Source of the DNA: a virus
Reading direction: 5' to 3' (one strand)
Length of the DNA stretch: 49,456 nt
Virus record (IMG/VR): IMGVR_UViG_3300008113_004802
Location: 1 to 49,456 of that record
The position numbers and the translations under genes were made by a program. The notes below the pieces were generated by a model. The model saw only the letters and a program-made list of their open reading frames with translations. It was not told the DNA's origin and made no database searches. Within the stretch, counting starts at the first letter, position 1. The number at the start of each line of letters is the position of its first letter. Below are positions 1-49,456 of the stretch, in pieces.

Positions 1-1332
1 TCCGCTTCATGGATTAACAAACTGAATGAATCAGATAGTCGCCTGCACAAGGAAGATGTTATTAAACAAGCATTAGAGGCAAGTGTCCTCGGTAGCACAA
101 ATGCTCAGATTTTTTTGGGTCTGACTAAGGCTTGTTACAATCCCTACGTTACATTTGGTGTACGTAAAGTCCCTGATACTGTAGGCATTATTGATGCTGA
201 AAATCCTTGGAGTGATTTTAATACATTGCTTACACTATTGTCACACCGTGATTTGTCAGGCAATGCCGCACTTGATGCTATCAATGAAATGAGTGAACGA
301 TTTGATAGTAGTGAATGGAATACATTTTGTGCCCCTATCATTCGTAGGGATTTACGTGCCGGAGTGTCTGAAAAGACGATCAACAAAATCTGTAAGAAAA
401 CAGAATATGAAATTCCTGTATTTGGTTGCCAATTAGCAACTAATAGTGAGGGCCGACCTGAGATGAAGGGCACTAAACGTTTAGAGCCTAAGTTAGATGG
501 TGTACGTGTATTGATGTTTGTGATACCCGGAGCAAGTGAGGGTGTCACTACTGTTTGTTATAGCCGTAATGGTAAAGTGTTTGATAACTTTACACACATT
601 GAAGAACAAATTAGTAGTAACTGGATTAAAATTGCTAGAGGTCATCAGAACGCATTGATTAACGGATTTGTATTAGATGGCGAAGTGATCGGTAATACAT
701 TCCAAGAACTAATGCGACAAGCACGCCGTAAGACTGATGTACAAGCAGATGATAGTGTGTTTAATATCTTTGATATTATTCCTTTAAGTGATTTCCGTGA
801 AGGACATTGGAATGCTCAACTACGTAAACGTATTGCTATACTTGAACACATTCGCCACGTAGTTGACACTATGCCTAACGTTGAACTACTACCACACATT
901 ATGGTTGACTTAGATACAGCCGCAGGTAAGGATCAACTTGAACGTTATGCTAAAGACAATGTGAACGCAGGGTTTGAAGGCATTATGATTAAAGAATTAG
1001 AAGCTCCATATATCTGCAAACGTAGTACAGATTGGATGAAGTGGAAGCCTACACTAACAGTAGATTTAGAAGTTGTGGGTGTTGAAGAAGGTACTGGTAG
1101 AAACTTAGGAAGACTTGGAGCATTAGTTTGTCATGGAGTTGACGACGGGAAAGAAATTACAGTCAATGTAGGTAGTGGCTTTAGTGATGGTGATAGGGAT
1201 GACTATTGGACTAATCGTAATCTGGTCATTGGTCGAACTGCTGAAGTCTTATGTGATGTAATTACACAGAACCAAGATGGTACTTACAGTTTGCGTTTCC
1301 CTCGCTTTGTTCGTTTTAGGGATGACAAATGA
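1..1332 (+). CDS. ATP-dependent DNA ligase (5' end outside window)
   Basis: The frame is open from base 1, so the gene starts upstream of the window. The nucleotidyltransferase motif I KLDGVR, whose Lys takes the AMP, begins at base 490, about 164 residues from the window edge; T4 gp30 has its Lys near residue 159, so only a few codons are probably missing. Further ligase motifs are visible: VLDGEV (motif III-like), EGIMIKE (motif IV) and DWMKWKP (motif V), followed by an OB-fold-like C-terminal part. The enzyme would seal nicks during phage replication and repair using ATP. An in-frame TTG at 115 is not needed as a start. The stop overlaps the next ATG (ATGA). Confidence 0.93.
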   Translation, partial: SASWINKLNESDSRLHKEDVIKQALEASVLGSTNAQIFLGLTKACYNPYVTFGVRKVPDTVGIIDAENPWSDFNTLLTLLSHRDLSGNAALDAINEMSERFDSSEWNTFCAPIIRRDLRAGVSEKTINKICKKTEYEIPVFGCQLATNSEGRPEMKGTKRLEPKLDGVRVLMFVIPGASEGVTTVCYSRNGKVFDNFTHIEEQISSNWIKIARGHQNALINGFVLDGEVIGNTFQELMRQARRKTDVQADDSVFNIFDIIPLSDFREGHWNAQLRKRIAILEHIRHVVDTMPNVELLPHIMVDLDTAAGKDQLERYAKDNVNAGFEGIMIKELEAPYICKRSTDWMKWKPTLTVDLEVVGVEEGTGRNLGRLGALVCHGVDDGKEITVNVGSGFSDGDRDDYWTNRNLVIGRTAEVLCDVITQNQDGTYSLRFPRFVRFRDDK

Positions 1333-1511
1333 ATGAACTAGAAACTGCATTAAAAGACCATAACTGGGGTCATGAAGGATACACTACAAGACCTAAAGTA
1401 GACCAGTTAATGAAAAGTCACAGTGATCCTGCTGAGGCTAAACAACTTTGGGAGCAATATTGCCCTTGGAGTAATACTAATGGTGGCTATGTCAAATGGA
1501 CGAAGAAATGA
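1329..1511 (+). CDS. hypothetical protein, 60 aa
   Basis: This small soluble protein is not recognised. It starts inside the ligase stop (ATGA overlap) and its own stop overlaps the next likely start in the same way, so it is translationally coupled on both sides. It is rich in Trp, Lys and Asn and has no signal peptide or membrane segment. Confidence 0.6.
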   Translation: MNELETALKDHNWGHEGYTTRPKVDQLMKSHSDPAEAKQLWEQYCPWSNTNGGYVKWTKK

Positions 1512-1759
1512 ATGATTTAAAATTTACAACTGCAAGCGATTATATGAATATCGGTACTAAATTTGATGATCTAATGTATCATGCAGGACTAACCGCACAG
1601 GGTTGCTGGGATGAAATGGATGAATATGACCGTAATGCTATACAAAAGTTCGCCGAGTTGATTGTTCGGGAATGTGTTGAAATTAACAAGCAAGAACTGT
1701 CATTTAATGCATTTGAACGATTGATGAATAAATACCAAGATCATTTCGGAGTTGAATAA
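1508..1759 (+). CDS. hypothetical acidic protein, 83 aa
   Basis: Not recognised. An ATG at 1496 is also in frame, but the ATG at 1508 forms an ATGA overlap with the preceding stop, the arrangement used by most neighbours, so 1508 is preferred. The C-terminal two thirds look helical, with the stretch NAIQKFAELIVRECVEI. The stop overlaps the next start as TAATG. Confidence 0.6.
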   Translation: MNDLKFTTASDYMNIGTKFDDLMYHAGLTAQGCWDEMDEYDRNAIQKFAELIVRECVEINKQELSFNAFERLMNKYQDHFGVE

Positions 1760-1998
1760 TGGCAAGTCTATCAGAATATTTTAAGATACATCGATATCAA
1801 TCAAAATACAATATCGGTGATCGTGTTACAGGCAAATGGAACAAGATTCCTTTTGTGGGTACAGTGGGCAATGATACTGAAATCAATCAGATTGAAGGCC
1901 CTCGTATTAGTGTGCATTTAGATTTACCAATCAAGTATCAGAACAAATTTCATACAATTATATTTGTTAAGCATAAGGATGTTAAATATTTCAAATGA
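1759..1998 (+). CDS. hypothetical protein, 79 aa
   Basis: Not recognised. The sequence is beta-rich, and YNIGDRVTGKWNKIPFVGTV resembles a small SH3-like or KOW-like barrel, which is only a guess. It starts in a TAATG overlap and ends in an ATGA overlap with the aminotransferase gene. Confidence 0.6.
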   Translation: MASLSEYFKIHRYQSKYNIGDRVTGKWNKIPFVGTVGNDTEINQIEGPRISVHLDLPIKYQNKFHTIIFVKHKDVKYFK

Positions 1999-2840
1999 TA
2001 CGACATGATTGGACACAACCATTACCAAAATCTGAGATTTTAGATTTGTCCAATAATGTATGCTATGATAAGTTTTTAGACAGAAACGTTGAACATAGCG
2101 TATCTACCTATCCGGATGATGCAGAAGCATATAGATTGTTATCTCAATACTACAGTATTTCTCCTTATAACATAGCTATAGGTTATGGGTCATCTGATAT
2201 AATACTACGTATCTTAAAATTATATCAAGGTAACTCTTTAAAGATTGTTAGCCCAACTTGGCAACTGGCTCAACTATATGCACATCATATAGGGTATGAG
2301 ATTAAAGATGATGCAGATATTTTATACATAGCAAACCCTAACGGCTTGACCGGTAAAGCCTTATCTAAAAATGAAATCTTGTCCCTATTACCCACTTACA
2401 AGTTAGTCATAGTAGATGAAGCCTATTGTGATTTTAGTGATTGCTCTGTACTGGATACTTCTATTACTGCTGACAATTTAATTGTAGTGAAAACACTAAG
2501 CAAAACGATAGCATCTCCTGGATTAAGATTTGGATACTGCTTTTCTAATTCAGATATAATTAATAGAATACAAAACGTAAGACCAGGCTATGTAACTACA
2601 AATGCTACTATACCTGCTCTTAACAAACTGTTACCTCAAATAGGTATGCATATTAGTCGTATGTTAGAAACTAGAAACTACATTGAGGATAAGTATGATG
2701 TAGTACCTTCTGAAGGAAATTATGTATTGTTTAAAACTAGATATAGTTTACCTGTTAAGATGAAGGAAGTTAACGAGTTGTTTAGAATGTCGTTAACTGA
2801 TATTGATACATTCAAGAAATTCGAAAATGAACTCAGATGA
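1995..2840 (+). CDS. PLP-dependent aminotransferase, HisC/CobD-like
   Basis: The protein has fold-type I aminotransferase signatures in order: a GYGSSD glycine turn for the PLP phosphate, IANPNGLTGK (NPNxxTG), VDEAY with the Asp that contacts the pyridine nitrogen, and KTLSKT carrying the Schiff-base Lys, followed by GLRFGY. This pattern fits histidinol-phosphate aminotransferase and threonine-phosphate decarboxylase relatives. At 281 aa it is shorter than typical HisC (about 350), mainly in the C-terminal small domain. It overlaps the radical SAM gene, so the two probably work together on one substrate, which cannot be read from sequence. A role in histidine synthesis is unlikely without other his genes. 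Confidence 0.8.
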   Translation: MIRHDWTQPLPKSEILDLSNNVCYDKFLDRNVEHSVSTYPDDAEAYRLLSQYYSISPYNIAIGYGSSDIILRILKLYQGNSLKIVSPTWQLAQLYAHHIGYEIKDDADILYIANPNGLTGKALSKNEILSLLPTYKLVIVDEAYCDFSDCSVLDTSITADNLIVVKTLSKTIASPGLRFGYCFSNSDIINRIQNVRPGYVTTNATIPALNKLLPQIGMHISRMLETRNYIEDKYDVVPSEGNYVLFKTRYSLPVKMKEVNELFRMSLTDIDTFKKFENELR

Positions 2841-3630
2841 GTTAAGACGCCTGCAAGAACAGGGTGCGGTTGATTTATATTCTGCATTACGTAGTGTAGA
2901 AATCAATCCTACGGAACTATGTAACAGAGCCTGTTCCTTCTGTCCTCGAGTTGATCCTAATATCTACAAGAATCAGAAAAAACATATTGATCCCGATCTA
3001 TGTACACTATTAGGTGAGCAGTTATCAACATTTGGGTTTGATGGCAGGATAGGCTTTGTGGGTTTTGGTGAACCATTGTTACATCCTAATATAGCAGAAT
3101 GTGTGCGTAATATCAAACAATCATGCCCAACAGCTAAATGGATAGAGATTAATACAAACGGTGATTTGTTAACTAGAGACATTGCTATTGATCTTGCTAA
3201 TGCAGGATGTACTACTATAACAGTTAGTATGTATGACACAGATGCTACTACTTATTTTATTGAAATGTTAGATGGTGTAAAGATAGAGCTAGTGTTAAAA
3301 CATCAATATGATATTGCTAACATAAAAATAATTAATAGGATAGATATCATACAACAGACCAAGGTACTAAACATATCTCGTCCTTGTTACATCCCGTTTT
3401 ATAAAATATTTGTTGATTGGAATGGAGATTACTTACTATGCCAACAAGATTGGGGCAAAACTACCAATGTGTATAACATAAAGAATACCCCGGTCATTGA
3501 CTATTGGTTATCCAAATTGACTGAGTATAGAACGAATCTATCAATGGGTAATAGGATACAAAATCCATGTGACAAATGTGACATTGACGGGACTGTATAT
3601 GGGAAATCTAGTTTTGATTTGTTCGTATAA
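2827..3630 (+). CDS. radical SAM protein with SPASM-like C-terminus
   Basis: The motif CNRACSFC near the N-terminus is the CxxxCxxC ligand set for the radical SAM 4Fe-4S cluster, and GFGEPLLHP matches the GGE-like S-adenosylmethionine motif. The C-terminal part has extra cysteines (CYIPF, LLCQQDW, CDKCDI) like a SPASM or twitch domain that binds auxiliary Fe-S clusters. A TTG at 2803 is in frame, but the ATG at 2827 is preferred because it places the protein start just before the core. The gene overlaps the aminotransferase by 14 bp. SPASM proteins usually modify peptides or small carbohydrates; the substrate here is unknown. The Fe-S genes at 39-40 kb could support its maturation. Confidence 0.85.
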   Translation: MNSDELRRLQEQGAVDLYSALRSVEINPTELCNRACSFCPRVDPNIYKNQKKHIDPDLCTLLGEQLSTFGFDGRIGFVGFGEPLLHPNIAECVRNIKQSCPTAKWIEINTNGDLLTRDIAIDLANAGCTTITVSMYDTDATTYFIEMLDGVKIELVLKHQYDIANIKIINRIDIIQQTKVLNISRPCYIPFYKIFVDWNGDYLLCQQDWGKTTNVYNIKNTPVIDYWLSKLTEYRTNLSMGNRIQNPCDKCDIDGTVYGKSSFDLFV

Positions 3631-3646
3631 TGTGTGTCCAAACTAG

Positions 3647-3675
3647 TAGATGTTATACCACAGTTGAGTTATAAT
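3647..3675 (+). promoter_or_regulatory. possible sigma70 promoter
   Basis: A perfect TATAAT lies at 3670-3675, 20 bp before the ATG at 3695, in the only gap of this part of the strand. The -35 at the usual distance (TAGATG) is poor, so the call rests on the -10 and the position. Confidence 0.35.
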
Positions 3676-3694
3676 AGATTCTAGAGGAATAAAA

Positions 3695-3826
3695 ATGACT
3701 TTAAACGAAGGCATATATTTTATCGCCGGTATATATTTGGGTGGATGGTTAGTTCGTCCACTAGTAGATATAGTTAAGAAAATTTACCAGAACGCTAAGG
3801 AGGCACAAAATGGTAACAATAGTTAA
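3695..3826 (+). CDS. small single-span membrane protein, 43 aa
   Basis: The ATG at 3695 follows GAGGAATAAAA, a good ribosome binding site. One hydrophobic segment spans about residues 6-20 (GIYFIAGIYLGGWLV), followed by a basic tail. The 3' end carries the AAGGAGG ribosome binding site of the next gene and overlaps it by 17 bp. Function unknown. Confidence 0.6.
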   Translation: MTLNEGIYFIAGIYLGGWLVRPLVDIVKKIYQNAKEAQNGNNS

Positions 3827-5309
3827 ACACGAATGGCATCAACATGATCGTCAATATGCTATTGAAATTGATGAAGCACTATTAAGTGAAATCTATCCTG
3901 ACAAGGAAGAAGATGAGATTAAAGTAATACTAGATGGTATTAGTGATGGTACATATGATTATGAAGATGTTATTAATGATGCCTACGAGAATGATGTAGA
4001 GATTGAATGGGAGTTTCAATATGATGATTGTTGGACTGACCGTAAAGGTGGATACGATGTTACCTACGAACTAGGTGATGAGTCTAGTTGGGTAATTGAG
4101 CCTGAACCGGCGCCACACACTCACAAATGCACTAAGTGTAAGTGGACTGGTTACAGTTATGATGCTGACTGGGAATGGCCAGAAGATGATGAGACAGGAA
4201 AACTAGAAGCTAAGAAAGTATGCCCATACTGTGAGAGCGATACCTCTTTAACAGAAGCCGGTGTTGCAGACGAAGTAGCACGTAAAGAACGTGAAGCACG
4301 TTGGTCTAAGGAAGCGGCAGAGGAAGAAATTCCTTGTTTTAGTTGCGGTGCTATGCACAAAGAAAGTGAACTACCTGAAATCAAAGAGAGTGGTTACTAT
4401 TGTCCTGATTGCAATGAAAGTTGGATTATGATGGAAGATCGGCCGACAGATGAAGAACCAGTTGATGAAGCTGATTTAGAAGCTGACTTGGAAGAGTTAA
4501 AACGAGAATTTGAACAACTAACAGTAGATAATCCTCCTGCTAAATGGCCATTTGAAAATTCTACATTGGAAGAAGATGAAAAAGATAGTAATCCTCCTGC
4601 ACACTGGCCCACACCAAATAGTGATTTTGTAGAGACTGCTAAGTGGCCCTTTGAAAACGACACAGAAGATAACGACTCATTAAAAGAAAGTTATCCTGAA
4701 GATAGTTACACTATTCGTATCTGGGGTCGCACACGTGAGATTGGCGTACACAAGATTAAGAAACAACAATATGATTATTGGAGTGATGAGGATCACGAAG
4801 ATGATTTAAGTGATGCTCTTAATGAGAGCTACGATTACGATGAAAATAATACTCCTAAAGCGGCACGATTTGATAGTCCTTACTATGAGTATCAGGACAA
4901 GATTTCATTCTGGGGCTTTGACCAAGATGATACTCACATGACTATTGAGAATAGTGAGGGTGAGATAATCTACGAAGGTGATTTGGAATCATTTGTTAGT
5001 GAAGCAAATGATGAAGATAGTTATTATGATGCTGTAGAAGAACAAGAAGAACTATATCCACATTACTTAGGTAAAGGTTATTGGTTGTATTGGACTCAAG
5101 GTGGTAAAGGCAGTTGTATTCAAACAACTATTGAGGGTGTGTTTGAGCCTAAGAAACTTAAAGTGTTGAACTGGGATGTTGAAGGTACTAGTGTTGTTAC
5201 ACGGTTAGTTTATAATGGTGTAGAACTTAATGACGAGGGTATGGATAGTGAACATGATAACTGGCGTGGCCAGTGGAGTACATTTAGTGTACACCACAAC
5301 ACAAAATAA
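3810..5309 (+). CDS. acidic zinc-ribbon protein, 499 aa, unknown function
   Basis: A strong AAGGAGG precedes the ATG. The protein is very acidic, with many Asp-Glu pairs. Two Cys4 zinc-ribbon-like units are visible: CTKCKWTGYSYDAD with a later CPYC, and CFSCGAMHKE with a later CPDC, at roughly residues 107-200. A linker with three related motifs follows (AKWPFEN, AHWPTPN, AKWPFEN) around residues 244-290. The remainder has repeated Tyr-Asp-Glu-rich stretches and ends in a folded-looking segment with LYWTQGGKGSC. No enzymatic motif was recognised. The acidity and zinc ribbons might suit a nucleic-acid mimic or a binding scaffold; that is a guess. Confidence 0.75.
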   Translation: MVTIVKHEWHQHDRQYAIEIDEALLSEIYPDKEEDEIKVILDGISDGTYDYEDVINDAYENDVEIEWEFQYDDCWTDRKGGYDVTYELGDESSWVIEPEPAPHTHKCTKCKWTGYSYDADWEWPEDDETGKLEAKKVCPYCESDTSLTEAGVADEVARKEREARWSKEAAEEEIPCFSCGAMHKESELPEIKESGYYCPDCNESWIMMEDRPTDEEPVDEADLEADLEELKREFEQLTVDNPPAKWPFENSTLEEDEKDSNPPAHWPTPNSDFVETAKWPFENDTEDNDSLKESYPEDSYTIRIWGRTREIGVHKIKKQQYDYWSDEDHEDDLSDALNESYDYDENNTPKAARFDSPYYEYQDKISFWGFDQDDTHMTIENSEGEIIYEGDLESFVSEANDEDSYYDAVEEQEELYPHYLGKGYWLYWTQGGKGSCIQTTIEGVFEPKKLKVLNWDVEGTSVVTRLVYNGVELNDEGMDSEHDNWRGQWSTFSVHHNTK

Positions 5310-5311
5310 TT

Positions 5312-5536
5312 ATGACACATGATTTAGTAGGTAAGAAGTATACGTTTGATGATGGTAATGTCATTGAAGTAATTCAAGTCAAAGAACGTAATATCAATGA
5401 AGACGGTGCTGTGTTATATGTTACATATTACATATATCAAGGTAGAAGCCTTCCTAGAAAACTAGTAATGCATATGCCCGAGTTTGTTAACACATACGGG
5501 CACTTGTTTGGTTATCCCAATGAATACAATCAGTAG
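5312..5536 (+). CDS. hypothetical protein, 74 aa
   Basis: A small beta-rich protein starting 3 bp after the zinc-ribbon gene. KKYTFDDGNVIEVIQVKE suggests a small barrel. Not recognised. No separate ribosome binding site is visible, so translation is probably coupled to the upstream gene. Confidence 0.6.
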   Translation: MTHDLVGKKYTFDDGNVIEVIQVKERNINEDGAVLYVTYYIYQGRSLPRKLVMHMPEFVNTYGHLFGYPNEYNQ

Positions 5537-5546
5537 ACATATTTTA

Positions 5547-5555
5547 GATAAATAC
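5547..5555 (+). promoter_or_regulatory. T4-late-like promoter box GATAAATAC
   Basis: The box lies only 4 bp before the ATG at 5560. T4 late promoters carry TATAAATA centred at -10, so transcription from here would give an almost leaderless mRNA. The same box precedes several structural-type genes in the window. Confidence 0.4.
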
Positions 5556-5559
5556 TAGG

Positions 5560-7050
5560 ATGTATAAAAAATATTTGTCCCTATCTTCCCTAACACTGTT
5601 AGTAGCACTAGCATTAAGTACAGTAGCAGCCTACTATAGTATTATTGGTTTAACTGCTATCTTTGCTGGTGCGGTTATTCCTGTTATTATAATGGGAGGT
5701 ATACTAGAAATAGGCAAGATTACTACTACGGTATGGTTACGAAAATATTGGAATCGTTGTGGCTTCCTACTTAAACTCTATCTTGTACCTGCTGTTATTG
5801 CATTAGCATTACTTACTAGCATGGGTATATTTGGCTTCCTAAGTAAAGCACATATGGATCAAGGAATTACAACAGGGGATATACAAGCCAAAATTGCAAT
5901 CTACGATGAGAAGATTAAAGTATCACAGGACACTATAGATGTTAATCGCAAAGCACTTAAACAACTTGATGAGGCAGTGGACCAAGTTATGGGCCGCTCG
6001 ACTTCAGAAGCGGGTGCAGATAAAGCCGTTGCTATACGCAAAACTCAAGCAAAGGAAAGGACTAGACTCCTTACGGAAATTGCGTCCGAACAGAAAACAA
6101 TTACTAGAATACGAGAAGAACGAGCGCCCATTGCGGCTGAAGTACGCAAGGTCGAAGCGGAAGTTGGCCCTATCAAATACATTGCCGCATTGATTTACGG
6201 AGACAATGCCGACAATAATATGTTAGAGTCGGCCGTACGTTGGGTTATTATTTTACTTGTAATTGTATTTGACCCACTTGCTATCGCTTTAGTATTAGCT
6301 GCCAATGCAAGTAGAGAATGGGATAAAGAGGAGGGTGACAGCCCTCTAGGGACCGAAACACCAACGACTCCCACTGTCACTGAACCAGCATATGAGCCTG
6401 ATGATGGGCCTTTAACAGAAGAACAAATTGAAGAAATACAAAATTCTGCGGAACCACCTATAGGAGAGGTAGTAACTAAAGACGAATTGTTTCCTGAAGA
6501 ATCTGTCTTAGACAAACATCCTTACCTAGCCAAACCGTTTGTTCATTTTGAAAATCTAGAACCTATTGTAGGAAAAAAAGAACCTGAACCAAAGAAATTT
6601 GACATAGATAATATAACAGTTGATTCTACTGAGATAATTGTTGCTACTATAAAAGAACCTGATATTGTGACAACTGAATATTCAGTTACAGGAGATTACA
6701 TCGAAGTTGAAGGTAAACAGATGCACAAAAGGATAGCAGGAGACTTATATCCCGACATGTTAAAAATTGTAGTAGATGGTGAGAATTCAATTAGTGTTAA
6801 TTTTGGTACTGCATTCCCTAAATATGCAAAGCGAGGTGACCTGTTTACCCGTGTAGATTCATTACCAAATCGTGTATACAAATTTGACGGATCACGTTGG
6901 TTAGAAGTTAACAAAGAAAATAGCATATCATATCTGACACAAACTAAGTATGTTGAATATCTTATCAACAAAATTGCAACAGGTGAATATGATCCTGAGT
7001 TATTAACTGACGCAGAAAATCAAGCCATCACAGAATTCATAAAAAAATAA
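5560..7050 (+). CDS. membrane protein with coiled coil, 496 aa, unknown function
   Basis: Three N-terminal hydrophobic segments lie at about residues 8-30, 33-52 and 70-92, and a fourth at about 222-245 (WVIILLVIVFDPLAIALVLA). Between them is a long charged helix (residues about 105-200) rich in Lys, Glu and Arg that should form a coiled coil. After the last span the protein is acidic and Pro-rich, then ends in a folded-looking domain of about 130 residues. The layout suggests a membrane-anchored protein with a periplasmic coiled coil and a cytoplasmic C-terminus, or the reverse. Function is not recognised. A late-type box sits directly before the start. Confidence 0.75.
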   Translation: MYKKYLSLSSLTLLVALALSTVAAYYSIIGLTAIFAGAVIPVIIMGGILEIGKITTTVWLRKYWNRCGFLLKLYLVPAVIALALLTSMGIFGFLSKAHMDQGITTGDIQAKIAIYDEKIKVSQDTIDVNRKALKQLDEAVDQVMGRSTSEAGADKAVAIRKTQAKERTRLLTEIASEQKTITRIREERAPIAAEVRKVEAEVGPIKYIAALIYGDNADNNMLESAVRWVIILLVIVFDPLAIALVLAANASREWDKEEGDSPLGTETPTTPTVTEPAYEPDDGPLTEEQIEEIQNSAEPPIGEVVTKDELFPEESVLDKHPYLAKPFVHFENLEPIVGKKEPEPKKFDIDNITVDSTEIIVATIKEPDIVTTEYSVTGDYIEVEGKQMHKRIAGDLYPDMLKIVVDGENSISVNFGTAFPKYAKRGDLFTRVDSLPNRVYKFDGSRWLEVNKENSISYLTQTKYVEYLINKIATGEYDPELLTDAENQAITEFIKK

Positions 7051-7093
7051 CACATGATATACTTTGATAAGTATTTCATATCTACCTTAAATA

Positions 7094-8293
7094 ATGACAG
7101 AAGAAACCAAATTAAAACATTGTAGCTTTTGCGGCAACAGTAAAGAAGCAGTTAAAAAATTAGTTGTAGGTGAGAATGTAGCTATATGTAGTGATTGTGT
7201 AGAGCTATGTCAAGACCTTATTGCTGATGAAGTAGGCGACACCAAAGAAGAATTACAACCCGAATATGATGCTGAAACTATTAAAAAGTTTTTAGATGAG
7301 CATGTTATTGGGCAAGATTCAGCTAAGATGGTTATGAGTGTTGCTATTGCAAATCACTATAAACGTATTACTAATCCTCCAAAGAACTTAGAGATTCAAA
7401 AGGGAAATGTTCTTATAGTAGGACCTACGGGTTCAGGTAAAACATTATTAGCTAAAACAGCTGCCAAGTATCTAAACGTCCCTTTCATAGTAGCTGACGC
7501 AACTAGCTTAACAGAAGCAGGTTATGTCGGTGATGATGTAGAATCAATGATTAGTATGCTATTGAATGCCGCCGGTGGTGACAAAGACTTAGCAGAACGT
7601 GGAATCGTATTTGTTGACGAAATTGACAAGATTGCACGTAAGGGTGAAAGTACTAGTATTACCCGTGACGTATCCGGAGAGGGAGTTCAACAAGCATTAC
7701 TAAAGTTAGTTGAAGGTACTGTATGTCGTATTCCTAATAGTGGTGGAAGAAAACATCCTGGATCTGATATGTCTGAGATTAATACTAAAAATATCTTATT
7801 CATTGCAGGTGGTGCGTTTGTTGGATTAAAAGAACTTATCACCAATCGTGTTAATGGTACAAGCATTGGATTTAATGCTAGTGTTAAAGACACTAGAATT
7901 GAAGGTGACATGCGTGATGTTCGCCCGGATGATTTAACTAAATTTGGTATGATTCCTGAATTTATTGGACGTTTTACTACTACTGTCAGCATTGACAATC
8001 TTAATAAAGAACAATTAATAAGGGTCTTAACTGACGTTAAGAACAATTACATTAGCCAATATAAATATCTATTTGAGTTAGATAATATTACACTAGAATT
8101 TACTGACAATGCGTTGGATCAAATTGCAGAAAACACTATCTCTCTTAAAACAGGGGCACGTGGACTTCATACTGAGATTGAAAGAGTATTGATGCCACAT
8201 ATGTTTAAAGTAAGAACGTATGCTAAAAACGGGATTAAAACACTAAATATAGATAGAGTTGATGTAATTACACCAAAACCATTGTATGAGTAA
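7094..8293 (+). CDS. clpX: ClpX, AAA+ unfoldase of the ClpXP protease
   Basis: This is a full-length ClpX (399 aa; E. coli 424). The N-terminal zinc domain has Cys10, Cys13, Cys32 and Cys35. Walker A GPTGSGKT lies at 110-117, Walker B is VFVDEIDKI, and pore-loop GYVGDD and sensor-2 GARGL are present. The loop motif IGF that docks ClpX on ClpP is kept (TSIGFNA), so it could pair with the phage ClpP at 12.2 kb or with host ClpP. It would unfold tagged or stable proteins for degradation or disassembly, using ATP. The stop overlaps the start of the bS21 gene. Confidence 0.97.
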   Translation: MTEETKLKHCSFCGNSKEAVKKLVVGENVAICSDCVELCQDLIADEVGDTKEELQPEYDAETIKKFLDEHVIGQDSAKMVMSVAIANHYKRITNPPKNLEIQKGNVLIVGPTGSGKTLLAKTAAKYLNVPFIVADATSLTEAGYVGDDVESMISMLLNAAGGDKDLAERGIVFVDEIDKIARKGESTSITRDVSGEGVQQALLKLVEGTVCRIPNSGGRKHPGSDMSEINTKNILFIAGGAFVGLKELITNRVNGTSIGFNASVKDTRIEGDMRDVRPDDLTKFGMIPEFIGRFTTTVSIDNLNKEQLIRVLTDVKNNYISQYKYLFELDNITLEFTDNALDQIAENTISLKTGARGLHTEIERVLMPHMFKVRTYAKNGIKTLNIDRVDVITPKPLYE

Positions 8294-8507
8294 AAAAGGC
8301 AGACGAATTTTTGTTACAGACGGAAATGTAGATAAAGCTCTACGCAAGTTTAAGAAAAAGATAACCGAATTAGGTTTACTTCAAGAAGTCCGTGACCGCC
8401 AAGAATTTGTCAAACCTACTGTCAAACGTAAAATAGCAAAAAGCCAAGCTGTTCGCAGGTGGAAAAAGCACTTGCGTGACCAATCATTACCACCAAAACA
8501 GTTTTAA
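8286..8507 (+). CDS. rpsU: ribosomal protein bS21 homologue
   Basis: The 73-aa basic protein matches bS21: VDKALRKFKKKITELGLL corresponds to the conserved N-terminal helix, followed by EVRDRQEFVKPTVKRK and AVRRWKKH. In bacteria bS21 sits on the 30S platform near the anti-Shine-Dalgarno helix and influences initiation. A phage copy could replace the host protein and favour phage mRNAs. The C-terminus ends LPPKQF rather than the usual basic tail. It overlaps clpX by 8 bp. bS21 genes are known from some large phages. Confidence 0.9.
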   Translation: MSKKGRRIFVTDGNVDKALRKFKKKITELGLLQEVRDRQEFVKPTVKRKIAKSQAVRRWKKHLRDQSLPPKQF

Positions 8508-8539
8508 CCTAAATACTATATTTTTTTACGTATTTGTGT

Positions 8540-8545
8540 TATAAT
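8540..8545 (+). promoter_or_regulatory. possible -10 box of the hsp20 promoter
   Basis: A perfect TATAAT in the GTGTTATAATAAAT context lies 67 bp before the hsp20 ATG. The expected -35 (TATATT) is poor. A start about 7 bp downstream would include the whole structured leader. Confidence 0.4.
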
Positions 8546-8555
8546 AAATACATAT

Positions 8556-8605
8556 TGTAGATGCCGATGGTCGGGTCTACACATAGTCATCTTGCTTAAT
8601 AGGAG
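8556..8605 (+). promoter_or_regulatory. ROSE-like RNA thermometer in the hsp20 leader
   Basis: Two hairpins are visible. The first pairs TGTAGA (8556-8561) with TCTACA (8576-8581) and CCGA with TCGG inside, around a TGG loop. The second pairs CTTGCT (8591-8596) with AGGAG (8601-8605) across a UAAU loop, leaving the G at 8594 unpaired. A UUGCU strand with a bulged G facing AGGA is the signature of ROSE thermometers, which hide the Shine-Dalgarno of small heat-shock genes until warming. AGGAG is the ribosome binding site of the hsp20 gene. The pairing is read by eye, without folding. Confidence 0.6.
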
Positions 8606-8611
8606 AAAAAC

Positions 8612-9049
8612 ATGACAAAAACTTTAACCCTTCGTTCCCTCGACATTCCGTCAATTCACAAATTTGGTATCGGTTTCGATAATATGTTTGATGAACTAAT
8701 GCGAATTAACAATCAACAATCACTTAACTATCCCCCATACAACATTATAAAAACATCAGAAGATACCTTTTATATTGAAGTAGCAGTGGCTGGTTTCGGT
8801 GAAGGTGAAGTTGAAATTAACATTGACAATCAAGTGTTAGTTATCAAAGGTAAAAAAGAAGCAGAAATTATTGCTGAATATTTACATCAAGGGATCAGTA
8901 ACAGGGACTTCATGCGTGAATTTACTTTAGCAGAACATGTTGAAGTAGTTAATGCTGTCAATATGAATGGTATTCTTACTATCTATTTGGAGCGCAAACT
9001 CCCTGAAGAAAAGAAACCCAAGTCTATTGCAATTTCTTACACTAAATAA
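8612..9049 (+). CDS. small heat shock protein Hsp20, IbpA type
   Basis: The 145-aa protein is a class A small heat-shock chaperone. The alpha-crystallin domain (about residues 40-130) begins with NYPPYNI and contains AVAGF, YLHQGISNRDF and the closing NGILTIYLER; the C-terminal SIAI corresponds to the IxI anchor that binds neighbouring subunits. These details match IbpA/IbpB of proteobacteria closely. It would hold unfolding proteins during infection or heat stress. The leader carries a ROSE-like hairpin over its ribosome binding site. It sits between bS21 and ClpS in a proteostasis block. Confidence 0.93.
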   Translation: MTKTLTLRSLDIPSIHKFGIGFDNMFDELMRINNQQSLNYPPYNIIKTSEDTFYIEVAVAGFGEGEVEINIDNQVLVIKGKKEAEIIAEYLHQGISNRDFMREFTLAEHVEVVNAVNMNGILTIYLERKLPEEKKPKSIAISYTK

Positions 9050-9055
9050 TATAAT
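9027..9055 (+). promoter_or_regulatory. sigma70 promoter for clpS
   Basis: TTGCAA at 9027-9032 and TATAAT at 9050-9055 are separated by 17 bp, inside the 3' end of hsp20. Transcription would start near 9062, giving clpS its own message. Confidence 0.6.
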
Positions 9056-9073
9056 AGTGTTTCGTTAAATAAA

Positions 9074-9097
9074 AGTGTGCGAGGAAACTTGCACACT
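9074..9097 (+). other. leader hairpin with GAAA tetraloop upstream of clpS
   Basis: AGTGTGCGAG pairs with CTTGCACACT (ten pairs, one G-U) around a GAAA loop, a GNRA tetraloop. No T-run follows, so it is not an ordinary terminator. It lies between the clpS promoter and start and may stabilise the mRNA or control its translation. Confidence 0.5.
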
Positions 9098-9114
9098 ACT
9101 TCAAGGTATAAATC

Positions 9115-9420
9115 ATGGCACAGACCGAATCAAAAATTAAAATTAAACCTAATCTTAAATTACCAGAACCATCTATGTTCAAGGTAATTTATATGAATGA
9201 TGAACATACTAGTATGGATTTCGTAGTGCGTAGTTTAGTAGATCATTTCGGTCACAATACTGATACTGCCGCACATATTACTACAGGTATACATGAGCAG
9301 GGCAGTGCTGTCGTAGCAGTTCTACCGTATGAAATTGCAGAACAAAAGGGTATTGAGGTAACACTTGATGCACGTAACGAGGGATTTCCGTTACAAGTAA
9401 AGATTGAGCCAGAAGTTTAA
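9115..9420 (+). CDS. clpS: ClpS, N-end rule adaptor protein
   Basis: The 101-aa protein follows the ClpS pattern: FKVIYMNDEHTSMDFVV matches the family's NDDYTPMEFV region that binds N-terminal residues, with the gatekeeper Met kept; the His of the pocket is in IHEQGSA; the AEQKG and DARNEGFPLQVKIE blocks follow. In bacteria ClpS delivers N-degron substrates to ClpA and blocks other ClpA substrates. No clpA is in the window, so it probably acts on host ClpAP. Its 3' end overlaps a convergent gene by 4 bp. Confidence 0.92.
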   Translation: MAQTESKIKIKPNLKLPEPSMFKVIYMNDEHTSMDFVVRSLVDHFGHNTDTAAHITTGIHEQGSAVVAVLPYEIAEQKGIEVTLDARNEGFPLQVKIEPEV

Positions 9421-10112
9421 ACTTCTATTTCTATTCGTTTTGGCCAATATGGATTTTTGTTAAAACAAGCGTTATTAACATAGTTGATACCGTTAATATT
9501 GGTATCAACCATTTTGTTTGAGTTACCATATATCCAAGTAACTATCTTGTTTTCTGTATCATTAATTAGAGCAGAGTTCAATCCAACGTAATCAGGTAAA
9601 TTAGGTTCTTCCCCGTAGAATAAGTCAGCACAGGGAACACAACTAGACACAATTACAATCTTTTTTACATCCACGTGTAATTGCAATTTTTCTATAGTTG
9701 TGTGTAGATAGTCTTGATCACCGTGTGAGTGATACCCAAGACGTATTTCATCGTCGGGATCTATCGGGGTATAGTTGCCATACCAACCGTTAACTGCAAC
9801 TAATGCTATACCATCTACGATAACAACATTGTTATGAAGATATACAACATTTTTTATTTTACTGGCTATCTTAGCTATTTGGTCTATCCTAGATGCTTGT
9901 AACATTAATGACCCTATCTCCATAGAACCGTCAATGAAGAATACTCCATGATACTGGGCACTTAAATGTTCTAAAGTTTCTTCTAAAACTTTAAAATCAT
10001 CGGTTATATTGCCTGCTACAATACAAAATAAACTAGTTGGTTTTCCTTCCCAATCTAGTTTATATTTGTAAGATAGTTCTAGGTCGCTAATTATATCGAA
10101 ACCTACCACCAT
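9417..10112 (-). CDS. degenerate metallophosphoesterase-like protein
   Basis: The 231-aa protein lines up block by block with the active-looking phosphoesterase at 15 kb, but the metal ligands are replaced: SDLHL becomes SDLEL, LSGD becomes VAGN, GNHEF becomes DGSMEI, VGHHAP becomes SSCVP, and HGHMH becomes YGNSN. The surrounding hydrophobic strands are kept (KIVIV, TWIYG). The family reaction needs two metal ions bound by exactly these residues, so this copy is probably catalytically dead and may bind a nucleotide or protein instead. It is transcribed convergent to clpS. The alignment was done by eye. Confidence 0.65.
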   Translation of the reverse strand: MVVGFDIISDLELSYKYKLDWEGKPTSLFCIVAGNITDDFKVLEETLEHLSAQYHGVFFIDGSMEIGSLMLQASRIDQIAKIASKIKNVVYLHNNVVIVDGIALVAVNGWYGNYTPIDPDDEIRLGYHSHGDQDYLHTTIEKLQLHVDVKKIVIVSSCVPCADLFYGEEPNLPDYVGLNSALINDTENKIVTWIYGNSNKMVDTNINGINYVNNACFNKNPYWPKRIEIEV

Positions 10113-10120
10113 GCAGTTTA

Positions 10121-10441
10121 TTACTGGGTAGCTTTTGGTGCTTTGGGTTTTGCTGGGGCTTTTTTAGCAACAGCTGGGGCTTTTGGCTTTGCTGGGGCTT
10201 TTGGCTTTGCTGGGGCTTTTGGCTTTTTAGATATCGGTGCTTGCTCAACTACCCCTGCAGGTACTACAGCTTCTGGAACAACTACAACGGTTTCAACAGC
10301 TGGTGCAGAATTGACAACCAAAGGAATTGGTGTAGTAGCTGCCGGCTCCGGTACTTTGTACGGGGCTGACACGTTTGCCTCAGTTGTTTCTACAGGTTTG
10401 GCTTCGGGAACACCAAATAATTTTTTCAAAAAGTTTAACAT
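10121..10441 (-). CDS. Lys-Ala-Pro-rich tail protein, histone H1-like composition
   Basis: The start at 10441 is chosen because AAGGAG lies 8 bp upstream; an in-frame ATG at 10459 would place that site inside the coding sequence. The protein begins MLNFLKKLFG, an amphipathic helix, continues with a Pro-Val-Ala-rich acidic linker, and ends in a tail of repeated KAPAKP units (about residues 70-106). Such tails resemble those of bacterial H1-like DNA-binding proteins. It could bind DNA or the membrane through the first helix; no fold is recognised. Confidence 0.7.
   Translation of the reverse strand: MLNFLKKLFGVPEAKPVETTEANVSAPYKVPEPAATTPIPLVVNSAPAVETVVVVPEAVVPAGVVEQAPISKKPKAPAKPKAPAKPKAPAVAKKAPAKPKAPKATQ
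10173..10226. repeat. three tandem copies of an 18-bp unit
   Basis: The unit GCTGGGGCTTTTGGCTTT occurs three times in a row and encodes, on the minus strand, the repeated KAPAKP units of the Lys-Ala-Pro-rich protein. Identical units suggest recent expansion by slippage. Confidence 0.85.
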
Positions 10442-10459
10442 AATTTTCTCCTTATACAT

Positions 10460-10469
10460 CTATTTACTC
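10460..10469 (-). promoter_or_regulatory. possible late-type box GAGTAAATAG
   Basis: This weaker relative of the ATAAATAC box lies about 18 bp before the start of the Lys-Ala-Pro-rich gene, just upstream of its ribosome binding site. Confidence 0.25.
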
Positions 10470-10499
10470 TAGGAAAACCATAAAGATAAAATTTATAAT

Positions 10500-10508
10500 C
10501 ATAAATAC
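10500..10508 (+). promoter_or_regulatory. T4-late-like promoter box CATAAATAC
   Basis: The box lies 7 bp before the ATG of the SprT-like gene, so a transcript from it would have almost no leader. Confidence 0.35.
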
Positions 10509-10515
10509 AAGTACT

Positions 10516-11007
10516 ATGTTTCACGGATCACCTACTCTAAAAGAACTAATGGCTTTGCCATTACCCACTATGCGTGAGCAAAAACGTCTAATGTTTAGGC
10601 CCTCACAATGGCAAGTTTCACACGTTTATACACTGATAAACGATAATGTTTTTCATAATATGTTAAAAAAACCGGAACTCATACTAAAATCAAGATGTAG
10701 AAAATATTGGGGAATGTGTATAGGATCACATGACAAGCTAAAAAACGGTAGTTATTGTAAGATTGAACTTATGGACAAGTGGATTAGTCCACAATGGATG
10801 ATAGCTACATTGGCACATGAAATGGTTCATCAATATCAATGGGATATAGCAGGGCCTGAACGTGAGGCAGAGGGATTAAATGCTATTATGAGTCATGGTC
10901 CAAGTTTCTTTCAGTTTCGTGATTTATTAAAAGAACACAATATCCCATTAAAAACGGCGCATTCTCAGCGCCGTTGGTATAAGCATCAAAGCTTGTTCAA
11001 ATGCTAA
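10516..11007 (+). CDS. SprT-like zinc metalloprotein
   Basis: The motif AHEMVHQYQ is an HExxH zinc site, at about residues 96-104, and GPEREAEGLNAIMSHGPSF downstream carries a second HGP motif typical of SprT-like proteins. SprT and SPRTN relatives cleave DNA-protein crosslinks; the phage versions have no proven role. The protein is 163 aa with a basic C-terminus (QRRWYKHQSLFKC). The last 60 bp contain a hairpin that looks like the terminator of the convergent gene. Confidence 0.75.
   Translation: MFHGSPTLKELMALPLPTMREQKRLMFRPSQWQVSHVYTLINDNVFHNMLKKPELILKSRCRKYWGMCIGSHDKLKNGSYCKIELMDKWISPQWMIATLAHEMVHQYQWDIAGPEREAEGLNAIMSHGPSFFQFRDLLKEHNIPLKTAHSQRRWYKHQSLFKC
10950..10975 (-). terminator. intrinsic terminator embedded in the convergent gene
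   Basis: AACGGCGC (10953-10960) and GCGCCGTT (10968-10975) form a perfect 8-bp stem with a 7-nt loop, and on the minus strand it runs into TTTTT. It would stop transcription of the 11.0-12.1 kb gene, yet it lies within the SprT-like coding sequence. Confidence 0.6.
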
Positions 11008-12087
11008 TTACTTTTTGATATTAGGATTGTCTACTACATTCCCGTTAACATCAACAAGAATAACATCTTTAGTACCCTTCTTACCGATAGCACGATTCAA
11101 TACAGATGCCATTGGTCTGATACCTCGAATACCCAAAGCCTTACTTAAACGACCTTTGTTATTACGTAATAACCAAACCATCATGTGACTTGTAGGGATA
11201 TCTTCTTTACGAGTAATAACAGCATGACATTCAATACTAATGTTGTTCTCCACCTGATGATAATGTTTAGGCTCAAAGTCTTGGATAACAATGCCACCAT
11301 GAGGATTAATGTCACTACCAAAAATAGCACTCATTGCTTCTTCTTCAGTAGGTTCAATAACAATCTCTTTACTTAGGAAATAACTTTTACCGTCAGGTTG
11401 TAATATAAGTTTAACTACTTTATCTTTTACTAATTTATCAATTATTTCACGTGCTTTGGCCCCAAACAATGAATCAGCAGATTCCCATGTTTCAGCACTT
11501 AGTTCTTTGATAGATACAGGTAATCTGCTCTTAGAGCTAGCTAATACAATATCTGCTTTCTTACGTTCAGCAACGTCAGAACCAGTTGGATATACTTGGT
11601 CAACGTTCTTAATTGTCATTGTTTTTCCACGTGGGTCTTTAAAAGTAACATTGATTAGTCCATACTTCTCAACCATACTTGCTAAGTATGAAGCAATTTC
11701 AGCTTCATTGCCTACACCAGCACTCTTTTCACCCTGTTGACCTGCATCTTTAATAATAACTTGTACAGGGCTACCGTCACCAAAAACGACACCACCTAAG
11801 CTACTCTTGGCCGCTGCCGAATACTCTGGACCTGCATCTGGTAAATACTTTTTCAATATAGCCAAAACATCTTGTAGCAACGATGACCTAAACTCACCCT
11901 TTTTAGCACCGTCTGGTATCTGTGTAACTACGCCGATTACATTACCATTAGGTTTTAAGTCTTCATACCCTGCTTGACGTAATACTTGTTCAACCTGTGC
12001 CTTTGTAACGGGCGATGGTTCTTGCGAGTTCACTACTGTCGGGGCTTTTGCTTCAACCAAAGTGTTTGCAAATTCAATGTATCTCAT
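11008..12087 (-). CDS. unknown 359-aa protein with capsid-targeting-like N-terminus
   Basis: The N-terminus MRYIEFANTLVEA resembles the T4 internal-protein capsid-targeting sequence (MKTYQEFIAE), and LVE/A fits the T4 prohead protease consensus (Leu or Ile, any, Glu). The rest is a soluble mixed alpha/beta protein with VGNEAEIASYLASMVEKYG and ADIVLASSKSRLPVSIKELS, the latter slightly like a restriction-enzyme-type core, which is weak. If packaged, it could be injected with the DNA. It has its own promoter upstream and an intrinsic terminator downstream, so it is a single-gene transcription unit. Confidence 0.7.
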   Translation of the reverse strand: MRYIEFANTLVEAKAPTVVNSQEPSPVTKAQVEQVLRQAGYEDLKPNGNVIGVVTQIPDGAKKGEFRSSLLQDVLAILKKYLPDAGPEYSAAAKSSLGGVVFGDGSPVQVIIKDAGQQGEKSAGVGNEAEIASYLASMVEKYGLINVTFKDPRGKTMTIKNVDQVYPTGSDVAERKKADIVLASSKSRLPVSIKELSAETWESADSLFGAKAREIIDKLVKDKVVKLILQPDGKSYFLSKEIVIEPTEEEAMSAIFGSDINPHGGIVIQDFEPKHYHQVENNISIECHAVITRKEDIPTSHMMVWLLRNNKGRLSKALGIRGIRPMASVLNRAIGKKGTKDVILVDVNGNVVDNPNIKK

Positions 12088-12119
12088 ATATAATATCTCA
12101 AATAGTTGATGAAGTGCTA

Positions 12120-12149
12120 ATTATAGCACCGATTTAGTATTTATCGCAA
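12120..12149 (-). promoter_or_regulatory. sigma70 promoter for the 359-aa gene
   Basis: On the minus strand TTGCGA and TATAAT are separated by 18 bp. The -10 lies inside the inverted repeat GTGCTA-ATTA-TAGCAC (12114-12129), which could act as an operator. The same stretch contains GCGATAAATAC, the late-type box also seen at 40.58 kb, so both promoter types may overlap here. Confidence 0.5.
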
Positions 12150-12169
12150 ATTTTTAATAAAGGAAAGAT

Positions 12170-12766
12170 ATGAGTTTAGTGCCTATCGTTGTTGAGACTA
12201 CAAGTAAAGGTGAACGTAGTTACGACATTTATTCACGTTTGATGCGTGACCGTGTAATTTTGCTTGAAGGCGAAGTACATGACCAAATGGCAAATTTAAT
12301 TGTTGCCCAACTATTGTTCTTAGAAAGTGAAGATAGTCATAAAGATATTTCAATGTATATCAATAGTCCAGGTGGTTCAGTTACTGCTGGTATGGCAATC
12401 TATGATTGTATGCAATTTGTTAGCCCTGATGTACAAACAATTGTTATGGGTCAAGCCTGTTCAATGGGTAGTTTGCTTGGTCAAGCAGGAGCTAAAGGTA
12501 AGCGTTTTATCCTGCCCAATGCACGACATATGATTCACCAGCCCTCAGGTGGCGCACGTGGTCAAGCTACTGATATGGAAATTCAGGTTAAAGAGATTTT
12601 AGCCATGAAAAAGACATTGACACAAATCTATGTAGACCATAATAGTGCAGGAAAATCGTTTGAGGAGCTTGCAAAAGACATGGAACGTGACTATTTTATG
12701 AGTGCAAGTGAGGCCGTAGCATATGGCCTAGCTGATAAAGTGTTGCAAAAACGCAACATGTCCTAA
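12170..12766 (+). CDS. clpP: ClpP, serine peptidase of the Clp protease
   Basis: The 198-aa protein is a complete ClpP. The catalytic triad is Ser98 (GQACSMGS), His123 (HMIHQP) and Asp174 (MERDYF). INSPGGSV matches the oxyanion region and the handle helix region is intact. It should form the tetradecameric barrel that works with ClpX; the phage ClpX keeps the IGF docking loop. AAAGGAAAG is the ribosome binding site. Phage ClpP could change substrate choice or supplement the host pool. Confidence 0.96.
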
Positions 12767-12768
12767 AT

Positions 12769-12797
12769 TTGACAATAAATGGGTTTGGGTCTATAAT
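12769..12797 (+). promoter_or_regulatory. consensus sigma70 promoter, repeated family
   Basis: TTGACA (12769-12774), 17 bp, TATAAT (12792-12797) is a perfect match. The leader GAGTCTTATTCAGTCAAAAG is also found behind the minus-strand promoter at 44.47 kb. Confidence 0.9.
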
Positions 12798-12827
12798 AGA
12801 GTCTTATTCAGTCAAAAGGAGCTTTCA

Positions 12828-13085
12828 ATGAACTTATCAGCCGCAGTATCACGTGACATGCAACGTACCCGTGAAATCAACATGTACGGTATGACCGAAC
12901 AAGATATCCGTGAGCAGTACATGGAAAGTATTACCGCTAAGTTTTCCGGTCTAGAAATGGTCGTAATGGGCATCCTTTCAGATGCACAGGAATTAGGTGC
13001 TATGGGTCGCCCCGAAGCTGTCCGTAAACAACTGAATGTTGCCAAGTTTATCTTGGGTGAAATGATGGATGCAAAAGTATCCTAA
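12828..13085 (+). CDS. hypothetical protein, 85 aa
   Basis: A Met-rich, largely helical small protein with no recognised domain. AAAGGAG precedes the ATG. It sits alone between two copies of the repeated promoter, so it is a one-gene transcription cassette, probably expressed early and strongly. Confidence 0.7.
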   Translation: MNLSAAVSRDMQRTREINMYGMTEQDIREQYMESITAKFSGLEMVVMGILSDAQELGAMGRPEAVRKQLNVAKFILGEMMDAKVS

Positions 13086-13087
13086 AT

Positions 13088-13116
13088 TTGACATTAAATG
13101 GTTTTGGGTATATAAT
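13088..13116 (+). promoter_or_regulatory. consensus sigma70 promoter, repeated family
   Basis: TTGACA (13088-13093), 17 bp, TATAAT (13111-13116). The sequence from the stop codon of the preceding gene through the leader AGAATCTTAAACAGT repeats that of the neighbouring promoters. Confidence 0.9.
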
Positions 13117-13147
13117 AGAATCTTAAACAGTCAACTAAAGGACACAA

Positions 13148-13408
13148 ATGAAACAAGTTACAGCAATCAAAGTTATCCAAAAAGATGCAGAATTTTTGGG
13201 TATGAGTTTTATCTCAATGGTTAAGTTTATTGAAACTAACCCATTAGCACAAACCGCTAAGACTTTGGAAGCTTTCAAGGTTCTTAACCCTGGCTTTGTT
13301 TTTCCCAAGAAAACCGTCAAAAACTTGATGACCGGCAAACTTGTTCAAATTGATGCGGATACCCCCAACTGTTGCAACCCCGCTAGCGAGACTTACTGGT
13401 CTATGTAA
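13148..13408 (+). CDS. hypothetical protein, 86 aa
   Basis: Not recognised. Basic, with helical N-terminal half (VTAIKVIQKDAEFLG) and a Cys pair near the C-terminus (NCCNP). AAAGGACACAA precedes the ATG. Single-gene cassette behind its own promoter. Confidence 0.65.
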   Translation: MKQVTAIKVIQKDAEFLGMSFISMVKFIETNPLAQTAKTLEAFKVLNPGFVFPKKTVKNLMTGKLVQIDADTPNCCNPASETYWSM

Positions 13409-13409
13409 T

Positions 13410-13438
13410 TTGACAATAAATGGGCATTGTGCTATAAT
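13410..13438 (+). promoter_or_regulatory. consensus sigma70 promoter, repeated family
   Basis: TTGACA (13410-13415), 17 bp, TATAAT (13433-13438), also with the extended -10 TGC. The preceding stop codon TAA lies directly upstream of the -35. Confidence 0.9.
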
Positions 13439-13469
13439 AGAATCTAGACAGTAAAGAAAAGGACTACAA

Positions 13470-13742
13470 ATGCGTACAAAAACTATTATTGACGGATTCA
13501 AAAACTCACAGAAATTCCGTGTAATTTTTAAGGGTGACGGATCCGAAAACGATATCGGTATGTATATGACCATCAAGCAAATGACCGAGCAATTTGCTAC
13601 TGTTACGGCCCGTACAGTTTGCTGGGAAGCATTGCTGAAATTGTCTTACATGCGTTACATGGAAAAGAAACATGGCGGACTTGTGCCCGTAGGTCTGTGT
13701 GCTACTATTCGTGGCAAACAGGTTCAAGTTGATTTAGTTTAA
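13470..13742 (+). CDS. hypothetical protein, 90 aa
   Basis: Not recognised. A basic alpha/beta protein; the ATG follows AAAGGACTACAA. It is followed after 8 bp by the next gene, with which it shares the promoter. Confidence 0.65.
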   Translation: MRTKTIIDGFKNSQKFRVIFKGDGSENDIGMYMTIKQMTEQFATVTARTVCWEALLKLSYMRYMEKKHGGLVPVGLCATIRGKQVQVDLV

Positions 13743-13750
13743 GGATTTAT

Positions 13751-13954
13751 ATGGCGTATACTGTTTTCAAACACAATAAAGAATTCGGGCCACGTAAAGG
13801 TCTCGAAGGACCCTTTCACTACCCAAATGGTCAAGTGTTGTATTATGACAACAAACAAGGTGAGTATTACGACCCACTGACCGACTTCTACGTACCGGAC
13901 GAGGACGTGGCCCAGCTTCAAAATATGATTTTTGATGCACTACGAAAAGGTTGA
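13751..13954 (+). CDS. hypothetical protein, 67 aa
   Basis: Not recognised. Rich in Tyr, Asp and Gly with HYPNGQVLYYDNKQGEYYDP, probably a small beta structure. AAGGATTTAT precedes the ATG. Its TGA stop is part of the TTGACA -35 of the next promoter. Confidence 0.65.
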   Translation: MAYTVFKHNKEFGPRKGLEGPFHYPNGQVLYYDNKQGEYYDPLTDFYVPDEDVAQLQNMIFDALRKG

Positions 13955-13979
13955 CAATAAATCACTTTGGGTATATAAT
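13951..13979 (+). promoter_or_regulatory. consensus sigma70 promoter, repeated family
   Basis: TTGACA (13951-13956), 17 bp, TATAAT (13974-13979). The -35 contains the stop codon of the preceding gene. Confidence 0.9.
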
Positions 13980-14013
13980 AGAATCTTAAACAGTTAAATA
14001 AAGGACTTACAAA

Positions 14014-14511
14014 ATGGCTACTCGTTCTACAATCGCATTAGAATTCGCTGATGGTACTATCGGTCAGGTATATTGTCACTGGGATGGTTACTTGGCTCAC
14101 AACGGTAAAATGTTGATGGAGTACTATTCTAATCCCTTTATCTTGCGTGACTTGATTGACCTCGGTGACTTGTCAAGTTTGCGTCCACAAATTGGTACAA
14201 AACATCCCTTCAGTCACTATGATGTGAAAGACATGACATTGGTTGAATATTCTCATTTGTATAAAGACATGACTACATTCTATGGTCGTGATCGTGGTGA
14301 AGTAGGTTGCGAGGCTCGCTATTACAATGATATCAATGATTATTTTAATAAGTGCGAACATCAGGAATATGACTATATCCTGCGCAACATTGATGGCAAA
14401 GCTGTTTGGTTTGTTTGTGACCACGACGGAGCCTTTGTTACGTTAGAGTCCGCAATTAAAGACGAAGAAGATCGTATTGCACAAGAAGAAACAGACGAGG
14501 TAGCCTATTAA
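14014..14511 (+). CDS. conserved phage protein, 165 aa, unknown function
   Basis: The start MATRSTIALEFADGTIGQVY with HWDGYLAHNGK is a pattern I recognise from many phages and plasmids, where the protein has no assigned role. The body is acidic and beta-rich with Tyr and Asp clusters, and the C-terminus is a charged helix. AAAGGACTTAC precedes the ATG. First gene of the unit that continues with the SWIM-domain gene. Confidence 0.8.
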   Translation: MATRSTIALEFADGTIGQVYCHWDGYLAHNGKMLMEYYSNPFILRDLIDLGDLSSLRPQIGTKHPFSHYDVKDMTLVEYSHLYKDMTTFYGRDRGEVGCEARYYNDINDYFNKCEHQEYDYILRNIDGKAVWFVCDHDGAFVTLESAIKDEEDRIAQEETDEVAY

Positions 14512-14512
14512 T

Positions 14513-14842
14513 ATGGAAGCAGTAGTAGAAACAACAGTATGGAATGATAGCAACAATGCTAATCATACTTACTTGCTCGACGGTAGCAAAATGGTTGCAT
14601 ACATCAAGGTTGGTTCTACTACTCCTGTCTATTTTAAAAACCCGATCACAATCGACAAGCGTGGTCGTAAGTTTGTAACAGCTAAACCCAATCCTTTCAA
14701 GGCAGTTAAAGAAAAGCGTACAATTATCAAAGTGACCGGCAGTAAAGGTAATATATATTCTATTGACACCGAAGATAAAACATGCACATGCCCTGGATTT
14801 ATGTATCGTGGTAATTGTAAACATATTATGGAGTTAGTATGA
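14513..14842 (+). CDS. SWIM zinc-finger protein, 109 aa
   Basis: The C-terminus CTCPGFMYRGNCKHIMEL matches the SWIM pattern CxC...CxH, a zinc module that binds DNA or proteins. The N-terminal 75 residues are basic and beta-rich without a recognised domain. It follows the previous gene after 1 bp and overlaps the next small gene in an ATGA junction. Confidence 0.8.
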   Translation: MEAVVETTVWNDSNNANHTYLLDGSKMVAYIKVGSTTPVYFKNPITIDKRGRKFVTAKPNPFKAVKEKRTIIKVTGSKGNIYSIDTEDKTCTCPGFMYRGNCKHIMELV

Positions 14843-14976
14843 AATACATTATCAATTGGTCACAAAGTTATACATCATGGGTGACACATGCTGAAAAACT
14901 TTTAGAGTTAAGAATTGAACTAAGTGGTCTAAAAGACGCAAAAAAAGTAATTGAGAATATTAAAAAGAATTTATGA
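14839..14976 (+). CDS. small helical protein, 45 aa
   Basis: The gene is coupled on both sides by ATGA overlaps, which supports its reality despite its length. It has an N-terminal YIINWSQSYTSWV stretch and a charged C-terminal helix ending IENIKKNL. Function unknown. Confidence 0.6.
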   Translation: MKYIINWSQSYTSWVTHAEKLLELRIELSGLKDAKKVIENIKKNL

Positions 14977-15821
14977 AGATAGCATTGTGTAGTGACTTAC
15001 ACTTAGAATTCGAAGATATCAACCTCATCAATATAGAAAATGCTGAGGTTCTTATCCTTTCAGGTGACATTATGTTAGCGGAAGATTTACATAATCATCC
15101 TCCTACTGTAGTTAGCCCATACGAATCTTATACTGAATTAGGTACAAGACAAAAAGCCGCACAACGATTCCGTAATTTTCTCAGTAGAGTAAGCAATGAG
15201 TTCCCTCATGTTGTTTATGTTGCAGGTAACCATGAATTCTATCACGGCAGATGGAATCAAAGTTTAGAACATCTACGTACTGAATGTGCCAGATATCCTA
15301 ACGTTTACTTTTTGGAACGTGAGATTAAGGTTATCAATGAAGTGTCCTTTATTGGTGCTACACTATGGACTGATTGTAATAAAAGTGACCCATTAACATT
15401 ACATGCATTATCCGACATGATGAATGATTACCGTGTCATTCGTAATGATGATTTAAATTACAGTAAATTACGTCCTGCACATACTGTAAAACGTCACCAA
15501 GAAACACTAGGTTATTTGAAAGCAGTTCTTCCTGATATTAAATACAATAAGATTGTATTTGTTGGGCATCATGCTCCCAGTGCAATGAGTACCCATGATA
15601 GATATAAACACAACGTTCATTCTATAATGAATGGTGGTTATCATAGTGAATTGAGTGAGTTCATTTTAAATCATCCTGAGATTGTATTATGGACACACGG
15701 TCACATGCATGACCCATTTGATTACATGATTGGAACAACAAGAGTGGTTTGTAATCCACGCGGGTATTTAGGGGCTGACCCGCAAGCAGAAGTTTTTAAA
15801 TTAAAATTTATTGATATATGA
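14973..15821 (+). CDS. calcineurin-like metallophosphoesterase
   Basis: All family motifs are present in order: SDLHLEF (Dx H), LSGDI (GD), VAGNHEFY (GNHE), VGHHAP (GHH) and THGHMHDP (GHxH), which together bind the dinuclear metal centre. The protein is 282 aa and soluble. Substrates of this superfamily range from nucleotides and nucleic acids to phosphoproteins; the phage substrate is unknown. A degenerate relative lies at 9.4-10.1 kb. Confidence 0.9.
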   Translation: MKIALCSDLHLEFEDINLINIENAEVLILSGDIMLAEDLHNHPPTVVSPYESYTELGTRQKAAQRFRNFLSRVSNEFPHVVYVAGNHEFYHGRWNQSLEHLRTECARYPNVYFLEREIKVINEVSFIGATLWTDCNKSDPLTLHALSDMMNDYRVIRNDDLNYSKLRPAHTVKRHQETLGYLKAVLPDIKYNKIVFVGHHAPSAMSTHDRYKHNVHSIMNGGYHSELSEFILNHPEIVLWTHGHMHDPFDYMIGTTRVVCNPRGYLGADPQAEVFKLKFIDI

Positions 15822-16525
15822 ACCATTTATTTGTTATTAGTAGTGCAATTAACACAAAGTTTGGTGTGTTTGATAGTAACCAAAGATTGCTTCAAACTTA
15901 CCGAACCTTTAAGTCGGTGTATGACAGAGTGCCAGGTGCTAGATTAGCAGTGATTGAGTCTAGCGGCTACCCTTTAGACAAGGAAATTGTTGACGCATTA
16001 CACGGAGTAGTACATTGCTTAGTCGATATGAGCAAGAGCCCTGAGGTATACAGGATTCATAGCAGTACACCTAATTGGGATATTGTAAAAAACGCATGTG
16101 AGATTATGTGTTTTAGTGAGGGGTTTAAGCTGATGGATAAAACCGGAGTGCTTGACGGTATTGATAGGATACATAAGTTGTCAGGAAGATACTTATTGAC
16201 TGATGATTTTGACCTATCTGTGTATGAGAAGTATCCAGATAAAATTATCATTACAGAAAAACTTCCCACACCATTTGGGGAACGTGTTAATATTCCACAT
16301 CAATATGTATCTAGATTATGGTCATGGCCTGTTCAACACCATGAACGAATTAAACAGTTTTATTTTGATGCTATCATTGAGTTAAAGGATCGTATTACCA
16401 ACGGAAAATATGCTGATATTGAGCACCTTATGTACCTTCTGATTCCTCAGGACCTTATACAAGAGATTCCTGTAATAGGTGTTGAAGGATTGATCGGTGG
16501 AAATAGACGTTATGTTAGAAATTAA
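15818..16525 (+). CDS. possible glycosyltransferase-like protein
   Basis: The 235-aa protein has the segment IHKLSGRYLLTDDFD, resembling the (K)xSGRY motif of small glycosyltransferase-like proteins from phages and LPS loci, and later KYADIEHLMYLLIPQDLI, a block that also recalls those proteins. There is no signal peptide or membrane segment. The call rests on motif memory only. It overlaps the phosphoesterase gene in an ATGA junction. Confidence 0.4.
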   Translation: MNHLFVISSAINTKFGVFDSNQRLLQTYRTFKSVYDRVPGARLAVIESSGYPLDKEIVDALHGVVHCLVDMSKSPEVYRIHSSTPNWDIVKNACEIMCFSEGFKLMDKTGVLDGIDRIHKLSGRYLLTDDFDLSVYEKYPDKIIITEKLPTPFGERVNIPHQYVSRLWSWPVQHHERIKQFYFDAIIELKDRITNGKYADIEHLMYLLIPQDLIQEIPVIGVEGLIGGNRRYVRN

Positions 16526-16548
16526 TGGCTATATTGCTAACAAAAATC

Positions 16549-16564
16549 GGTTACCTAGGTAACC
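16549..16564. promoter_or_regulatory. 16-bp perfect palindrome, candidate operator
   Basis: GGTTACCTAGGTAACC is a perfect palindrome ending 7 bp before the -35 of the next promoter. It has no T-run, so an operator for a dimeric repressor is more likely than a terminator. The gene it precedes encodes a helix-turn-helix protein. Confidence 0.5.
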
Positions 16565-16571
16565 ATATATC

Positions 16572-16600
16572 TTGAGATTTATTCGTAGTAGTGTTATAAT
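16572..16600 (+). promoter_or_regulatory. sigma70 promoter
   Basis: TTGAGA (16572-16577), 17 bp, TATAAT (16595-16600), 43 bp before the ATG of the helix-turn-helix gene. Confidence 0.75.
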
Positions 16601-16643
16601 TCATGTACGTTGTGAAAACAACGAAACATTTAAAAGGAAAAAT

Positions 16644-16886
16644 ATGATGATTACTAAAAGCGAACGCCTAGTACAGGCACTTTCAAAAGGTGAGCAACTC
16701 ACCGCAGCCCAAATTAAGTCACGATTTGGTATTGCTAATCCAACTGCTACTGTGAGCGATTTACGCTTGCGTGGTGGATTTGCAGTCTATGCAAACGAGA
16801 CTAAAGGTACTGTGAAGTATCGTTTGGGTACTCCTAGTCGTGCAGTGGTTGCTGCCGGCTATCGTGCATTGTCACAAACTGTTTAA
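16644..16886 (+). CDS. helix-turn-helix DNA-binding protein, 80 aa
   Basis: Upstream in-frame codons reach back to the -35 element, so the ATG at 16644, 5 bp after AAAAGGAAA, is the real start. The sequence SERLVQALSKGEQLTAAQIK SRFG followed by NPTATVSDLRLRGG reads as a winged helix-turn-helix: a tri-helical core and a beta wing (VYANETKGTVKYRL). It could be a small regulator; the palindrome just upstream is a plausible self-binding site. Confidence 0.75.
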   Translation: MMITKSERLVQALSKGEQLTAAQIKSRFGIANPTATVSDLRLRGGFAVYANETKGTVKYRLGTPSRAVVAAGYRALSQTV

Positions 16887-16905
16887 TCAACAGTAAAAGG
16901 TTTAG

Positions 16906-16922
16906 CGGGCACCTGAAGCCCG
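16906..16922 (+). terminator. weak hairpin, possible terminator
   Basis: CGGGC (16906-16910) pairs with GCCCG (16918-16922) around ACCTGAA; a run of five T begins 8 bp later. The distance makes it a poor intrinsic terminator. Confidence 0.3.
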
Positions 16923-16956
16923 TTCAAAATTTTTAATATCTGTCTAAGGAGTTTCT

Positions 16957-17469
16957 ATGAGTTTGTTTCACAAGATTATGAATAAGTTAGGCAGATACCG
17001 CCTTATCCCAGATCGTAGAACAGGTGCTGACTATATGCACCGTTATTATCTTTTTCTCAAAGACCGTATTTGTTTCCCCTTTAATGTCACATTACACAAG
17101 ATTGTTCGTAGTGATGATCCTATTATGCATGATCATCCCTGGGCTTACATAACTATTATATTGAAAGGTGGTTATTGGGAGCATACACCTGTGTTTAATA
17201 ATGATGGCAAAATTCTTACAGAATTTCAAACATGGCGTGGTCCTGGTAGTATCATTAAACGTAGTGCAGGTGAATATCACTGGCTTGAACTTGATGAAAA
17301 TGTAGGTCCTGTAACAACACTATTTTTTATGGGGAAGCAACAACGTGAATGGGGATTTTTAGTACAAACTAAAAAAGGCATACATCGTTGGATTAAACAT
17401 ACGGACTATCTAAGTGATTGGAAATCCTATCACGAAAAATATGTAGTAGCTAAGTCAAAGAAAATATAA
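16957..17469 (+). CDS. cupin-like protein, 170 aa
   Basis: HDHPWAYITIILKGGYWE matches cupin motif 1 (HxH...E) at about residues 53-70, and GEYHWLEL later matches the motif 2 His. This suggests a small double-stranded beta-helix that could bind a metal. Substrate unknown. TAAGGAGTTTCT precedes the ATG. It ends in a TAATG overlap with the next gene. Confidence 0.6.
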   Translation: MSLFHKIMNKLGRYRLIPDRRTGADYMHRYYLFLKDRICFPFNVTLHKIVRSDDPIMHDHPWAYITIILKGGYWEHTPVFNNDGKILTEFQTWRGPGSIIKRSAGEYHWLELDENVGPVTTLFFMGKQQREWGFLVQTKKGIHRWIKHTDYLSDWKSYHEKYVVAKSKKI

Positions 17470-17699
17470 TGTTCATATCACTAACAAATGCTAACGAAGC
17501 ACACAAAGGCAATAAAATTGCAATAAACATTGACCTAATTGCTACTGTTTATAACACGGCCAATCTTGTTAAAAAACAAGATGGTATTATTGAAAACGTT
17601 ACTTACGTATTTTGCCCTCCTCATGGTACATGGGAAGTAGAAGAAACAGTTGAAGAAGTAATTTCAGAATTAAATAACTATCGATGGAATAAAAAATGA
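17469..17699 (+). CDS. hypothetical protein, 76 aa
   Basis: Not recognised. The pattern resembles small phage proteins of the type ISLTNA...GNKIAINIDLIATV, a beta-rich fold with a helical C-terminus. Coupled to both neighbours by overlaps. Confidence 0.6.
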   Translation: MFISLTNANEAHKGNKIAINIDLIATVYNTANLVKKQDGIIENVTYVFCPPHGTWEVEETVEEVISELNNYRWNKK

Positions 17700-17977
17700 A
17701 TGAAGAAACTAGAGAAGTATTATTGATTCTGCAGGAAGAATGTGCGGAAGTAGCTCAAGCTATTAGTAAATGTTTTCGTTTTGGACCCGATCAAATGAAA
17801 CCAGGTAAAGATTTTACAAACATAAATATGCTAGAAGAAGAAATTGGAGATCTATTTGCTATGGTAGAGTTGTTAACTGATTTGAACATTGGTGTGACAG
17901 TTACGGGAGTTCAAACAGCTAAGATGAAAAAGTTTGAAAAACTAAAGCAGTGGTCTAATCTGGAGATTAACAAATGA
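17696..17977 (+). CDS. MazG-like nucleotide pyrophosphohydrolase
   Basis: The 93-aa all-helical protein carries QEECAEVAQAISK and EEEIGDLFAMVELL, the EExxE and ExxD metal-binding motifs of the MazG/all-alpha NTP-PPase superfamily. Such enzymes hydrolyse (d)NTPs to monophosphates and pyrophosphate, and in phages have been linked to nucleotide pool control. It overlaps both neighbours in ATGA junctions. Confidence 0.82.
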   Translation: MNEETREVLLILQEECAEVAQAISKCFRFGPDQMKPGKDFTNINMLEEEIGDLFAMVELLTDLNIGVTVTGVQTAKMKKFEKLKQWSNLEINK

Positions 17978-18318
17978 TTGAGATTATAGTGTGTTTGGTT
18001 GTAGGATATATTATCGGCAATGTGCATACAATCTGGAAGTTACGTAAGATACTAAAAGATGAAAGAATTGATATTTTACCTACTTCTATTGAATTAGAAA
18101 AATCAAAAACTCTAGTACGTAAACTGAATATAGAAGAAATAGATAACATGCTATATCTATACGATAAAGAAACGGATGATTTTATTTGTCAAGCAAATTC
18201 TATTGAAGATTTAGCAAAGTCTTGTAATGAATATAAGAACATTACTGTTGCTACGGTAATACACGACACTAAAATTTTTATCTTTACTAACGGAAAGTAT
18301 CAAGAGTATAACGGATGA
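17974..18318 (+). CDS. single-span membrane protein, 114 aa
   Basis: The first 20 residues (MIEIIVCLVVGYIIGNVHTI) form a membrane anchor, followed by a soluble acidic domain of about 90 residues ending in FIFTNGKYQEYNG. Not recognised. Overlaps both neighbours by 4 bp. Confidence 0.6.
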   Translation: MIEIIVCLVVGYIIGNVHTIWKLRKILKDERIDILPTSIELEKSKTLVRKLNIEEIDNMLYLYDKETDDFICQANSIEDLAKSCNEYKNITVATVIHDTKIFIFTNGKYQEYNG

Positions 18319-18854
18319 AAGTTAATATTAAACCTTTTCCCAAGAAAGGTGGTCGCAGAAAAATCAATGTTCAAATTGAACGACATGATACATGGAGCTT
18401 AGACCACACTCTTGCAATTATAATCTATCCTGCATTAATTCAGCTTAAAGCTACTAAGCATGGTGTTCCTAGTGGCTTAGTAGATGATGTAGGTGGGGAA
18501 GATTGGAGTCAACAAGAATGTTTTGATTTCTATAAAGAAACACACAATGAATCATGGGAAATCGCTGCCAAACGCTGGGACGAAATACTAGACAAAATGA
18601 TCTGGTCATTTCAGCAATTAGCCGAAGATGATTACTCAAAATTCTATCATCACGGTAAGGGTGAATATGATTGGTTGAAGACTGATAAACTATATCCAAA
18701 CCCTATTACAGGTAAGGATGAAGCAACTTGGCAAATGGTTGACAAGAATCCCAATGAACATTGGTATGACCATGTTGGTCATCAATTGCATGAGACACGT
18801 ATCCAAGAAGGTTTAGAACTATTTGGTAAGTATTACAGAAGTTTGTGGGATTAA
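18315..18854 (+). CDS. conserved phage protein, 179 aa, unknown function
   Basis: The pattern KINVQIERHDTWSLDHTLA and later WDEILDKMIWSFQQLAEDD is familiar from many T4-like and other phages, where no function is assigned. The protein is rich in Trp, His and Asp, and the C-terminal helix HETRIQEGLELFGKYYRSLW is well formed. Confidence 0.75.
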   Translation: MKVNIKPFPKKGGRRKINVQIERHDTWSLDHTLAIIIYPALIQLKATKHGVPSGLVDDVGGEDWSQQECFDFYKETHNESWEIAAKRWDEILDKMIWSFQQLAEDDYSKFYHHGKGEYDWLKTDKLYPNPITGKDEATWQMVDKNPNEHWYDHVGHQLHETRIQEGLELFGKYYRSLWD

Positions 18855-18855
18855 G

Positions 18856-19095
18856 ATGTTTGATAAAATGGTAGATCAATTAAGAATACAGACATTAGGT
18901 AAAGGTAAAAAAGATTTTAAGATTAGTAAACAAGAGTTTGCTGATTTTTGCAAAGAGTTTCTATTTGAACAGATTAAAGGTGAGTACAAATTAGGTGAAG
19001 CTTTTTGTAAAAAATATGACGAACCAAATTATGTACTAAGTATTTTACCCGATCATAGTGCGAAGGCACATATTAAAAAATTCTACGTTAAATGA
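18856..19095 (+). CDS. hypothetical protein, 79 aa
   Basis: An upstream in-frame start at 18823 would overlap the previous gene by 32 bp; the ATG at 18856, 1 bp after that gene's stop, is preferred. The protein is basic and helical. Function unknown. ATGA overlap with the deaminase gene. Confidence 0.6.
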   Translation: MFDKMVDQLRIQTLGKGKKDFKISKQEFADFCKEFLFEQIKGEYKLGEAFCKKYDEPNYVLSILPDHSAKAHIKKFYVK

Positions 19096-19592
19096 AACAA
19101 AAATTTATAGACTATTATATGGATATAGCTGACCTAACTAGTAAGCTAAGTTCAGCTATCAGATTAAATGTAGGTGCTGTAATCGTTAAAGGCAATAAGA
19201 TTCTAGGTACAGGTTACAACGGTATGCCAACTGGATGGACTAACGAATGTGAATATAAAGAATACATGCCGGGTGATACTTGGGATGGACAATTATATCC
19301 ATTTGAAGAATATGATAGTTCTGTAGAAAGTAATCGTAGATATCGTTTAGTTACTAAGGATGAGGTATTACATGCAGAAATGAATGCAATTGCTAAAGTG
19401 TCCGCAAGTACAGAATCTAGCGAAGATGCTACATTGTTTGTTACACATGCACCATGCATACATTGTGCAAAAGCTATCTATCAATCTGGTATCAAAAATG
19501 TGTTTTATAGAGAAGCATACAGAGATACTAAAGGACTAGAGTTTCTTGAACAAGGTGGAGTAATTGTTAACAGATACCCAACACAAGATTGA
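19092..19592 (+). CDS. dCMP deaminase
   Basis: The 166-aa protein has the cytidine/deoxycytidylate deaminase zinc motifs HAEMNAI and APCIHCAK (HAE and PCxxC). LNVGAVIVKGNKILGTGYNG matches the N-terminal dCMP deaminase signature, and the His/Cys-rich insert region between is typical of T4 Cd. It converts dCMP to dUMP, feeding thymidylate synthesis during phage replication. Confidence 0.93.
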   Translation: MKQKFIDYYMDIADLTSKLSSAIRLNVGAVIVKGNKILGTGYNGMPTGWTNECEYKEYMPGDTWDGQLYPFEEYDSSVESNRRYRLVTKDEVLHAEMNAIAKVSASTESSEDATLFVTHAPCIHCAKAIYQSGIKNVFYREAYRDTKGLEFLEQGGVIVNRYPTQD

Positions 19593-19764
19593 TCTCAATA
19601 TAGGGTACGGTGGTCTTGGTCCTATAGTGGAATGGGCTAAAGAAAACTGTACAAATAATTGGAACTATGAGATAATAGAATCAGCTGGTAAAGATGCCGG
19701 TATCTATCGTTTTTACTTTGTAGAAGAAATAGATTACATAAAATTTACATTATGGAAAACATGA
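19564..19764 (+). CDS. hypothetical protein, 66 aa, TTG start
   Basis: No ATG is in frame at the 5' end; TTG at 19564 follows GGTGGAG by 3 bp and overlaps the deaminase by 29 bp. The sequence NIGYGGLGPIVEWAKENC with YRFYFVEEIDYIKFTLWKT looks like a compact alpha/beta domain. Function unknown. Confidence 0.5.
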   Translation: MLTDTQHKIDLNIGYGGLGPIVEWAKENCTNNWNYEIIESAGKDAGIYRFYFVEEIDYIKFTLWKT

Positions 19765-20000
19765 GATACATAACTTTCTTCAGACAAAATAACGACTTCA
19801 CTGATATAATAGCCGACCCCACTATTAAAAAAGCAATAGACGAAAAGATATCATTCCTTAATCATTTGATTTTAGGTATAACTGATGATGATAAAATATT
19901 CAGCTACATTACATTAAAATACGGTGATAACATAGTCACTAACAATATTAAAGACTACAGACCTATACCACATGTAGACTATACACCCATACGTAGATGA
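19752..20000 (+). CDS. hypothetical protein, 82 aa
   Basis: Not recognised. A soluble alpha/beta protein beginning MENMRYITFFRQNNDF; it overlaps both neighbours, 13 bp upstream and 4 bp downstream. Confidence 0.6.
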   Translation: MENMRYITFFRQNNDFTDIIADPTIKKAIDEKISFLNHLILGITDDDKIFSYITLKYGDNIVTNNIKDYRPIPHVDYTPIRR

Positions 20001-20341
20001 AAATGGAAACAGTAATTCTTCAACTTCTTATCTTACTTTATATCAAACACTGGTACATTGATTTTGTTAATCAGAACGATGCTGAGATAGCTAGTAAAGG
20101 TATCTATGGTGACAAACTAGGTATATTACATAGTGCCAAGCATGGCATTCTCACAGCACTATGTGTATTTTTTGTCACTGGATATATGTATTTGATTTAC
20201 GCAATCATTTTAGGTGTGATTGACTTTGTTGCACATTATCATATTGATTGGGTCAAATCAAATTATGGTAACAATAACATCAAAACTAAAGAGTTTTGGA
20301 ATCATTTAGGATTAGACCAACTAGCTCACCAATTGGTATAA
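19997..20341 (+). CDS. DUF3307-type membrane protein
   Basis: The pattern LLYIKHWYIDF, LGILHSAKHGILTALCV, VIDFVAHYHIDWVKS and LGLDQLAHQL is the DUF3307 signature, with conserved His and Asp residues between three or four membrane segments. Such proteins are common in phages and bacteria; the His/Asp pattern could bind metal, but no function is established. It is the last gene of the plus-strand chain. Confidence 0.75.
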   Translation: MKMETVILQLLILLYIKHWYIDFVNQNDAEIASKGIYGDKLGILHSAKHGILTALCVFFVTGYMYLIYAIILGVIDFVAHYHIDWVKSNYGNNNIKTKEFWNHLGLDQLAHQLV

Positions 20342-20368
20342 AGTTCAGCGGTAATCATCTCTCCGGCG

Positions 20369-22420
20369 TTACTTTGTAGTGGCACGATAGACGCCATCCC
20401 AATCAGTAGGTAAATTGTTTTCACGTAGTTCTCCTATTCTTTCTATCATTATATCATAATAGTCATCCATATGCGAATCAAATTCACCCTTTAGTTGGTC
20501 TATCATATGCAATGCCTGATCCCATTTCTGTTCACGGTAATAATCTATCATCAAATCATGTATCTCACGTGCTGATAGATATTCTGTAATAGTACTAGGA
20601 TCAGTCTTTAATGGTGTGTAGATATTCAATCCAATTGTCTTACCCTTTACAGCAATACAATCTAACTCTAATGTAAAGATTTCATCTTTAACTTGCTCAT
20701 TAGTATTAGGACCAATGATACATAACACACCATATCCTTTAGTCTGGCCTTCTAGCCTAGCCGCAGTAGATACACTATCACCTAATACGTCATAACCAAA
20801 CTTAGTTTTAGCACCAATGTTACCGATCAATGTTTCACCTGTGTTAACACCGGCACCCATACCAACTGGTGGACGACCACTCGCTGTTAACTCTTTATTG
20901 AATTCTTCAATAGCATCAATCATTTGCATTGCAGTTATAACCGCTGTTACTGCATGTTTAGGATCGTCTAATGGTGCACCATGTACATGTAAACTTGCAT
21001 CACCGATGAACTTAATTAATGTACCATCGTTCTTTAATACAGGAACACTTAATGCAGTCATGTAGTCATTCATAATCTGTGTCAAGCCTTCAACGTCATC
21101 TCCGAATGACTCGCCTAAACTAGTGAAGCCACGCAAATCAGTCATAACAATAGATAATTCTCTACGTTCTCCTCCTAACTTAATTAGTGAAGGATCTTTC
21201 TGTAATCTTTCAACTATAGTTGGATTGACATAACTTCCAAACTGTTTCTTAATTTGTTGTTTCTGTAAGAATTCACTTACAAACTTGACAGTATAAGCAT
21301 GAAGATAAACCAAACCAATCCCAGTAACAGGGGCGGTAATATCATAGAGCCATAGATTGGATGTGAATAGATACGATGCAATAAAATGACTAGAACCAAG
21401 AACAATAATAACTGGAATAAAAGCATATGTCCACCTTGATAATAATATAACTAATAAACCTAAAGCTAGTATAGCGATAAGTTCCACACCATCAGCATAA
21501 TCAGGACGCACAATAACAACATTGTTAAGCATCGTTCCTATTATACTAGCTTGAACATCATGTGGCCATACTGATCCTTTACTTGTCGGTACAGGATTGT
21601 TTAATCCACTCGCAGTTAAGCCCACTATAACAATAGCACCACCAAAGTCTTTTGGTAGATCCATTAAACTTACTGGTTTGCTTTGTTGACTGTAATCAAT
21701 CCAAATACGTCCTAAATTATCAGTAATAATAGTACCAAACTTTGGTATACGCATTTTTTCTACACCATTCTCGTTAAGCTTAACTTGGAATGTTGTATCT
21801 CCTGCGGCCACTCTTAGTACTTCCATACTTAAACTTGGGTAGAGTTTACCATCTACACTAGCAATCAATGGGATACGTCTATTGACACCATCTATCTCTG
21901 GTAATGTATTAGCTGTACCTACACCATATGCACTGTTTTCTAATAGAGGAACGTTAGCAATGATTCCTGGATACTGAACTATTCTATCTAACCATTCAGG
22001 AGCTAATACTGCTGCACCTGGATTACGTGGAATATTCTTTGTTTTGTCACTAGGTATATTAGGAAGAATAACAGGATACTGTTTCATAATATATGCTAAC
22101 TTACCATCTTGACCACTTCTATCACTATCAGGCATTAGTACGTTGAATACAACAAGACCTGCATTACGTTTGTATAAGTCTTCTATTATTTTAGCGTATT
22201 CGTTGCGTGGTAATGGCCACTGACCATACTTGTCCAATGTTGCTTCATCTACATTGACTGTGTAGATGTTGTTTTCTGTTGGAGCTTTATTAGTGATAAG
22301 AGTATCAAAATATCTTAATCTAACTGATTCTATGAATTGAGAATCTGCTACACGAACCGAAAGAACTAGTACTAGCGTTAGTAGCGCCGACCAGGGACTG
22401 AGAATTATTTTTTTAATCAT
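20369..22420 (-). CDS. CHASE2 receptor with class III nucleotidyl cyclase domain
   Basis: The protein has an N-terminal membrane segment, a periplasmic CHASE2 domain (about residues 30-310; NVDEATLDKYGQWPLPR is typical), three membrane spans (about 310-385) and a class III cyclase domain (about 405-600). Metal-binding Asp residues are present (MTDLRGFTS and FIGDAS), as are the purine-contacting Lys (IKFIGD) and Asp (GYDVLGD) and the transition-state Arg (TAARLE). The Asn seven residues after that Asp in mammalian cyclases is Ser here (GDSVSTAAR), which may lower activity. It would make cAMP in response to an envelope signal. It lies at the end of the curli/FecR/adhesin strand. Confidence 0.9.
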   Translation of the reverse strand: MIKKIILSPWSALLTLVLVLSVRVADSQFIESVRLRYFDTLITNKAPTENNIYTVNVDEATLDKYGQWPLPRNEYAKIIEDLYKRNAGLVVFNVLMPDSDRSGQDGKLAYIMKQYPVILPNIPSDKTKNIPRNPGAAVLAPEWLDRIVQYPGIIANVPLLENSAYGVGTANTLPEIDGVNRRIPLIASVDGKLYPSLSMEVLRVAAGDTTFQVKLNENGVEKMRIPKFGTIITDNLGRIWIDYSQQSKPVSLMDLPKDFGGAIVIVGLTASGLNNPVPTSKGSVWPHDVQASIIGTMLNNVVIVRPDYADGVELIAILALGLLVILLSRWTYAFIPVIIVLGSSHFIASYLFTSNLWLYDITAPVTGIGLVYLHAYTVKFVSEFLQKQQIKKQFGSYVNPTIVERLQKDPSLIKLGGERRELSIVMTDLRGFTSLGESFGDDVEGLTQIMNDYMTALSVPVLKNDGTLIKFIGDASLHVHGAPLDDPKHAVTAVITAMQMIDAIEEFNKELTASGRPPVGMGAGVNTGETLIGNIGAKTKFGYDVLGDSVSTAARLEGQTKGYGVLCIIGPNTNEQVKDEIFTLELDCIAVKGKTIGLNIYTPLKTDPSTITEYLSAREIHDLMIDYYREQKWDQALHMIDQLKGEFDSHMDDYYDIMIERIGELRENNLPTDWDGVYRATTK

Positions 22421-22473
22421 ATGTTAGAATGTTTTCTAAGTCTGTCATTTTGTTTCCTTTATATTAAATGTGT

Positions 22474-23250
22474 TTATGTTGATGAATATCCTGCGGCTGC
22501 TAATCCAGTTCTAGCAGTACCTACACCTGCAATATCAGTACCCATAACACCGGTGTTTGATATTAGGTTGGTGATTGAAGTGGGCCCACCCCCATAACCA
22601 AATATAGCTTTATCACCACCGTAACTTGCGGCTGCGTAAGAAGCCCTTGCAGACCGGGTTTGTCCGGGACCTGTATAAGATACAAATGTAACATCAGAAG
22701 CTACTACACCTGTATTTGATACTAGATTGGTTGCGTACAATAATTCTCCTCCTTGTATAACGCCGAATCCAAATATAGCTTTATTACCACCATAACCTGC
22801 GGCAGCCAATCCCCATCTAGCTGTTCCAACTCCGGTGGTATCAGTTGCAACAACACCGGTGTTTGATACTAGGTTAGTCATTGATAGATAATTAGCTTCT
22901 GATTGGCCAAATCCATATCCAAATATGGCCTTATCACCACCATACCCTGCGGCTGCTAGGTATTGTCTAACAGTACCAACACCTGCAGTATCTGTAGCTA
23001 CCACACCTGTGCTTGATACTTTGTTGGTGATTGCGGTGTATATAAGACTTGTGGAACCATATCCAAATATAGCTTTATTACCACCATAACCTGCGGCTGC
23101 AAGATTGTATCTAGCAGTACCAACACCAGCGGTATCTGTAGCTACCACGCCAGTATTGGATACTAGGTTAGTAAGGGCTTTATTACTATAGGAAACAGTA
23201 GTACCATATCCAAATATGGCCTTATCACCACCATACCCTGCGGCTGCTAA
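22474..23250 (-). pseudogene. start-less fragment of a repeat adhesin
   Basis: The frame opens directly after stop codons and has no plausible start: the first GTG is 34 codons in, inside a repeat, with no ribosome binding site. It encodes five imperfect repeats of about 50 residues built from LAAAGYGG, KAIFGYG, TNLVSNTGVVATD and GVGTAR, a Kelch-like beta pattern. Its first codons overlap the stop of the giant adhesin gene in another frame. It looks like a detached C-terminal fibre segment that needs frameshifting or recombination to be expressed. Confidence 0.6.
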
Positions 23251-26200
23251 TCATTAATCGTCACAGTACTACTTGTGGCAACTATGGTACCACTGGTACT
23301 ACCGGTTCTTAATGACACCGTAAATGTTTCTGCTCCTTCTGTTGTTGCATCATCTGTTGTAGTTACAGTAAATGAACCGGCATTAGAGGTTATTGTAAAT
23401 GAACCTGAACTGGCTGAAAAATCATTTGCCGCAGTTGAGATATTATTAATTGACCAGTAATATGTTCCATTAATAATATTTGTTCCACCAACATTAAATG
23501 TCAATGTACTTACCTCATTAACACTTGAAGATGCCGGTGTTATGGTGTAAGTAGGTGTCAAACTAATATCATTAATTGTCACCGGAATACTTGTGGCAAC
23601 TATATCACCACTAACACTACCGATTCGTAACGACACCGTAAATGTTTCTGCTCCTTCAGTTAATTGATCGGCTGTCGGTGTTACTGTAAATGAACCGGCA
23701 TTAGATGTAATTGTAAAAGATCCAGAGCTTGTTTCAAAATCACCGACATTTGAATTTATTGTCCAGTAATATGTTCCATTGATAATACCTATTCCACCTG
23801 CATTAAATGTCAATGCTGAACCTTCATTAACACTTGAAGATAGCGGTGTTATAACATAAATAGGCGTGTCCGATGTAGTAAATGTTATTGAGCCTGAGCT
23901 TGTAAATGTATAATATCTATATCCGTCACGTTGTATTGTTGATACTGTACCGGTCGTTACTGATGCCGGTGCATATGAGTCCAAGTATCGAAGGACAACA
24001 GCTCCGGCAGCTCCGTTGAAACCATCGTAAGGTGCACCGCCAGAACTGCCTCCGCCTCCGCCGCCACCGCTATTAGGAGACCCTGAACATCCTAATATAG
24101 TACCAGTATTGATATGAAAAATAGTAGCTTGACCACCTCCGCCAATTCCACCGAGACCTGTTCCAGTACTAGTATTAGATTGTGCTCCACCACCGCCACC
24201 GCCGTAATATTTACCATCAAAGGCCTGCAATCCTGGACCACCGTTGCCGGTGCCATCAAGAGGAGTGCCAGTACTATCCGATCCTGCCCCGCCCGCTCCA
24301 CCACCGCCTCCGGTATCAACAGTCTGACCGGTGCCGCCATCATATCCTTGACCAATAGTGCCGGCACCGCCAGCTGCATAACCACTAACAGACGAGCCGC
24401 CACCGCCTGAACCACCTGCGCTTCCACTTTGGATACTACCACCTCCACCTCCCCCTATAGCAGTAATAGATCCAAATACAGAATTGGATCCATTATTGCC
24501 AGGTTGAGTCGAATCTACTGACCCAGTACCACCTTCACCAACTATCACTGTAATAGGTACACCGGGTGTAATACTATATCCTGTTCCCGTCAAGAAGCCA
24601 CCACCACCACCGCCACCGCCACCGCCGTAGCCACCACCACCACCGCCGGCTACAACTACATAATCAATTGTTGTTGGTATTGTAGTTGATGTAACGACAG
24701 AAACTGAATTACTAGGAACACTAGTGCCTATACTATTAGTAGCAGTTACTGTAAATGTATAAGTTGTGTCAAGGGTCAAATCACTAAACACTGTGCTACC
24801 ACCATCTATACAATTGACAGTATTAATAATCCCTAACGGATATTGAACATTGCCGGGAAGACGAGTTATACTATATGTAGTGATCGGTGAATTTCCATTA
24901 CTGATTGGAGCAAGAAAATCAACTGTAGCTGTAGTAGCATTAATTAATGTTGCACTTAATATGATAGGAGCAGAAGGAGCAGTAGTAGTTCCTGCTATCG
25001 CCCCTACTACATCCCTAGCTGGAGAAGCTGGTAATACATTTACCCAATTAGTACCACTACCTATTTGAGTTGGACTACTACGAGGGATGATATTGCTTAA
25101 TCCCAGTATACCACCAGAATTAGAGCCCCAACTCCACAATGTGCCGTCAGATTTAACACCTACAACAGAAGAATATCCTGCATTTACAATAGACCAATTG
25201 GTGTCGCTACCTATCTGAGTTGGACTACTTCTTTCGATAGAAATTGAATTCAATCCGGTTTGGCCATGCCTAGAATCCCCACATACCCACAACGTACCGT
25301 CTGTTTTTATTAAAAAATTAGTATCTGATCCAGTCGACTGGGTTTTAGATATTCTAGCCCATGTAGTTAATGAGCCAACTTGTACTGGACTACTTCTAGA
25401 GATTGTAGTATTATCACCTAAGGTACCAAATGTATTATCTCCCCAAGACCATAATGTACCGTTTGTTTTAATTGCCAATACATTCTGCGTATTACCACCT
25501 ATACTGATCCAATCAGTATCAGCACCGACTTGAACTGGACTACTTCTAGCTATTGTATTGTTTGTACCCAACTGACCAGCAGAATTATCTCCCCATGCCC
25601 ATAATGTTCCATTTGTTTTTAGTGCAAAAGTAGAATATGGACCACTAAACACACTAGACCAATTTGTGTCAGACCCTAATTGCACTGGGCTACTTTTGTT
25701 TGTACTATTTGAGTTGCTTATTCCGGATATAGATATAGGCTCGCCCCATACCCATAATGTACCATCTGTTTTAACAGCAAGTGAAACTGCGTCCTGACTT
25801 ACTGCTGTCGCAGAAACTACTCTCCAATTAGTCAAGCTGCCAACTTGTACTGGACTACTTCTAGTCACATTATCGTTAACACCTAATTGACCAACACCAT
25901 TGGGACCCCATGCCCACAATGTACCATCTTTTTTCGTTGCTAACACATGTTTATATCCTACACTAATAGTAGACCAAGTACTAGCACTACCGACTTGAAC
26001 TGGACTACTTCTAGCTATTATATTATTTGTACCCATTTGTCCGTTTGCATTCAGTCCCCAAGTATACAATTCGGTAGTGGGTATATTAGTTGTAACACTA
26101 TTACTTGCACTACTAGGTAAGCTTTCACCGACACTATTTGTTGCAGTAACTGTAAATGTATAAGTTGATTGTGGATTTAATCCAACTACAGTAATTGGTC

Positions 26201-29200
26201 CGAGCACAGTTGAGTAAGCTTTGATATTATCCGGAGTACTTGTTACCGTATATTGTACGATATCACTCCCGTTATCAGATAATGGTCTAGTAAATGATAC
26301 ACTGACTGTACTTATACCTGTAACTGTTGCGACTACATTTGTAGGAGCTGATGGTTTAGCTGCGGTACCTTTAATAAGCATTGCGGTACCTCCTGTGAAT
26401 TCAGAACTAGCTCTTAACCAGTTAGTGTCACTACCAATTTGTACCGGACTACTTCTGCTAACTACATCACCGAGTCCTAATTGACCAACACCATTGGGAC
26501 CCCATGACCATATTGTACCATCAGTCTTGATGGCTTTTGTTGTACGGCCGGCACTAACCACAGTCCAGCTACTTGTACCAAGTTGAGTCGGGCTACTACG
26601 ATGCACTGTATCATTTAATCCCAATACTCCGAATGCATTCTCCCCCCATGTCCATAATGAACCATTATTTTTAATAGCGGCTGCATTGTATCTTCCTCTT
26701 GATATTTTTACCCACGTAGTTTCTGAACCTATTTGCACAGGACTACTGCGAGTTACTACATCGTTTAGTCCTAACTGTCCGTAACTATTAGAGCCCCATG
26801 CCCACAATGTGCCATCTATTTTTTTAGCAAAAACACTACTACTAGCAACATCATCGCCACCTGTGCTAACATAATCCCAATTAGTATCAGTACCAATCTG
26901 GGTCGGACTTGATCGAGATACAGTAGAGATCAAACCTAAAGGCGGTCCGCCATAGCCTGTAACCCATAGTGTACCATTTGTTTTAACAATGTACATGTTA
27001 ACAATACCTGCTCTTAAATTTCTCCAGTCAGTATTACTACCAATTTGAGTTGGGCTACTACGATACACTTGATCGTTTAGTCCTAACTGTCCCCATGCAT
27101 TGCTACCCCAGGTCCATAAACTACCATCTTTCTTGATTGCCGCGGCGTAGATGCCGGCCGACACAGTAATAGCTTCCCAATCAGAACCATTTCCTATTTG
27201 CACAGGGGCACTACGGTATATCGTATCACCCAAACCCAGTTGACCTGAATCATTAGGACCCCAAGCCCATAATGTACCGTCAGTTAAAAGTCCTAATGAC
27301 ATAGCTTGTGTAGCATTTGGCCCGCCGCTTAATACAGTTTTCCAACTTCTAAGCTGACCGACTTGTACCGGACTAGACCTGTTGATAGTGGAGTTTATAC
27401 CTAGTTGCCCTTCTTGATTAGCACCTACTGAATATAAATATAATTCAGGATTAGGAGTATCTACAGGTATAACACTATCACTTGCGCTACTTGGTGCACT
27501 AGTACCTATACTATTAGTTGCTGTTACTGTAAATGTATAACTTGTGCCTGGTATTAAGTTATTAACAATAATACCGCCACCACCTGACTTGTTAGATAGT
27601 GTACCTGTATATCCACCCGGTGTGCTTGTTGCAGTATATGTTACATAACTATATGTACCTGTAACAATTGGAGCCGCAAAGCTAACACGTACGCTAGTAG
27701 ATGATACTGCTTCTACAGCTAATATAGTTGGTGCACTTGGTGCAGTTTTACTACCATTAAGAGCCATGACATAATTTTCACCTGAACCAACACTATTAAC
27801 CCAAGTTGTAGAACTACCCACTTGTACTGGACTACTACGATATACTAAATCATTTTGTCCTAGTTCTCCTGTTTGATTTCCGCCCCAACTCCACAATGTG
27901 CCATCTGTTCTGTTTGCAATAGTAAATTGAGTAGAGGTAGTAGTTACTACTTTTCCGGCAGTAGTTATATTATTCCAGTTAGTATCTGTTCCTATTTGTA
28001 CTGGACTACTTCTGTTAATAACAGTATTGTCACCCACACTACCAAACTGATTATTACCCCAGCCCCATAGTGTACCATTAGTTTTTGTAGCAAATACACT
28101 AGTTTGTGTTGTAAAAAATCCACTAGACGATTTAACAATCTTATACCAATTAGTTAGTCCTCCAATTTGTACTGGACTACTACGTAATATTACAGAATTA
28201 ATACCTAACTCTCCGTTGCTGTTGTTACCCCAAGACCAAAGTGTTCCGTTAGTACGAGTTGCCAATGCATTGTATGCCCCCCCACCTATATTAACCCAAT
28301 CAGTATCATTTCCAACTTGTATAGGGCTATTGGCACCAATTGGTGAATTTGTACCTAGTTGTCCATACGTATTATCACCCCATGCCCATAGAGAGTTATC
28401 TGTTTTTATGCCCAAACCAAAACTTTGAGTTTGAAATATATCAACCCAATCAGTGTCTGATCCAATTAATACCGGACTAGATACTCCAAATAATAGTCCT
28501 ATTGACGCTCCATTCAACGGTCCACTTCCAAATTGACCCCATGACCAAAGAGTACCATCAGTTTTTATTGCAGTAGATGTATAGTAACCTACACCAACGT
28601 TATTCCATGTAGTTAATGCCCCAACTTGAATAGGGGAACTTACATAACTTACACCACTACCTAATCCAAATCCGCCATTATCAGCACGTCCACCCACAGC
28701 CCATAAAGTGCCATTATTTTTTGTTGCTAATGTATATCTGTATCCTACAGCTAGCGTACTCCAATCTCCAGTTGATCCTATTTGTGTAGGACTACTTCTA
28801 GGTACGGTATCACTTAACGCTAATTGATAATATTGATTTGTACCCCATGAATAAGGATTTATAGCAGGAGCACTTGTTGTAATGCTATTACTTGCACTAC
28901 TTAAAGAACCACTACCTATACTGTTTGTTGCATATACAGTAAATGTATAACTTGTGCTTGGTACTAATCCGTTTACTGTGATAGTACCAGAATCACTTTG
29001 TACTAATGTACCTGTGATATTGCCCGGTGTACTTATTGCTGTATAGCTAATGATAGTACTATTACCGTTACTTGCAGGGGCAGTAAATGCTACCGTAGCA
29101 CTATTTGCACCTGTTGCAGTTGCTGTACCTATAGTAGGTGCATCTGGCACATTAGTAGTAGGTAATGCGTTAAATCCGCCTGTAATCGTTATTCCGGTAA

Positions 29201-29207
29201 AATCCAT
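23247..29207 (-). CDS. giant RCC1/FN3/Calx-beta adhesin or tail-fibre protein
   Basis: The 1986-aa protein alternates domains. FN3 modules lie at about residues 20-112, 480-580, 955-1040 and 1410-1505. Between them are three RCC1 blocks (about 115-480, 590-950, 1045-1405), each with exactly seven copies of a repeat with a SSPVQIG-type motif and GTLWxWG, consistent with three complete seven-bladed propellers. A Gly-rich region (about 1510-1735) and two Calx-beta-like repeats (to the end) follow. There is no signal peptide, so it is more likely a virion fibre than a secreted adhesin. A late-type box precedes it. Confidence 0.85.
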   Translation of the reverse strand: MDFTGITITGGFNALPTTNVPDAPTIGTATATGANSATVAFTAPASNGNSTIISYTAISTPGNITGTLVQSDSGTITVNGLVPSTSYTFTVYATNSIGSGSLSSASNSITTSAPAINPYSWGTNQYYQLALSDTVPRSSPTQIGSTGDWSTLAVGYRYTLATKNNGTLWAVGGRADNGGFGLGSGVSYVSSPIQVGALTTWNNVGVGYYTSTAIKTDGTLWSWGQFGSGPLNGASIGLLFGVSSPVLIGSDTDWVDIFQTQSFGLGIKTDNSLWAWGDNTYGQLGTNSPIGANSPIQVGNDTDWVNIGGGAYNALATRTNGTLWSWGNNSNGELGINSVILRSSPVQIGGLTNWYKIVKSSSGFFTTQTSVFATKTNGTLWGWGNNQFGSVGDNTVINRSSPVQIGTDTNWNNITTAGKVVTTTSTQFTIANRTDGTLWSWGGNQTGELGQNDLVYRSSPVQVGSSTTWVNSVGSGENYVMALNGSKTAPSAPTILAVEAVSSTSVRVSFAAPIVTGTYSYVTYTATSTPGGYTGTLSNKSGGGGIIVNNLIPGTSYTFTVTATNSIGTSAPSSASDSVIPVDTPNPELYLYSVGANQEGQLGINSTINRSSPVQVGQLRSWKTVLSGGPNATQAMSLGLLTDGTLWAWGPNDSGQLGLGDTIYRSAPVQIGNGSDWEAITVSAGIYAAAIKKDGSLWTWGSNAWGQLGLNDQVYRSSPTQIGSNTDWRNLRAGIVNMYIVKTNGTLWVTGYGGPPLGLISTVSRSSPTQIGTDTNWDYVSTGGDDVASSSVFAKKIDGTLWAWGSNSYGQLGLNDVVTRSSPVQIGSETTWVKISRGRYNAAAIKNNGSLWTWGENAFGVLGLNDTVHRSSPTQLGTSSWTVVSAGRTTKAIKTDGTIWSWGPNGVGQLGLGDVVSRSSPVQIGSDTNWLRASSEFTGGTAMLIKGTAAKPSAPTNVVATVTGISTVSVSFTRPLSDNGSDIVQYTVTSTPDNIKAYSTVLGPITVVGLNPQSTYTFTVTATNSVGESLPSSASNSVTTNIPTTELYTWGLNANGQMGTNNIIARSSPVQVGSASTWSTISVGYKHVLATKKDGTLWAWGPNGVGQLGVNDNVTRSSPVQVGSLTNWRVVSATAVSQDAVSLAVKTDGTLWVWGEPISISGISNSNSTNKSSPVQLGSDTNWSSVFSGPYSTFALKTNGTLWAWGDNSAGQLGTNNTIARSSPVQVGADTDWISIGGNTQNVLAIKTNGTLWSWGDNTFGTLGDNTTISRSSPVQVGSLTTWARISKTQSTGSDTNFLIKTDGTLWVCGDSRHGQTGLNSISIERSSPTQIGSDTNWSIVNAGYSSVVGVKSDGTLWSWGSNSGGILGLSNIIPRSSPTQIGSGTNWVNVLPASPARDVVGAIAGTTTAPSAPIILSATLINATTATVDFLAPISNGNSPITTYSITRLPGNVQYPLGIINTVNCIDGGSTVFSDLTLDTTYTFTVTATNSIGTSVPSNSVSVVTSTTIPTTIDYVVVAGGGGGGYGGGGGGGGGGFLTGTGYSITPGVPITVIVGEGGTGSVDSTQPGNNGSNSVFGSITAIGGGGGGSIQSGSAGGSGGGGSSVSGYAAGGAGTIGQGYDGGTGQTVDTGGGGGAGGAGSDSTGTPLDGTGNGGPGLQAFDGKYYGGGGGGAQSNTSTGTGLGGIGGGGQATIFHINTGTILGCSGSPNSGGGGGGGSSGGAPYDGFNGAAGAVVLRYLDSYAPASVTTGTVSTIQRDGYRYYTFTSSGSITFTTSDTPIYVITPLSSSVNEGSALTFNAGGIGIINGTYYWTINSNVGDFETSSGSFTITSNAGSFTVTPTADQLTEGAETFTVSLRIGSVSGDIVATSIPVTINDISLTPTYTITPASSSVNEVSTLTFNVGGTNIINGTYYWSINNISTAANDFSASSGSFTITSNAGSFTVTTTDDATTEGAETFTVSLRTGSTSGTIVATSSTVTIND

Positions 29208-29228
29208 ATGTGTTTATTCTATTAAAGA

Positions 29229-29237
29229 GTATTTATC
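29229..29237 (-). promoter_or_regulatory. T4-late-like promoter box GATAAATAC
   Basis: The box lies 21 bp before the ATG of the giant adhesin, in the gap upstream of that gene, as expected for a structural gene. Confidence 0.5.
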
Positions 29238-29323
29238 TCACTTAGGATTATATATTTGTATAGTAATCTTAGTTTAGCCTCATTATCTTGTATTTAGTTT
29301 AAGAAATAACGAGAGTTGAAATA

Positions 29324-29812
29324 TTATCTAAAAACAATAGTTACTGTTGCTAACATCACAGGCACACCCATAGCCATACAACTTAGACCTATCAATACAC
29401 GGTCAATCATATCAGCATGTGCCTTAGCAATTGTTTCTTTGCGTTTTTTCTCGGCTGCGGCACGTTCTTTATACATACGGACACGTTCAGCCATCATTTC
29501 ATCCCATACATCTTTGTTGCCAGACCATATTAATAAGTCTTTCAAATCTTTCTCTGCTTCTCTAAGTGCTTTACTATGCATAGCAATCTGCAAAGCGTGT
29601 GCTCGTATCTGACCATCAGTTAACATTGAATTATCAATTTTTTCTTTTAAATCTGTACTAGCAGAATGCACTGTATCACAGTTTATAAAAAAACTACTAA
29701 ATTGTTTATAAAGACTATTAACATCTTTACCCAAAGCTACAGCTTGTTTAATGTAGCCTACTGTTTTCTGTGCAGTTGCAAAAGCAATACCAATTGTGAT
29801 AGGGTCAAGCAT
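29324..29812 (-). CDS. helical protein with C-terminal membrane span, 162 aa
   Basis: The N-terminus MLDPITIGIAFATAQKTVGYIK is amphipathic or weakly hydrophobic, the centre is a long charged helix (Lys, Glu, Arg, Ala), and the C-terminus VLIGLSCMAMGVPVMLATVTIVF is a membrane span. Similar small phage proteins exist but have no assigned role. It overlaps the preceding 53-aa gene by 8 bp. Confidence 0.65.
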   Translation of the reverse strand: MLDPITIGIAFATAQKTVGYIKQAVALGKDVNSLYKQFSSFFINCDTVHSASTDLKEKIDNSMLTDGQIRAHALQIAMHSKALREAEKDLKDLLIWSGNKDVWDEMMAERVRMYKERAAAEKKRKETIAKAHADMIDRVLIGLSCMAMGVPVMLATVTIVFR

Positions 29813-29966
29813 TTTTCTTAGGCTCCTTATTTTTTGGAGGAGGTTTATCCCATTCTAAACACACAACTCTACGGTTGTATACATCGCCAGTCCAAGTCCA
29901 TCTTATACAACGAGGCTCTTTGGCTAGCATTCCTACTAGCATCATTGAAGCAATAGCATTAACCAT
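29805..29966 (-). CDS. small protein with hydrophobic N-terminus, 53 aa
   Basis: The N-terminus is hydrophobic (MVNAIASMMLVGMLA), followed by a compact Trp/Cys-rich segment CIRWTWTGDVYNRRVVC and a Pro-Lys-rich tail. It lies between the second curlin-like gene and the 162-aa gene with overlaps, so it is probably real. It could be a small membrane or exported protein. Confidence 0.6.
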   Translation of the reverse strand: MVNAIASMMLVGMLAKEPRCIRWTWTGDVYNRRVVCLEWDKPPPKNKEPKKNA

Positions 29967-29967
29967 G

Positions 29968-31086
29968 TTATTGGCCCTGTGTTACTGTGATTTTAGCGCA
30001 CCCACCTACTGTCGCACAGTTGAAATTGATTGAATAGAAGTTCTGAGTAGAACCACTCTGACTTAAACTTAAATCTGTAGTAGTACCTGATAATGTAACT
30101 TTAGCCATGTGACTAGCACTACCTTGTTGAAGTATGTCTACGTTTTTGCTTCCACCAAATAGACTAACATCAGCATAATGACTTCCGCTATCTTTCTGTT
30201 GAATTAACAATGTGTTATTATTGTTATTCACTGTAGCAAATATACCTTTGCCTCCACCGGTGCTTTGTTGTTGTAAATTTACATTGTTACTATTGCCAAC
30301 GACTGAAGCATCTATATAATTTGCTTGTGTATTACTATTACCTGATTGAGTAATTGTAATAGTATTACTACTACCATTACTGTAATATTTTGTATAGTTG
30401 TTTTTTGTACCTGTTTGATTGACAGTAATTGTATTTTGATTACCAAGTTGTTCTATATAAACCTGACTGTCTTGTGTTGTACGATTAATAAATGCTTGAA
30501 CTTTTGCAGTATTATTAGGATCAGCACTAAATGCAGTAGAACTACCACCGCAACATAGACTCGGTGCAGCCGGTGCGGCTGTTTGTCCTGCGGCTAAAGG
30601 TTCAGTAGAATATGTTGCATTAGCATATGCATCTGCTTGTGCTATAGTAGGGTTCAATGTTCCAGTCCAAGATACACCACTAGTATTTGCCATTCCAGAA
30701 CTACCACTAAACAATTGACCTGTATTGTTATCACTACCTACAAAGAAAAAATAATCAGGTCCCATGTTAACAATCTTACCGCTACCTAATGTAGCTTTTA
30801 GACTCCCTGCACTATTATATTGTTTTGCTGTATAGGGAAATGATGCATTGCCACTTAATTCAAACTTAACATAATCACCAGTAGCCCATTGCACTTGTCC
30901 ACTAGTCCATGGTATCTTGTATGCGACACCGGGTTGTTTACTATATATTTGACAGGTAGTTGTATATAAACAAGCACTTACATTCCATTGACTATCAGCG
31001 ATTTGGTATCTGCCAAATTTAACATCTGTTAAACTAGCAAAAGCATTACTACACAAAAATAATAGTAATAAGAATATCTTTTTCAT
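29968..31086 (-). CDS. exported curlin-repeat protein, 372 aa
   Basis: A signal peptide MKKIFLLLLFLCSNAFAS starts the protein. A first domain of about 150 residues contains Cys pairs and is not recognised. From about residue 200 there are curlin-type repeats: VYIEQLGNQNTITVNQTG, NTITITQSGNSN, and later NVNLQQQ, TLLIQQKDSG and NVDILQQGS. The spaced Gln, Gly and Asn match CsgA/CsgB amyloid repeats. It is probably exported through the phage or host CsgG. It is larger than CsgA (151 aa) and has an extra N-terminal domain. Confidence 0.82.
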   Translation of the reverse strand: MKKIFLLLLFLCSNAFASLTDVKFGRYQIADSQWNVSACLYTTTCQIYSKQPGVAYKIPWTSGQVQWATGDYVKFELSGNASFPYTAKQYNSAGSLKATLGSGKIVNMGPDYFFFVGSDNNTGQLFSGSSGMANTSGVSWTGTLNPTIAQADAYANATYSTEPLAAGQTAAPAAPSLCCGGSSTAFSADPNNTAKVQAFINRTTQDSQVYIEQLGNQNTITVNQTGTKNNYTKYYSNGSSNTITITQSGNSNTQANYIDASVVGNSNNVNLQQQSTGGGKGIFATVNNNNNTLLIQQKDSGSHYADVSLFGGSKNVDILQQGSASHMAKVTLSGTTTDLSLSQSGSTQNFYSINFNCATVGGCAKITVTQGQ

Positions 31087-31256
31087 TTGTTGTTTTTAAC
31101 AAACCAATAATGTTTCTGTAACTCTCTAAGTACTTCGCTTTCCGGCTGCTTGAACTGTCTTGCCGCCATTTCAACAAAGTCTAACCATCTAAAATCATAT
31201 TGTTCATTACCCTGGCACCATTGCTGATACATTAATTGTAATTCTCTTCCCGTCAT
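31083..31256 (-). CDS. small helical protein, 57 aa
   Basis: The gene overlaps both the FecR-domain gene and the curlin gene in ATGA junctions, supporting its expression. The sequence TGRELQLMYQQWCQGNEQYD with FVEMAARQFKQPE is helical and soluble, without signal peptide. Not recognised. Confidence 0.6.
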   Translation of the reverse strand: MTGRELQLMYQQWCQGNEQYDFRWLDFVEMAARQFKQPESEVLRELQKHYWFVKNNK

Positions 31257-32347
31257 CTTTTTCTTATTCCTGAATTCTGTTTGATAAAGACCATATTACC
31301 TCCCGGTGATCCATCACCAATAAGTTCCGATGCTAATGTATCGTTATGAATAATAGTAACTAATGTGTTTGAACTGTATCCCAGTGTTTTTACTTCAGCA
31401 TAATGTTCATTCTCTGTATTACGATATGCCACACCCTTACCCCTACTTTGTATCTCTGATTCATTTTTTTCCCAGATGACGCAGACATTTGTAGCAGAAT
31501 TACAATTCTTGTTTACAAACCCAGTAGTAAGATTTAATATCCTTGCTTGTGTCTCATCACTATCTTTTTGTATAGCTTCATTTAACTTACGTGCTTGCTC
31601 TTGTTCTTCTTGTTCTTGTTCCATTTCTTTTTTGCTCTTACCATTTTGATTGTTAATAGCTTTAATAATTTCCAATGGCTTTACAATAATCAAGTTGTTT
31701 GATATTTTTCTCTCAGTTATATTCATTACAACTGGTATAGTAGGTGCTATATTATTACTTGTAACAAATGTACCATGAAATGCTTGATCCAATACAACTT
31801 TGCCAACCAATGTCTCTACTTCAATACTACCTACACGGCATTTGTTTTCTTCTAATTCGTAATCTTTCACTTTTTCATCTTCTTTACAGCTAGGAACTAA
31901 TACGATTAAGCTCTGTCCTGCTTCATCTACTGTCATAGTGAAGTCAGTACCACGTACTGCAATACTTGCTGTTGGAGTTTTGATTGCTACTTGTTGACTA
32001 TTTGTTTTAGCAATTTGTCCTGATGCATAGCGTACTGTACCCATACCAACTTTAAGTGCTAGTTTTCCTGCATCACTTTTATTGGGGTCAAACACAAAAT
32101 CGTCTATAAGTAAACGACTATTCTCGGTTACTTTGACTTTAGTATCATCTTTGAAAATTAATTGTACTGTGCCGTTTTTAGTAGAATAGATATCATTACT
32201 TTCGATACCAACACCTTTATTGCCTACAACTTTGTTTTTTCCACGAGTAATTTCACCAGGAGCACCTGTAAATTCCGATACGTTACCTATGTTAGCATTT
32301 GCTGTTATACATAATAGCAAAGACAACAATATGAATAACTTACGCAT
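31253..32347 (-). CDS. FecR-domain exported protein
   Basis: A signal peptide (MRKLFILLSLLLCITANA) is followed by a FecR domain at about residues 30-190, with GTVRYASGQIAK and IKTPTASIAVRGTDFTM as clear signatures. A coiled coil rich in Glu and Gln (about 235-270) and a C-terminal beta-rich segment follow. FecR domains act in envelope signalling or, in many adhesin loci, alongside CHASE2 cyclases and secreted fibres. It lies between two curlin-repeat genes and upstream of a CHASE2 cyclase on the same strand, which fits such a module. Confidence 0.88.
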   Translation of the reverse strand: MRKLFILLSLLLCITANANIGNVSEFTGAPGEITRGKNKVVGNKGVGIESNDIYSTKNGTVQLIFKDDTKVKVTENSRLLIDDFVFDPNKSDAGKLALKVGMGTVRYASGQIAKTNSQQVAIKTPTASIAVRGTDFTMTVDEAGQSLIVLVPSCKEDEKVKDYELEENKCRVGSIEVETLVGKVVLDQAFHGTFVTSNNIAPTIPVVMNITERKISNNLIIVKPLEIIKAINNQNGKSKKEMEQEQEEQEQARKLNEAIQKDSDETQARILNLTTGFVNKNCNSATNVCVIWEKNESEIQSRGKGVAYRNTENEHYAEVKTLGYSSNTLVTIIHNDTLASELIGDGSPGGNMVFIKQNSGIRKR

Positions 32348-32349
32348 TA

Positions 32350-33117
32350 TTATCTCGGTACTGCTGTTCTTGGTGTTGATATTGTACTTGCGCTACTAGT
32401 TCTCACAGTAATAGTATTGTGATCACCCGTAGTTTTAATGTCAACAGTTGTATCATTTGTACCTTGTTGTTGAGTAATAATACTATTGTAGTTACCTGCA
32501 ATAACTTGTTTCAAGTTATGGCCATTTGCACCACTAGCATCAAATTGTTCAATGTCAAGTTTGTTATTACTACCGGTGATACTGATATCACTTATACCAA
32601 AACTACTTTTTAAATCTTTAGTAATTTCATTAGTGCTACCTGTAATTAATAATGTGCTTTGAATATCACTACCAATTAAGTTTTGAATAACAGTATTATC
32701 GTTACCAGTAATTGTTTCAGTAATGATGTTACGTAAATTACTTGCATTTTGTACATCACCAACTGTTAGTTTGGTCTTATTGTTGTTTCCAGTAACTGTA
32801 CTAGTGTAGTCGTTGTTATTACCTTTAATGTTATATTGACCTAAATTGTTGTCACCTTTTTGAATCATAGTAATAGTGTTGCTATTACCACTAATAGTGG
32901 CATAGTTAGTATTACTAGGTGTGGCATTATCTACCCCACCGATGTTGTTAGTTCCACCTGTTTGTTCAAGTGTGACTGTGTTGGTATTACCAACTTGTTC
33001 AATATAAACTTTATTAGGGCCTGTAGCGGCAGTTTGTACCTGCGCCATACTAGTTCCTGTTAGCAATGATAATGCTAATGCTGAAAGCACCGTCTTATAG
33101 TTTTTATAATGCTTCAT
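32350..33117 (-). CDS. curlin-repeat protein, CsgA/CsgB-like
   Basis: The start at 33117 gives a signal peptide ending TGTSMAQ; a GTG at 33147 is also in frame but lies 1 bp after AAGGAG, too close. The mature protein opens VYIEQVGNTNTVTLEQTG, a curlin repeat, followed by many Asn/Gly/Thr-rich repeats (ISGNSNTITMIQKGDNN, VTGNNNKTKLTVGD, ITGSNNKLDIEQ). These predict a beta-helical amyloid like the CsgA/CsgB fibre. It should be the main substrate of the CsgG pore encoded just upstream. Length 255 aa exceeds CsgA. Confidence 0.85.
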   Translation of the reverse strand: MKHYKNYKTVLSALALSLLTGTSMAQVQTAATGPNKVYIEQVGNTNTVTLEQTGGTNNIGGVDNATPSNTNYATISGNSNTITMIQKGDNNLGQYNIKGNNNDYTSTVTGNNNKTKLTVGDVQNASNLRNIITETITGNDNTVIQNLIGSDIQSTLLITGSTNEITKDLKSSFGISDISITGSNNKLDIEQFDASGANGHNLKQVIAGNYNSIITQQQGTNDTTVDIKTTGDHNTITVRTSSASTISTPRTAVPR

Positions 33118-33234
33118 TAAAATACAGTAATCAGTTGTCCTGATCACGCTCCTTGGGTTTTACCCTTATTTTTATTACCTACTTCTTTTTAGATATTTGA
33201 TAGACTGTAGGCTTTTTGGTCTACCAAACATTGT

Positions 33235-34233
33235 TTATTCTTTTACTTCTTCTTTCTTTTTACTGAATTTGAATATGTTTGTGAATCCTTCTGAGACCTT
33301 ATTCCAGAAACTTCTAATTTCGTTTCCTTTAATATCTTTTCCGTTGTCGGGCTTAGATGGTGCGGTTGTAATTTTGGGGGTGTCTTTAGGTGAGGCTTTC
33401 TCTTGAACCAACTCATTTTTTTTCTCCTCTTTTTTAAAATTCCAATGTCCCTTACGAGCACCTTCACGTATTGTATCTATGACGGCTGCTTGTATGGCCA
33501 TACTTGTAGCCTTGTTAATGCTTTCATTAATACTAACACCAACTTCAGCTTCAATACTACTTGTACCTTCACTAGCAAAACGTAATACGCCTGCTTTGTC
33601 CATATAACTTAATACGGTTTTAGTAACTGTTACACTAGTTAATACTTCGCCTGTGCTAACGCTTACTGTTCTTAAATTGATAGTTACTGTGTCTGACTGA
33701 TATTGTGTGCTAGTCCCAATACCTAATACTCTGACACCTGAACCACCTGTTAATGTGTTGCTATCATAACCAACAATACCACCTTCAACCAATACACCGG
33801 CAAACATCATTGGGGGTAATGGTTTAGCATCACGTCCTTGATATTGTTCACGCATCTGACGTATCATTTGACGTTCTTTGATTAAGTTATCTAATCCAAC
33901 ACGTTCTAATACAACAAACCACTTGCTCTCACCTACATCTTGTAATGCTTTAATCAAGTAGCTTTCTGCACCCTGTGTAACTGCTGAACTTAAGCTAGCA
34001 ATATTCTGTGTACTTTTACGTTGTCCTGTTTTATCTGAAAACCCATAGACAGCAATAGTAATAGGACCATCATTTGGTGGCAGTAACTTATTGTTATCTT
34101 TTTTCATATAAACGTTTTGTTCTATAACAGGCTCATCAAATTGTTTACCCGTGATTGCATTTCTAGTACTGCTACTGATGGCACAACCAGAAAGGATAAG
34201 CACGACCGATAATAATAGTAATAGTTTTTTCAT
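33235..34233 (-). CDS. csgG: CsgG-like outer-membrane curli secretion lipoprotein
   Basis: The lipobox LILSGC follows a 14-residue signal, giving a lipid-anchored protein. The CsgG core is clear: ITIAVYGFSDKTGQ, LVEGGIVGYDSN, GIGTSTQYQSDTVTINLR, VSTGEVLTSVTVTKT and VLRFASEGTSSIEAEVG follow E. coli CsgG block by block. The constriction residues of E. coli CsgG (Tyr51, Asn55, Phe56) fall in GQRKSTQNIASLSSAV and are not kept, so the pore eyelet differs. A Lys-rich tail of about 65 residues is extra. It forms a nonameric outer-membrane channel in bacteria. It is directly downstream of csgF (TAATG). Confidence 0.93.
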   Translation of the reverse strand: MKKLLLLLSVVLILSGCAISSSTRNAITGKQFDEPVIEQNVYMKKDNNKLLPPNDGPITIAVYGFSDKTGQRKSTQNIASLSSAVTQGAESYLIKALQDVGESKWFVVLERVGLDNLIKERQMIRQMREQYQGRDAKPLPPMMFAGVLVEGGIVGYDSNTLTGGSGVRVLGIGTSTQYQSDTVTINLRTVSVSTGEVLTSVTVTKTVLSYMDKAGVLRFASEGTSSIEAEVGVSINESINKATSMAIQAAVIDTIREGARKGHWNFKKEEKKNELVQEKASPKDTPKITTAPSKPDNGKDIKGNEIRSFWNKVSEGFTNIFKFSKKKEEVKE

Positions 34234-34715
34234 TAGAAGTAAAATGTCCCCGCTGGTACCTTCATTGTTGTTGTTTGTGATGGGTTAGCATTGTTAACAA
34301 TAGTGATAATGATTAAACCATTATCTGCTCCATCACCTAATTTCCAACTGATAGTATTGCCACCTAAATCAGGAATAGTTCCACAAATTACACCTTTTGT
34401 AGTGCAAGTTGATCCTTCACCGAACATACTATCAGTCAACTGTTTGGCTAGTTGACTATAAATTCTTGACTCTAAATTAGCTAAAAATCTAGCTTGAGGT
34501 GTATTAAGGGCATCACTCTCTACCTTTGCTTTTAATGCATCGGCTAATGCCTTATTCTTGTCTTTTTGTAGGTCTTCTAACTGTTTTAACGTTAGTACAT
34601 GGCTACTATAACCCTGTCCGCTGAAACTAGGGCTATTAAACTGATGCGTTAATTCAGCCGAATAGGCTAACACAGCGAGCATCATTAGGGTACTTACTGT
34701 TATACCTCTTATCAT
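34233..34715 (-). CDS. csgF: CsgF-like curli assembly factor
   Basis: After a signal peptide ending VLAYSAE, ELTHQFNSPSFSGQGY matches the conserved N-terminus of CsgF (TFQFRNPNFGG), the segment that plugs into the CsgG pore. The C-terminal half has the beta-rich WKLGDGADNGLIIITIVNNAN and PSQTTTMKVP, like the CsgF tail. It would tether or nucleate curlin at the CsgG exit. The protein is 160 aa (E. coli 138). First gene of the minus-strand curli operon. Confidence 0.88.
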   Translation of the reverse strand: MIRGITVSTLMMLAVLAYSAELTHQFNSPSFSGQGYSSHVLTLKQLEDLQKDKNKALADALKAKVESDALNTPQARFLANLESRIYSQLAKQLTDSMFGEGSTCTTKGVICGTIPDLGGNTISWKLGDGADNGLIIITIVNNANPSQTTTMKVPAGTFYF

Positions 34716-34801
34716 TATCTGCTCCGATCCGATAAATATTATATATATATATTTAGTTGATTTACATCAAAAGATATAGTGTAATACATAAAAGGATATT
34801 T
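34716..34801. promoter_or_regulatory. AT-rich divergent control region
   Basis: This 86-bp gap separates the curli genes (-) from the membrane-protein genes (+). It contains GATAAATATT (34731-34740) and a run of TA dinucleotides. Promoters for both directions are expected here, but no consensus -35/-10 pair was found. Confidence 0.4.
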
Positions 34802-35083
34802 ATGGGAGATATATTTAAGATTATAGGTGACTTAGGGTTTCCAATTGCGGTTGCCCTTGCCGGTGGTTACTTTGTTTATTTGACTATCAAACTACTATTA
34901 CAGGGTGTTCTAGGGTCAATCAAAGGTATGGCCGGCATCATTACTGCACTTGATAATCGTGTAAAAACTATGAACCATGATGTTATTCGTATTGATACCA
35001 TTGTTAGTAATGCTCTAGGTTTACGTCCAGATGCGGAACGTATAGCCCGTGCTGATGGTAAAACTGATGCTCGGAGGGATTAA
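34802..35083 (+). CDS. single-span membrane protein, paralogue A, 93 aa
   Basis: The ATG at 34802 follows AAAGGA; an upstream in-frame start at 34757 would add an unlikely 15-residue extension. One membrane span (GFPIAVALAGGYFVYLTIKLL) is followed by a helix with ALDNRVKTMNHDVIRID and a charged tail. The gene at 36267 encodes a paralogue with the same order. The size and topology would suit a holin or spanin-like accessory, but nothing proves it. Confidence 0.65.
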   Translation: MGDIFKIIGDLGFPIAVALAGGYFVYLTIKLLLQGVLGSIKGMAGIITALDNRVKTMNHDVIRIDTIVSNALGLRPDAERIARADGKTDARRD

Positions 35084-35295
35084 TGATTCAATATTGCGTT
35101 TATACTAGAGATGACAAATTTTTAGAAGTTGCTAGTTGGATATCAACTAACAATATAAAGTTTGAACCTCACTTAAATCGTACAAGATTTTGGATTCCGG
35201 ATGGTGTATTAATGACAGAATTTTTATTAAAGTATGGTGACATTTGTCCTAGAGTTATGGAGTCTTCGGAGGGATACACATATGCTACATTATGA
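35083..35295 (+). CDS. hypothetical protein, 70 aa
   Basis: Not recognised. A soluble alpha/beta protein beginning MIQYCVYTRDDKFLEV; starts on the stop of the preceding gene (TAATG). Confidence 0.6.
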   Translation: MIQYCVYTRDDKFLEVASWISTNNIKFEPHLNRTRFWIPDGVLMTEFLLKYGDICPRVMESSEGYTYATL

Positions 35296-35470
35296 TTACA
35301 CATGGGATCTAAATCCGAATAGTTTAATTTTTGATAAAGAATTAGACGTAGATCGATTTGGATGGGAAGAAGGTGACTACTTTAAGCTAGTAGAAGATAG
35401 AGAACTAGGTATTAAAAAGTTAGTCAAAGTTGATGTATTAGAAAAATTTATCCTACAGGGAAAAAAATGA
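35282..35470 (+). CDS. hypothetical acidic protein, 62 aa
   Basis: The ATG at 35282 follows GGAGGG by 7 bp, so it is preferred over 35234. The acidic protein has FGWEEGDYFKLVEDRELGI, typical of small phage proteins of the beta-barrel kind. Function unknown. Confidence 0.6.
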   Translation: MLHYDYTWDLNPNSLIFDKELDVDRFGWEEGDYFKLVEDRELGIKKLVKVDVLEKFILQGKK

Positions 35471-35715
35471 TTATCACTATAGACCTATCTTGGTTATTAA
35501 ACATAGGACCAAGTTTATATGAATTACTACCGTATTTCTTATTAGGTCTAGGATTTGGTATGGCATTTTATTATATGTTCTATGATAAAAATTCAATGAC
35601 CGATTTAGCTCGAAAAAAACACGACTTAGAAGTAAAAAAAGAATGGTTTCGTATGTTAGCCGAACAGCAAAAAGAGAAGGCTAAAAAAGAAAAATGGAAG
35701 AAAAGTTATTATTAA
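35467..35715 (+). CDS. single-span membrane protein with basic tail, 82 aa
   Basis: A membrane span LLPYFLLGLGFGMAFYYMFY is followed by a strongly charged Lys/Glu helix ending KKEKWKKSYY. Starts in an ATGA overlap. Function unknown; one of four membrane genes in a row. Confidence 0.65.
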   Translation: MIITIDLSWLLNIGPSLYELLPYFLLGLGFGMAFYYMFYDKNSMTDLARKKHDLEVKKEWFRMLAEQQKEKAKKEKWKKSYY

Positions 35716-35728
35716 AAGGAGAATAAAA

Positions 35729-36265
35729 ATGGCAGAAGTAAAAACATTATCACGTTCAGAACGTGAAGCACAGCTTAAAGATAGAGCAGGATGGGTCATT
35801 ACCGTCATTGCACTACTATTAGCAATTACAACTTACATGGCTAGTGGATTTAGTAGCAAAATATTATCTAACACTATTAAAGCGAATGATACTTGGAATT
35901 TTTATCAGGCTAAGTCAATTAAGCAATCTATTGCTGAGGGTCAATTAGAAGCCACCGCAGATCCAAAACGTAGGGAACAACTACAAGCTAAGATTGACAG
36001 GTATGAATCCGAGCCTGATAAAGGTGAGGGTAAGAAAGAGTTGATGGCTAAAGCATTAAAGATTGAAGCAGAACGTGATGAAGCCAAAAAACATTCACCT
36101 TGGTTAACATTTGCGGCAATGGCATTTCAGTTAGCTATTGTGCTATTATCAGCTAGTATTTTAGCTGTTGATAAACGTATGTTTTGGGGTAGTATTGGTG
36201 TTAGTATATTTGGTTCATTACTATTAGCCCAAGGAGTTTGGCTTTTAGTCCCGTTGGTGATATAA
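35729..36265 (+). CDS. DUF4337-type membrane protein
   Basis: One N-terminal membrane span is followed by ANDTWNFYQAKSIKQ, the signature of DUF4337 proteins, a charged helical segment, and two C-terminal spans (LTFAAMAFQLAIVLLSASIL and FWGSIGVSIFGSLLLAQGVW). AAAAGGAGAAT precedes the ATG. DUF4337 is widespread in bacteria and has no assigned function. Confidence 0.75.
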   Translation: MAEVKTLSRSEREAQLKDRAGWVITVIALLLAITTYMASGFSSKILSNTIKANDTWNFYQAKSIKQSIAEGQLEATADPKRREQLQAKIDRYESEPDKGEGKKELMAKALKIEAERDEAKKHSPWLTFAAMAFQLAIVLLSASILAVDKRMFWGSIGVSIFGSLLLAQGVWLLVPLVI

Positions 36266-36266
36266 T

Positions 36267-36587
36267 ATGGATGTAGTAGAACTAATTAATAAATATGGCT
36301 TCCCGATTGTTATGGCAGTTGGGATGGGCTTCATTATCAAATATGTTTGGGAATGGGCCACAAAAGAAGTTAAGCCAGTTATTAGTGATGCTAACACTGT
36401 TCTTATTGCATTGATTGACCGTATCAGGATGTTAGATAATGACTTGATACGTTTAAATCAAAAAGTTAATACTGTACTTCATTTACGTGGTAAAACAATT
36501 GAGTTTGAACGTGTAGAAGCAGAAAAGCAAATTAACAATATTAAAAAAACTGAAGATGATAAGGCTGCAAGTAGCGGAGAAGGTTAA
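36267..36587 (+). CDS. single-span membrane protein, paralogue B, 106 aa
   Basis: GFPIVMAVGMGFIIKY and ALIDRIRMLDNDLIRLNQKV align with GFPIAVALAGGYFVY and ALDNRVKTMNHDVIRID of the protein at 34802, so the two are paralogues. The C-terminal tail is charged. The copies flank the other membrane genes, suggesting duplication followed by specialisation. Confidence 0.65.
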   Translation: MDVVELINKYGFPIVMAVGMGFIIKYVWEWATKEVKPVISDANTVLIALIDRIRMLDNDLIRLNQKVNTVLHLRGKTIEFERVEAEKQINNIKKTEDDKAASSGEG

Positions 36588-37150
36588 TGAAAATTATTGA
36601 AGACACAACTAAAAAAATCCCCCATCTATACCTAGATATGGATGGAGTACAGGCTGACTTTTTTGGTGCTTGGGCAGATAAGCACGGTGTCTCTCATTGG
36701 AAAGCTATACAAGATAAAGAAGGCGAGATTGAAGATTTAGCCAATAGTACAGCCGAACAAGTATATGATTTTTTCCGTAAACTCAAACCACTTAGTGGTG
36801 GTATGGAAGTTGTTCGTTGGGCACAGCAACACAATATTCCATATACAGTCTTATCAGCTCCATTACGTGGACCATTTGCTGATGCAAGTAAACAAGCAAA
36901 AAAAGATTGGTTAGACACATATCATCCTGGTTCTAGTAGTAATGCAATCTTTACGTCAGCTAAGTTTAAATATGCAGTTAGTGATGGTGTAGCAAATGTA
37001 TTAGTAGATGACTTTGGTCCATACATTCAGAAATGGACTGATGCCGGTGGTATACCAGTTAAGCATGAAGATGAGTCAGAGGTATCAAGTGCGGCACAAG
37101 ATACTATTAATAGACTAGAAAAAATCTACTCACCTTTTCTGACTAAATAG
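36587..37150 (+). CDS. HAD-family 5'(3')-deoxyribonucleotidase-like protein
   Basis: YLDMDGVQADF is HAD motif I (DxDGVxAD), with the nucleophile and acid Asp. SAPLRG matches the motif II Ser region and LVDDFGPYIQKW matches motif IV. The overall plan fits the NT5C class that removes phosphate from deoxynucleoside monophosphates. It would adjust nucleotide pools with MazG-like and dCMP deaminase enzymes. Starts in a TAATG overlap. Confidence 0.8.
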   Translation: MKIIEDTTKKIPHLYLDMDGVQADFFGAWADKHGVSHWKAIQDKEGEIEDLANSTAEQVYDFFRKLKPLSGGMEVVRWAQQHNIPYTVLSAPLRGPFADASKQAKKDWLDTYHPGSSSNAIFTSAKFKYAVSDGVANVLVDDFGPYIQKWTDAGGIPVKHEDESEVSSAAQDTINRLEKIYSPFLTK

Positions 37151-37201
37151 TATGTTGGTAAACTAATTTGCCCAATAAACTTTTAATAATACAAACTAAC
37201 C

Positions 37202-37210
37202 TGCTATAAT
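37202..37210 (+). promoter_or_regulatory. possible extended -10 promoter
   Basis: TGCTATAAT ends 5 bp before the ATG of the AbrB-like gene. The -35 at 17 bp (TTTAAT) is weak. A transcript starting 7 bp on would be leaderless for this gene. Confidence 0.35.
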
Positions 37211-37215
37211 ATTAC

Positions 37216-37398
37216 ATGGGCAAAAAATACGACAATTCTAGGTATGAGGTCATTACTCAGGAAGATCCTGACTCGGGTGACTTAATGGTACCATTACCAC
37301 CTGAGCTACTTAAACAGTTAGGTTGGATAGAAGGGGATACTATCGATTTTTCAATTGATGATAAGGGTCGTTATGTTCTAAAGAAAATATCTAAATGA
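37216..37398 (+). CDS. AbrB/MazE-type small DNA-binding protein
   Basis: The 60-aa protein has the swapped-hairpin pattern of AbrB/SpoVT/MazE proteins: DLMVPLPPELLKQLGWIEGD and a closing RYVLKKI. In bacteria such proteins are transcriptional regulators or antitoxins. No toxin gene follows, so a regulator role is more likely. ATGA overlap with the next gene. Confidence 0.72.
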   Translation: MGKKYDNSRYEVITQEDPDSGDLMVPLPPELLKQLGWIEGDTIDFSIDDKGRYVLKKISK

Positions 37399-37838
37399 TA
37401 AATCCAAACGACTTATTCAACACAATGATGGGTAATGTAACTGACACTACAACCATCACTTCCACTAGCCCAACATTTTCAATTACTGATAACACAGTCT
37501 CTAGTGGTCTATATTGGGGATTAAACGGGACGAGTGCTATCCCCGGACAAGTATTAACCACAGACAATACTTGGGGAAATATATCATTGGCTAATCCTAA
37601 CTTAAACGGTGCAACACTTAGTGTTAAAGGTAATGCTGATTTTGAAGGTGAAGTAACTATTAAGGGAAAAAACCTATCTGATATGTTTCAAAAGATTGAA
37701 GAACGATTAGCTATTCTTCACCCAAACCCTGAACTAGAAGATAGATGGAATGAGTTAAAAGAATTGGGTAAACGCTATAAAGAGCTAGAACAAGAAATCA
37801 TAGAAAAAGAGAAGGTTTGGGCAATCTTAAATAAGTAA
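37395..37838 (+). CDS. conserved phage protein, possibly virion-associated, 147 aa
   Basis: The N-terminal half is Thr/Ser/Asn-rich and beta-like (LSVKGNADFEGEVTIKGKN), and the C-terminal half is a coiled coil (ELEDRWNELKELGKRYKELE). I recognise this layout from other phages, where it is annotated as hypothetical or structural. Function unknown. Confidence 0.7.
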   Translation: MINPNDLFNTMMGNVTDTTTITSTSPTFSITDNTVSSGLYWGLNGTSAIPGQVLTTDNTWGNISLANPNLNGATLSVKGNADFEGEVTIKGKNLSDMFQKIEERLAILHPNPELEDRWNELKELGKRYKELEQEIIEKEKVWAILNK

Positions 37839-37841
37839 GAT

Positions 37842-37870
37842 TTGACAAATATTCAATATTCCTTTATAAT
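37842..37870 (+). promoter_or_regulatory. consensus sigma70 promoter
   Basis: TTGACA (37842-37847), 17 bp, TATAAT (37865-37870), just after the preceding stop. It can drive the unit containing IF-1, SOD and the Fe-S genes. Confidence 0.9.
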
Positions 37871-37902
37871 AGAAACTGTTTACTAACTATGATCCTTACA
37901 TT

Positions 37903-38298
37903 ATGACAATGCATCTAGCACATCCCGCACTAACTATGGGCGGTAAACGCAAAGGCAAGATTAAATTCCGCAATAGTGCAGAAGCACAAAAAGCACGCCA
38001 ACTTGATACTGAGTGGAAAGAACTACAGGCTAAGTGGGGTGTTGATGCAGAAGAAAAGAAACGCAAACGGGCATTAGCGGCAGAACCGTTATCATATACA
38101 TTATCCGCACCTGCAGGTCGTGAGACCAAACGTATTGCTAGTTTAGATACTGGTCATTCGGGTGCTGTACGTACAAAAGATATCCCACAATATACCGGTA
38201 CCAAGATTCTTGGTATTGGTACAATGCACAAAAGTAACGCTGTCCCTATTTTCTCCGATGAGGAAGCTAAGGCAATCAGCACTATGCGTAGGAATTAA
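37903..38298 (+). CDS. conserved phage protein, 131 aa, unknown function
   Basis: The pattern HPALTMGGKRKGKIKFRNSA, then EEKKRKRALAAEPL, and the C-terminal GIGTMHKSNAVPIFSDEEA is familiar from many phages of unrelated hosts. It is basic in the first half and has no assigned role. A second ATG at 37909 is an alternative start. First gene behind the consensus promoter. Confidence 0.8.
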   Translation: MTMHLAHPALTMGGKRKGKIKFRNSAEAQKARQLDTEWKELQAKWGVDAEEKKRKRALAAEPLSYTLSAPAGRETKRIASLDTGHSGAVRTKDIPQYTGTKILGIGTMHKSNAVPIFSDEEAKAISTMRRN

Positions 38299-38319
38299 AA
38301 GGAGCTTAAAGCAAAACAC

Positions 38320-38535
38320 ATGGCAAAAGAAGAAGGTATTAAGATGGATGGTAAGGTAATCGATGTATTACCCAATGCCGTCTTTAGAGTCACTCTTACC
38401 AGTGGGCCCACTGTCACTGGTTACATATCAGGTAAAATGCGTAAGCATGATATTAAAATTCTACTAGGTGATACAGTAGAGGTAGAATTCAGCCCATATG
38501 ATTTGACAAAAGGTCGCATCACTCGCCGACGTTGA
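38320..38535 (+). CDS. infA: translation initiation factor IF-1
   Basis: The 71-aa protein follows bacterial IF-1 along its length: [43 protein letters not shown] and the ending [16 protein letters not shown]-1 is an OB-fold protein that binds the 30S A site and assists IF-2 and IF-3. The conserved basic residues (KMRKH, RITRRR) that contact 16S rRNA are present. A phage copy, with the phage bS21, could bias initiation. The stop overlaps a TTG codon of the SOD frame. Confidence 0.95.
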
Positions 38536-38543
38536 CTAAATAC
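38534..38543 (+). promoter_or_regulatory. T4-late-like promoter box GACTAAATAC
   Basis: The box lies 6 bp before the ATG at 38550 of the superoxide dismutase gene and overlaps the IF-1 stop. A weaker member of the box family. Confidence 0.3.
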
Positions 38544-38549
38544 TCTACT

Positions 38550-39101
38550 ATGTATGACGTTGTAGAGAAGATCACTGAATCCCAAAAAAGAAAAATAGAG
38601 ATTGTATCACTCTCTTATTCCAGCACCGACCTCAACCCTGTACTAAGCAAAAAGACAATGGACTATCACTACGGTGATTTAGCACATAAGTATGCTGAGA
38701 GATACAACAAGGGTGAGGGTGATAAAGACTTTAACTATGCTGGTGCATTTTTACACAACATCTATTTCAGTCAATTCAGAAAGCCACAAGATAGTGGCAC
38801 ACCAAACGGTCCTGTACTTAATCTAATAAAACGTAAGTATGGCTGGTGGAAAGACTTCAAAGAACAATTCAAACTAGAAGCTATGAAGATACAAGGAAGT
38901 GGATGGATTTACATGTCCTTTTCCGGAGAAATAAAAACTATACAAAATCATGAGGTACGTGATGATATATTGATATTAGTTGACTGGTGGGAACATGCCT
39001 GGGCACTTGACTACCAGGCTGACAAAAAGAAATATTTAGAGAACATTTGGAAAATAATGAATTGGAATGTCATTAATACCCGATGGGGTAAAAATTTATG
39101 A
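38550..39101 (+). CDS. Fe/Mn superoxide dismutase
   Basis: The four metal ligands are visible: His in DYHYGDLAHKY, His in FLHNIYF, and Asp and His in VDWWEHAW. GSGWIYMSF and the ending NIWKIMNWNVINTRW match the C-terminal SOD domain. The in-frame TTG at 38532 would overlap IF-1; the ATG at 38550 is preferred. The enzyme converts superoxide to oxygen and peroxide. It lies before Fe-S assembly genes, whose products are superoxide-sensitive. The sequence is more divergent from bacterial SODs than the neighbouring IscU is from its family. Confidence 0.88.
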   Translation: MYDVVEKITESQKRKIEIVSLSYSSTDLNPVLSKKTMDYHYGDLAHKYAERYNKGEGDKDFNYAGAFLHNIYFSQFRKPQDSGTPNGPVLNLIKRKYGWWKDFKEQFKLEAMKIQGSGWIYMSFSGEIKTIQNHEVRDDILILVDWWEHAWALDYQADKKKYLENIWKIMNWNVINTRWGKNL

Positions 39102-39116
39102 GAATAAGGAAACAAT

Positions 39117-39500
39117 ATGGCATACTCACAACAAGTTATAGATCACTATGAAAATCCCAGGAATGTTGGATCTTTTGACAAGACTGATACTGATATTGGT
39201 ACTGGTATGGTTGGCGCGCCTGCATGCGGCGATGTTATGAAATTACAAATAAAGGTTGACAATGTTACAGGTATTATTACAGATGCGAAATTTAAAACGT
39301 ATGGCTGCGGATCGGCTATTGCGAGTTCAAGCCTCATTACAGAATGGGTCAAAGGAAAAACACTTGACGAAGCCGGATCAATCAAAAACTCCGAAATCGC
39401 CGAAGAACTAGCATTGCCTCCGGTAAAGATACATTGTAGCATATTAGCTGAAGATGCCATCAAAGCCGCTGTAGAAGACTATAGAAAAAAAATAAAATGA
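39117..39500 (+). CDS. iscU: IscU, Fe-S cluster scaffold
   Basis: The protein is extremely close to proteobacterial IscU: the start MAYSQQVIDHYENPRNVGSF, GAPACGDVM with the first Cys and the Asp, YGCGSAIASSS with the second, and LPPVKIHCSILAEDAI with the chaperone-binding LPPVK and the third Cys. It would assemble 2Fe-2S or 4Fe-4S clusters using sulphur from host IscS, since no desulphurase is in the window. AAGGAAACA precedes the ATG. The closeness suggests fairly recent capture from a host. Confidence 0.96.
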   Translation: MAYSQQVIDHYENPRNVGSFDKTDTDIGTGMVGAPACGDVMKLQIKVDNVTGIITDAKFKTYGCGSAIASSSLITEWVKGKTLDEAGSIKNSEIAEELALPPVKIHCSILAEDAIKAAVEDYRKKIK

Positions 39501-39823
39501 TAACTCTTACTGAAAAAGCATATGATAAAGTAAAAAATCAACTTAAAAAACGAGGTAAAGGAGTTGGGATTAGACTAGGTGTAAGGACTACTGGTTGCAG
39601 TGGGTTAGCATATACAATGGAATATGTTGATAATTATGAAGCAGAAGTAGGAGTAATTAACTATTCACAAAAAGATTTTGTGATATTAGTGGATTTGAAA
39701 AGTGATGTGTACCTTAGGGGTCTCACAATGGATTGGGTTCGTAATGGACTTAATGAGGGATTTGATTTCAAAAACCCTAATGAAAAAGACCGCTGTGGTT
39801 GCGGGGAAAGTTTTAGAGTATGA
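39497..39823 (+). CDS. iscA: IscA, A-type Fe-S carrier
   Basis: The three conserved Cys are in [10 protein letters not shown] and CGCGESF. The body ([28 protein letters not shown]) matches IscA. A-type carriers receive clusters from IscU and pass them to targets. Overlaps iscU and the next gene by 4 bp. Confidence 0.94.
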
Positions 39824-40143
39824 TAACAATAACAGAATCAGCAAAAATAAAAATATTGGATCTTCTAGCTGAAGAAGGTAATCCCGATTTAAAATTACGT
39901 ACATTCGTACAAGGTGGCGGGTGTTCAGGGTTTAGTTATGGTTTTACATTTGATGAGATAATGAATGAAGATGATTTTGAAATGCCGTTAGGTGACTCCA
40001 AAGTTCTAATCGATGCCATGAGTATGCAATATTTACAAGGTGCAAGCATAGATTATAAAGAAGACCTACAAGGATCAGAATTTAAAATAACTAATCCAAA
40101 TGCACAATCCACATGTGGATGCGGTAGCTCTTTTTCTGTTTAG
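39820..40143 (+). CDS. erpA: ErpA-like A-type Fe-S carrier
   Basis: [30 protein letters not shown] and [16 protein letters not shown] are ErpA hallmarks and differ from IscA, so the phage carries both carrier types. ErpA matures essential Fe-S proteins, such as isoprenoid and respiratory enzymes in E. coli. It closes the trio IscU-IscA-ErpA without IscS, HscA, HscB or ferredoxin. Confidence 0.94.
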
Positions 40144-40158
40144 ATGAGGTAATAGTGT

Positions 40159-40566
40159 ATGAAGTCTAGAGAATTCATTACAGAAAAAATAAACCCAGAC
40201 ATACTTACTCTTAATTTTTACCATGAGCAAGAGATAGATGGCAAAGTATATAGTGCAAAGACAGTAAAAGAAGGTTGGAATAAACGCAACAAAGAGTTAT
40301 ATCTAAGCATAGAATGCAAAGATAATAACAAGATTATTGCAGGTGCGCTTTTCCTAATACTTAATATTAGGTCTAATCAGTGGTTAGAAAGTGTGGATAC
40401 GTGGGTTAATGATGCATATAAACAATCCGGAATCGCTAGAACAATGTATGCTTATGCTAAAATGCTAGGAAATGATGTCCGTCCCAGTACTGTACAGACT
40501 CCTGACGGACAGGCTATGTGGAAGGCATGGAAAAAGTCCGGAGAAGCTAAACACCTTATAAGGTAG
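40159..40566 (+). CDS. GNAT-like protein with capsid-targeting-like N-terminus
   Basis: MKSREFITE resembles the T4 capsid-targeting sequence MKTYQEFIAE, and ITE/K fits the prohead protease consensus. The rest looks like a small GNAT-type N-acetyltransferase: a central strand IIAGALFLIL and the block VDTWVNDAYKQSGIARTMYAYAKMLG, in the position of the acetyl-CoA loop (QxxGxA/G). If cut and packaged it could be injected as an internal protein. Activity and substrate unknown. Confidence 0.6.
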   Translation: MKSREFITEKINPDILTLNFYHEQEIDGKVYSAKTVKEGWNKRNKELYLSIECKDNNKIIAGALFLILNIRSNQWLESVDTWVNDAYKQSGIARTMYAYAKMLGNDVRPSTVQTPDGQAMWKAWKKSGEAKHLIR

Positions 40567-40576
40567 GACACTTTGC

Positions 40577-40585
40577 GATAAATAC
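40577..40585 (+). promoter_or_regulatory. T4-late-like promoter box GATAAATAC
   Basis: TTTGCGATAAATAC ends 19 bp before the ATG of the fibre gene, with AAGGAAG between. The same TTTGCGATAAATAC occurs on the minus strand near 12.14 kb. Confidence 0.5.
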
Positions 40586-40604
40586 AAGATAAGGAAGATT
40601 AATC

Positions 40605-42074
40605 ATGGCAATCTCAGGACAAGAGACATTACAAATAGGCGCACAAAATAGCCCCACTAATAGCGATTCATTGTGGGTAGCGTTTAATAAAACACAGAAT
40701 AACTTTAGCACACTTTTTAGTCAGGCTAGTCCATATGACATTTTTACTAGTCAAGCAGGTATATCAGTAACGTCTAACGCATCGACTGGTACAGTCACTA
40801 TTACAAATACAGGTGTTCTTAATTTAATACAAGGTACCGGCATCACATTATCGGGTGCAAATGGTAATATCGTTGTATCAGCTACAGGTGGAAACGGGAC
40901 AAGTGGAGTAACGAGCGTAGGTATTAGTTCAAATTCACTATCAATAACAAATACTCCAATAGTAAGTTCCGGTGTCATTAGTGTTGATCTACCGGTTCAA
41001 ACTAATATATTAGCAGGTAATTATATTGCGCCAACTGTAACAATTGACCAATATGGTAGAATTACTAATATTGCAAATGCATCTTCATTCGGTACTGTAA
41101 CAAGTGTAGCAGTTTCCGGTAGTGATGGTATTAGCGTAAGTGGTGGTCCTATAACTAGTAATGGAACTATTACTCTTACTAATACTGGTGTCACACGACT
41201 TACAGCTGGATCGGGTATTGTTTTAACTAGCAACACAGGTAATATTACTATTACTTCTACCGCGGCAGGCGGAAGTGTGAATGCCGCGGGTAACACAAGT
41301 GAAATTCAATTTAACTTAACAGGAACATTTAGTTCTAGTGCTAATTTGACATATGATTCAAGTAATAACATATTACGTGTAGGTAATTTAGAATCTACCG
41401 GCGATTTATTACCTTCAGCTAATATTACATATGATTTAGGTAGCCCAACAAAACGTTGGAAGGATCTATACCTAAGCAATAATTCTATTCTATTAGGTGA
41501 AAGTACAATAAGCGTTGATGATGGTGCATTGAAAGTTAATGGTAACCCACCTGATGCTGTATTTGAGTCATTACCGTTCGGAGAAGGTTCAGGTGTTAGT
41601 TGGGTTGCATGGGAAGGCGCCAATTTAACTGTACGTGGACCAAATGCTAGTATATTATCTACATTACAAAAAGTTGGTGTAGGTATGAAAATTAAACTAC
41701 TAACACCACCAGCAGTAGCAGGTAACACTTTAACTACTACAAGTAGATTAGAATTAACCAGTAATGCTACTCCTGGCTTTTATGAATATACATTTAATGT
41801 AGCAGAATCATCAGCTAATTTAGTATATATATACAGTGCCGAGATTGCATATACTAATACAGTATCTGTTGCATCAGATGGTAACATTGTGTTACCTGGA
41901 TCAGATTCATCTATTACTTACATCGATGGGTCATTGGCTGCGCCACAAATTATCGGTGTACCTGCTAATGCTACGGCAAACGGAGTGCCCGGACAGACAG
42001 CGTTTGATTCTAATTACATATATATTTGTACTGCCGCAAATACATGGAAACGAGCGGCAATCGCTACGTGGTAA
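40605..42074 (+). CDS. virion fibre or baseplate-associated structural protein
   Basis: The 489-aa protein is built of Thr/Ser/Asn/Gly-rich beta repeats such as GTVTITNTGVLNLIQGTGIT and GNIVVSA, typical of phage fibre shafts. DLGSPTKRWKDLYLSNNSILLGES is a motif common in long phage fibre proteins. The N-terminus SPTNSDSLWVAFNKTQNNFSTLF may be the virion attachment part, and the C-terminus TAFDSNYIYICTAANTWKRA is a small terminal domain found in many phage structural proteins. A late-type box and a strong terminator bracket the gene. Confidence 0.8.
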   Translation: MAISGQETLQIGAQNSPTNSDSLWVAFNKTQNNFSTLFSQASPYDIFTSQAGISVTSNASTGTVTITNTGVLNLIQGTGITLSGANGNIVVSATGGNGTSGVTSVGISSNSLSITNTPIVSSGVISVDLPVQTNILAGNYIAPTVTIDQYGRITNIANASSFGTVTSVAVSGSDGISVSGGPITSNGTITLTNTGVTRLTAGSGIVLTSNTGNITITSTAAGGSVNAAGNTSEIQFNLTGTFSSSANLTYDSSNNILRVGNLESTGDLLPSANITYDLGSPTKRWKDLYLSNNSILLGESTISVDDGALKVNGNPPDAVFESLPFGEGSGVSWVAWEGANLTVRGPNASILSTLQKVGVGMKIKLLTPPAVAGNTLTTTSRLELTSNATPGFYEYTFNVAESSANLVYIYSAEIAYTNTVSVASDGNIVLPGSDSSITYIDGSLAAPQIIGVPANATANGVPGQTAFDSNYIYICTAANTWKRAAIATW

Positions 42075-42097
42075 AAAAAGCCCCTAGGGGCTTTTTT
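42074..42097. terminator. bidirectional intrinsic terminator
   Basis: AAAAAA-GCCCCTAGGGGC-TTTTTT is a perfect GC-rich hairpin flanked by A and T runs, so it works in both directions. It lies between convergent genes and ends both the late plus-strand unit and the minus-strand unit on its right. Confidence 0.92.
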
Positions 42098-42104
42098 ATT
42101 TAAA

Positions 42105-42326
42105 TTAACTTTTTCGAGTTTTTATTGTACGTTCAAGCATGAAGTCAGTAAACTTACTAGCGCACATTGCAGGAACATCAATGAACGGATCCTCAAGATA
42201 GAATGGGCAACCACTTTTCCATTTACCTTTATCCTTAAAATATTTCAATTCTATCAAATCCTCATTTCTAGCTGGATTGAATTCTCTACGTGGAGAAAAC
42301 GTTCTTCGAAAAGTATTAAGTAACAT
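42105..42326 (-). CDS. conserved phage protein, 73 aa, unknown function
   Basis: The stretch RRTFSPRREFNPARNEDLIE and KWKSGCPFYLEDPFIDVPAM is familiar from other phages, where the protein is annotated as hypothetical. Basic, soluble; last gene of the minus-strand unit before the terminator. Confidence 0.7.
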   Translation of the reverse strand: MLLNTFRRTFSPRREFNPARNEDLIELKYFKDKGKWKSGCPFYLEDPFIDVPAMCASKFTDFMLERTIKTRKS

Positions 42327-42327
42327 A

Positions 42328-42516
42328 TTAGGTTCGTGGCATTTTAGAGGCTTCTGAGATAACTACAAATACATCATCTAATGTATTGCACATTACCTTG
42401 GCTGTTTTCCAGTCATCATTTGAGTCATTACCGGACACTTCAACCATGAAGCCATTGTCGTAAAAATTAACAGTCAAGCTGTCATTACATTTTGATAGTT
42501 TATCTGATAGTTGCAT
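42328..42516 (-). CDS. conserved phage protein, 62 aa, unknown function
   Basis: A small alpha/beta protein: LTVNFYDNGFMVEVSG reads as a beta hairpin, followed by a helix (TLDDVFVVISEASKM). This type is common in phages without known role. A stable hairpin sits directly upstream. Confidence 0.68.
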   Translation of the reverse strand: MQLSDKLSKCNDSLTVNFYDNGFMVEVSGNDSNDDWKTAKVMCNTLDDVFVVISEASKMPRT

Positions 42517-42523
42517 ATATTGT

Positions 42524-42541
42524 ATAGGGCCGTAGCCCTAT
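42524..42541 (-). other. intergenic hairpin with UNCG-type loop
   Basis: On the minus strand ATAGGGC and GCCCTAT form a perfect 7-bp stem around TACG, a UNCG-class tetraloop. No T-run follows. It lies between the 127-aa gene and the 62-aa gene, 7 bp upstream of the latter's start, and may block 3' decay of the upstream mRNA or shape expression of the downstream gene. Confidence 0.5.
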
Positions 42542-42544
42542 TAA

Positions 42545-42928
42545 TTAGTTAGTGCTATTAACTGCTTCGAGCACTTGCTCGGCAGTAACTTCTTTTTTCT
42601 TGCCACGTGCTTTGATAGATTCCAAGCTTGGCTTAGCACTTTTAGAAGTCTTAACTTTGACTTCTCCCTTATTGGACTCTTTAGTGCGGTCCTCAATTGC
42701 ATCACCAATCAATGATTGATCGGATGCTGACTGGAAATCTGCGTGAGTTTCCAAATACTTGAGTGCTTCAAGTTTAGTCATTTCTGTAGGCAACTCTACC
42801 AAGTCAATACGACTTGCGCCACCTTTAGAGAATTGTTTGATACGGCGTACCATGTCATCAGTAAAACGCACTTTAGCGTTACCGTTGTGAATAGTAATAC
42901 CGGCGACTTTGAAAGTTTGATTAGCCAT
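42545..42928 (-). CDS. hypothetical basic protein, 127 aa
   Basis: A folded-looking N-terminal half (KVAGITIHNGNAKVRFTDD with a Leu-rich helix) is followed by a charged Lys/Ser-rich linker and a short C-terminal helix EQVLEAVNS. Not recognised. AAAGGAAAC precedes the ATG. It has its own sigma70 promoter. Confidence 0.7.
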   Translation of the reverse strand: MANQTFKVAGITIHNGNAKVRFTDDMVRRIKQFSKGGASRIDLVELPTEMTKLEALKYLETHADFQSASDQSLIGDAIEDRTKESNKGEVKVKTSKSAKPSLESIKARGKKKEVTAEQVLEAVNSTN

Positions 42929-42992
42929 TTGAGTTTCCTTTGAAGTTTAAGCTAAGTTTAAAAATGTACTGATATTGCTCAGTACTGTTATA

Positions 42993-43021
42993 ATGATAAC
43001 ACAAATGGAGTTTATTGTCAA
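42993..43021 (-). promoter_or_regulatory. sigma70 promoter
   Basis: On the minus strand TTGACA, 17 bp, TATCAT. One mismatch in the -10. Drives the 127-aa gene. Confidence 0.75.
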
Positions 43022-43039
43022 CCATGTGTGTTACCAAAA

Positions 43040-43186
43040 TTAGTATGACTCACCCAATAATTGAGCACGTCCGATCGGGCTCATACCACGACCTAGGTTT
43101 TCCGCATCCCAGCAGGTATAGCCGGGAAGTTCAATATCATTCCAACGACTCTCTGATAAGAAAAGGCGCACACGAAACATTTTCAT
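43040..43186 (-). CDS. small conserved phage protein, 48 aa
   Basis: The ATG at 43186 follows GGAG by 7 bp; more upstream codons in frame lie inside the previous gene. FLSESRWNDIELPGYTCWDA followed by ENLGRGMSPIGRAQLLGE is a compact sequence of a kind seen in phages. It follows the LPD29-like gene in the same unit. Function unknown. Confidence 0.6.
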   Translation of the reverse strand: MKMFRVRLFLSESRWNDIELPGYTCWDAENLGRGMSPIGRAQLLGESY

Positions 43187-43187
43187 T

Positions 43188-43604
43188 TTATTTCTCCAAG
43201 ATATAAGGTTTATCCCATTTGCCGATGTTAACATCAACATAGTAGGCAGTGTTGAAATAATCGGTCATTGCATCCGATTCGTCATACCAATCGGCAGCTT
43301 TTAATGCCTTGAATGCTTCGGTCAAGAATGCCTTAGCCTTGCCATCATAGTGATCTTGGAACCAGTAAGGGTTAACTTGATCATAGCCATTAGTATTGGG
43401 CTTGAATCCACGAGCTACTTGATAGTGGTCATTGCCACAAACACGATTGCTGTTACCGATAAAGTCAATAGCACCGGATTTGAGGGTTAAAACAATAGTC
43501 ATGTGACTACGGACACTCAAGGATCCTTTAACTTTATACTTAGCCAAGATTGGCTTGAGTGCTTGTGCAATCTTTGCTTTGCGTTCTTGATTCATGTAAG
43601 CCAT
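43188..43604 (-). CDS. LPD29-like phage protein, 138 aa
   Basis: The protein begins AYMNQERKAKIAQALKPIL, then KYKVKGSLSVRSHMTIVLTL, SGAIDFIG, VNPYWF, MTDYFNTAYYVDVNIGKWDKPY. This pattern fits the domain called large polyvalent protein-associated domain 29, common in phages and mobile elements, with no assigned activity. It has its own promoter. Confidence 0.72.
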   Translation of the reverse strand: MAYMNQERKAKIAQALKPILAKYKVKGSLSVRSHMTIVLTLKSGAIDFIGNSNRVCGNDHYQVARGFKPNTNGYDQVNPYWFQDHYDGKAKAFLTEAFKALKAADWYDESDAMTDYFNTAYYVDVNIGKWDKPYILEK

Positions 43605-43637
43605 TTCGTATTCCTTTGTTTAACTGTTTAAGATTCT

Positions 43638-43666
43638 ATTGTAGCACAATGCCCATTTATTGTCAA
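43638..43666 (-). promoter_or_regulatory. sigma70 promoter, repeated family
   Basis: On the minus strand TTGACA, 17 bp, TACAAT, with the spacer ATAAATGGGCATTGTGC identical to that of the plus-strand promoter at 13.41 kb and the leader AGAATCTTAAACAGT of the family. Confidence 0.85.
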
Positions 43667-43667
43667 A

Positions 43668-43799
43668 TTATTGTTCCATCGGATCACCAAGAAAATACTC
43701 GGTTACATAGGTGACAACAATGTCTTTGCCGGAATGAATACGCAAGTACTCACCTAGAGCTTCTACATTGCGGAACAAATAACCATTTGCTTTGTACAT
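43668..43799 (-). CDS. hypothetical protein, 43 aa
   Basis: A small protein, MYKANGYLFRNVEALGEYLR followed by a beta strand IVVTYVTEYFLG, with a GAGGA ribosome binding site. It lies between two family promoters and so forms a single-gene cassette. Not recognised. Confidence 0.6.
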   Translation of the reverse strand: MYKANGYLFRNVEALGEYLRIHSGKDIVVTYVTEYFLGDPMEQ

Positions 43800-43832
43800 T
43801 TCTTAGTCCTCTTTATCAGTTTCAATACAAGT

Positions 43833-43861
43833 ATTGTAGCACAGGATCCATTTATTGTCAA
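43833..43861 (-). promoter_or_regulatory. sigma70 promoter, repeated family
   Basis: On the minus strand TTGACA, 17 bp, TACAAT, spacer beginning ATAAATGG as in the other members. Confidence 0.85.
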
Positions 43862-43874
43862 ATTTCACTAAATT

Positions 43875-43980
43875 CGCTAGAACTGTATCAGTATAGATTC
43901 CTGAGAATCCTAGCGATTTTGAAGCACCGGGACGGTGAAAATGAGTACTTTTGTATGCAAAAAAGTACTACGAAAGTACT
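43875..43980. other. multi-hairpin intergenic element
   Basis: Five inverted repeats lie close together. CGCTAG (43875-43880) pairs with CTAGCG (43910-43915) and encloses ACTG-TAT-CAGT (43882-43892) and GATTC-CTGA-GAATC (43896-43909), a three-way junction. CACCG-GGA-CGGTG follows (43925-43937), then AGTACTTTT paired with AAAAGTACT (43944-43969) and a third AGTACT (43975-43980). No gene is visible in it. It could be a structured RNA from the minus-strand transcript, a processing or termination site, or a DNA element such as an origin. Confidence 0.5.
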
Positions 43981-43990
43981 AAAATTAGGG

Positions 43991-44158
43991 TCAACTATTG
44001 ACGGTATTGTACGGGGTATAATCTTCTTCTAGGTCATAAACCGCAGCCTGATACACCCAAGAAACCGGGATTTCTAGCATCCTAGCAATTGTTACAGGGT
44101 TAGTACCCACTAACAATAGGTTGCGGATTTCAATATCCAAGTCTGCCATTTTACTCAT
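43991..44158 (-). CDS. small helix-turn-helix protein, 55 aa
   Basis: IRNLLLVGTNPVTIARMLEI followed by PVSWVYQAA reads as a helix-turn-helix with the recognition helix after IPVSW. An acidic tail follows. It starts in a TAATG overlap with the upstream gene. It could regulate the surrounding early genes. Confidence 0.65.
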   Translation of the reverse strand: MSKMADLDIEIRNLLLVGTNPVTIARMLEIPVSWVYQAAVYDLEEDYTPYNTVNS

Positions 44159-44433
44159 TACAAAACCTCCAACATGTTAGCGGGCACTTTCCAACTACGG
44201 AAGTTAGCCGGCTCATCTACAATAATAAATTTACGATTGATTTTCTTTACAACACCGGAGATTGCACCGCGCTTTGAACTAGAGAATTTAACATTAGATC
44301 CAACTGTCAATGCCGATTTGTTACGCACCACTAATTGGGCACGGGCAAAACGCATTGCATCACCGATGCTATTCAATTCTTCGTTAGTGAAGTCACCCTG
44401 CATGATAGCAGTATTAATTTGCTTGATGTTCAT
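44158..44433 (-). CDS. conserved phage protein, 91 aa, possible KOW-like domain
   Basis: An N-terminal helical part (INTAIMQGDFTNEELNSIGD) is followed by VGSNVKFSSSKRGAISGVVK and INRKFIIVDE, a small SH3/KOW-like barrel, ending WKVPANMLEVL. Such proteins are common in phages; no function is established. AAAGGAG precedes the start. Confidence 0.68.
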   Translation of the reverse strand: MNIKQINTAIMQGDFTNEELNSIGDAMRFARAQLVVRNKSALTVGSNVKFSSSKRGAISGVVKKINRKFIIVDEPANFRSWKVPANMLEVL

Positions 44434-44462
44434 TTGAACTCCTTTTGACTGAATAAGACTCT

Positions 44463-44491
44463 ATTATATACCCAAACCGATTTATTGTCAA
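44463..44491 (-). promoter_or_regulatory. consensus sigma70 promoter, repeated family
   Basis: On the minus strand TTGACA, 17 bp, TATAAT, with the same leader GAGTCTTATTCAGTCAAAAG as the plus-strand promoter at 12.77 kb. Confidence 0.9.
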
Positions 44492-44495
44492 CCTT

Positions 44496-44735
44496 TTATT
44501 GTTTGATGTTTTTCATTGCATTTTCCATGTCTTCCAGATGCTTGCGATACTGGATACGGCCAAGATTGATATTGTACATCACATAGACTAGTATTGCAAT
44601 ACAAAATGAGATTCCGATATATGGAATCGCTGTTGCGGGAATGAGGGTAAGCAAATAAACTGTAGCACACCCTGCTATTGCGGCGAGTGCAATTTCTTTT
44701 GCAGTTTGTGCGACTGCTTGTGTTTTATCTGACAT
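44496..44735 (-). CDS. membrane protein with two spans, 79 aa
   Basis: Two adjacent hydrophobic helices (ALAAIAGCATVYLLTLI and IPYIGISFCIAILVYVMY) are flanked by charged N- and C-termini. Not recognised. It has its own promoter and AAAGGAAAT site. Confidence 0.65.
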   Translation of the reverse strand: MSDKTQAVAQTAKEIALAAIAGCATVYLLTLIPATAIPYIGISFCIAILVYVMYNINLGRIQYRKHLEDMENAMKNIKQ

Positions 44736-44767
44736 GTTGAATTTCCTTTCTAAATTTCAATGCAAAT

Positions 44768-44796
44768 ATTATAGCACCAAAAGGATTTAATGTCAA
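44768..44796 (-). promoter_or_regulatory. consensus sigma70 promoter, repeated family
   Basis: On the minus strand TTGACA, 17 bp, TATAAT with extended TGC. The TGA stop of the preceding gene lies inside the -35. Confidence 0.9.
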
Positions 44797-45002
44797 CCTT
44801 TTAGTTTATGAATTAGTTCATTGTAATAAGATCCGGGTAATTCTTGTAGTGCATCTAGGAGCAATGCTTCAATCCTTCCGGTAACATACAATGCCGCATC
44901 TATTCTATTGCCTGGACGGCGATCCAAACAAGACTTAAACTGCCTAGATATAAATTCATCTACCAGTTGTTTGTGTAGTTCTTTTTTGGTAACGTCTTTC
45001 AT
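44793..45002 (-). CDS. hypothetical protein, 69 aa
   Basis: A helical basic protein (KKELHKQLVDEFISRQF, then RIEALLLDALQELPGS). Not recognised. It overlaps the 52-aa gene by an ATGA junction. Confidence 0.65.
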   Translation of the reverse strand: MKDVTKKELHKQLVDEFISRQFKSCLDRRPGNRIDAALYVTGRIEALLLDALQELPGSYYNELIHKLKG

Positions 45003-45157
45003 ACAAGTACCTCTCGGTTTGGATGTTTGTCTTTACGACGGTATTGTACTTTGGATTGTACAACCTTAGGTTTGAACGGAGTGTTGCTACAAAACAACAC
45101 TTTGTGGGCCCGATGTTTGGGCTGTTCAATAGTGAATGATATAGTTCTTCGTTTCAT
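44999..45157 (-). CDS. small basic phage protein, 52 aa
   Basis: Very basic: MKRRTISFTIEQPKHRAHK and later KYR-type clusters (VQYRRKDKHPNRE). The pattern FTIEQPKHRAHKVLFCSNTP FKPKVV is familiar from other phages. It is the first gene behind a consensus promoter. It may bind nucleic acid. Confidence 0.65.
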   Translation of the reverse strand: MKRRTISFTIEQPKHRAHKVLFCSNTPFKPKVVQSKVQYRRKDKHPNREVLV

Positions 45158-45164
45158 AATGCGT

Positions 45165-45193
45165 ATTATAGCATAGAAACATATTTATGTCAA
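45165..45193 (-). promoter_or_regulatory. consensus sigma70 promoter, repeated family
   Basis: On the minus strand TTGACA, 17 bp, TATAAT with TGC. The -35 carries the TGA stop of the upstream 365-aa gene. Confidence 0.9.
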
Positions 45194-46287
45194 CTTTCGG
45201 AAATACCTTGGTAGTTCTGTAGTAGTTTTTGTATTGCTGAATTTGCATCAGTACCATTACGTAGAGCCTCTGCTACATCATCAATGAATTCTGTTTGGAA
45301 GTCTTGTTTTGTTTCTGGACTTAAGCTACGATATTTTGCGGCTACTGCACTATTTGCTGTCATATGTTTGTTCCACAATTCTTGTGCATGACCACTACTT
45401 TGTGACATTTGACTTTGTTGTTGCTGTTGTTGAGCCTGTTGTTCCTTATCCTGTTTTACTTTGTTTGCACGTTGAATATACTTAAAGCGATTAGGATCCT
45501 TCTTCTTCAAGTCAGTGCGGCTAGCATGGTACTTATCTGTTACAGGTCTAAACTGCCCACCATATGGATTGAACAATAAGAACTCTGCATCCTCATCACT
45601 TAGATTGCCTATCCCCTTTTGTACATCACTTTGTAGTTGCTTGATGCCTTTATTATATGCATCATAGTCTGCACCTGTTAATGTATTTGCAGGGAAATCA
45701 TTATCCATATCAATTTGTGGATAGTTGGCTGAATCTTTGCTATGTAAGTAGTTCATACCTTTAGCAGTAAATTGGTCTAGTATAAAAGCTCCCTTACCCG
45801 GACGTAAAAAGTATAATACCTTTGTAAAGAAACTTACACCTAACCCAGGAAGTAATTGTAGTTTACGCAATCTTTGAATCAGGTCAAATGCTTGTGCATT
45901 TGTTAGATCACCAAAACGTATTTCGTTTAATGCATTGTTGACTTGTCGTCTTGCTTCTTTGTCGTTCTTTAATTTCTTGTACAGTAGTTTGGGGTTGTTA
46001 GCACGATTGACCATACCGCCCCAGGCCATAATATAGAATAACAATTTTAAACTACTATTAGCTTTATCGGCAACCATTGCTTTAACTTCAGGCTTACTGT
46101 TTGTAGTAGTTGGATAGTTTTGTGGATTGTTCATTCCAGAAACAGATGCTAAACGACTAGGGTTATACTTTGCAGGTCCCCTGGCATCCATATATTTGTT
46201 ACCTTGTGGATCGCTTTGTTGAAGCATTTTCCACTCGGCTTTTAATAATTTTAAATCTTGTTTGTCAAGCACTTCATTAATACGCAT
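45190..46287 (-). CDS. OGG-fold-like protein, 365 aa
   Basis: Residues about 145-185 read LPGLGVSFFTKVLYFLRPGK followed by ILDQFTAKGM, similar to the helix-hairpin-helix segment of 8-oxoguanine-glycosylase-fold proteins: a glycine turn, a Lys (FTK) and an Asp (ILDQ) in the places of the catalytic Lys and Asp. The helical surroundings fit. If real, it would be a base-excision DNA glycosylase or an inactive relative. A Gln-rich linker (about 285-300) and a helical C-terminus follow. The N-terminus MRINEVLDKQ vaguely recalls capsid-targeting peptides. A late-type box precedes it. Confidence 0.45.
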   Translation of the reverse strand: MRINEVLDKQDLKLLKAEWKMLQQSDPQGNKYMDARGPAKYNPSRLASVSGMNNPQNYPTTTNSKPEVKAMVADKANSSLKLLFYIMAWGGMVNRANNPKLLYKKLKNDKEARRQVNNALNEIRFGDLTNAQAFDLIQRLRKLQLLPGLGVSFFTKVLYFLRPGKGAFILDQFTAKGMNYLHSKDSANYPQIDMDNDFPANTLTGADYDAYNKGIKQLQSDVQKGIGNLSDEDAEFLLFNPYGGQFRPVTDKYHASRTDLKKKDPNRFKYIQRANKVKQDKEQQAQQQQQQSQMSQSSGHAQELWNKHMTANSAVAAKYRSLSPETKQDFQTEFIDDVAEALRNGTDANSAIQKLLQNYQGISES

Positions 46288-46290
46288 ATA

Positions 46291-46299
46291 GTATTTATT
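46291..46299 (-). promoter_or_regulatory. T4-late-like promoter box AATAAATAC
   Basis: On the minus strand the box is followed by TAT and the ATG, so the transcript would be nearly leaderless. Confidence 0.4.
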
Positions 46300-46315
46300 C
46301 TACTATGTATTAATC

Positions 46316-46600
46316 CTATAGTAGTCTGAATAGGGCAACACTGTCTATGGTTGTAAGTAACAAATAATTTGCCAACATACCAAAACTGTTACGTGACCAA
46401 GCCGCCCAAGCATACATACCACAACTAGCAATAGTTAGTGTAAGATACCATATAAAAGGAACAGCAGGTACAGAACTTGCAAACCAAATTGCTGCACCTA
46501 TGCTCATGGACCAAGCTAAGGTTTCTATTACAAATCTAATTGGATTACTTTTCCAATCCTCTTTGATCCAATTAACTGTACCAGATAATATATTGGTCAT
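46316..46600 (-). CDS. membrane protein with three spans, 94 aa
   Basis: VNWIKEDWKSNPIRFVIETL precedes three hydrophobic helices; AWSRNSFGMLANYLLL is a conserved-looking loop. I have seen this type in phages of aquatic bacteria, without function. It starts in an ATGA overlap with the His-rich gene. Confidence 0.65.
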   Translation of the reverse strand: MTNILSGTVNWIKEDWKSNPIRFVIETLAWSMSIGAAIWFASSVPAVPFIWYLTLTIASCGMYAWAAWSRNSFGMLANYLLLTTIDSVALFRLL

Positions 46601-46896
46601 TGACTACAGGTTCGTTCTCTGTATAAACGACCATCTGCTGTTTGAATCTCTTTCCACTCAGTACAAATTAATGGCTGAGGTGATTGTTGAATGACAACAG
46701 GTTGTTGGACAACTATTGGTTGTTGACGTCCTAATTCATAACTTATGGCACCAATTACTATAGGTGCTACCCACCAACCCATGCCCGGTCCACGATGATA
46801 GCCACCATGGTGACCGTGATGACGGAATCCATGATGTTGTGCTACTGCTGAACCTGCTAATACTAATAGTGATATTGCTACTATAATTTTTTTCAT
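46597..46896 (-). CDS. exported His-rich protein, 99 aa
   Basis: A clear signal peptide (MKKIIVAISLLVLAGSAVAQ) is followed by HHGFRHHGHHGGYHR, a His/Gly-rich segment that should bind metal ions, then a hydrophobic stretch and Gln/Val/Pro repeats (PIVVQQPVVIQQ). The C-terminus has two Cys. It resembles small bacterial periplasmic proteins of unknown role. AGGAGAATA precedes the ATG. Likely located in the host periplasm. Confidence 0.75.
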   Translation of the reverse strand: MKKIIVAISLLVLAGSAVAQHHGFRHHGHHGGYHRGPGMGWWVAPIVIGAISYELGRQQPIVVQQPVVIQQSPQPLICTEWKEIQTADGRLYRERTCSQ

Positions 46897-46923
46897 AGTA
46901 TTCTCCTATATATGTATAACGTA

Positions 46924-47100
46924 TTACTCAAGTGTTCCGTTGACTTTGTGTAAGTCAATTGCTTCTTGTAATACAAGTTCTACCATTTTATTTAGCGTAA
47001 TGTCACGCTTGTGTGCTTCCATAGCTAACTGATAGATGTCATGTTCATCTAAATTCAATTCGATTTCGACTCTATTATCTTCTTTTACTGGTTCTGTCAT
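46924..47100 (-). CDS. ribbon-helix-helix-like protein, 58 aa
   Basis: The ATG at 47100 follows AAGGAAG and is preferred over an upstream start at 47124. VEIELNLDEHDIYQLAMEAH and ITLNKMVELVLQEAI form a strand followed by two helices, as in CopG/Arc-type regulators. The N-terminus is acidic, which is unusual for DNA binding, so the call is tentative. Confidence 0.55.
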   Translation of the reverse strand: MTEPVKEDNRVEIELNLDEHDIYQLAMEAHKRDITLNKMVELVLQEAIDLHKVNGTLE

Positions 47101-47317
47101 TTTTCTTCCTTGATTTTTTTGCAACCTCTACTAAAGGAGCAATGTTGTTGTCATAAATTTGAGCCATAGTTCTATATAACCCTGTGCGTTCTTGGGGCGT
47201 CATTCCAGCACACCAAGGTGGGTCATTCGGATCCCTGTCTAATCCATAATCATGTCTATATGTTAGACACATATCATGGATAATTTTCTCACGGTTATTG
47301 GAATCTATATTAATCAC
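47075..47317 (-). CDS. hypothetical protein, 80 aa, GTG start
   Basis: The start codon is GTG, overlapping the stop of the 27-aa gene. The protein has CLTYRHDYGLDRDPNDPPWC and a basic C-terminus. Not recognised; similar short proteins occur in phages. Confidence 0.6.
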   Translation of the reverse strand: MINIDSNNREKIIHDMCLTYRHDYGLDRDPNDPPWCAGMTPQERTGLYRTMAQIYDNNIAPLVEVAKKSRKKNDRTSKRR

Positions 47318-47397
47318 AATTTATGTAAAGCTAAGATAACAAGTAGTGCCACCGTACAAATTATACTTTCAGGAACATACACACTTTTAATTATCAT
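47314..47397 (-). CDS. very short membrane peptide, 27 aa
   Basis: The peptide is nearly all one hydrophobic helix (IICTVALLVILALHKL). It follows a consensus promoter and AAGAAG site and overlaps the next gene, which supports expression. It may be a leader or a small membrane-active peptide. Confidence 0.45.
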   Translation of the reverse strand: MIIKSVYVPESIICTVALLVILALHKL

Positions 47398-47417
47398 TTT
47401 CTTCTTTCATTTAAATT

Positions 47418-47446
47418 ATTATACACATAAACTAATATATTGTCAA
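47418..47446 (-). promoter_or_regulatory. consensus sigma70 promoter
   Basis: On the minus strand TTGACA, 17 bp, TATAAT, immediately after the stop of the 81-aa gene. Confidence 0.88.
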
Positions 47447-47692
47447 CTAGTTTAACAATCTTTTGGGCATATTAGGATTTTCATCTTCTTCCAAAGCTTG
47501 GGCTAAAGTTTCCAAATCCTCATCTCCCAACTCATCCAAATCAATTTCTAATGCTTCATCCATGAGTTCACCGGACTCAACTAGTCTAGTAAGTTCAGAA
47601 ACAAGGTCGTCTAGTTCTTCCTGTGTTCCATCAAAGTTATCAAAGCACCCGGGTGCAAATTCAATCTTAAGAGGTTTCTTTTCTTCTGTCAT
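47447..47692 (-). CDS. acidic conserved phage protein, 81 aa
   Basis: KIEFAPGCFDNFDGTQEELD is a pattern seen in other phages, followed by a very acidic helical segment rich in Asp, Glu and Leu. Function unknown; strong acidity could mean DNA mimicry or partner binding. Confidence 0.7.
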   Translation of the reverse strand: MTEEKKPLKIEFAPGCFDNFDGTQEELDDLVSELTRLVESGELMDEALEIDLDELGDEDLETLAQALEEDENPNMPKRLLN

Positions 47693-47699
47693 AATCTAA

Positions 47700-47927
47700 T
47701 TATCTCCATGCGTTAAATAAACCTAATAAACAAGTGACAATAGCCACAATATTTACTACTAATTGTGGACGATTCTTTACACGTATAGTCCATATCATAA
47801 ACATAATTGTACCTAATGTAAATGCTACAATGTTGTAGGGATAAACACTAGGTCCAATTGAATTACATACATGCCCAGCAATAATGAATACTGCACCTAT
47901 CCATTGCAGGGTATCGTTTAATTTCAT
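47700..47927 (-). CDS. membrane protein with three spans, 75 aa
   Basis: Three hydrophobic helices: LQWIGAVFIIAGHVCNSI, IVAFTLGTIMFMIWTI and VVNIVAIVTCLLGLF. RVKNRPQLVVN lies in the second loop. This type is found in other phages without function. ATGA overlap with the 72-aa gene. Confidence 0.68.
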   Translation of the reverse strand: MKLNDTLQWIGAVFIIAGHVCNSIGPSVYPYNIVAFTLGTIMFMIWTIRVKNRPQLVVNIVAIVTCLLGLFNAWR

Positions 47928-48142
47928 TCTTCAATGCCTAAAATTTCTATAACTTCATCAATCTCTAACAGTTCAATATCATAATATTCAGTGGTAAAAT
48001 TTGACTCCACGTCTGAATATAATTTCTTAGTCATTTCATTGCGGTACATTTCTAATGCATCTCTAATAATATTGCGGTTAGATACTGACAAGGTTATGTT
48101 TTTATAATCTTGTAATTCAAAAGAATATTGTGCTATGTTCAT
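47924..48142 (-). CDS. hypothetical acidic protein, 72 aa
   Basis: Not recognised. A soluble protein with a central helix (RNIIRDALEMYRNEMTKKLY) and an acidic C-terminus. Overlaps the GIY-YIG-like gene by one base. Confidence 0.6.
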   Translation of the reverse strand: MNIAQYSFELQDYKNITLSVSNRNIIRDALEMYRNEMTKKLYSDVESNFTTEYYDIELLEIDEVIEILGIEE

Positions 48143-48480
48143 TATTTTACTCCAAAAGTGTTTAATGCAGGTTGCATTGTGTTAATTAATTCTGTCTCAC
48201 GGCTATGTGCTGGCTTCTTACCACGCACAACCTCGATGACTCCAAATATAAAACTCTCGGCACCACGTTCACATAGGGCACGTGACAAACCCCAGTTTTT
48301 GTTCTCAGTCAAGGCACGTTGCATATGTTTTTGCATACGACGGCGTAGTGTCAAAAACACATTGCCTTTATATGACAATGCAGTTAAGCCGATATAATAC
48401 TCAAATGTTACAACATCTTGGATGTAGTAAATCACTTGGTTACGATCGGTCCTACGTTTGCGGGTGCTTTTTGAGTTCAT
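48142..48480 (-). CDS. GIY-YIG-like nuclease domain protein, 112 aa
   Basis: VIYYIQDVVTFEYYIGLTAL matches the GIY-YIG start (the two Tyr-containing strands), LRRRMQKHMQRA supplies the Arg and His, and the C-terminal ETELINTMQPALN supplies the metal-binding Glu and Asn. No DNA-binding module follows, so it is a minimal free-standing domain, either a homing-type nuclease or a repair/host-takeover nuclease. It has its own promoter. Confidence 0.75.
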   Translation of the reverse strand: MNSKSTRKRRTDRNQVIYYIQDVVTFEYYIGLTALSYKGNVFLTLRRRMQKHMQRALTENKNWGLSRALCERGAESFIFGVIEVVRGKKPAHSRETELINTMQPALNTFGVK

Positions 48481-48486
48481 GTATGT

Positions 48487-48515
48487 ATTGTAGCACCATT
48501 ACGAATTATTGTCAA
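48487..48515 (-). promoter_or_regulatory. sigma70 promoter, repeated family
   Basis: On the minus strand TTGACA, 17 bp, TACAAT with extended TGC, just after the stop of the HExxH gene. Confidence 0.85.
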
Positions 48516-48516
48516 G

Positions 48517-48954
48517 TTAGTGGTGGCCAACTAATTCCAATGCTTCTTTGAAGATTTTTTGTTGTCTATTTACAACATCTAATTCCCATGGTAGATTCTG
48601 ATATTCCTCATAACTCATTTCTTCCGGAAGTTTCTTAGTATAGGGAATACCATGCCAATAACACATACCATTTTGTGCTATTCTCAATTTACCAGTATGT
48701 TTCTGATTAATATGTATTAACTCATGGGTTAATACTTTAGGTAATGATTCATAACTAATATTATAGTTAATACCCAATCTATTATCTTTAAACTTATCTA
48801 TTCCACCATATACATTATGTTCTAATGGATATAAACAAACTTCTAATGATTCAGGTAATTCTATTATCTTTGATATTGCAGTAGCAAACGAGGTTATAAT
48901 AACTTCGTGTTTATAGCTTTGCTGATTGTTTTTGTAAAAGAATCTAATATACAC
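48517..48954 (-). CDS. HExxH zinc metallopeptidase-like protein, 145 aa
   Basis: LTHELIHINQKH is a zinc-binding HExxH motif in the middle of the protein. CYWHGIPY and EMSYEEYQNLPWELDV follow, with the Glu of WELDV in position for a third ligand. This combination occurs in phage proteins of unknown substrate. No signal peptide, so it is probably cytoplasmic or packaged. Confidence 0.7.
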   Translation of the reverse strand: MYIRFFYKNNQQSYKHEVIITSFATAISKIIELPESLEVCLYPLEHNVYGGIDKFKDNRLGINYNISYESLPKVLTHELIHINQKHTGKLRIAQNGMCYWHGIPYTKKLPEEMSYEEYQNLPWELDVVNRQQKIFKEALELVGHH

Positions 48955-48957
48955 AGA

Positions 48958-49425
48958 TTAGTTAGTATCTTCTGTTACTTTAAATCGGTTTGAATATTCA
49001 TAGTTAACTGTATCTAGATTCTCACGGAAAACAATAGCCCCATTACGTAAGTGAAATCTTCTAGCCATTTCAGTTTTAGGACTTAATGTAACAAATCTAG
49101 TAACACTAGGATATTCACGTTGAATGCCTTTTACTGCTTCAATTAATAACTCTTGACCTTTACCTGCTTTATAACTCCATATTGTGTAGAATACTGCAGT
49201 GGTCGGGACTGTTGCAGTAGTCTGCAAATCTGTAGTGTCTTGTGGTACAAAATCATGGAAACTAACACAAACCATCGCTTCTGGATTGTCTGCATTATCG
49301 TCGGTTAGTGCGGCAACCATTCTGCCGTTGCTGACTCTAAAGTCAGTTGGTATTTCAGGCCGAACGGGATCGTCCTTAATGAAATCAAGTAGTTTATTAG
49401 TGAGGTCTTTGATGAAGTGGAGCAT
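48958..49425 (-). CDS. GNAT-like N-acetyltransferase, 155 aa
   Basis: After an amphipathic N-terminus (MLHFIKDLTNKLLDFIK) the protein has a GNAT-like core: AMVCVSFHDF, AVFYTIWSYKAGKGQELLIEA (the acetyl-CoA loop KxGKGQxLL) and VTLSPKTEMARRFHLRNGA (the C-terminal helix-strand). Substrate unknown. A late-type box lies upstream, so the product may be made late or packaged. Confidence 0.65.
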   Translation of the reverse strand: MLHFIKDLTNKLLDFIKDDPVRPEIPTDFRVSNGRMVAALTDDNADNPEAMVCVSFHDFVPQDTTDLQTTATVPTTAVFYTIWSYKAGKGQELLIEAVKGIQREYPSVTRFVTLSPKTEMARRFHLRNGAIVFRENLDTVNYEYSNRFKVTEDTN

Positions 49426-49432
49426 AGTAAAT

Positions 49433-49442
49433 GTATTTAGTC
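49433..49442 (-). promoter_or_regulatory. T4-late-like promoter box GACTAAATAC
   Basis: On the minus strand the box is followed after 7 bp by the ATG of the GNAT-like gene. Confidence 0.35.
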
Positions 49443-49456
49443 ATAGCGCATAAAAT

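Follow-up and report, generated by a model that had tools for sequence, protein, structure and literature searches.

A phage-borne curli export module with a two-part second curlin whose front domain differs between phages

The window, a stretch of 49,456 nucleotides from a virus of aquatic bacteria (IMG/VR record IMGVR_UViG_3300008113_004802), carried csgF, csgG, a first curlin gene (cur1), a gene for a FecR-domain protein and a second curlin gene (cur2), all on the minus strand (Table 1). The order CsgF–CsgG–curlin–FecR–curlin–cyclase matched the pelagiphage-type type VIII secretion system (T8SS) module, in which the cyclase is the last gene of the conserved order; in the window, an insert of three genes preceded it. 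Cur2 was composed of two parts, a constant C-terminal domain and a front domain that was exchanged between phages. The preferred reading, with a probability of about 0.55, is that the infected cell exports fibres of curli type that carry an exchangeable adhesin, with a sensor pair and a benefit from host proximity.

Table 1. Positions of the module genes and of the insert in the window
Feature	Position	Strand	Character	Length	Basis
csgF	34233..34715	-	exit factor	160 aa	Pfam PF10614 2.9e-8 and alignment
csgG	33235..34233	-	outer-membrane pore lipoprotein	332 aa	Pfam PF03783 3.1e-53
cur1	32350..33117	-	curlin-repeat protein, signal peptide (by eye only), likely fibre subunit	255 aa	Curlin_rpt 1.5e-5
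FecR-domain protein	31253..32347	-	signal peptide, likely periplasmic	364 aa	Pfam PF04773 7.4e-10
cur2	29968..31086	-	signal peptide (by eye only)	372 aa	family-profile match to 8c50 at 2e-19
insert between cur2 and cyclase	22474..29812	-	three genes		Pfam
CHASE2-adenylate/guanylate cyclase	20369..22420	-		683 aa	CHASE2 5.4e-38, Guanylate_cyc 1.8e-16 (Pfam)

CsgF and CsgG, which a sequence-only reading of this DNA had named as homologues, were both confirmed by Pfam profiles above the cut-off (34.4 bits against 25.8 for PF10614 and 180.7 against 20.8 for PF03783). CsgF had a signal peptide and retained an N-terminal CsgG-binding-like segment, NSPSFSG, and residues P29, F31, and G33 were invariant in an alignment with phage and Vibrio/Photobacterium CsgF. 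CsgG matched the E. coli CsgG structures 6lqh/4uv3 at 4.8e-51 and contained a lipobox cysteine, Cys17, which was invariant across 45 phage CsgGs. The window CsgG was also extended at its C-terminus by about 65 residues, which gave no SH3 match. C-terminal bacterial SH3 domains were located on about one third of the 45 phage CsgGs, a share that applies to this set, picked so as to include long CsgGs; no earlier description of SH3 tails on phage CsgGs was found in a literature search.

Cur1 scored 25.2 bits for Curlin_rpt (cut-off 20.7), and its family profile matched R15.5 (8c50), a curli subunit of solved structure, at 4.5e-11. The AlphaFold2 model of Cur1 was composed of all-beta repeats, with a pLDDT of 85 and a pTM of 0.79. 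Its start was probably the ATG at 33117, which was conserved in the alignment, and the GTG at 33147 was less likely. Cur2 gave 15.7 bits for Curlin_rpt, under the same cut-off, and was accepted as a curlin because its family profile matched 8c50. The curlin repeats first reported in both proteins were upheld by the repeat profile for Cur1 and only by way of the family profile for Cur2. When both curlin models were searched against the PDB with Foldseek, no significant solved structure was obtained; against viral models, the best named matches were 'Curlin associated' proteins of uncultured Caudovirales.

When 57 Cur2 proteins were compared, the last 180 residues formed one family in all 57, whereas residues 20–160 fell into seven unrelated groups. 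The five sister proteins of Cur2 formed one group each, with no such split. Between the close phages L035 and L045, CsgG was 93% and FecR 90% identical, yet the Cur2 front domains were unrelated. In the window Cur2, the front domain (residues ~19–160) was joined by a linker (residues 165–189) to the curlin solenoid (residues ~205–371), and AlphaFold2 gave a two-domain model with a beta-rich front domain. Among the 56 Cur2 proteins scanned, F5/8C (discoidin) domains were found in 23 and PA14 domains in 6, and the Cur2 of HTVC008M grouped with the PA14 type. The window Cur2 contained neither domain, and its front domain had no Pfam name. No match was found when this front domain was searched against phage records or when the whole window Cur2 was searched against plasmids, and none of ten long bacterial curlins encoded beside csgG had an F5/8C or PA14 domain. 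These sequence comparisons show that Cur2 is modular, with a putative fibre-docking domain and a replaceable, often sugar-binding-like front domain, a build for which no earlier description was found in a literature search.

The FecR-domain protein scored 39.6 bits against a cut-off of 24 (PF04773) and lay at the same position in every complete phage locus. The first reading had placed it after both curlin genes; all the genes were present on the same strand as described, with the FecR gene between the two. Likewise, the extent first given to the module, 29968–34715, held five of its genes, but the cyclase, which matched phrog_35576 at 1.9e-218, also belongs to it. The cyclase, the two-part second curlin and the CsgG extension had gone unnoticed. 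In named bacterial genomes, the gene immediately upstream of CHASE2 was FecR-like at 7 of 23 loci. The insert encoded a 224-aa protein, a 1986-aa RCC1/fn3/Gly-rich/Calx-beta protein and a 162-aa protein. The cur2–cyclase slot of other phages contained different genes or none; in L005 it encoded a 473-aa beta-propeller protein. The insert genes probably lie outside curli function.

The export block was phage-borne, and pore, exit factor and substrates were located in one block, as had been proposed. A chimera of phage and bacterial DNA was rejected, since contig L004 was 99.97% identical over window positions 29761–44233, which span phage flank and the five genes. The order F-G-Cur1-FecR-Cur2-cyclase was kept in almost every phage locus of sufficient length. 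When the window was compared with its closest relative, dN/dS was 0.07–0.15 for every module gene, and decay of the module is unlikely because every gene is under purifying selection. The T4-type Gp23 capsid gene was present in all eight module contigs of at least 250 kb, for which no earlier description was found in a literature search, and was absent from the 49-kb window, which probably represents part of the genome of a large T4-like phage. The tail sheath profile PF04984 was above the cut-off in one record only and was uninformative. A 25-kb part of the window gave no match to phage records by megablast; a 'Salmonella phage' match (H7) was a 1.5-kb unverified fragment and was left out. 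The gene upstream of csgF was divergent, on the plus strand. A T4-type late promoter, TATAAATA, was considered upstream of csgF and rejected, as none was located there and the window count was below chance. Promoter and terminator scans showed no excess over shuffles, and an Rfam scan gave no match.

The phage curli export module itself is already published from ocean phages. The closest known system, the T8SS/curli module of the pelagiphage HTVC008M and its relatives (PMC7029224, PMC9599517), shares all six genes, their order and the lack of CsgE. Carriage of the substrates, at first regarded as a new point, was described for marine myo- and podophages in 2022, and podophage modules have a histidine kinase upstream (PMC9599517). 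In comparison, the window virus probably belongs to the large T4-like phages, its CsgG was 40–45% identical to that of the isolates, and it contained the RCC1/fn3 gene set before the cyclase and the CsgG C-terminal extension; a two-part, domain-swapping Cur2 is not described in the available portions of the same two papers. The curli operon of the Methylophilales phage Melnitz had the same F-G-curlin-FecR-curlin-cyclase order in its record as HTVC008M, including two curlin-repeat genes and FecR. Unlike the window protein, the Melnitz Cur2 consisted of curlin repeats and lacked a distinct front domain. When the window was compared with E. coli csgBAC/csgDEFG, CsgG, CsgF, and curlin-repeat substrates were common to both, whereas no CsgE was found in the window, curlin length and layout differed, and the FecR-domain protein and cyclase were extra. 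The profiles of Cur1 and the C-terminal domain of Cur2 both matched R15.5 (PDB 8c50). R15.5 consists of a simple solenoid, and its subunits polymerise head to tail (PMC10192328), whereas Cur2 has an added domain, which, following the argument of that paper, might cap one fibre end.

CsgE (PF10627) was not above the cut-off in any of 24 records, comprising the window, itself a fragment, and 23 related records, with a positive E. coli control; the first impression that CsgE was not visible was upheld. Among the related records, a single match under the threshold was located, in a 32-aa frame from another phage. CsgE raises curli secretion in E. coli. Curli are reported to form without CsgE, which is not essential (PMC7029224).

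In the preferred reading, the module is a type VIII (curli) secretion system carried by the phage, in which CsgG would, by homology, form the outer-membrane pore with CsgF at its exit. Cur1 and Cur2 would enter the periplasm by means of their signal peptides and then cross the pore in an unfolded state, with no CsgE involved. Cur1 would assemble on the infected cell into a beta-solenoid fibre resembling curli, and the C-terminal curlin solenoid of Cur2 would dock onto this fibre or onto CsgF and display the N-terminal exchangeable ligand-binding domain, so that the adhesin target would differ from one phage lineage to the next. The FecR-domain protein, which is secreted, may act with the CHASE2 cyclase as a bacterial-type sensor pair, reporting on the periplasm or surface and making cyclic nucleotide in the course of infection. 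The probable benefit would be to keep infected cells, as well as released virions, close to new hosts. Cysteines and folded front domains may impede transit of a narrow pore, which counts against the fibre model, as do the missing CsgE, the window front domain without a Pfam name and the Foldseek search without a significant structure. Furthermore, no clumping was seen in OM43 cells infected with Melnitz (PMC9004378).

The same export mechanism could serve another purpose, surface masking or superinfection exclusion, in which fibres and Cur2 fronts would hide or bind receptors, or bind rival virions, and block adsorption. Front domains swap between close phages, as an arms race over surface targets would give, and protection against competing viruses is proposed in PMC9599517. 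Discoidin and PA14 domains are equally compatible with adhesion, however, and this purpose is considered rather unlikely, although exclusion was retained from the uses first listed.

Less probable still, CsgG–CsgF could be a repurposed leak, uptake or lysis-timing channel with the curlins as minor plugs or passengers. The pinholin or secretin idea for the phage CsgG pore comes from the Melnitz paper, which regards csgA and csgB as missing and suggests a lysis role (PMC9004378). The absence of the periplasmic cap CsgE would agree with such a channel, and SH3 domains on some CsgGs could tether the pore to peptidoglycan. However, the lysis argument assumed that csgA/csgB were absent, whereas the Melnitz record lists two curlin-repeat genes; the curlin substrates kept their order and were subject to purifying selection, and the swapped front domains would be left unexplained. 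The leakage and lysis uses first suggested agree poorly with substrates that are conserved and a front domain that changes. It is highly improbable that Cur1 and Cur2 are virion parts, such as spike-like solenoids, with CsgF–CsgG a mere neighbour: a variable tip on a beta-solenoid resembles phage tailspikes and the adjacent RCC1/fn3 protein is virion-like in appearance, but both curlin proteins start with signal-peptide-like sequences, stay with csgF–csgG across loci and have family profiles that match the curli subunit 8c50.

Since 2020, the curli genes of phages have posed a puzzle, with proposals ranging from sibling capture to lysis timing. The module, known from ~40-kb and ~140-kb marine phages, is now extended to T4-like contigs of 250–372 kb, and a constant docking domain with swappable, often sugar-binding-like fronts favours surface adhesion or masking over a bare pore. 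A more tentative proposal, considered less likely than not, is that curli serve as a modular display scaffold, with Cur1 as an amyloid stalk and Cur2 as an adhesin that caps or docks onto it and whose front domain, like tail-fibre tips, is swapped from one phage lineage to another. If this is true, the infected cell would be a target-specific trap or shield, host-made but virus-evolved.

Profile searches bore out the proposal, made from the sequence alone, that CsgF, CsgG and curlin substrates form one block. CsgF and CsgG were matched by Pfam (table), and residues 2–277 of CsgG aligned to E. coli CsgG at 5e-51. The solved curli subunit R15.5 (PDB 8c50) was matched by the family profiles of both curlin-repeat proteins, Cur1 (4.5e-11) and Cur2 (2e-19). 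Of the two curlins so described, the Pfam repeat model recovered Cur1 and left the Cur2 of the window below its cut-off. CsgE, already noted as not visible, was above cut-off in none of 24 records, and its sole sub-threshold match was a 32-aa frame of another phage. Beyond Cur2, past proteins of 162, 1986 and 224 aa, the module continued with a CHASE2 cyclase.

Features of the window, and short cyclase-matching genes of relatives
Feature	Position	Strand	Remark
csgF	34233-34715	-	Pfam CsgF 2.9e-8
csgG	33235-34233	-	Pfam CsgG 3.1e-53
cur1	32350-33117	-	from probable ATG; Pfam Curlin_rpt 1.5e-5
FecR-domain protein	31253-32347	-	Pfam FecR 7.4e-10
cur2	29968-31086	-	second curlin protein; family profile matches 8c50
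1986-aa RCC1/fn3 protein	23247-29207	-	Pfam
144-bp tandem repeat	22767-23247		3.3 copies, 74%
224-aa gene	22474-23148		overlapped by the repeat
CHASE2-adenylate/guanylate cyclase	20369-22420		Pfam
Small membrane proteins	34757-35083; 36267-36587	+	adjoin module
ClpX-like AAA protein, zinc finger	7094-8293	+
Hsp20 protein	8612-9049	+
ClpP protease	12170-12766	+	5.9e-81
Cysteine dioxygenase-like	16957-17469	+	auxiliary-type
dCMP deaminase	19092-19592	+	auxiliary-type
5'-3' deoxyribonucleotidase	36587-37150	+	auxiliary-type
NifU-like	39117-39500	+	auxiliary-type
Short cyclase-matching genes	L118:9188-9490; L045:9074-9394; L151:6185-6556; L139:2428-2727

Cur2, taken across loci as the curlin gene after FecR (57 distinct proteins of at least 330 aa), was composed of a constant solenoid and an exchanged front domain. 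When proteins were linked at E 1e-4 across at least 50 residues, the last 180 residues formed a single family (1583 of 1596 pairs), whereas residues 20–160 fell into seven groups of 28, 10, 8, 6, 2, 2 and 1. Put through the identical test by their N-terminal parts, the five other proteins (CsgF, CsgG, Cur1, FecR and the cyclase) gave one group each. Between the related loci L035 and L045, FecR was 90%, CsgG 93% and the Cur2 C-terminus 71% identical, whereas the front domains were unrelated; on these identities, the swapping is recent in places. Pfam assigned an F5/8 type C domain to 23 and a PA14 domain to 6 of 56 Cur2 proteins. The family profile had a further match at 1.3e-17 in one domain of a GH92 mannosidase of solved structure (7nsn), and weak ones in other domains of discoidin type. 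Ten long bacterial curlins adjoining csgG contained curlin repeats, and none had an F5/8C- or PA14-type front domain. The front domain of the window's Cur2 belonged to the largest group and had no Pfam name; for this Cur2, AlphaFold2 predicted a beta-rich domain (~19–160), a low-confidence linker (165–189) and a run of short strands (205–371), with a mean pLDDT of 77.5 and a pTM of 0.50. In the closest relative, L005, Cur2 was a bare solenoid of 155 aa. Compared with L005, dN/dS was 0.077 for CsgF, 0.149 for CsgG, 0.140 for Cur1, 0.141 for FecR, 0.113 for the Cur2 C-terminus and 0.069 for the cyclase, rough values with dS near or above 1 for several; by these ratios every module part is kept, substrates among them.

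The module is phage-borne. Another contig, L004, repeated window positions 29761–44233 at 99.97% identity. A first IMG/VR scan gave 53 contigs with CsgG at 65–100% identity, and profile scanning at least 586 relatives; many of their sample numbers are presumably lake samples. The T4-type capsid gene Gp23 was present in all eight tested module contigs of at least 250 kb (353, 280, 372, 357, 338, 364, 349 and 250 kb). No capsid gene was found in the 49-kb window, which, judging from these relatives, is probably a fragment of a large genome with a Gp23-type capsid gene. The module in its phage form was also present at loci L057–L060 and L102, whose records assign them to genomes of Rhodobacteraceae, Flavobacteriaceae or Pelagibacter; these loci probably stem from phage contigs that binning placed in bacterial MAGs.

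A FecR-like gene lay directly upstream on the same strand in 7 of 23 bacterial CHASE2 loci (9 genomes), yet among bacterial csg loci (L061–L101) it was nearby only in L067, and no cyclase was found. From gene content, the phage module thus seems to join genes for curli export to a FecR–cyclase pair, a putative sensor, that bacteria use elsewhere. Upstream of csgF, some relatives had a gene of ~100–120 aa with a weak cyclase-profile match (1e-5 to 1e-9), which is not a cyclase.

The bacterial CsgGs fetched were mostly 274–290 aa long; of 105 phage CsgGs, 25 were at least 380 aa and 24 were 300–379 aa. SH3_3 was present in 15 and SH3_4 in 13 of 45 phage CsgGs, overlapping counts from a set picked to include long ones; the tail of the window CsgG had no SH3 match. 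As the C-terminus of E. coli CsgG is periplasmic, peptidoglycan is a possible ligand of an SH3b domain at this position.

The 1986-aa protein, located between cur2 and the cyclase, contained RCC1 repeats, fibronectin III domains, a Gly-rich part and a Calx-beta-like part, with no signal peptide seen, and is virion-adhesin-like. The two small membrane proteins, similar by eye and possibly holin-like, had homologues in ~60 related phage loci (identity up to 95%) and were conserved far more than CsgG. The ClpX-like protein, ClpP and Hsp20 form a phage-borne proteolysis and chaperone set.

Substrates carried alongside the pore, which the sequence-only reading had offered as novel, were already described: PMC9599517 identified curlin subunits, FecR and cyclase, without CsgE, in marine myo- and podophages. 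The isolates HTVC008M (a pelagiphage) and Melnitz (a Methylophilales phage) carry six genes identical in kind and order. In PMC7029224, pelagimyophages carried CsgF and CsgG, and hypothetical proteins of the cluster were suggested as possible subunits. The module with substrates, as first stated, is not new. Protein entries of phages in databases already bear the names 'Curlin associated' and 'PA14 domain-containing'; within openly licensed papers, the modularity of Cur2 looks new.

Curli subunits are open-ended solenoids that stack in head-to-tail fashion; in other solenoid proteins, such stacking is argued to be prevented by additional, blocking domains (PMC10192328). On these grounds Cur2, whose solenoid is preceded by a folded domain, could terminate a Cur1 fibre, or could decorate it via the flexible linker; either way it would display the front domain. 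Exported fibres bearing an adhesin are our favoured reading (probability roughly 0.55), a step beyond homology, gene order, swapping and selection. That the fibres mainly serve masking or exclusion is unlikely. A repurposed pore is more doubtful again: a lysis role was proposed for Melnitz on the ground that csgA and csgB were believed absent (PMC9004378), but the database record of Melnitz lists two genes for curlin-repeat proteins. Cur1 and Cur2 as virion parts would be very surprising. Front domains exchanged among lineages are what one would expect if they formed a binding tip on which selection keeps changing.
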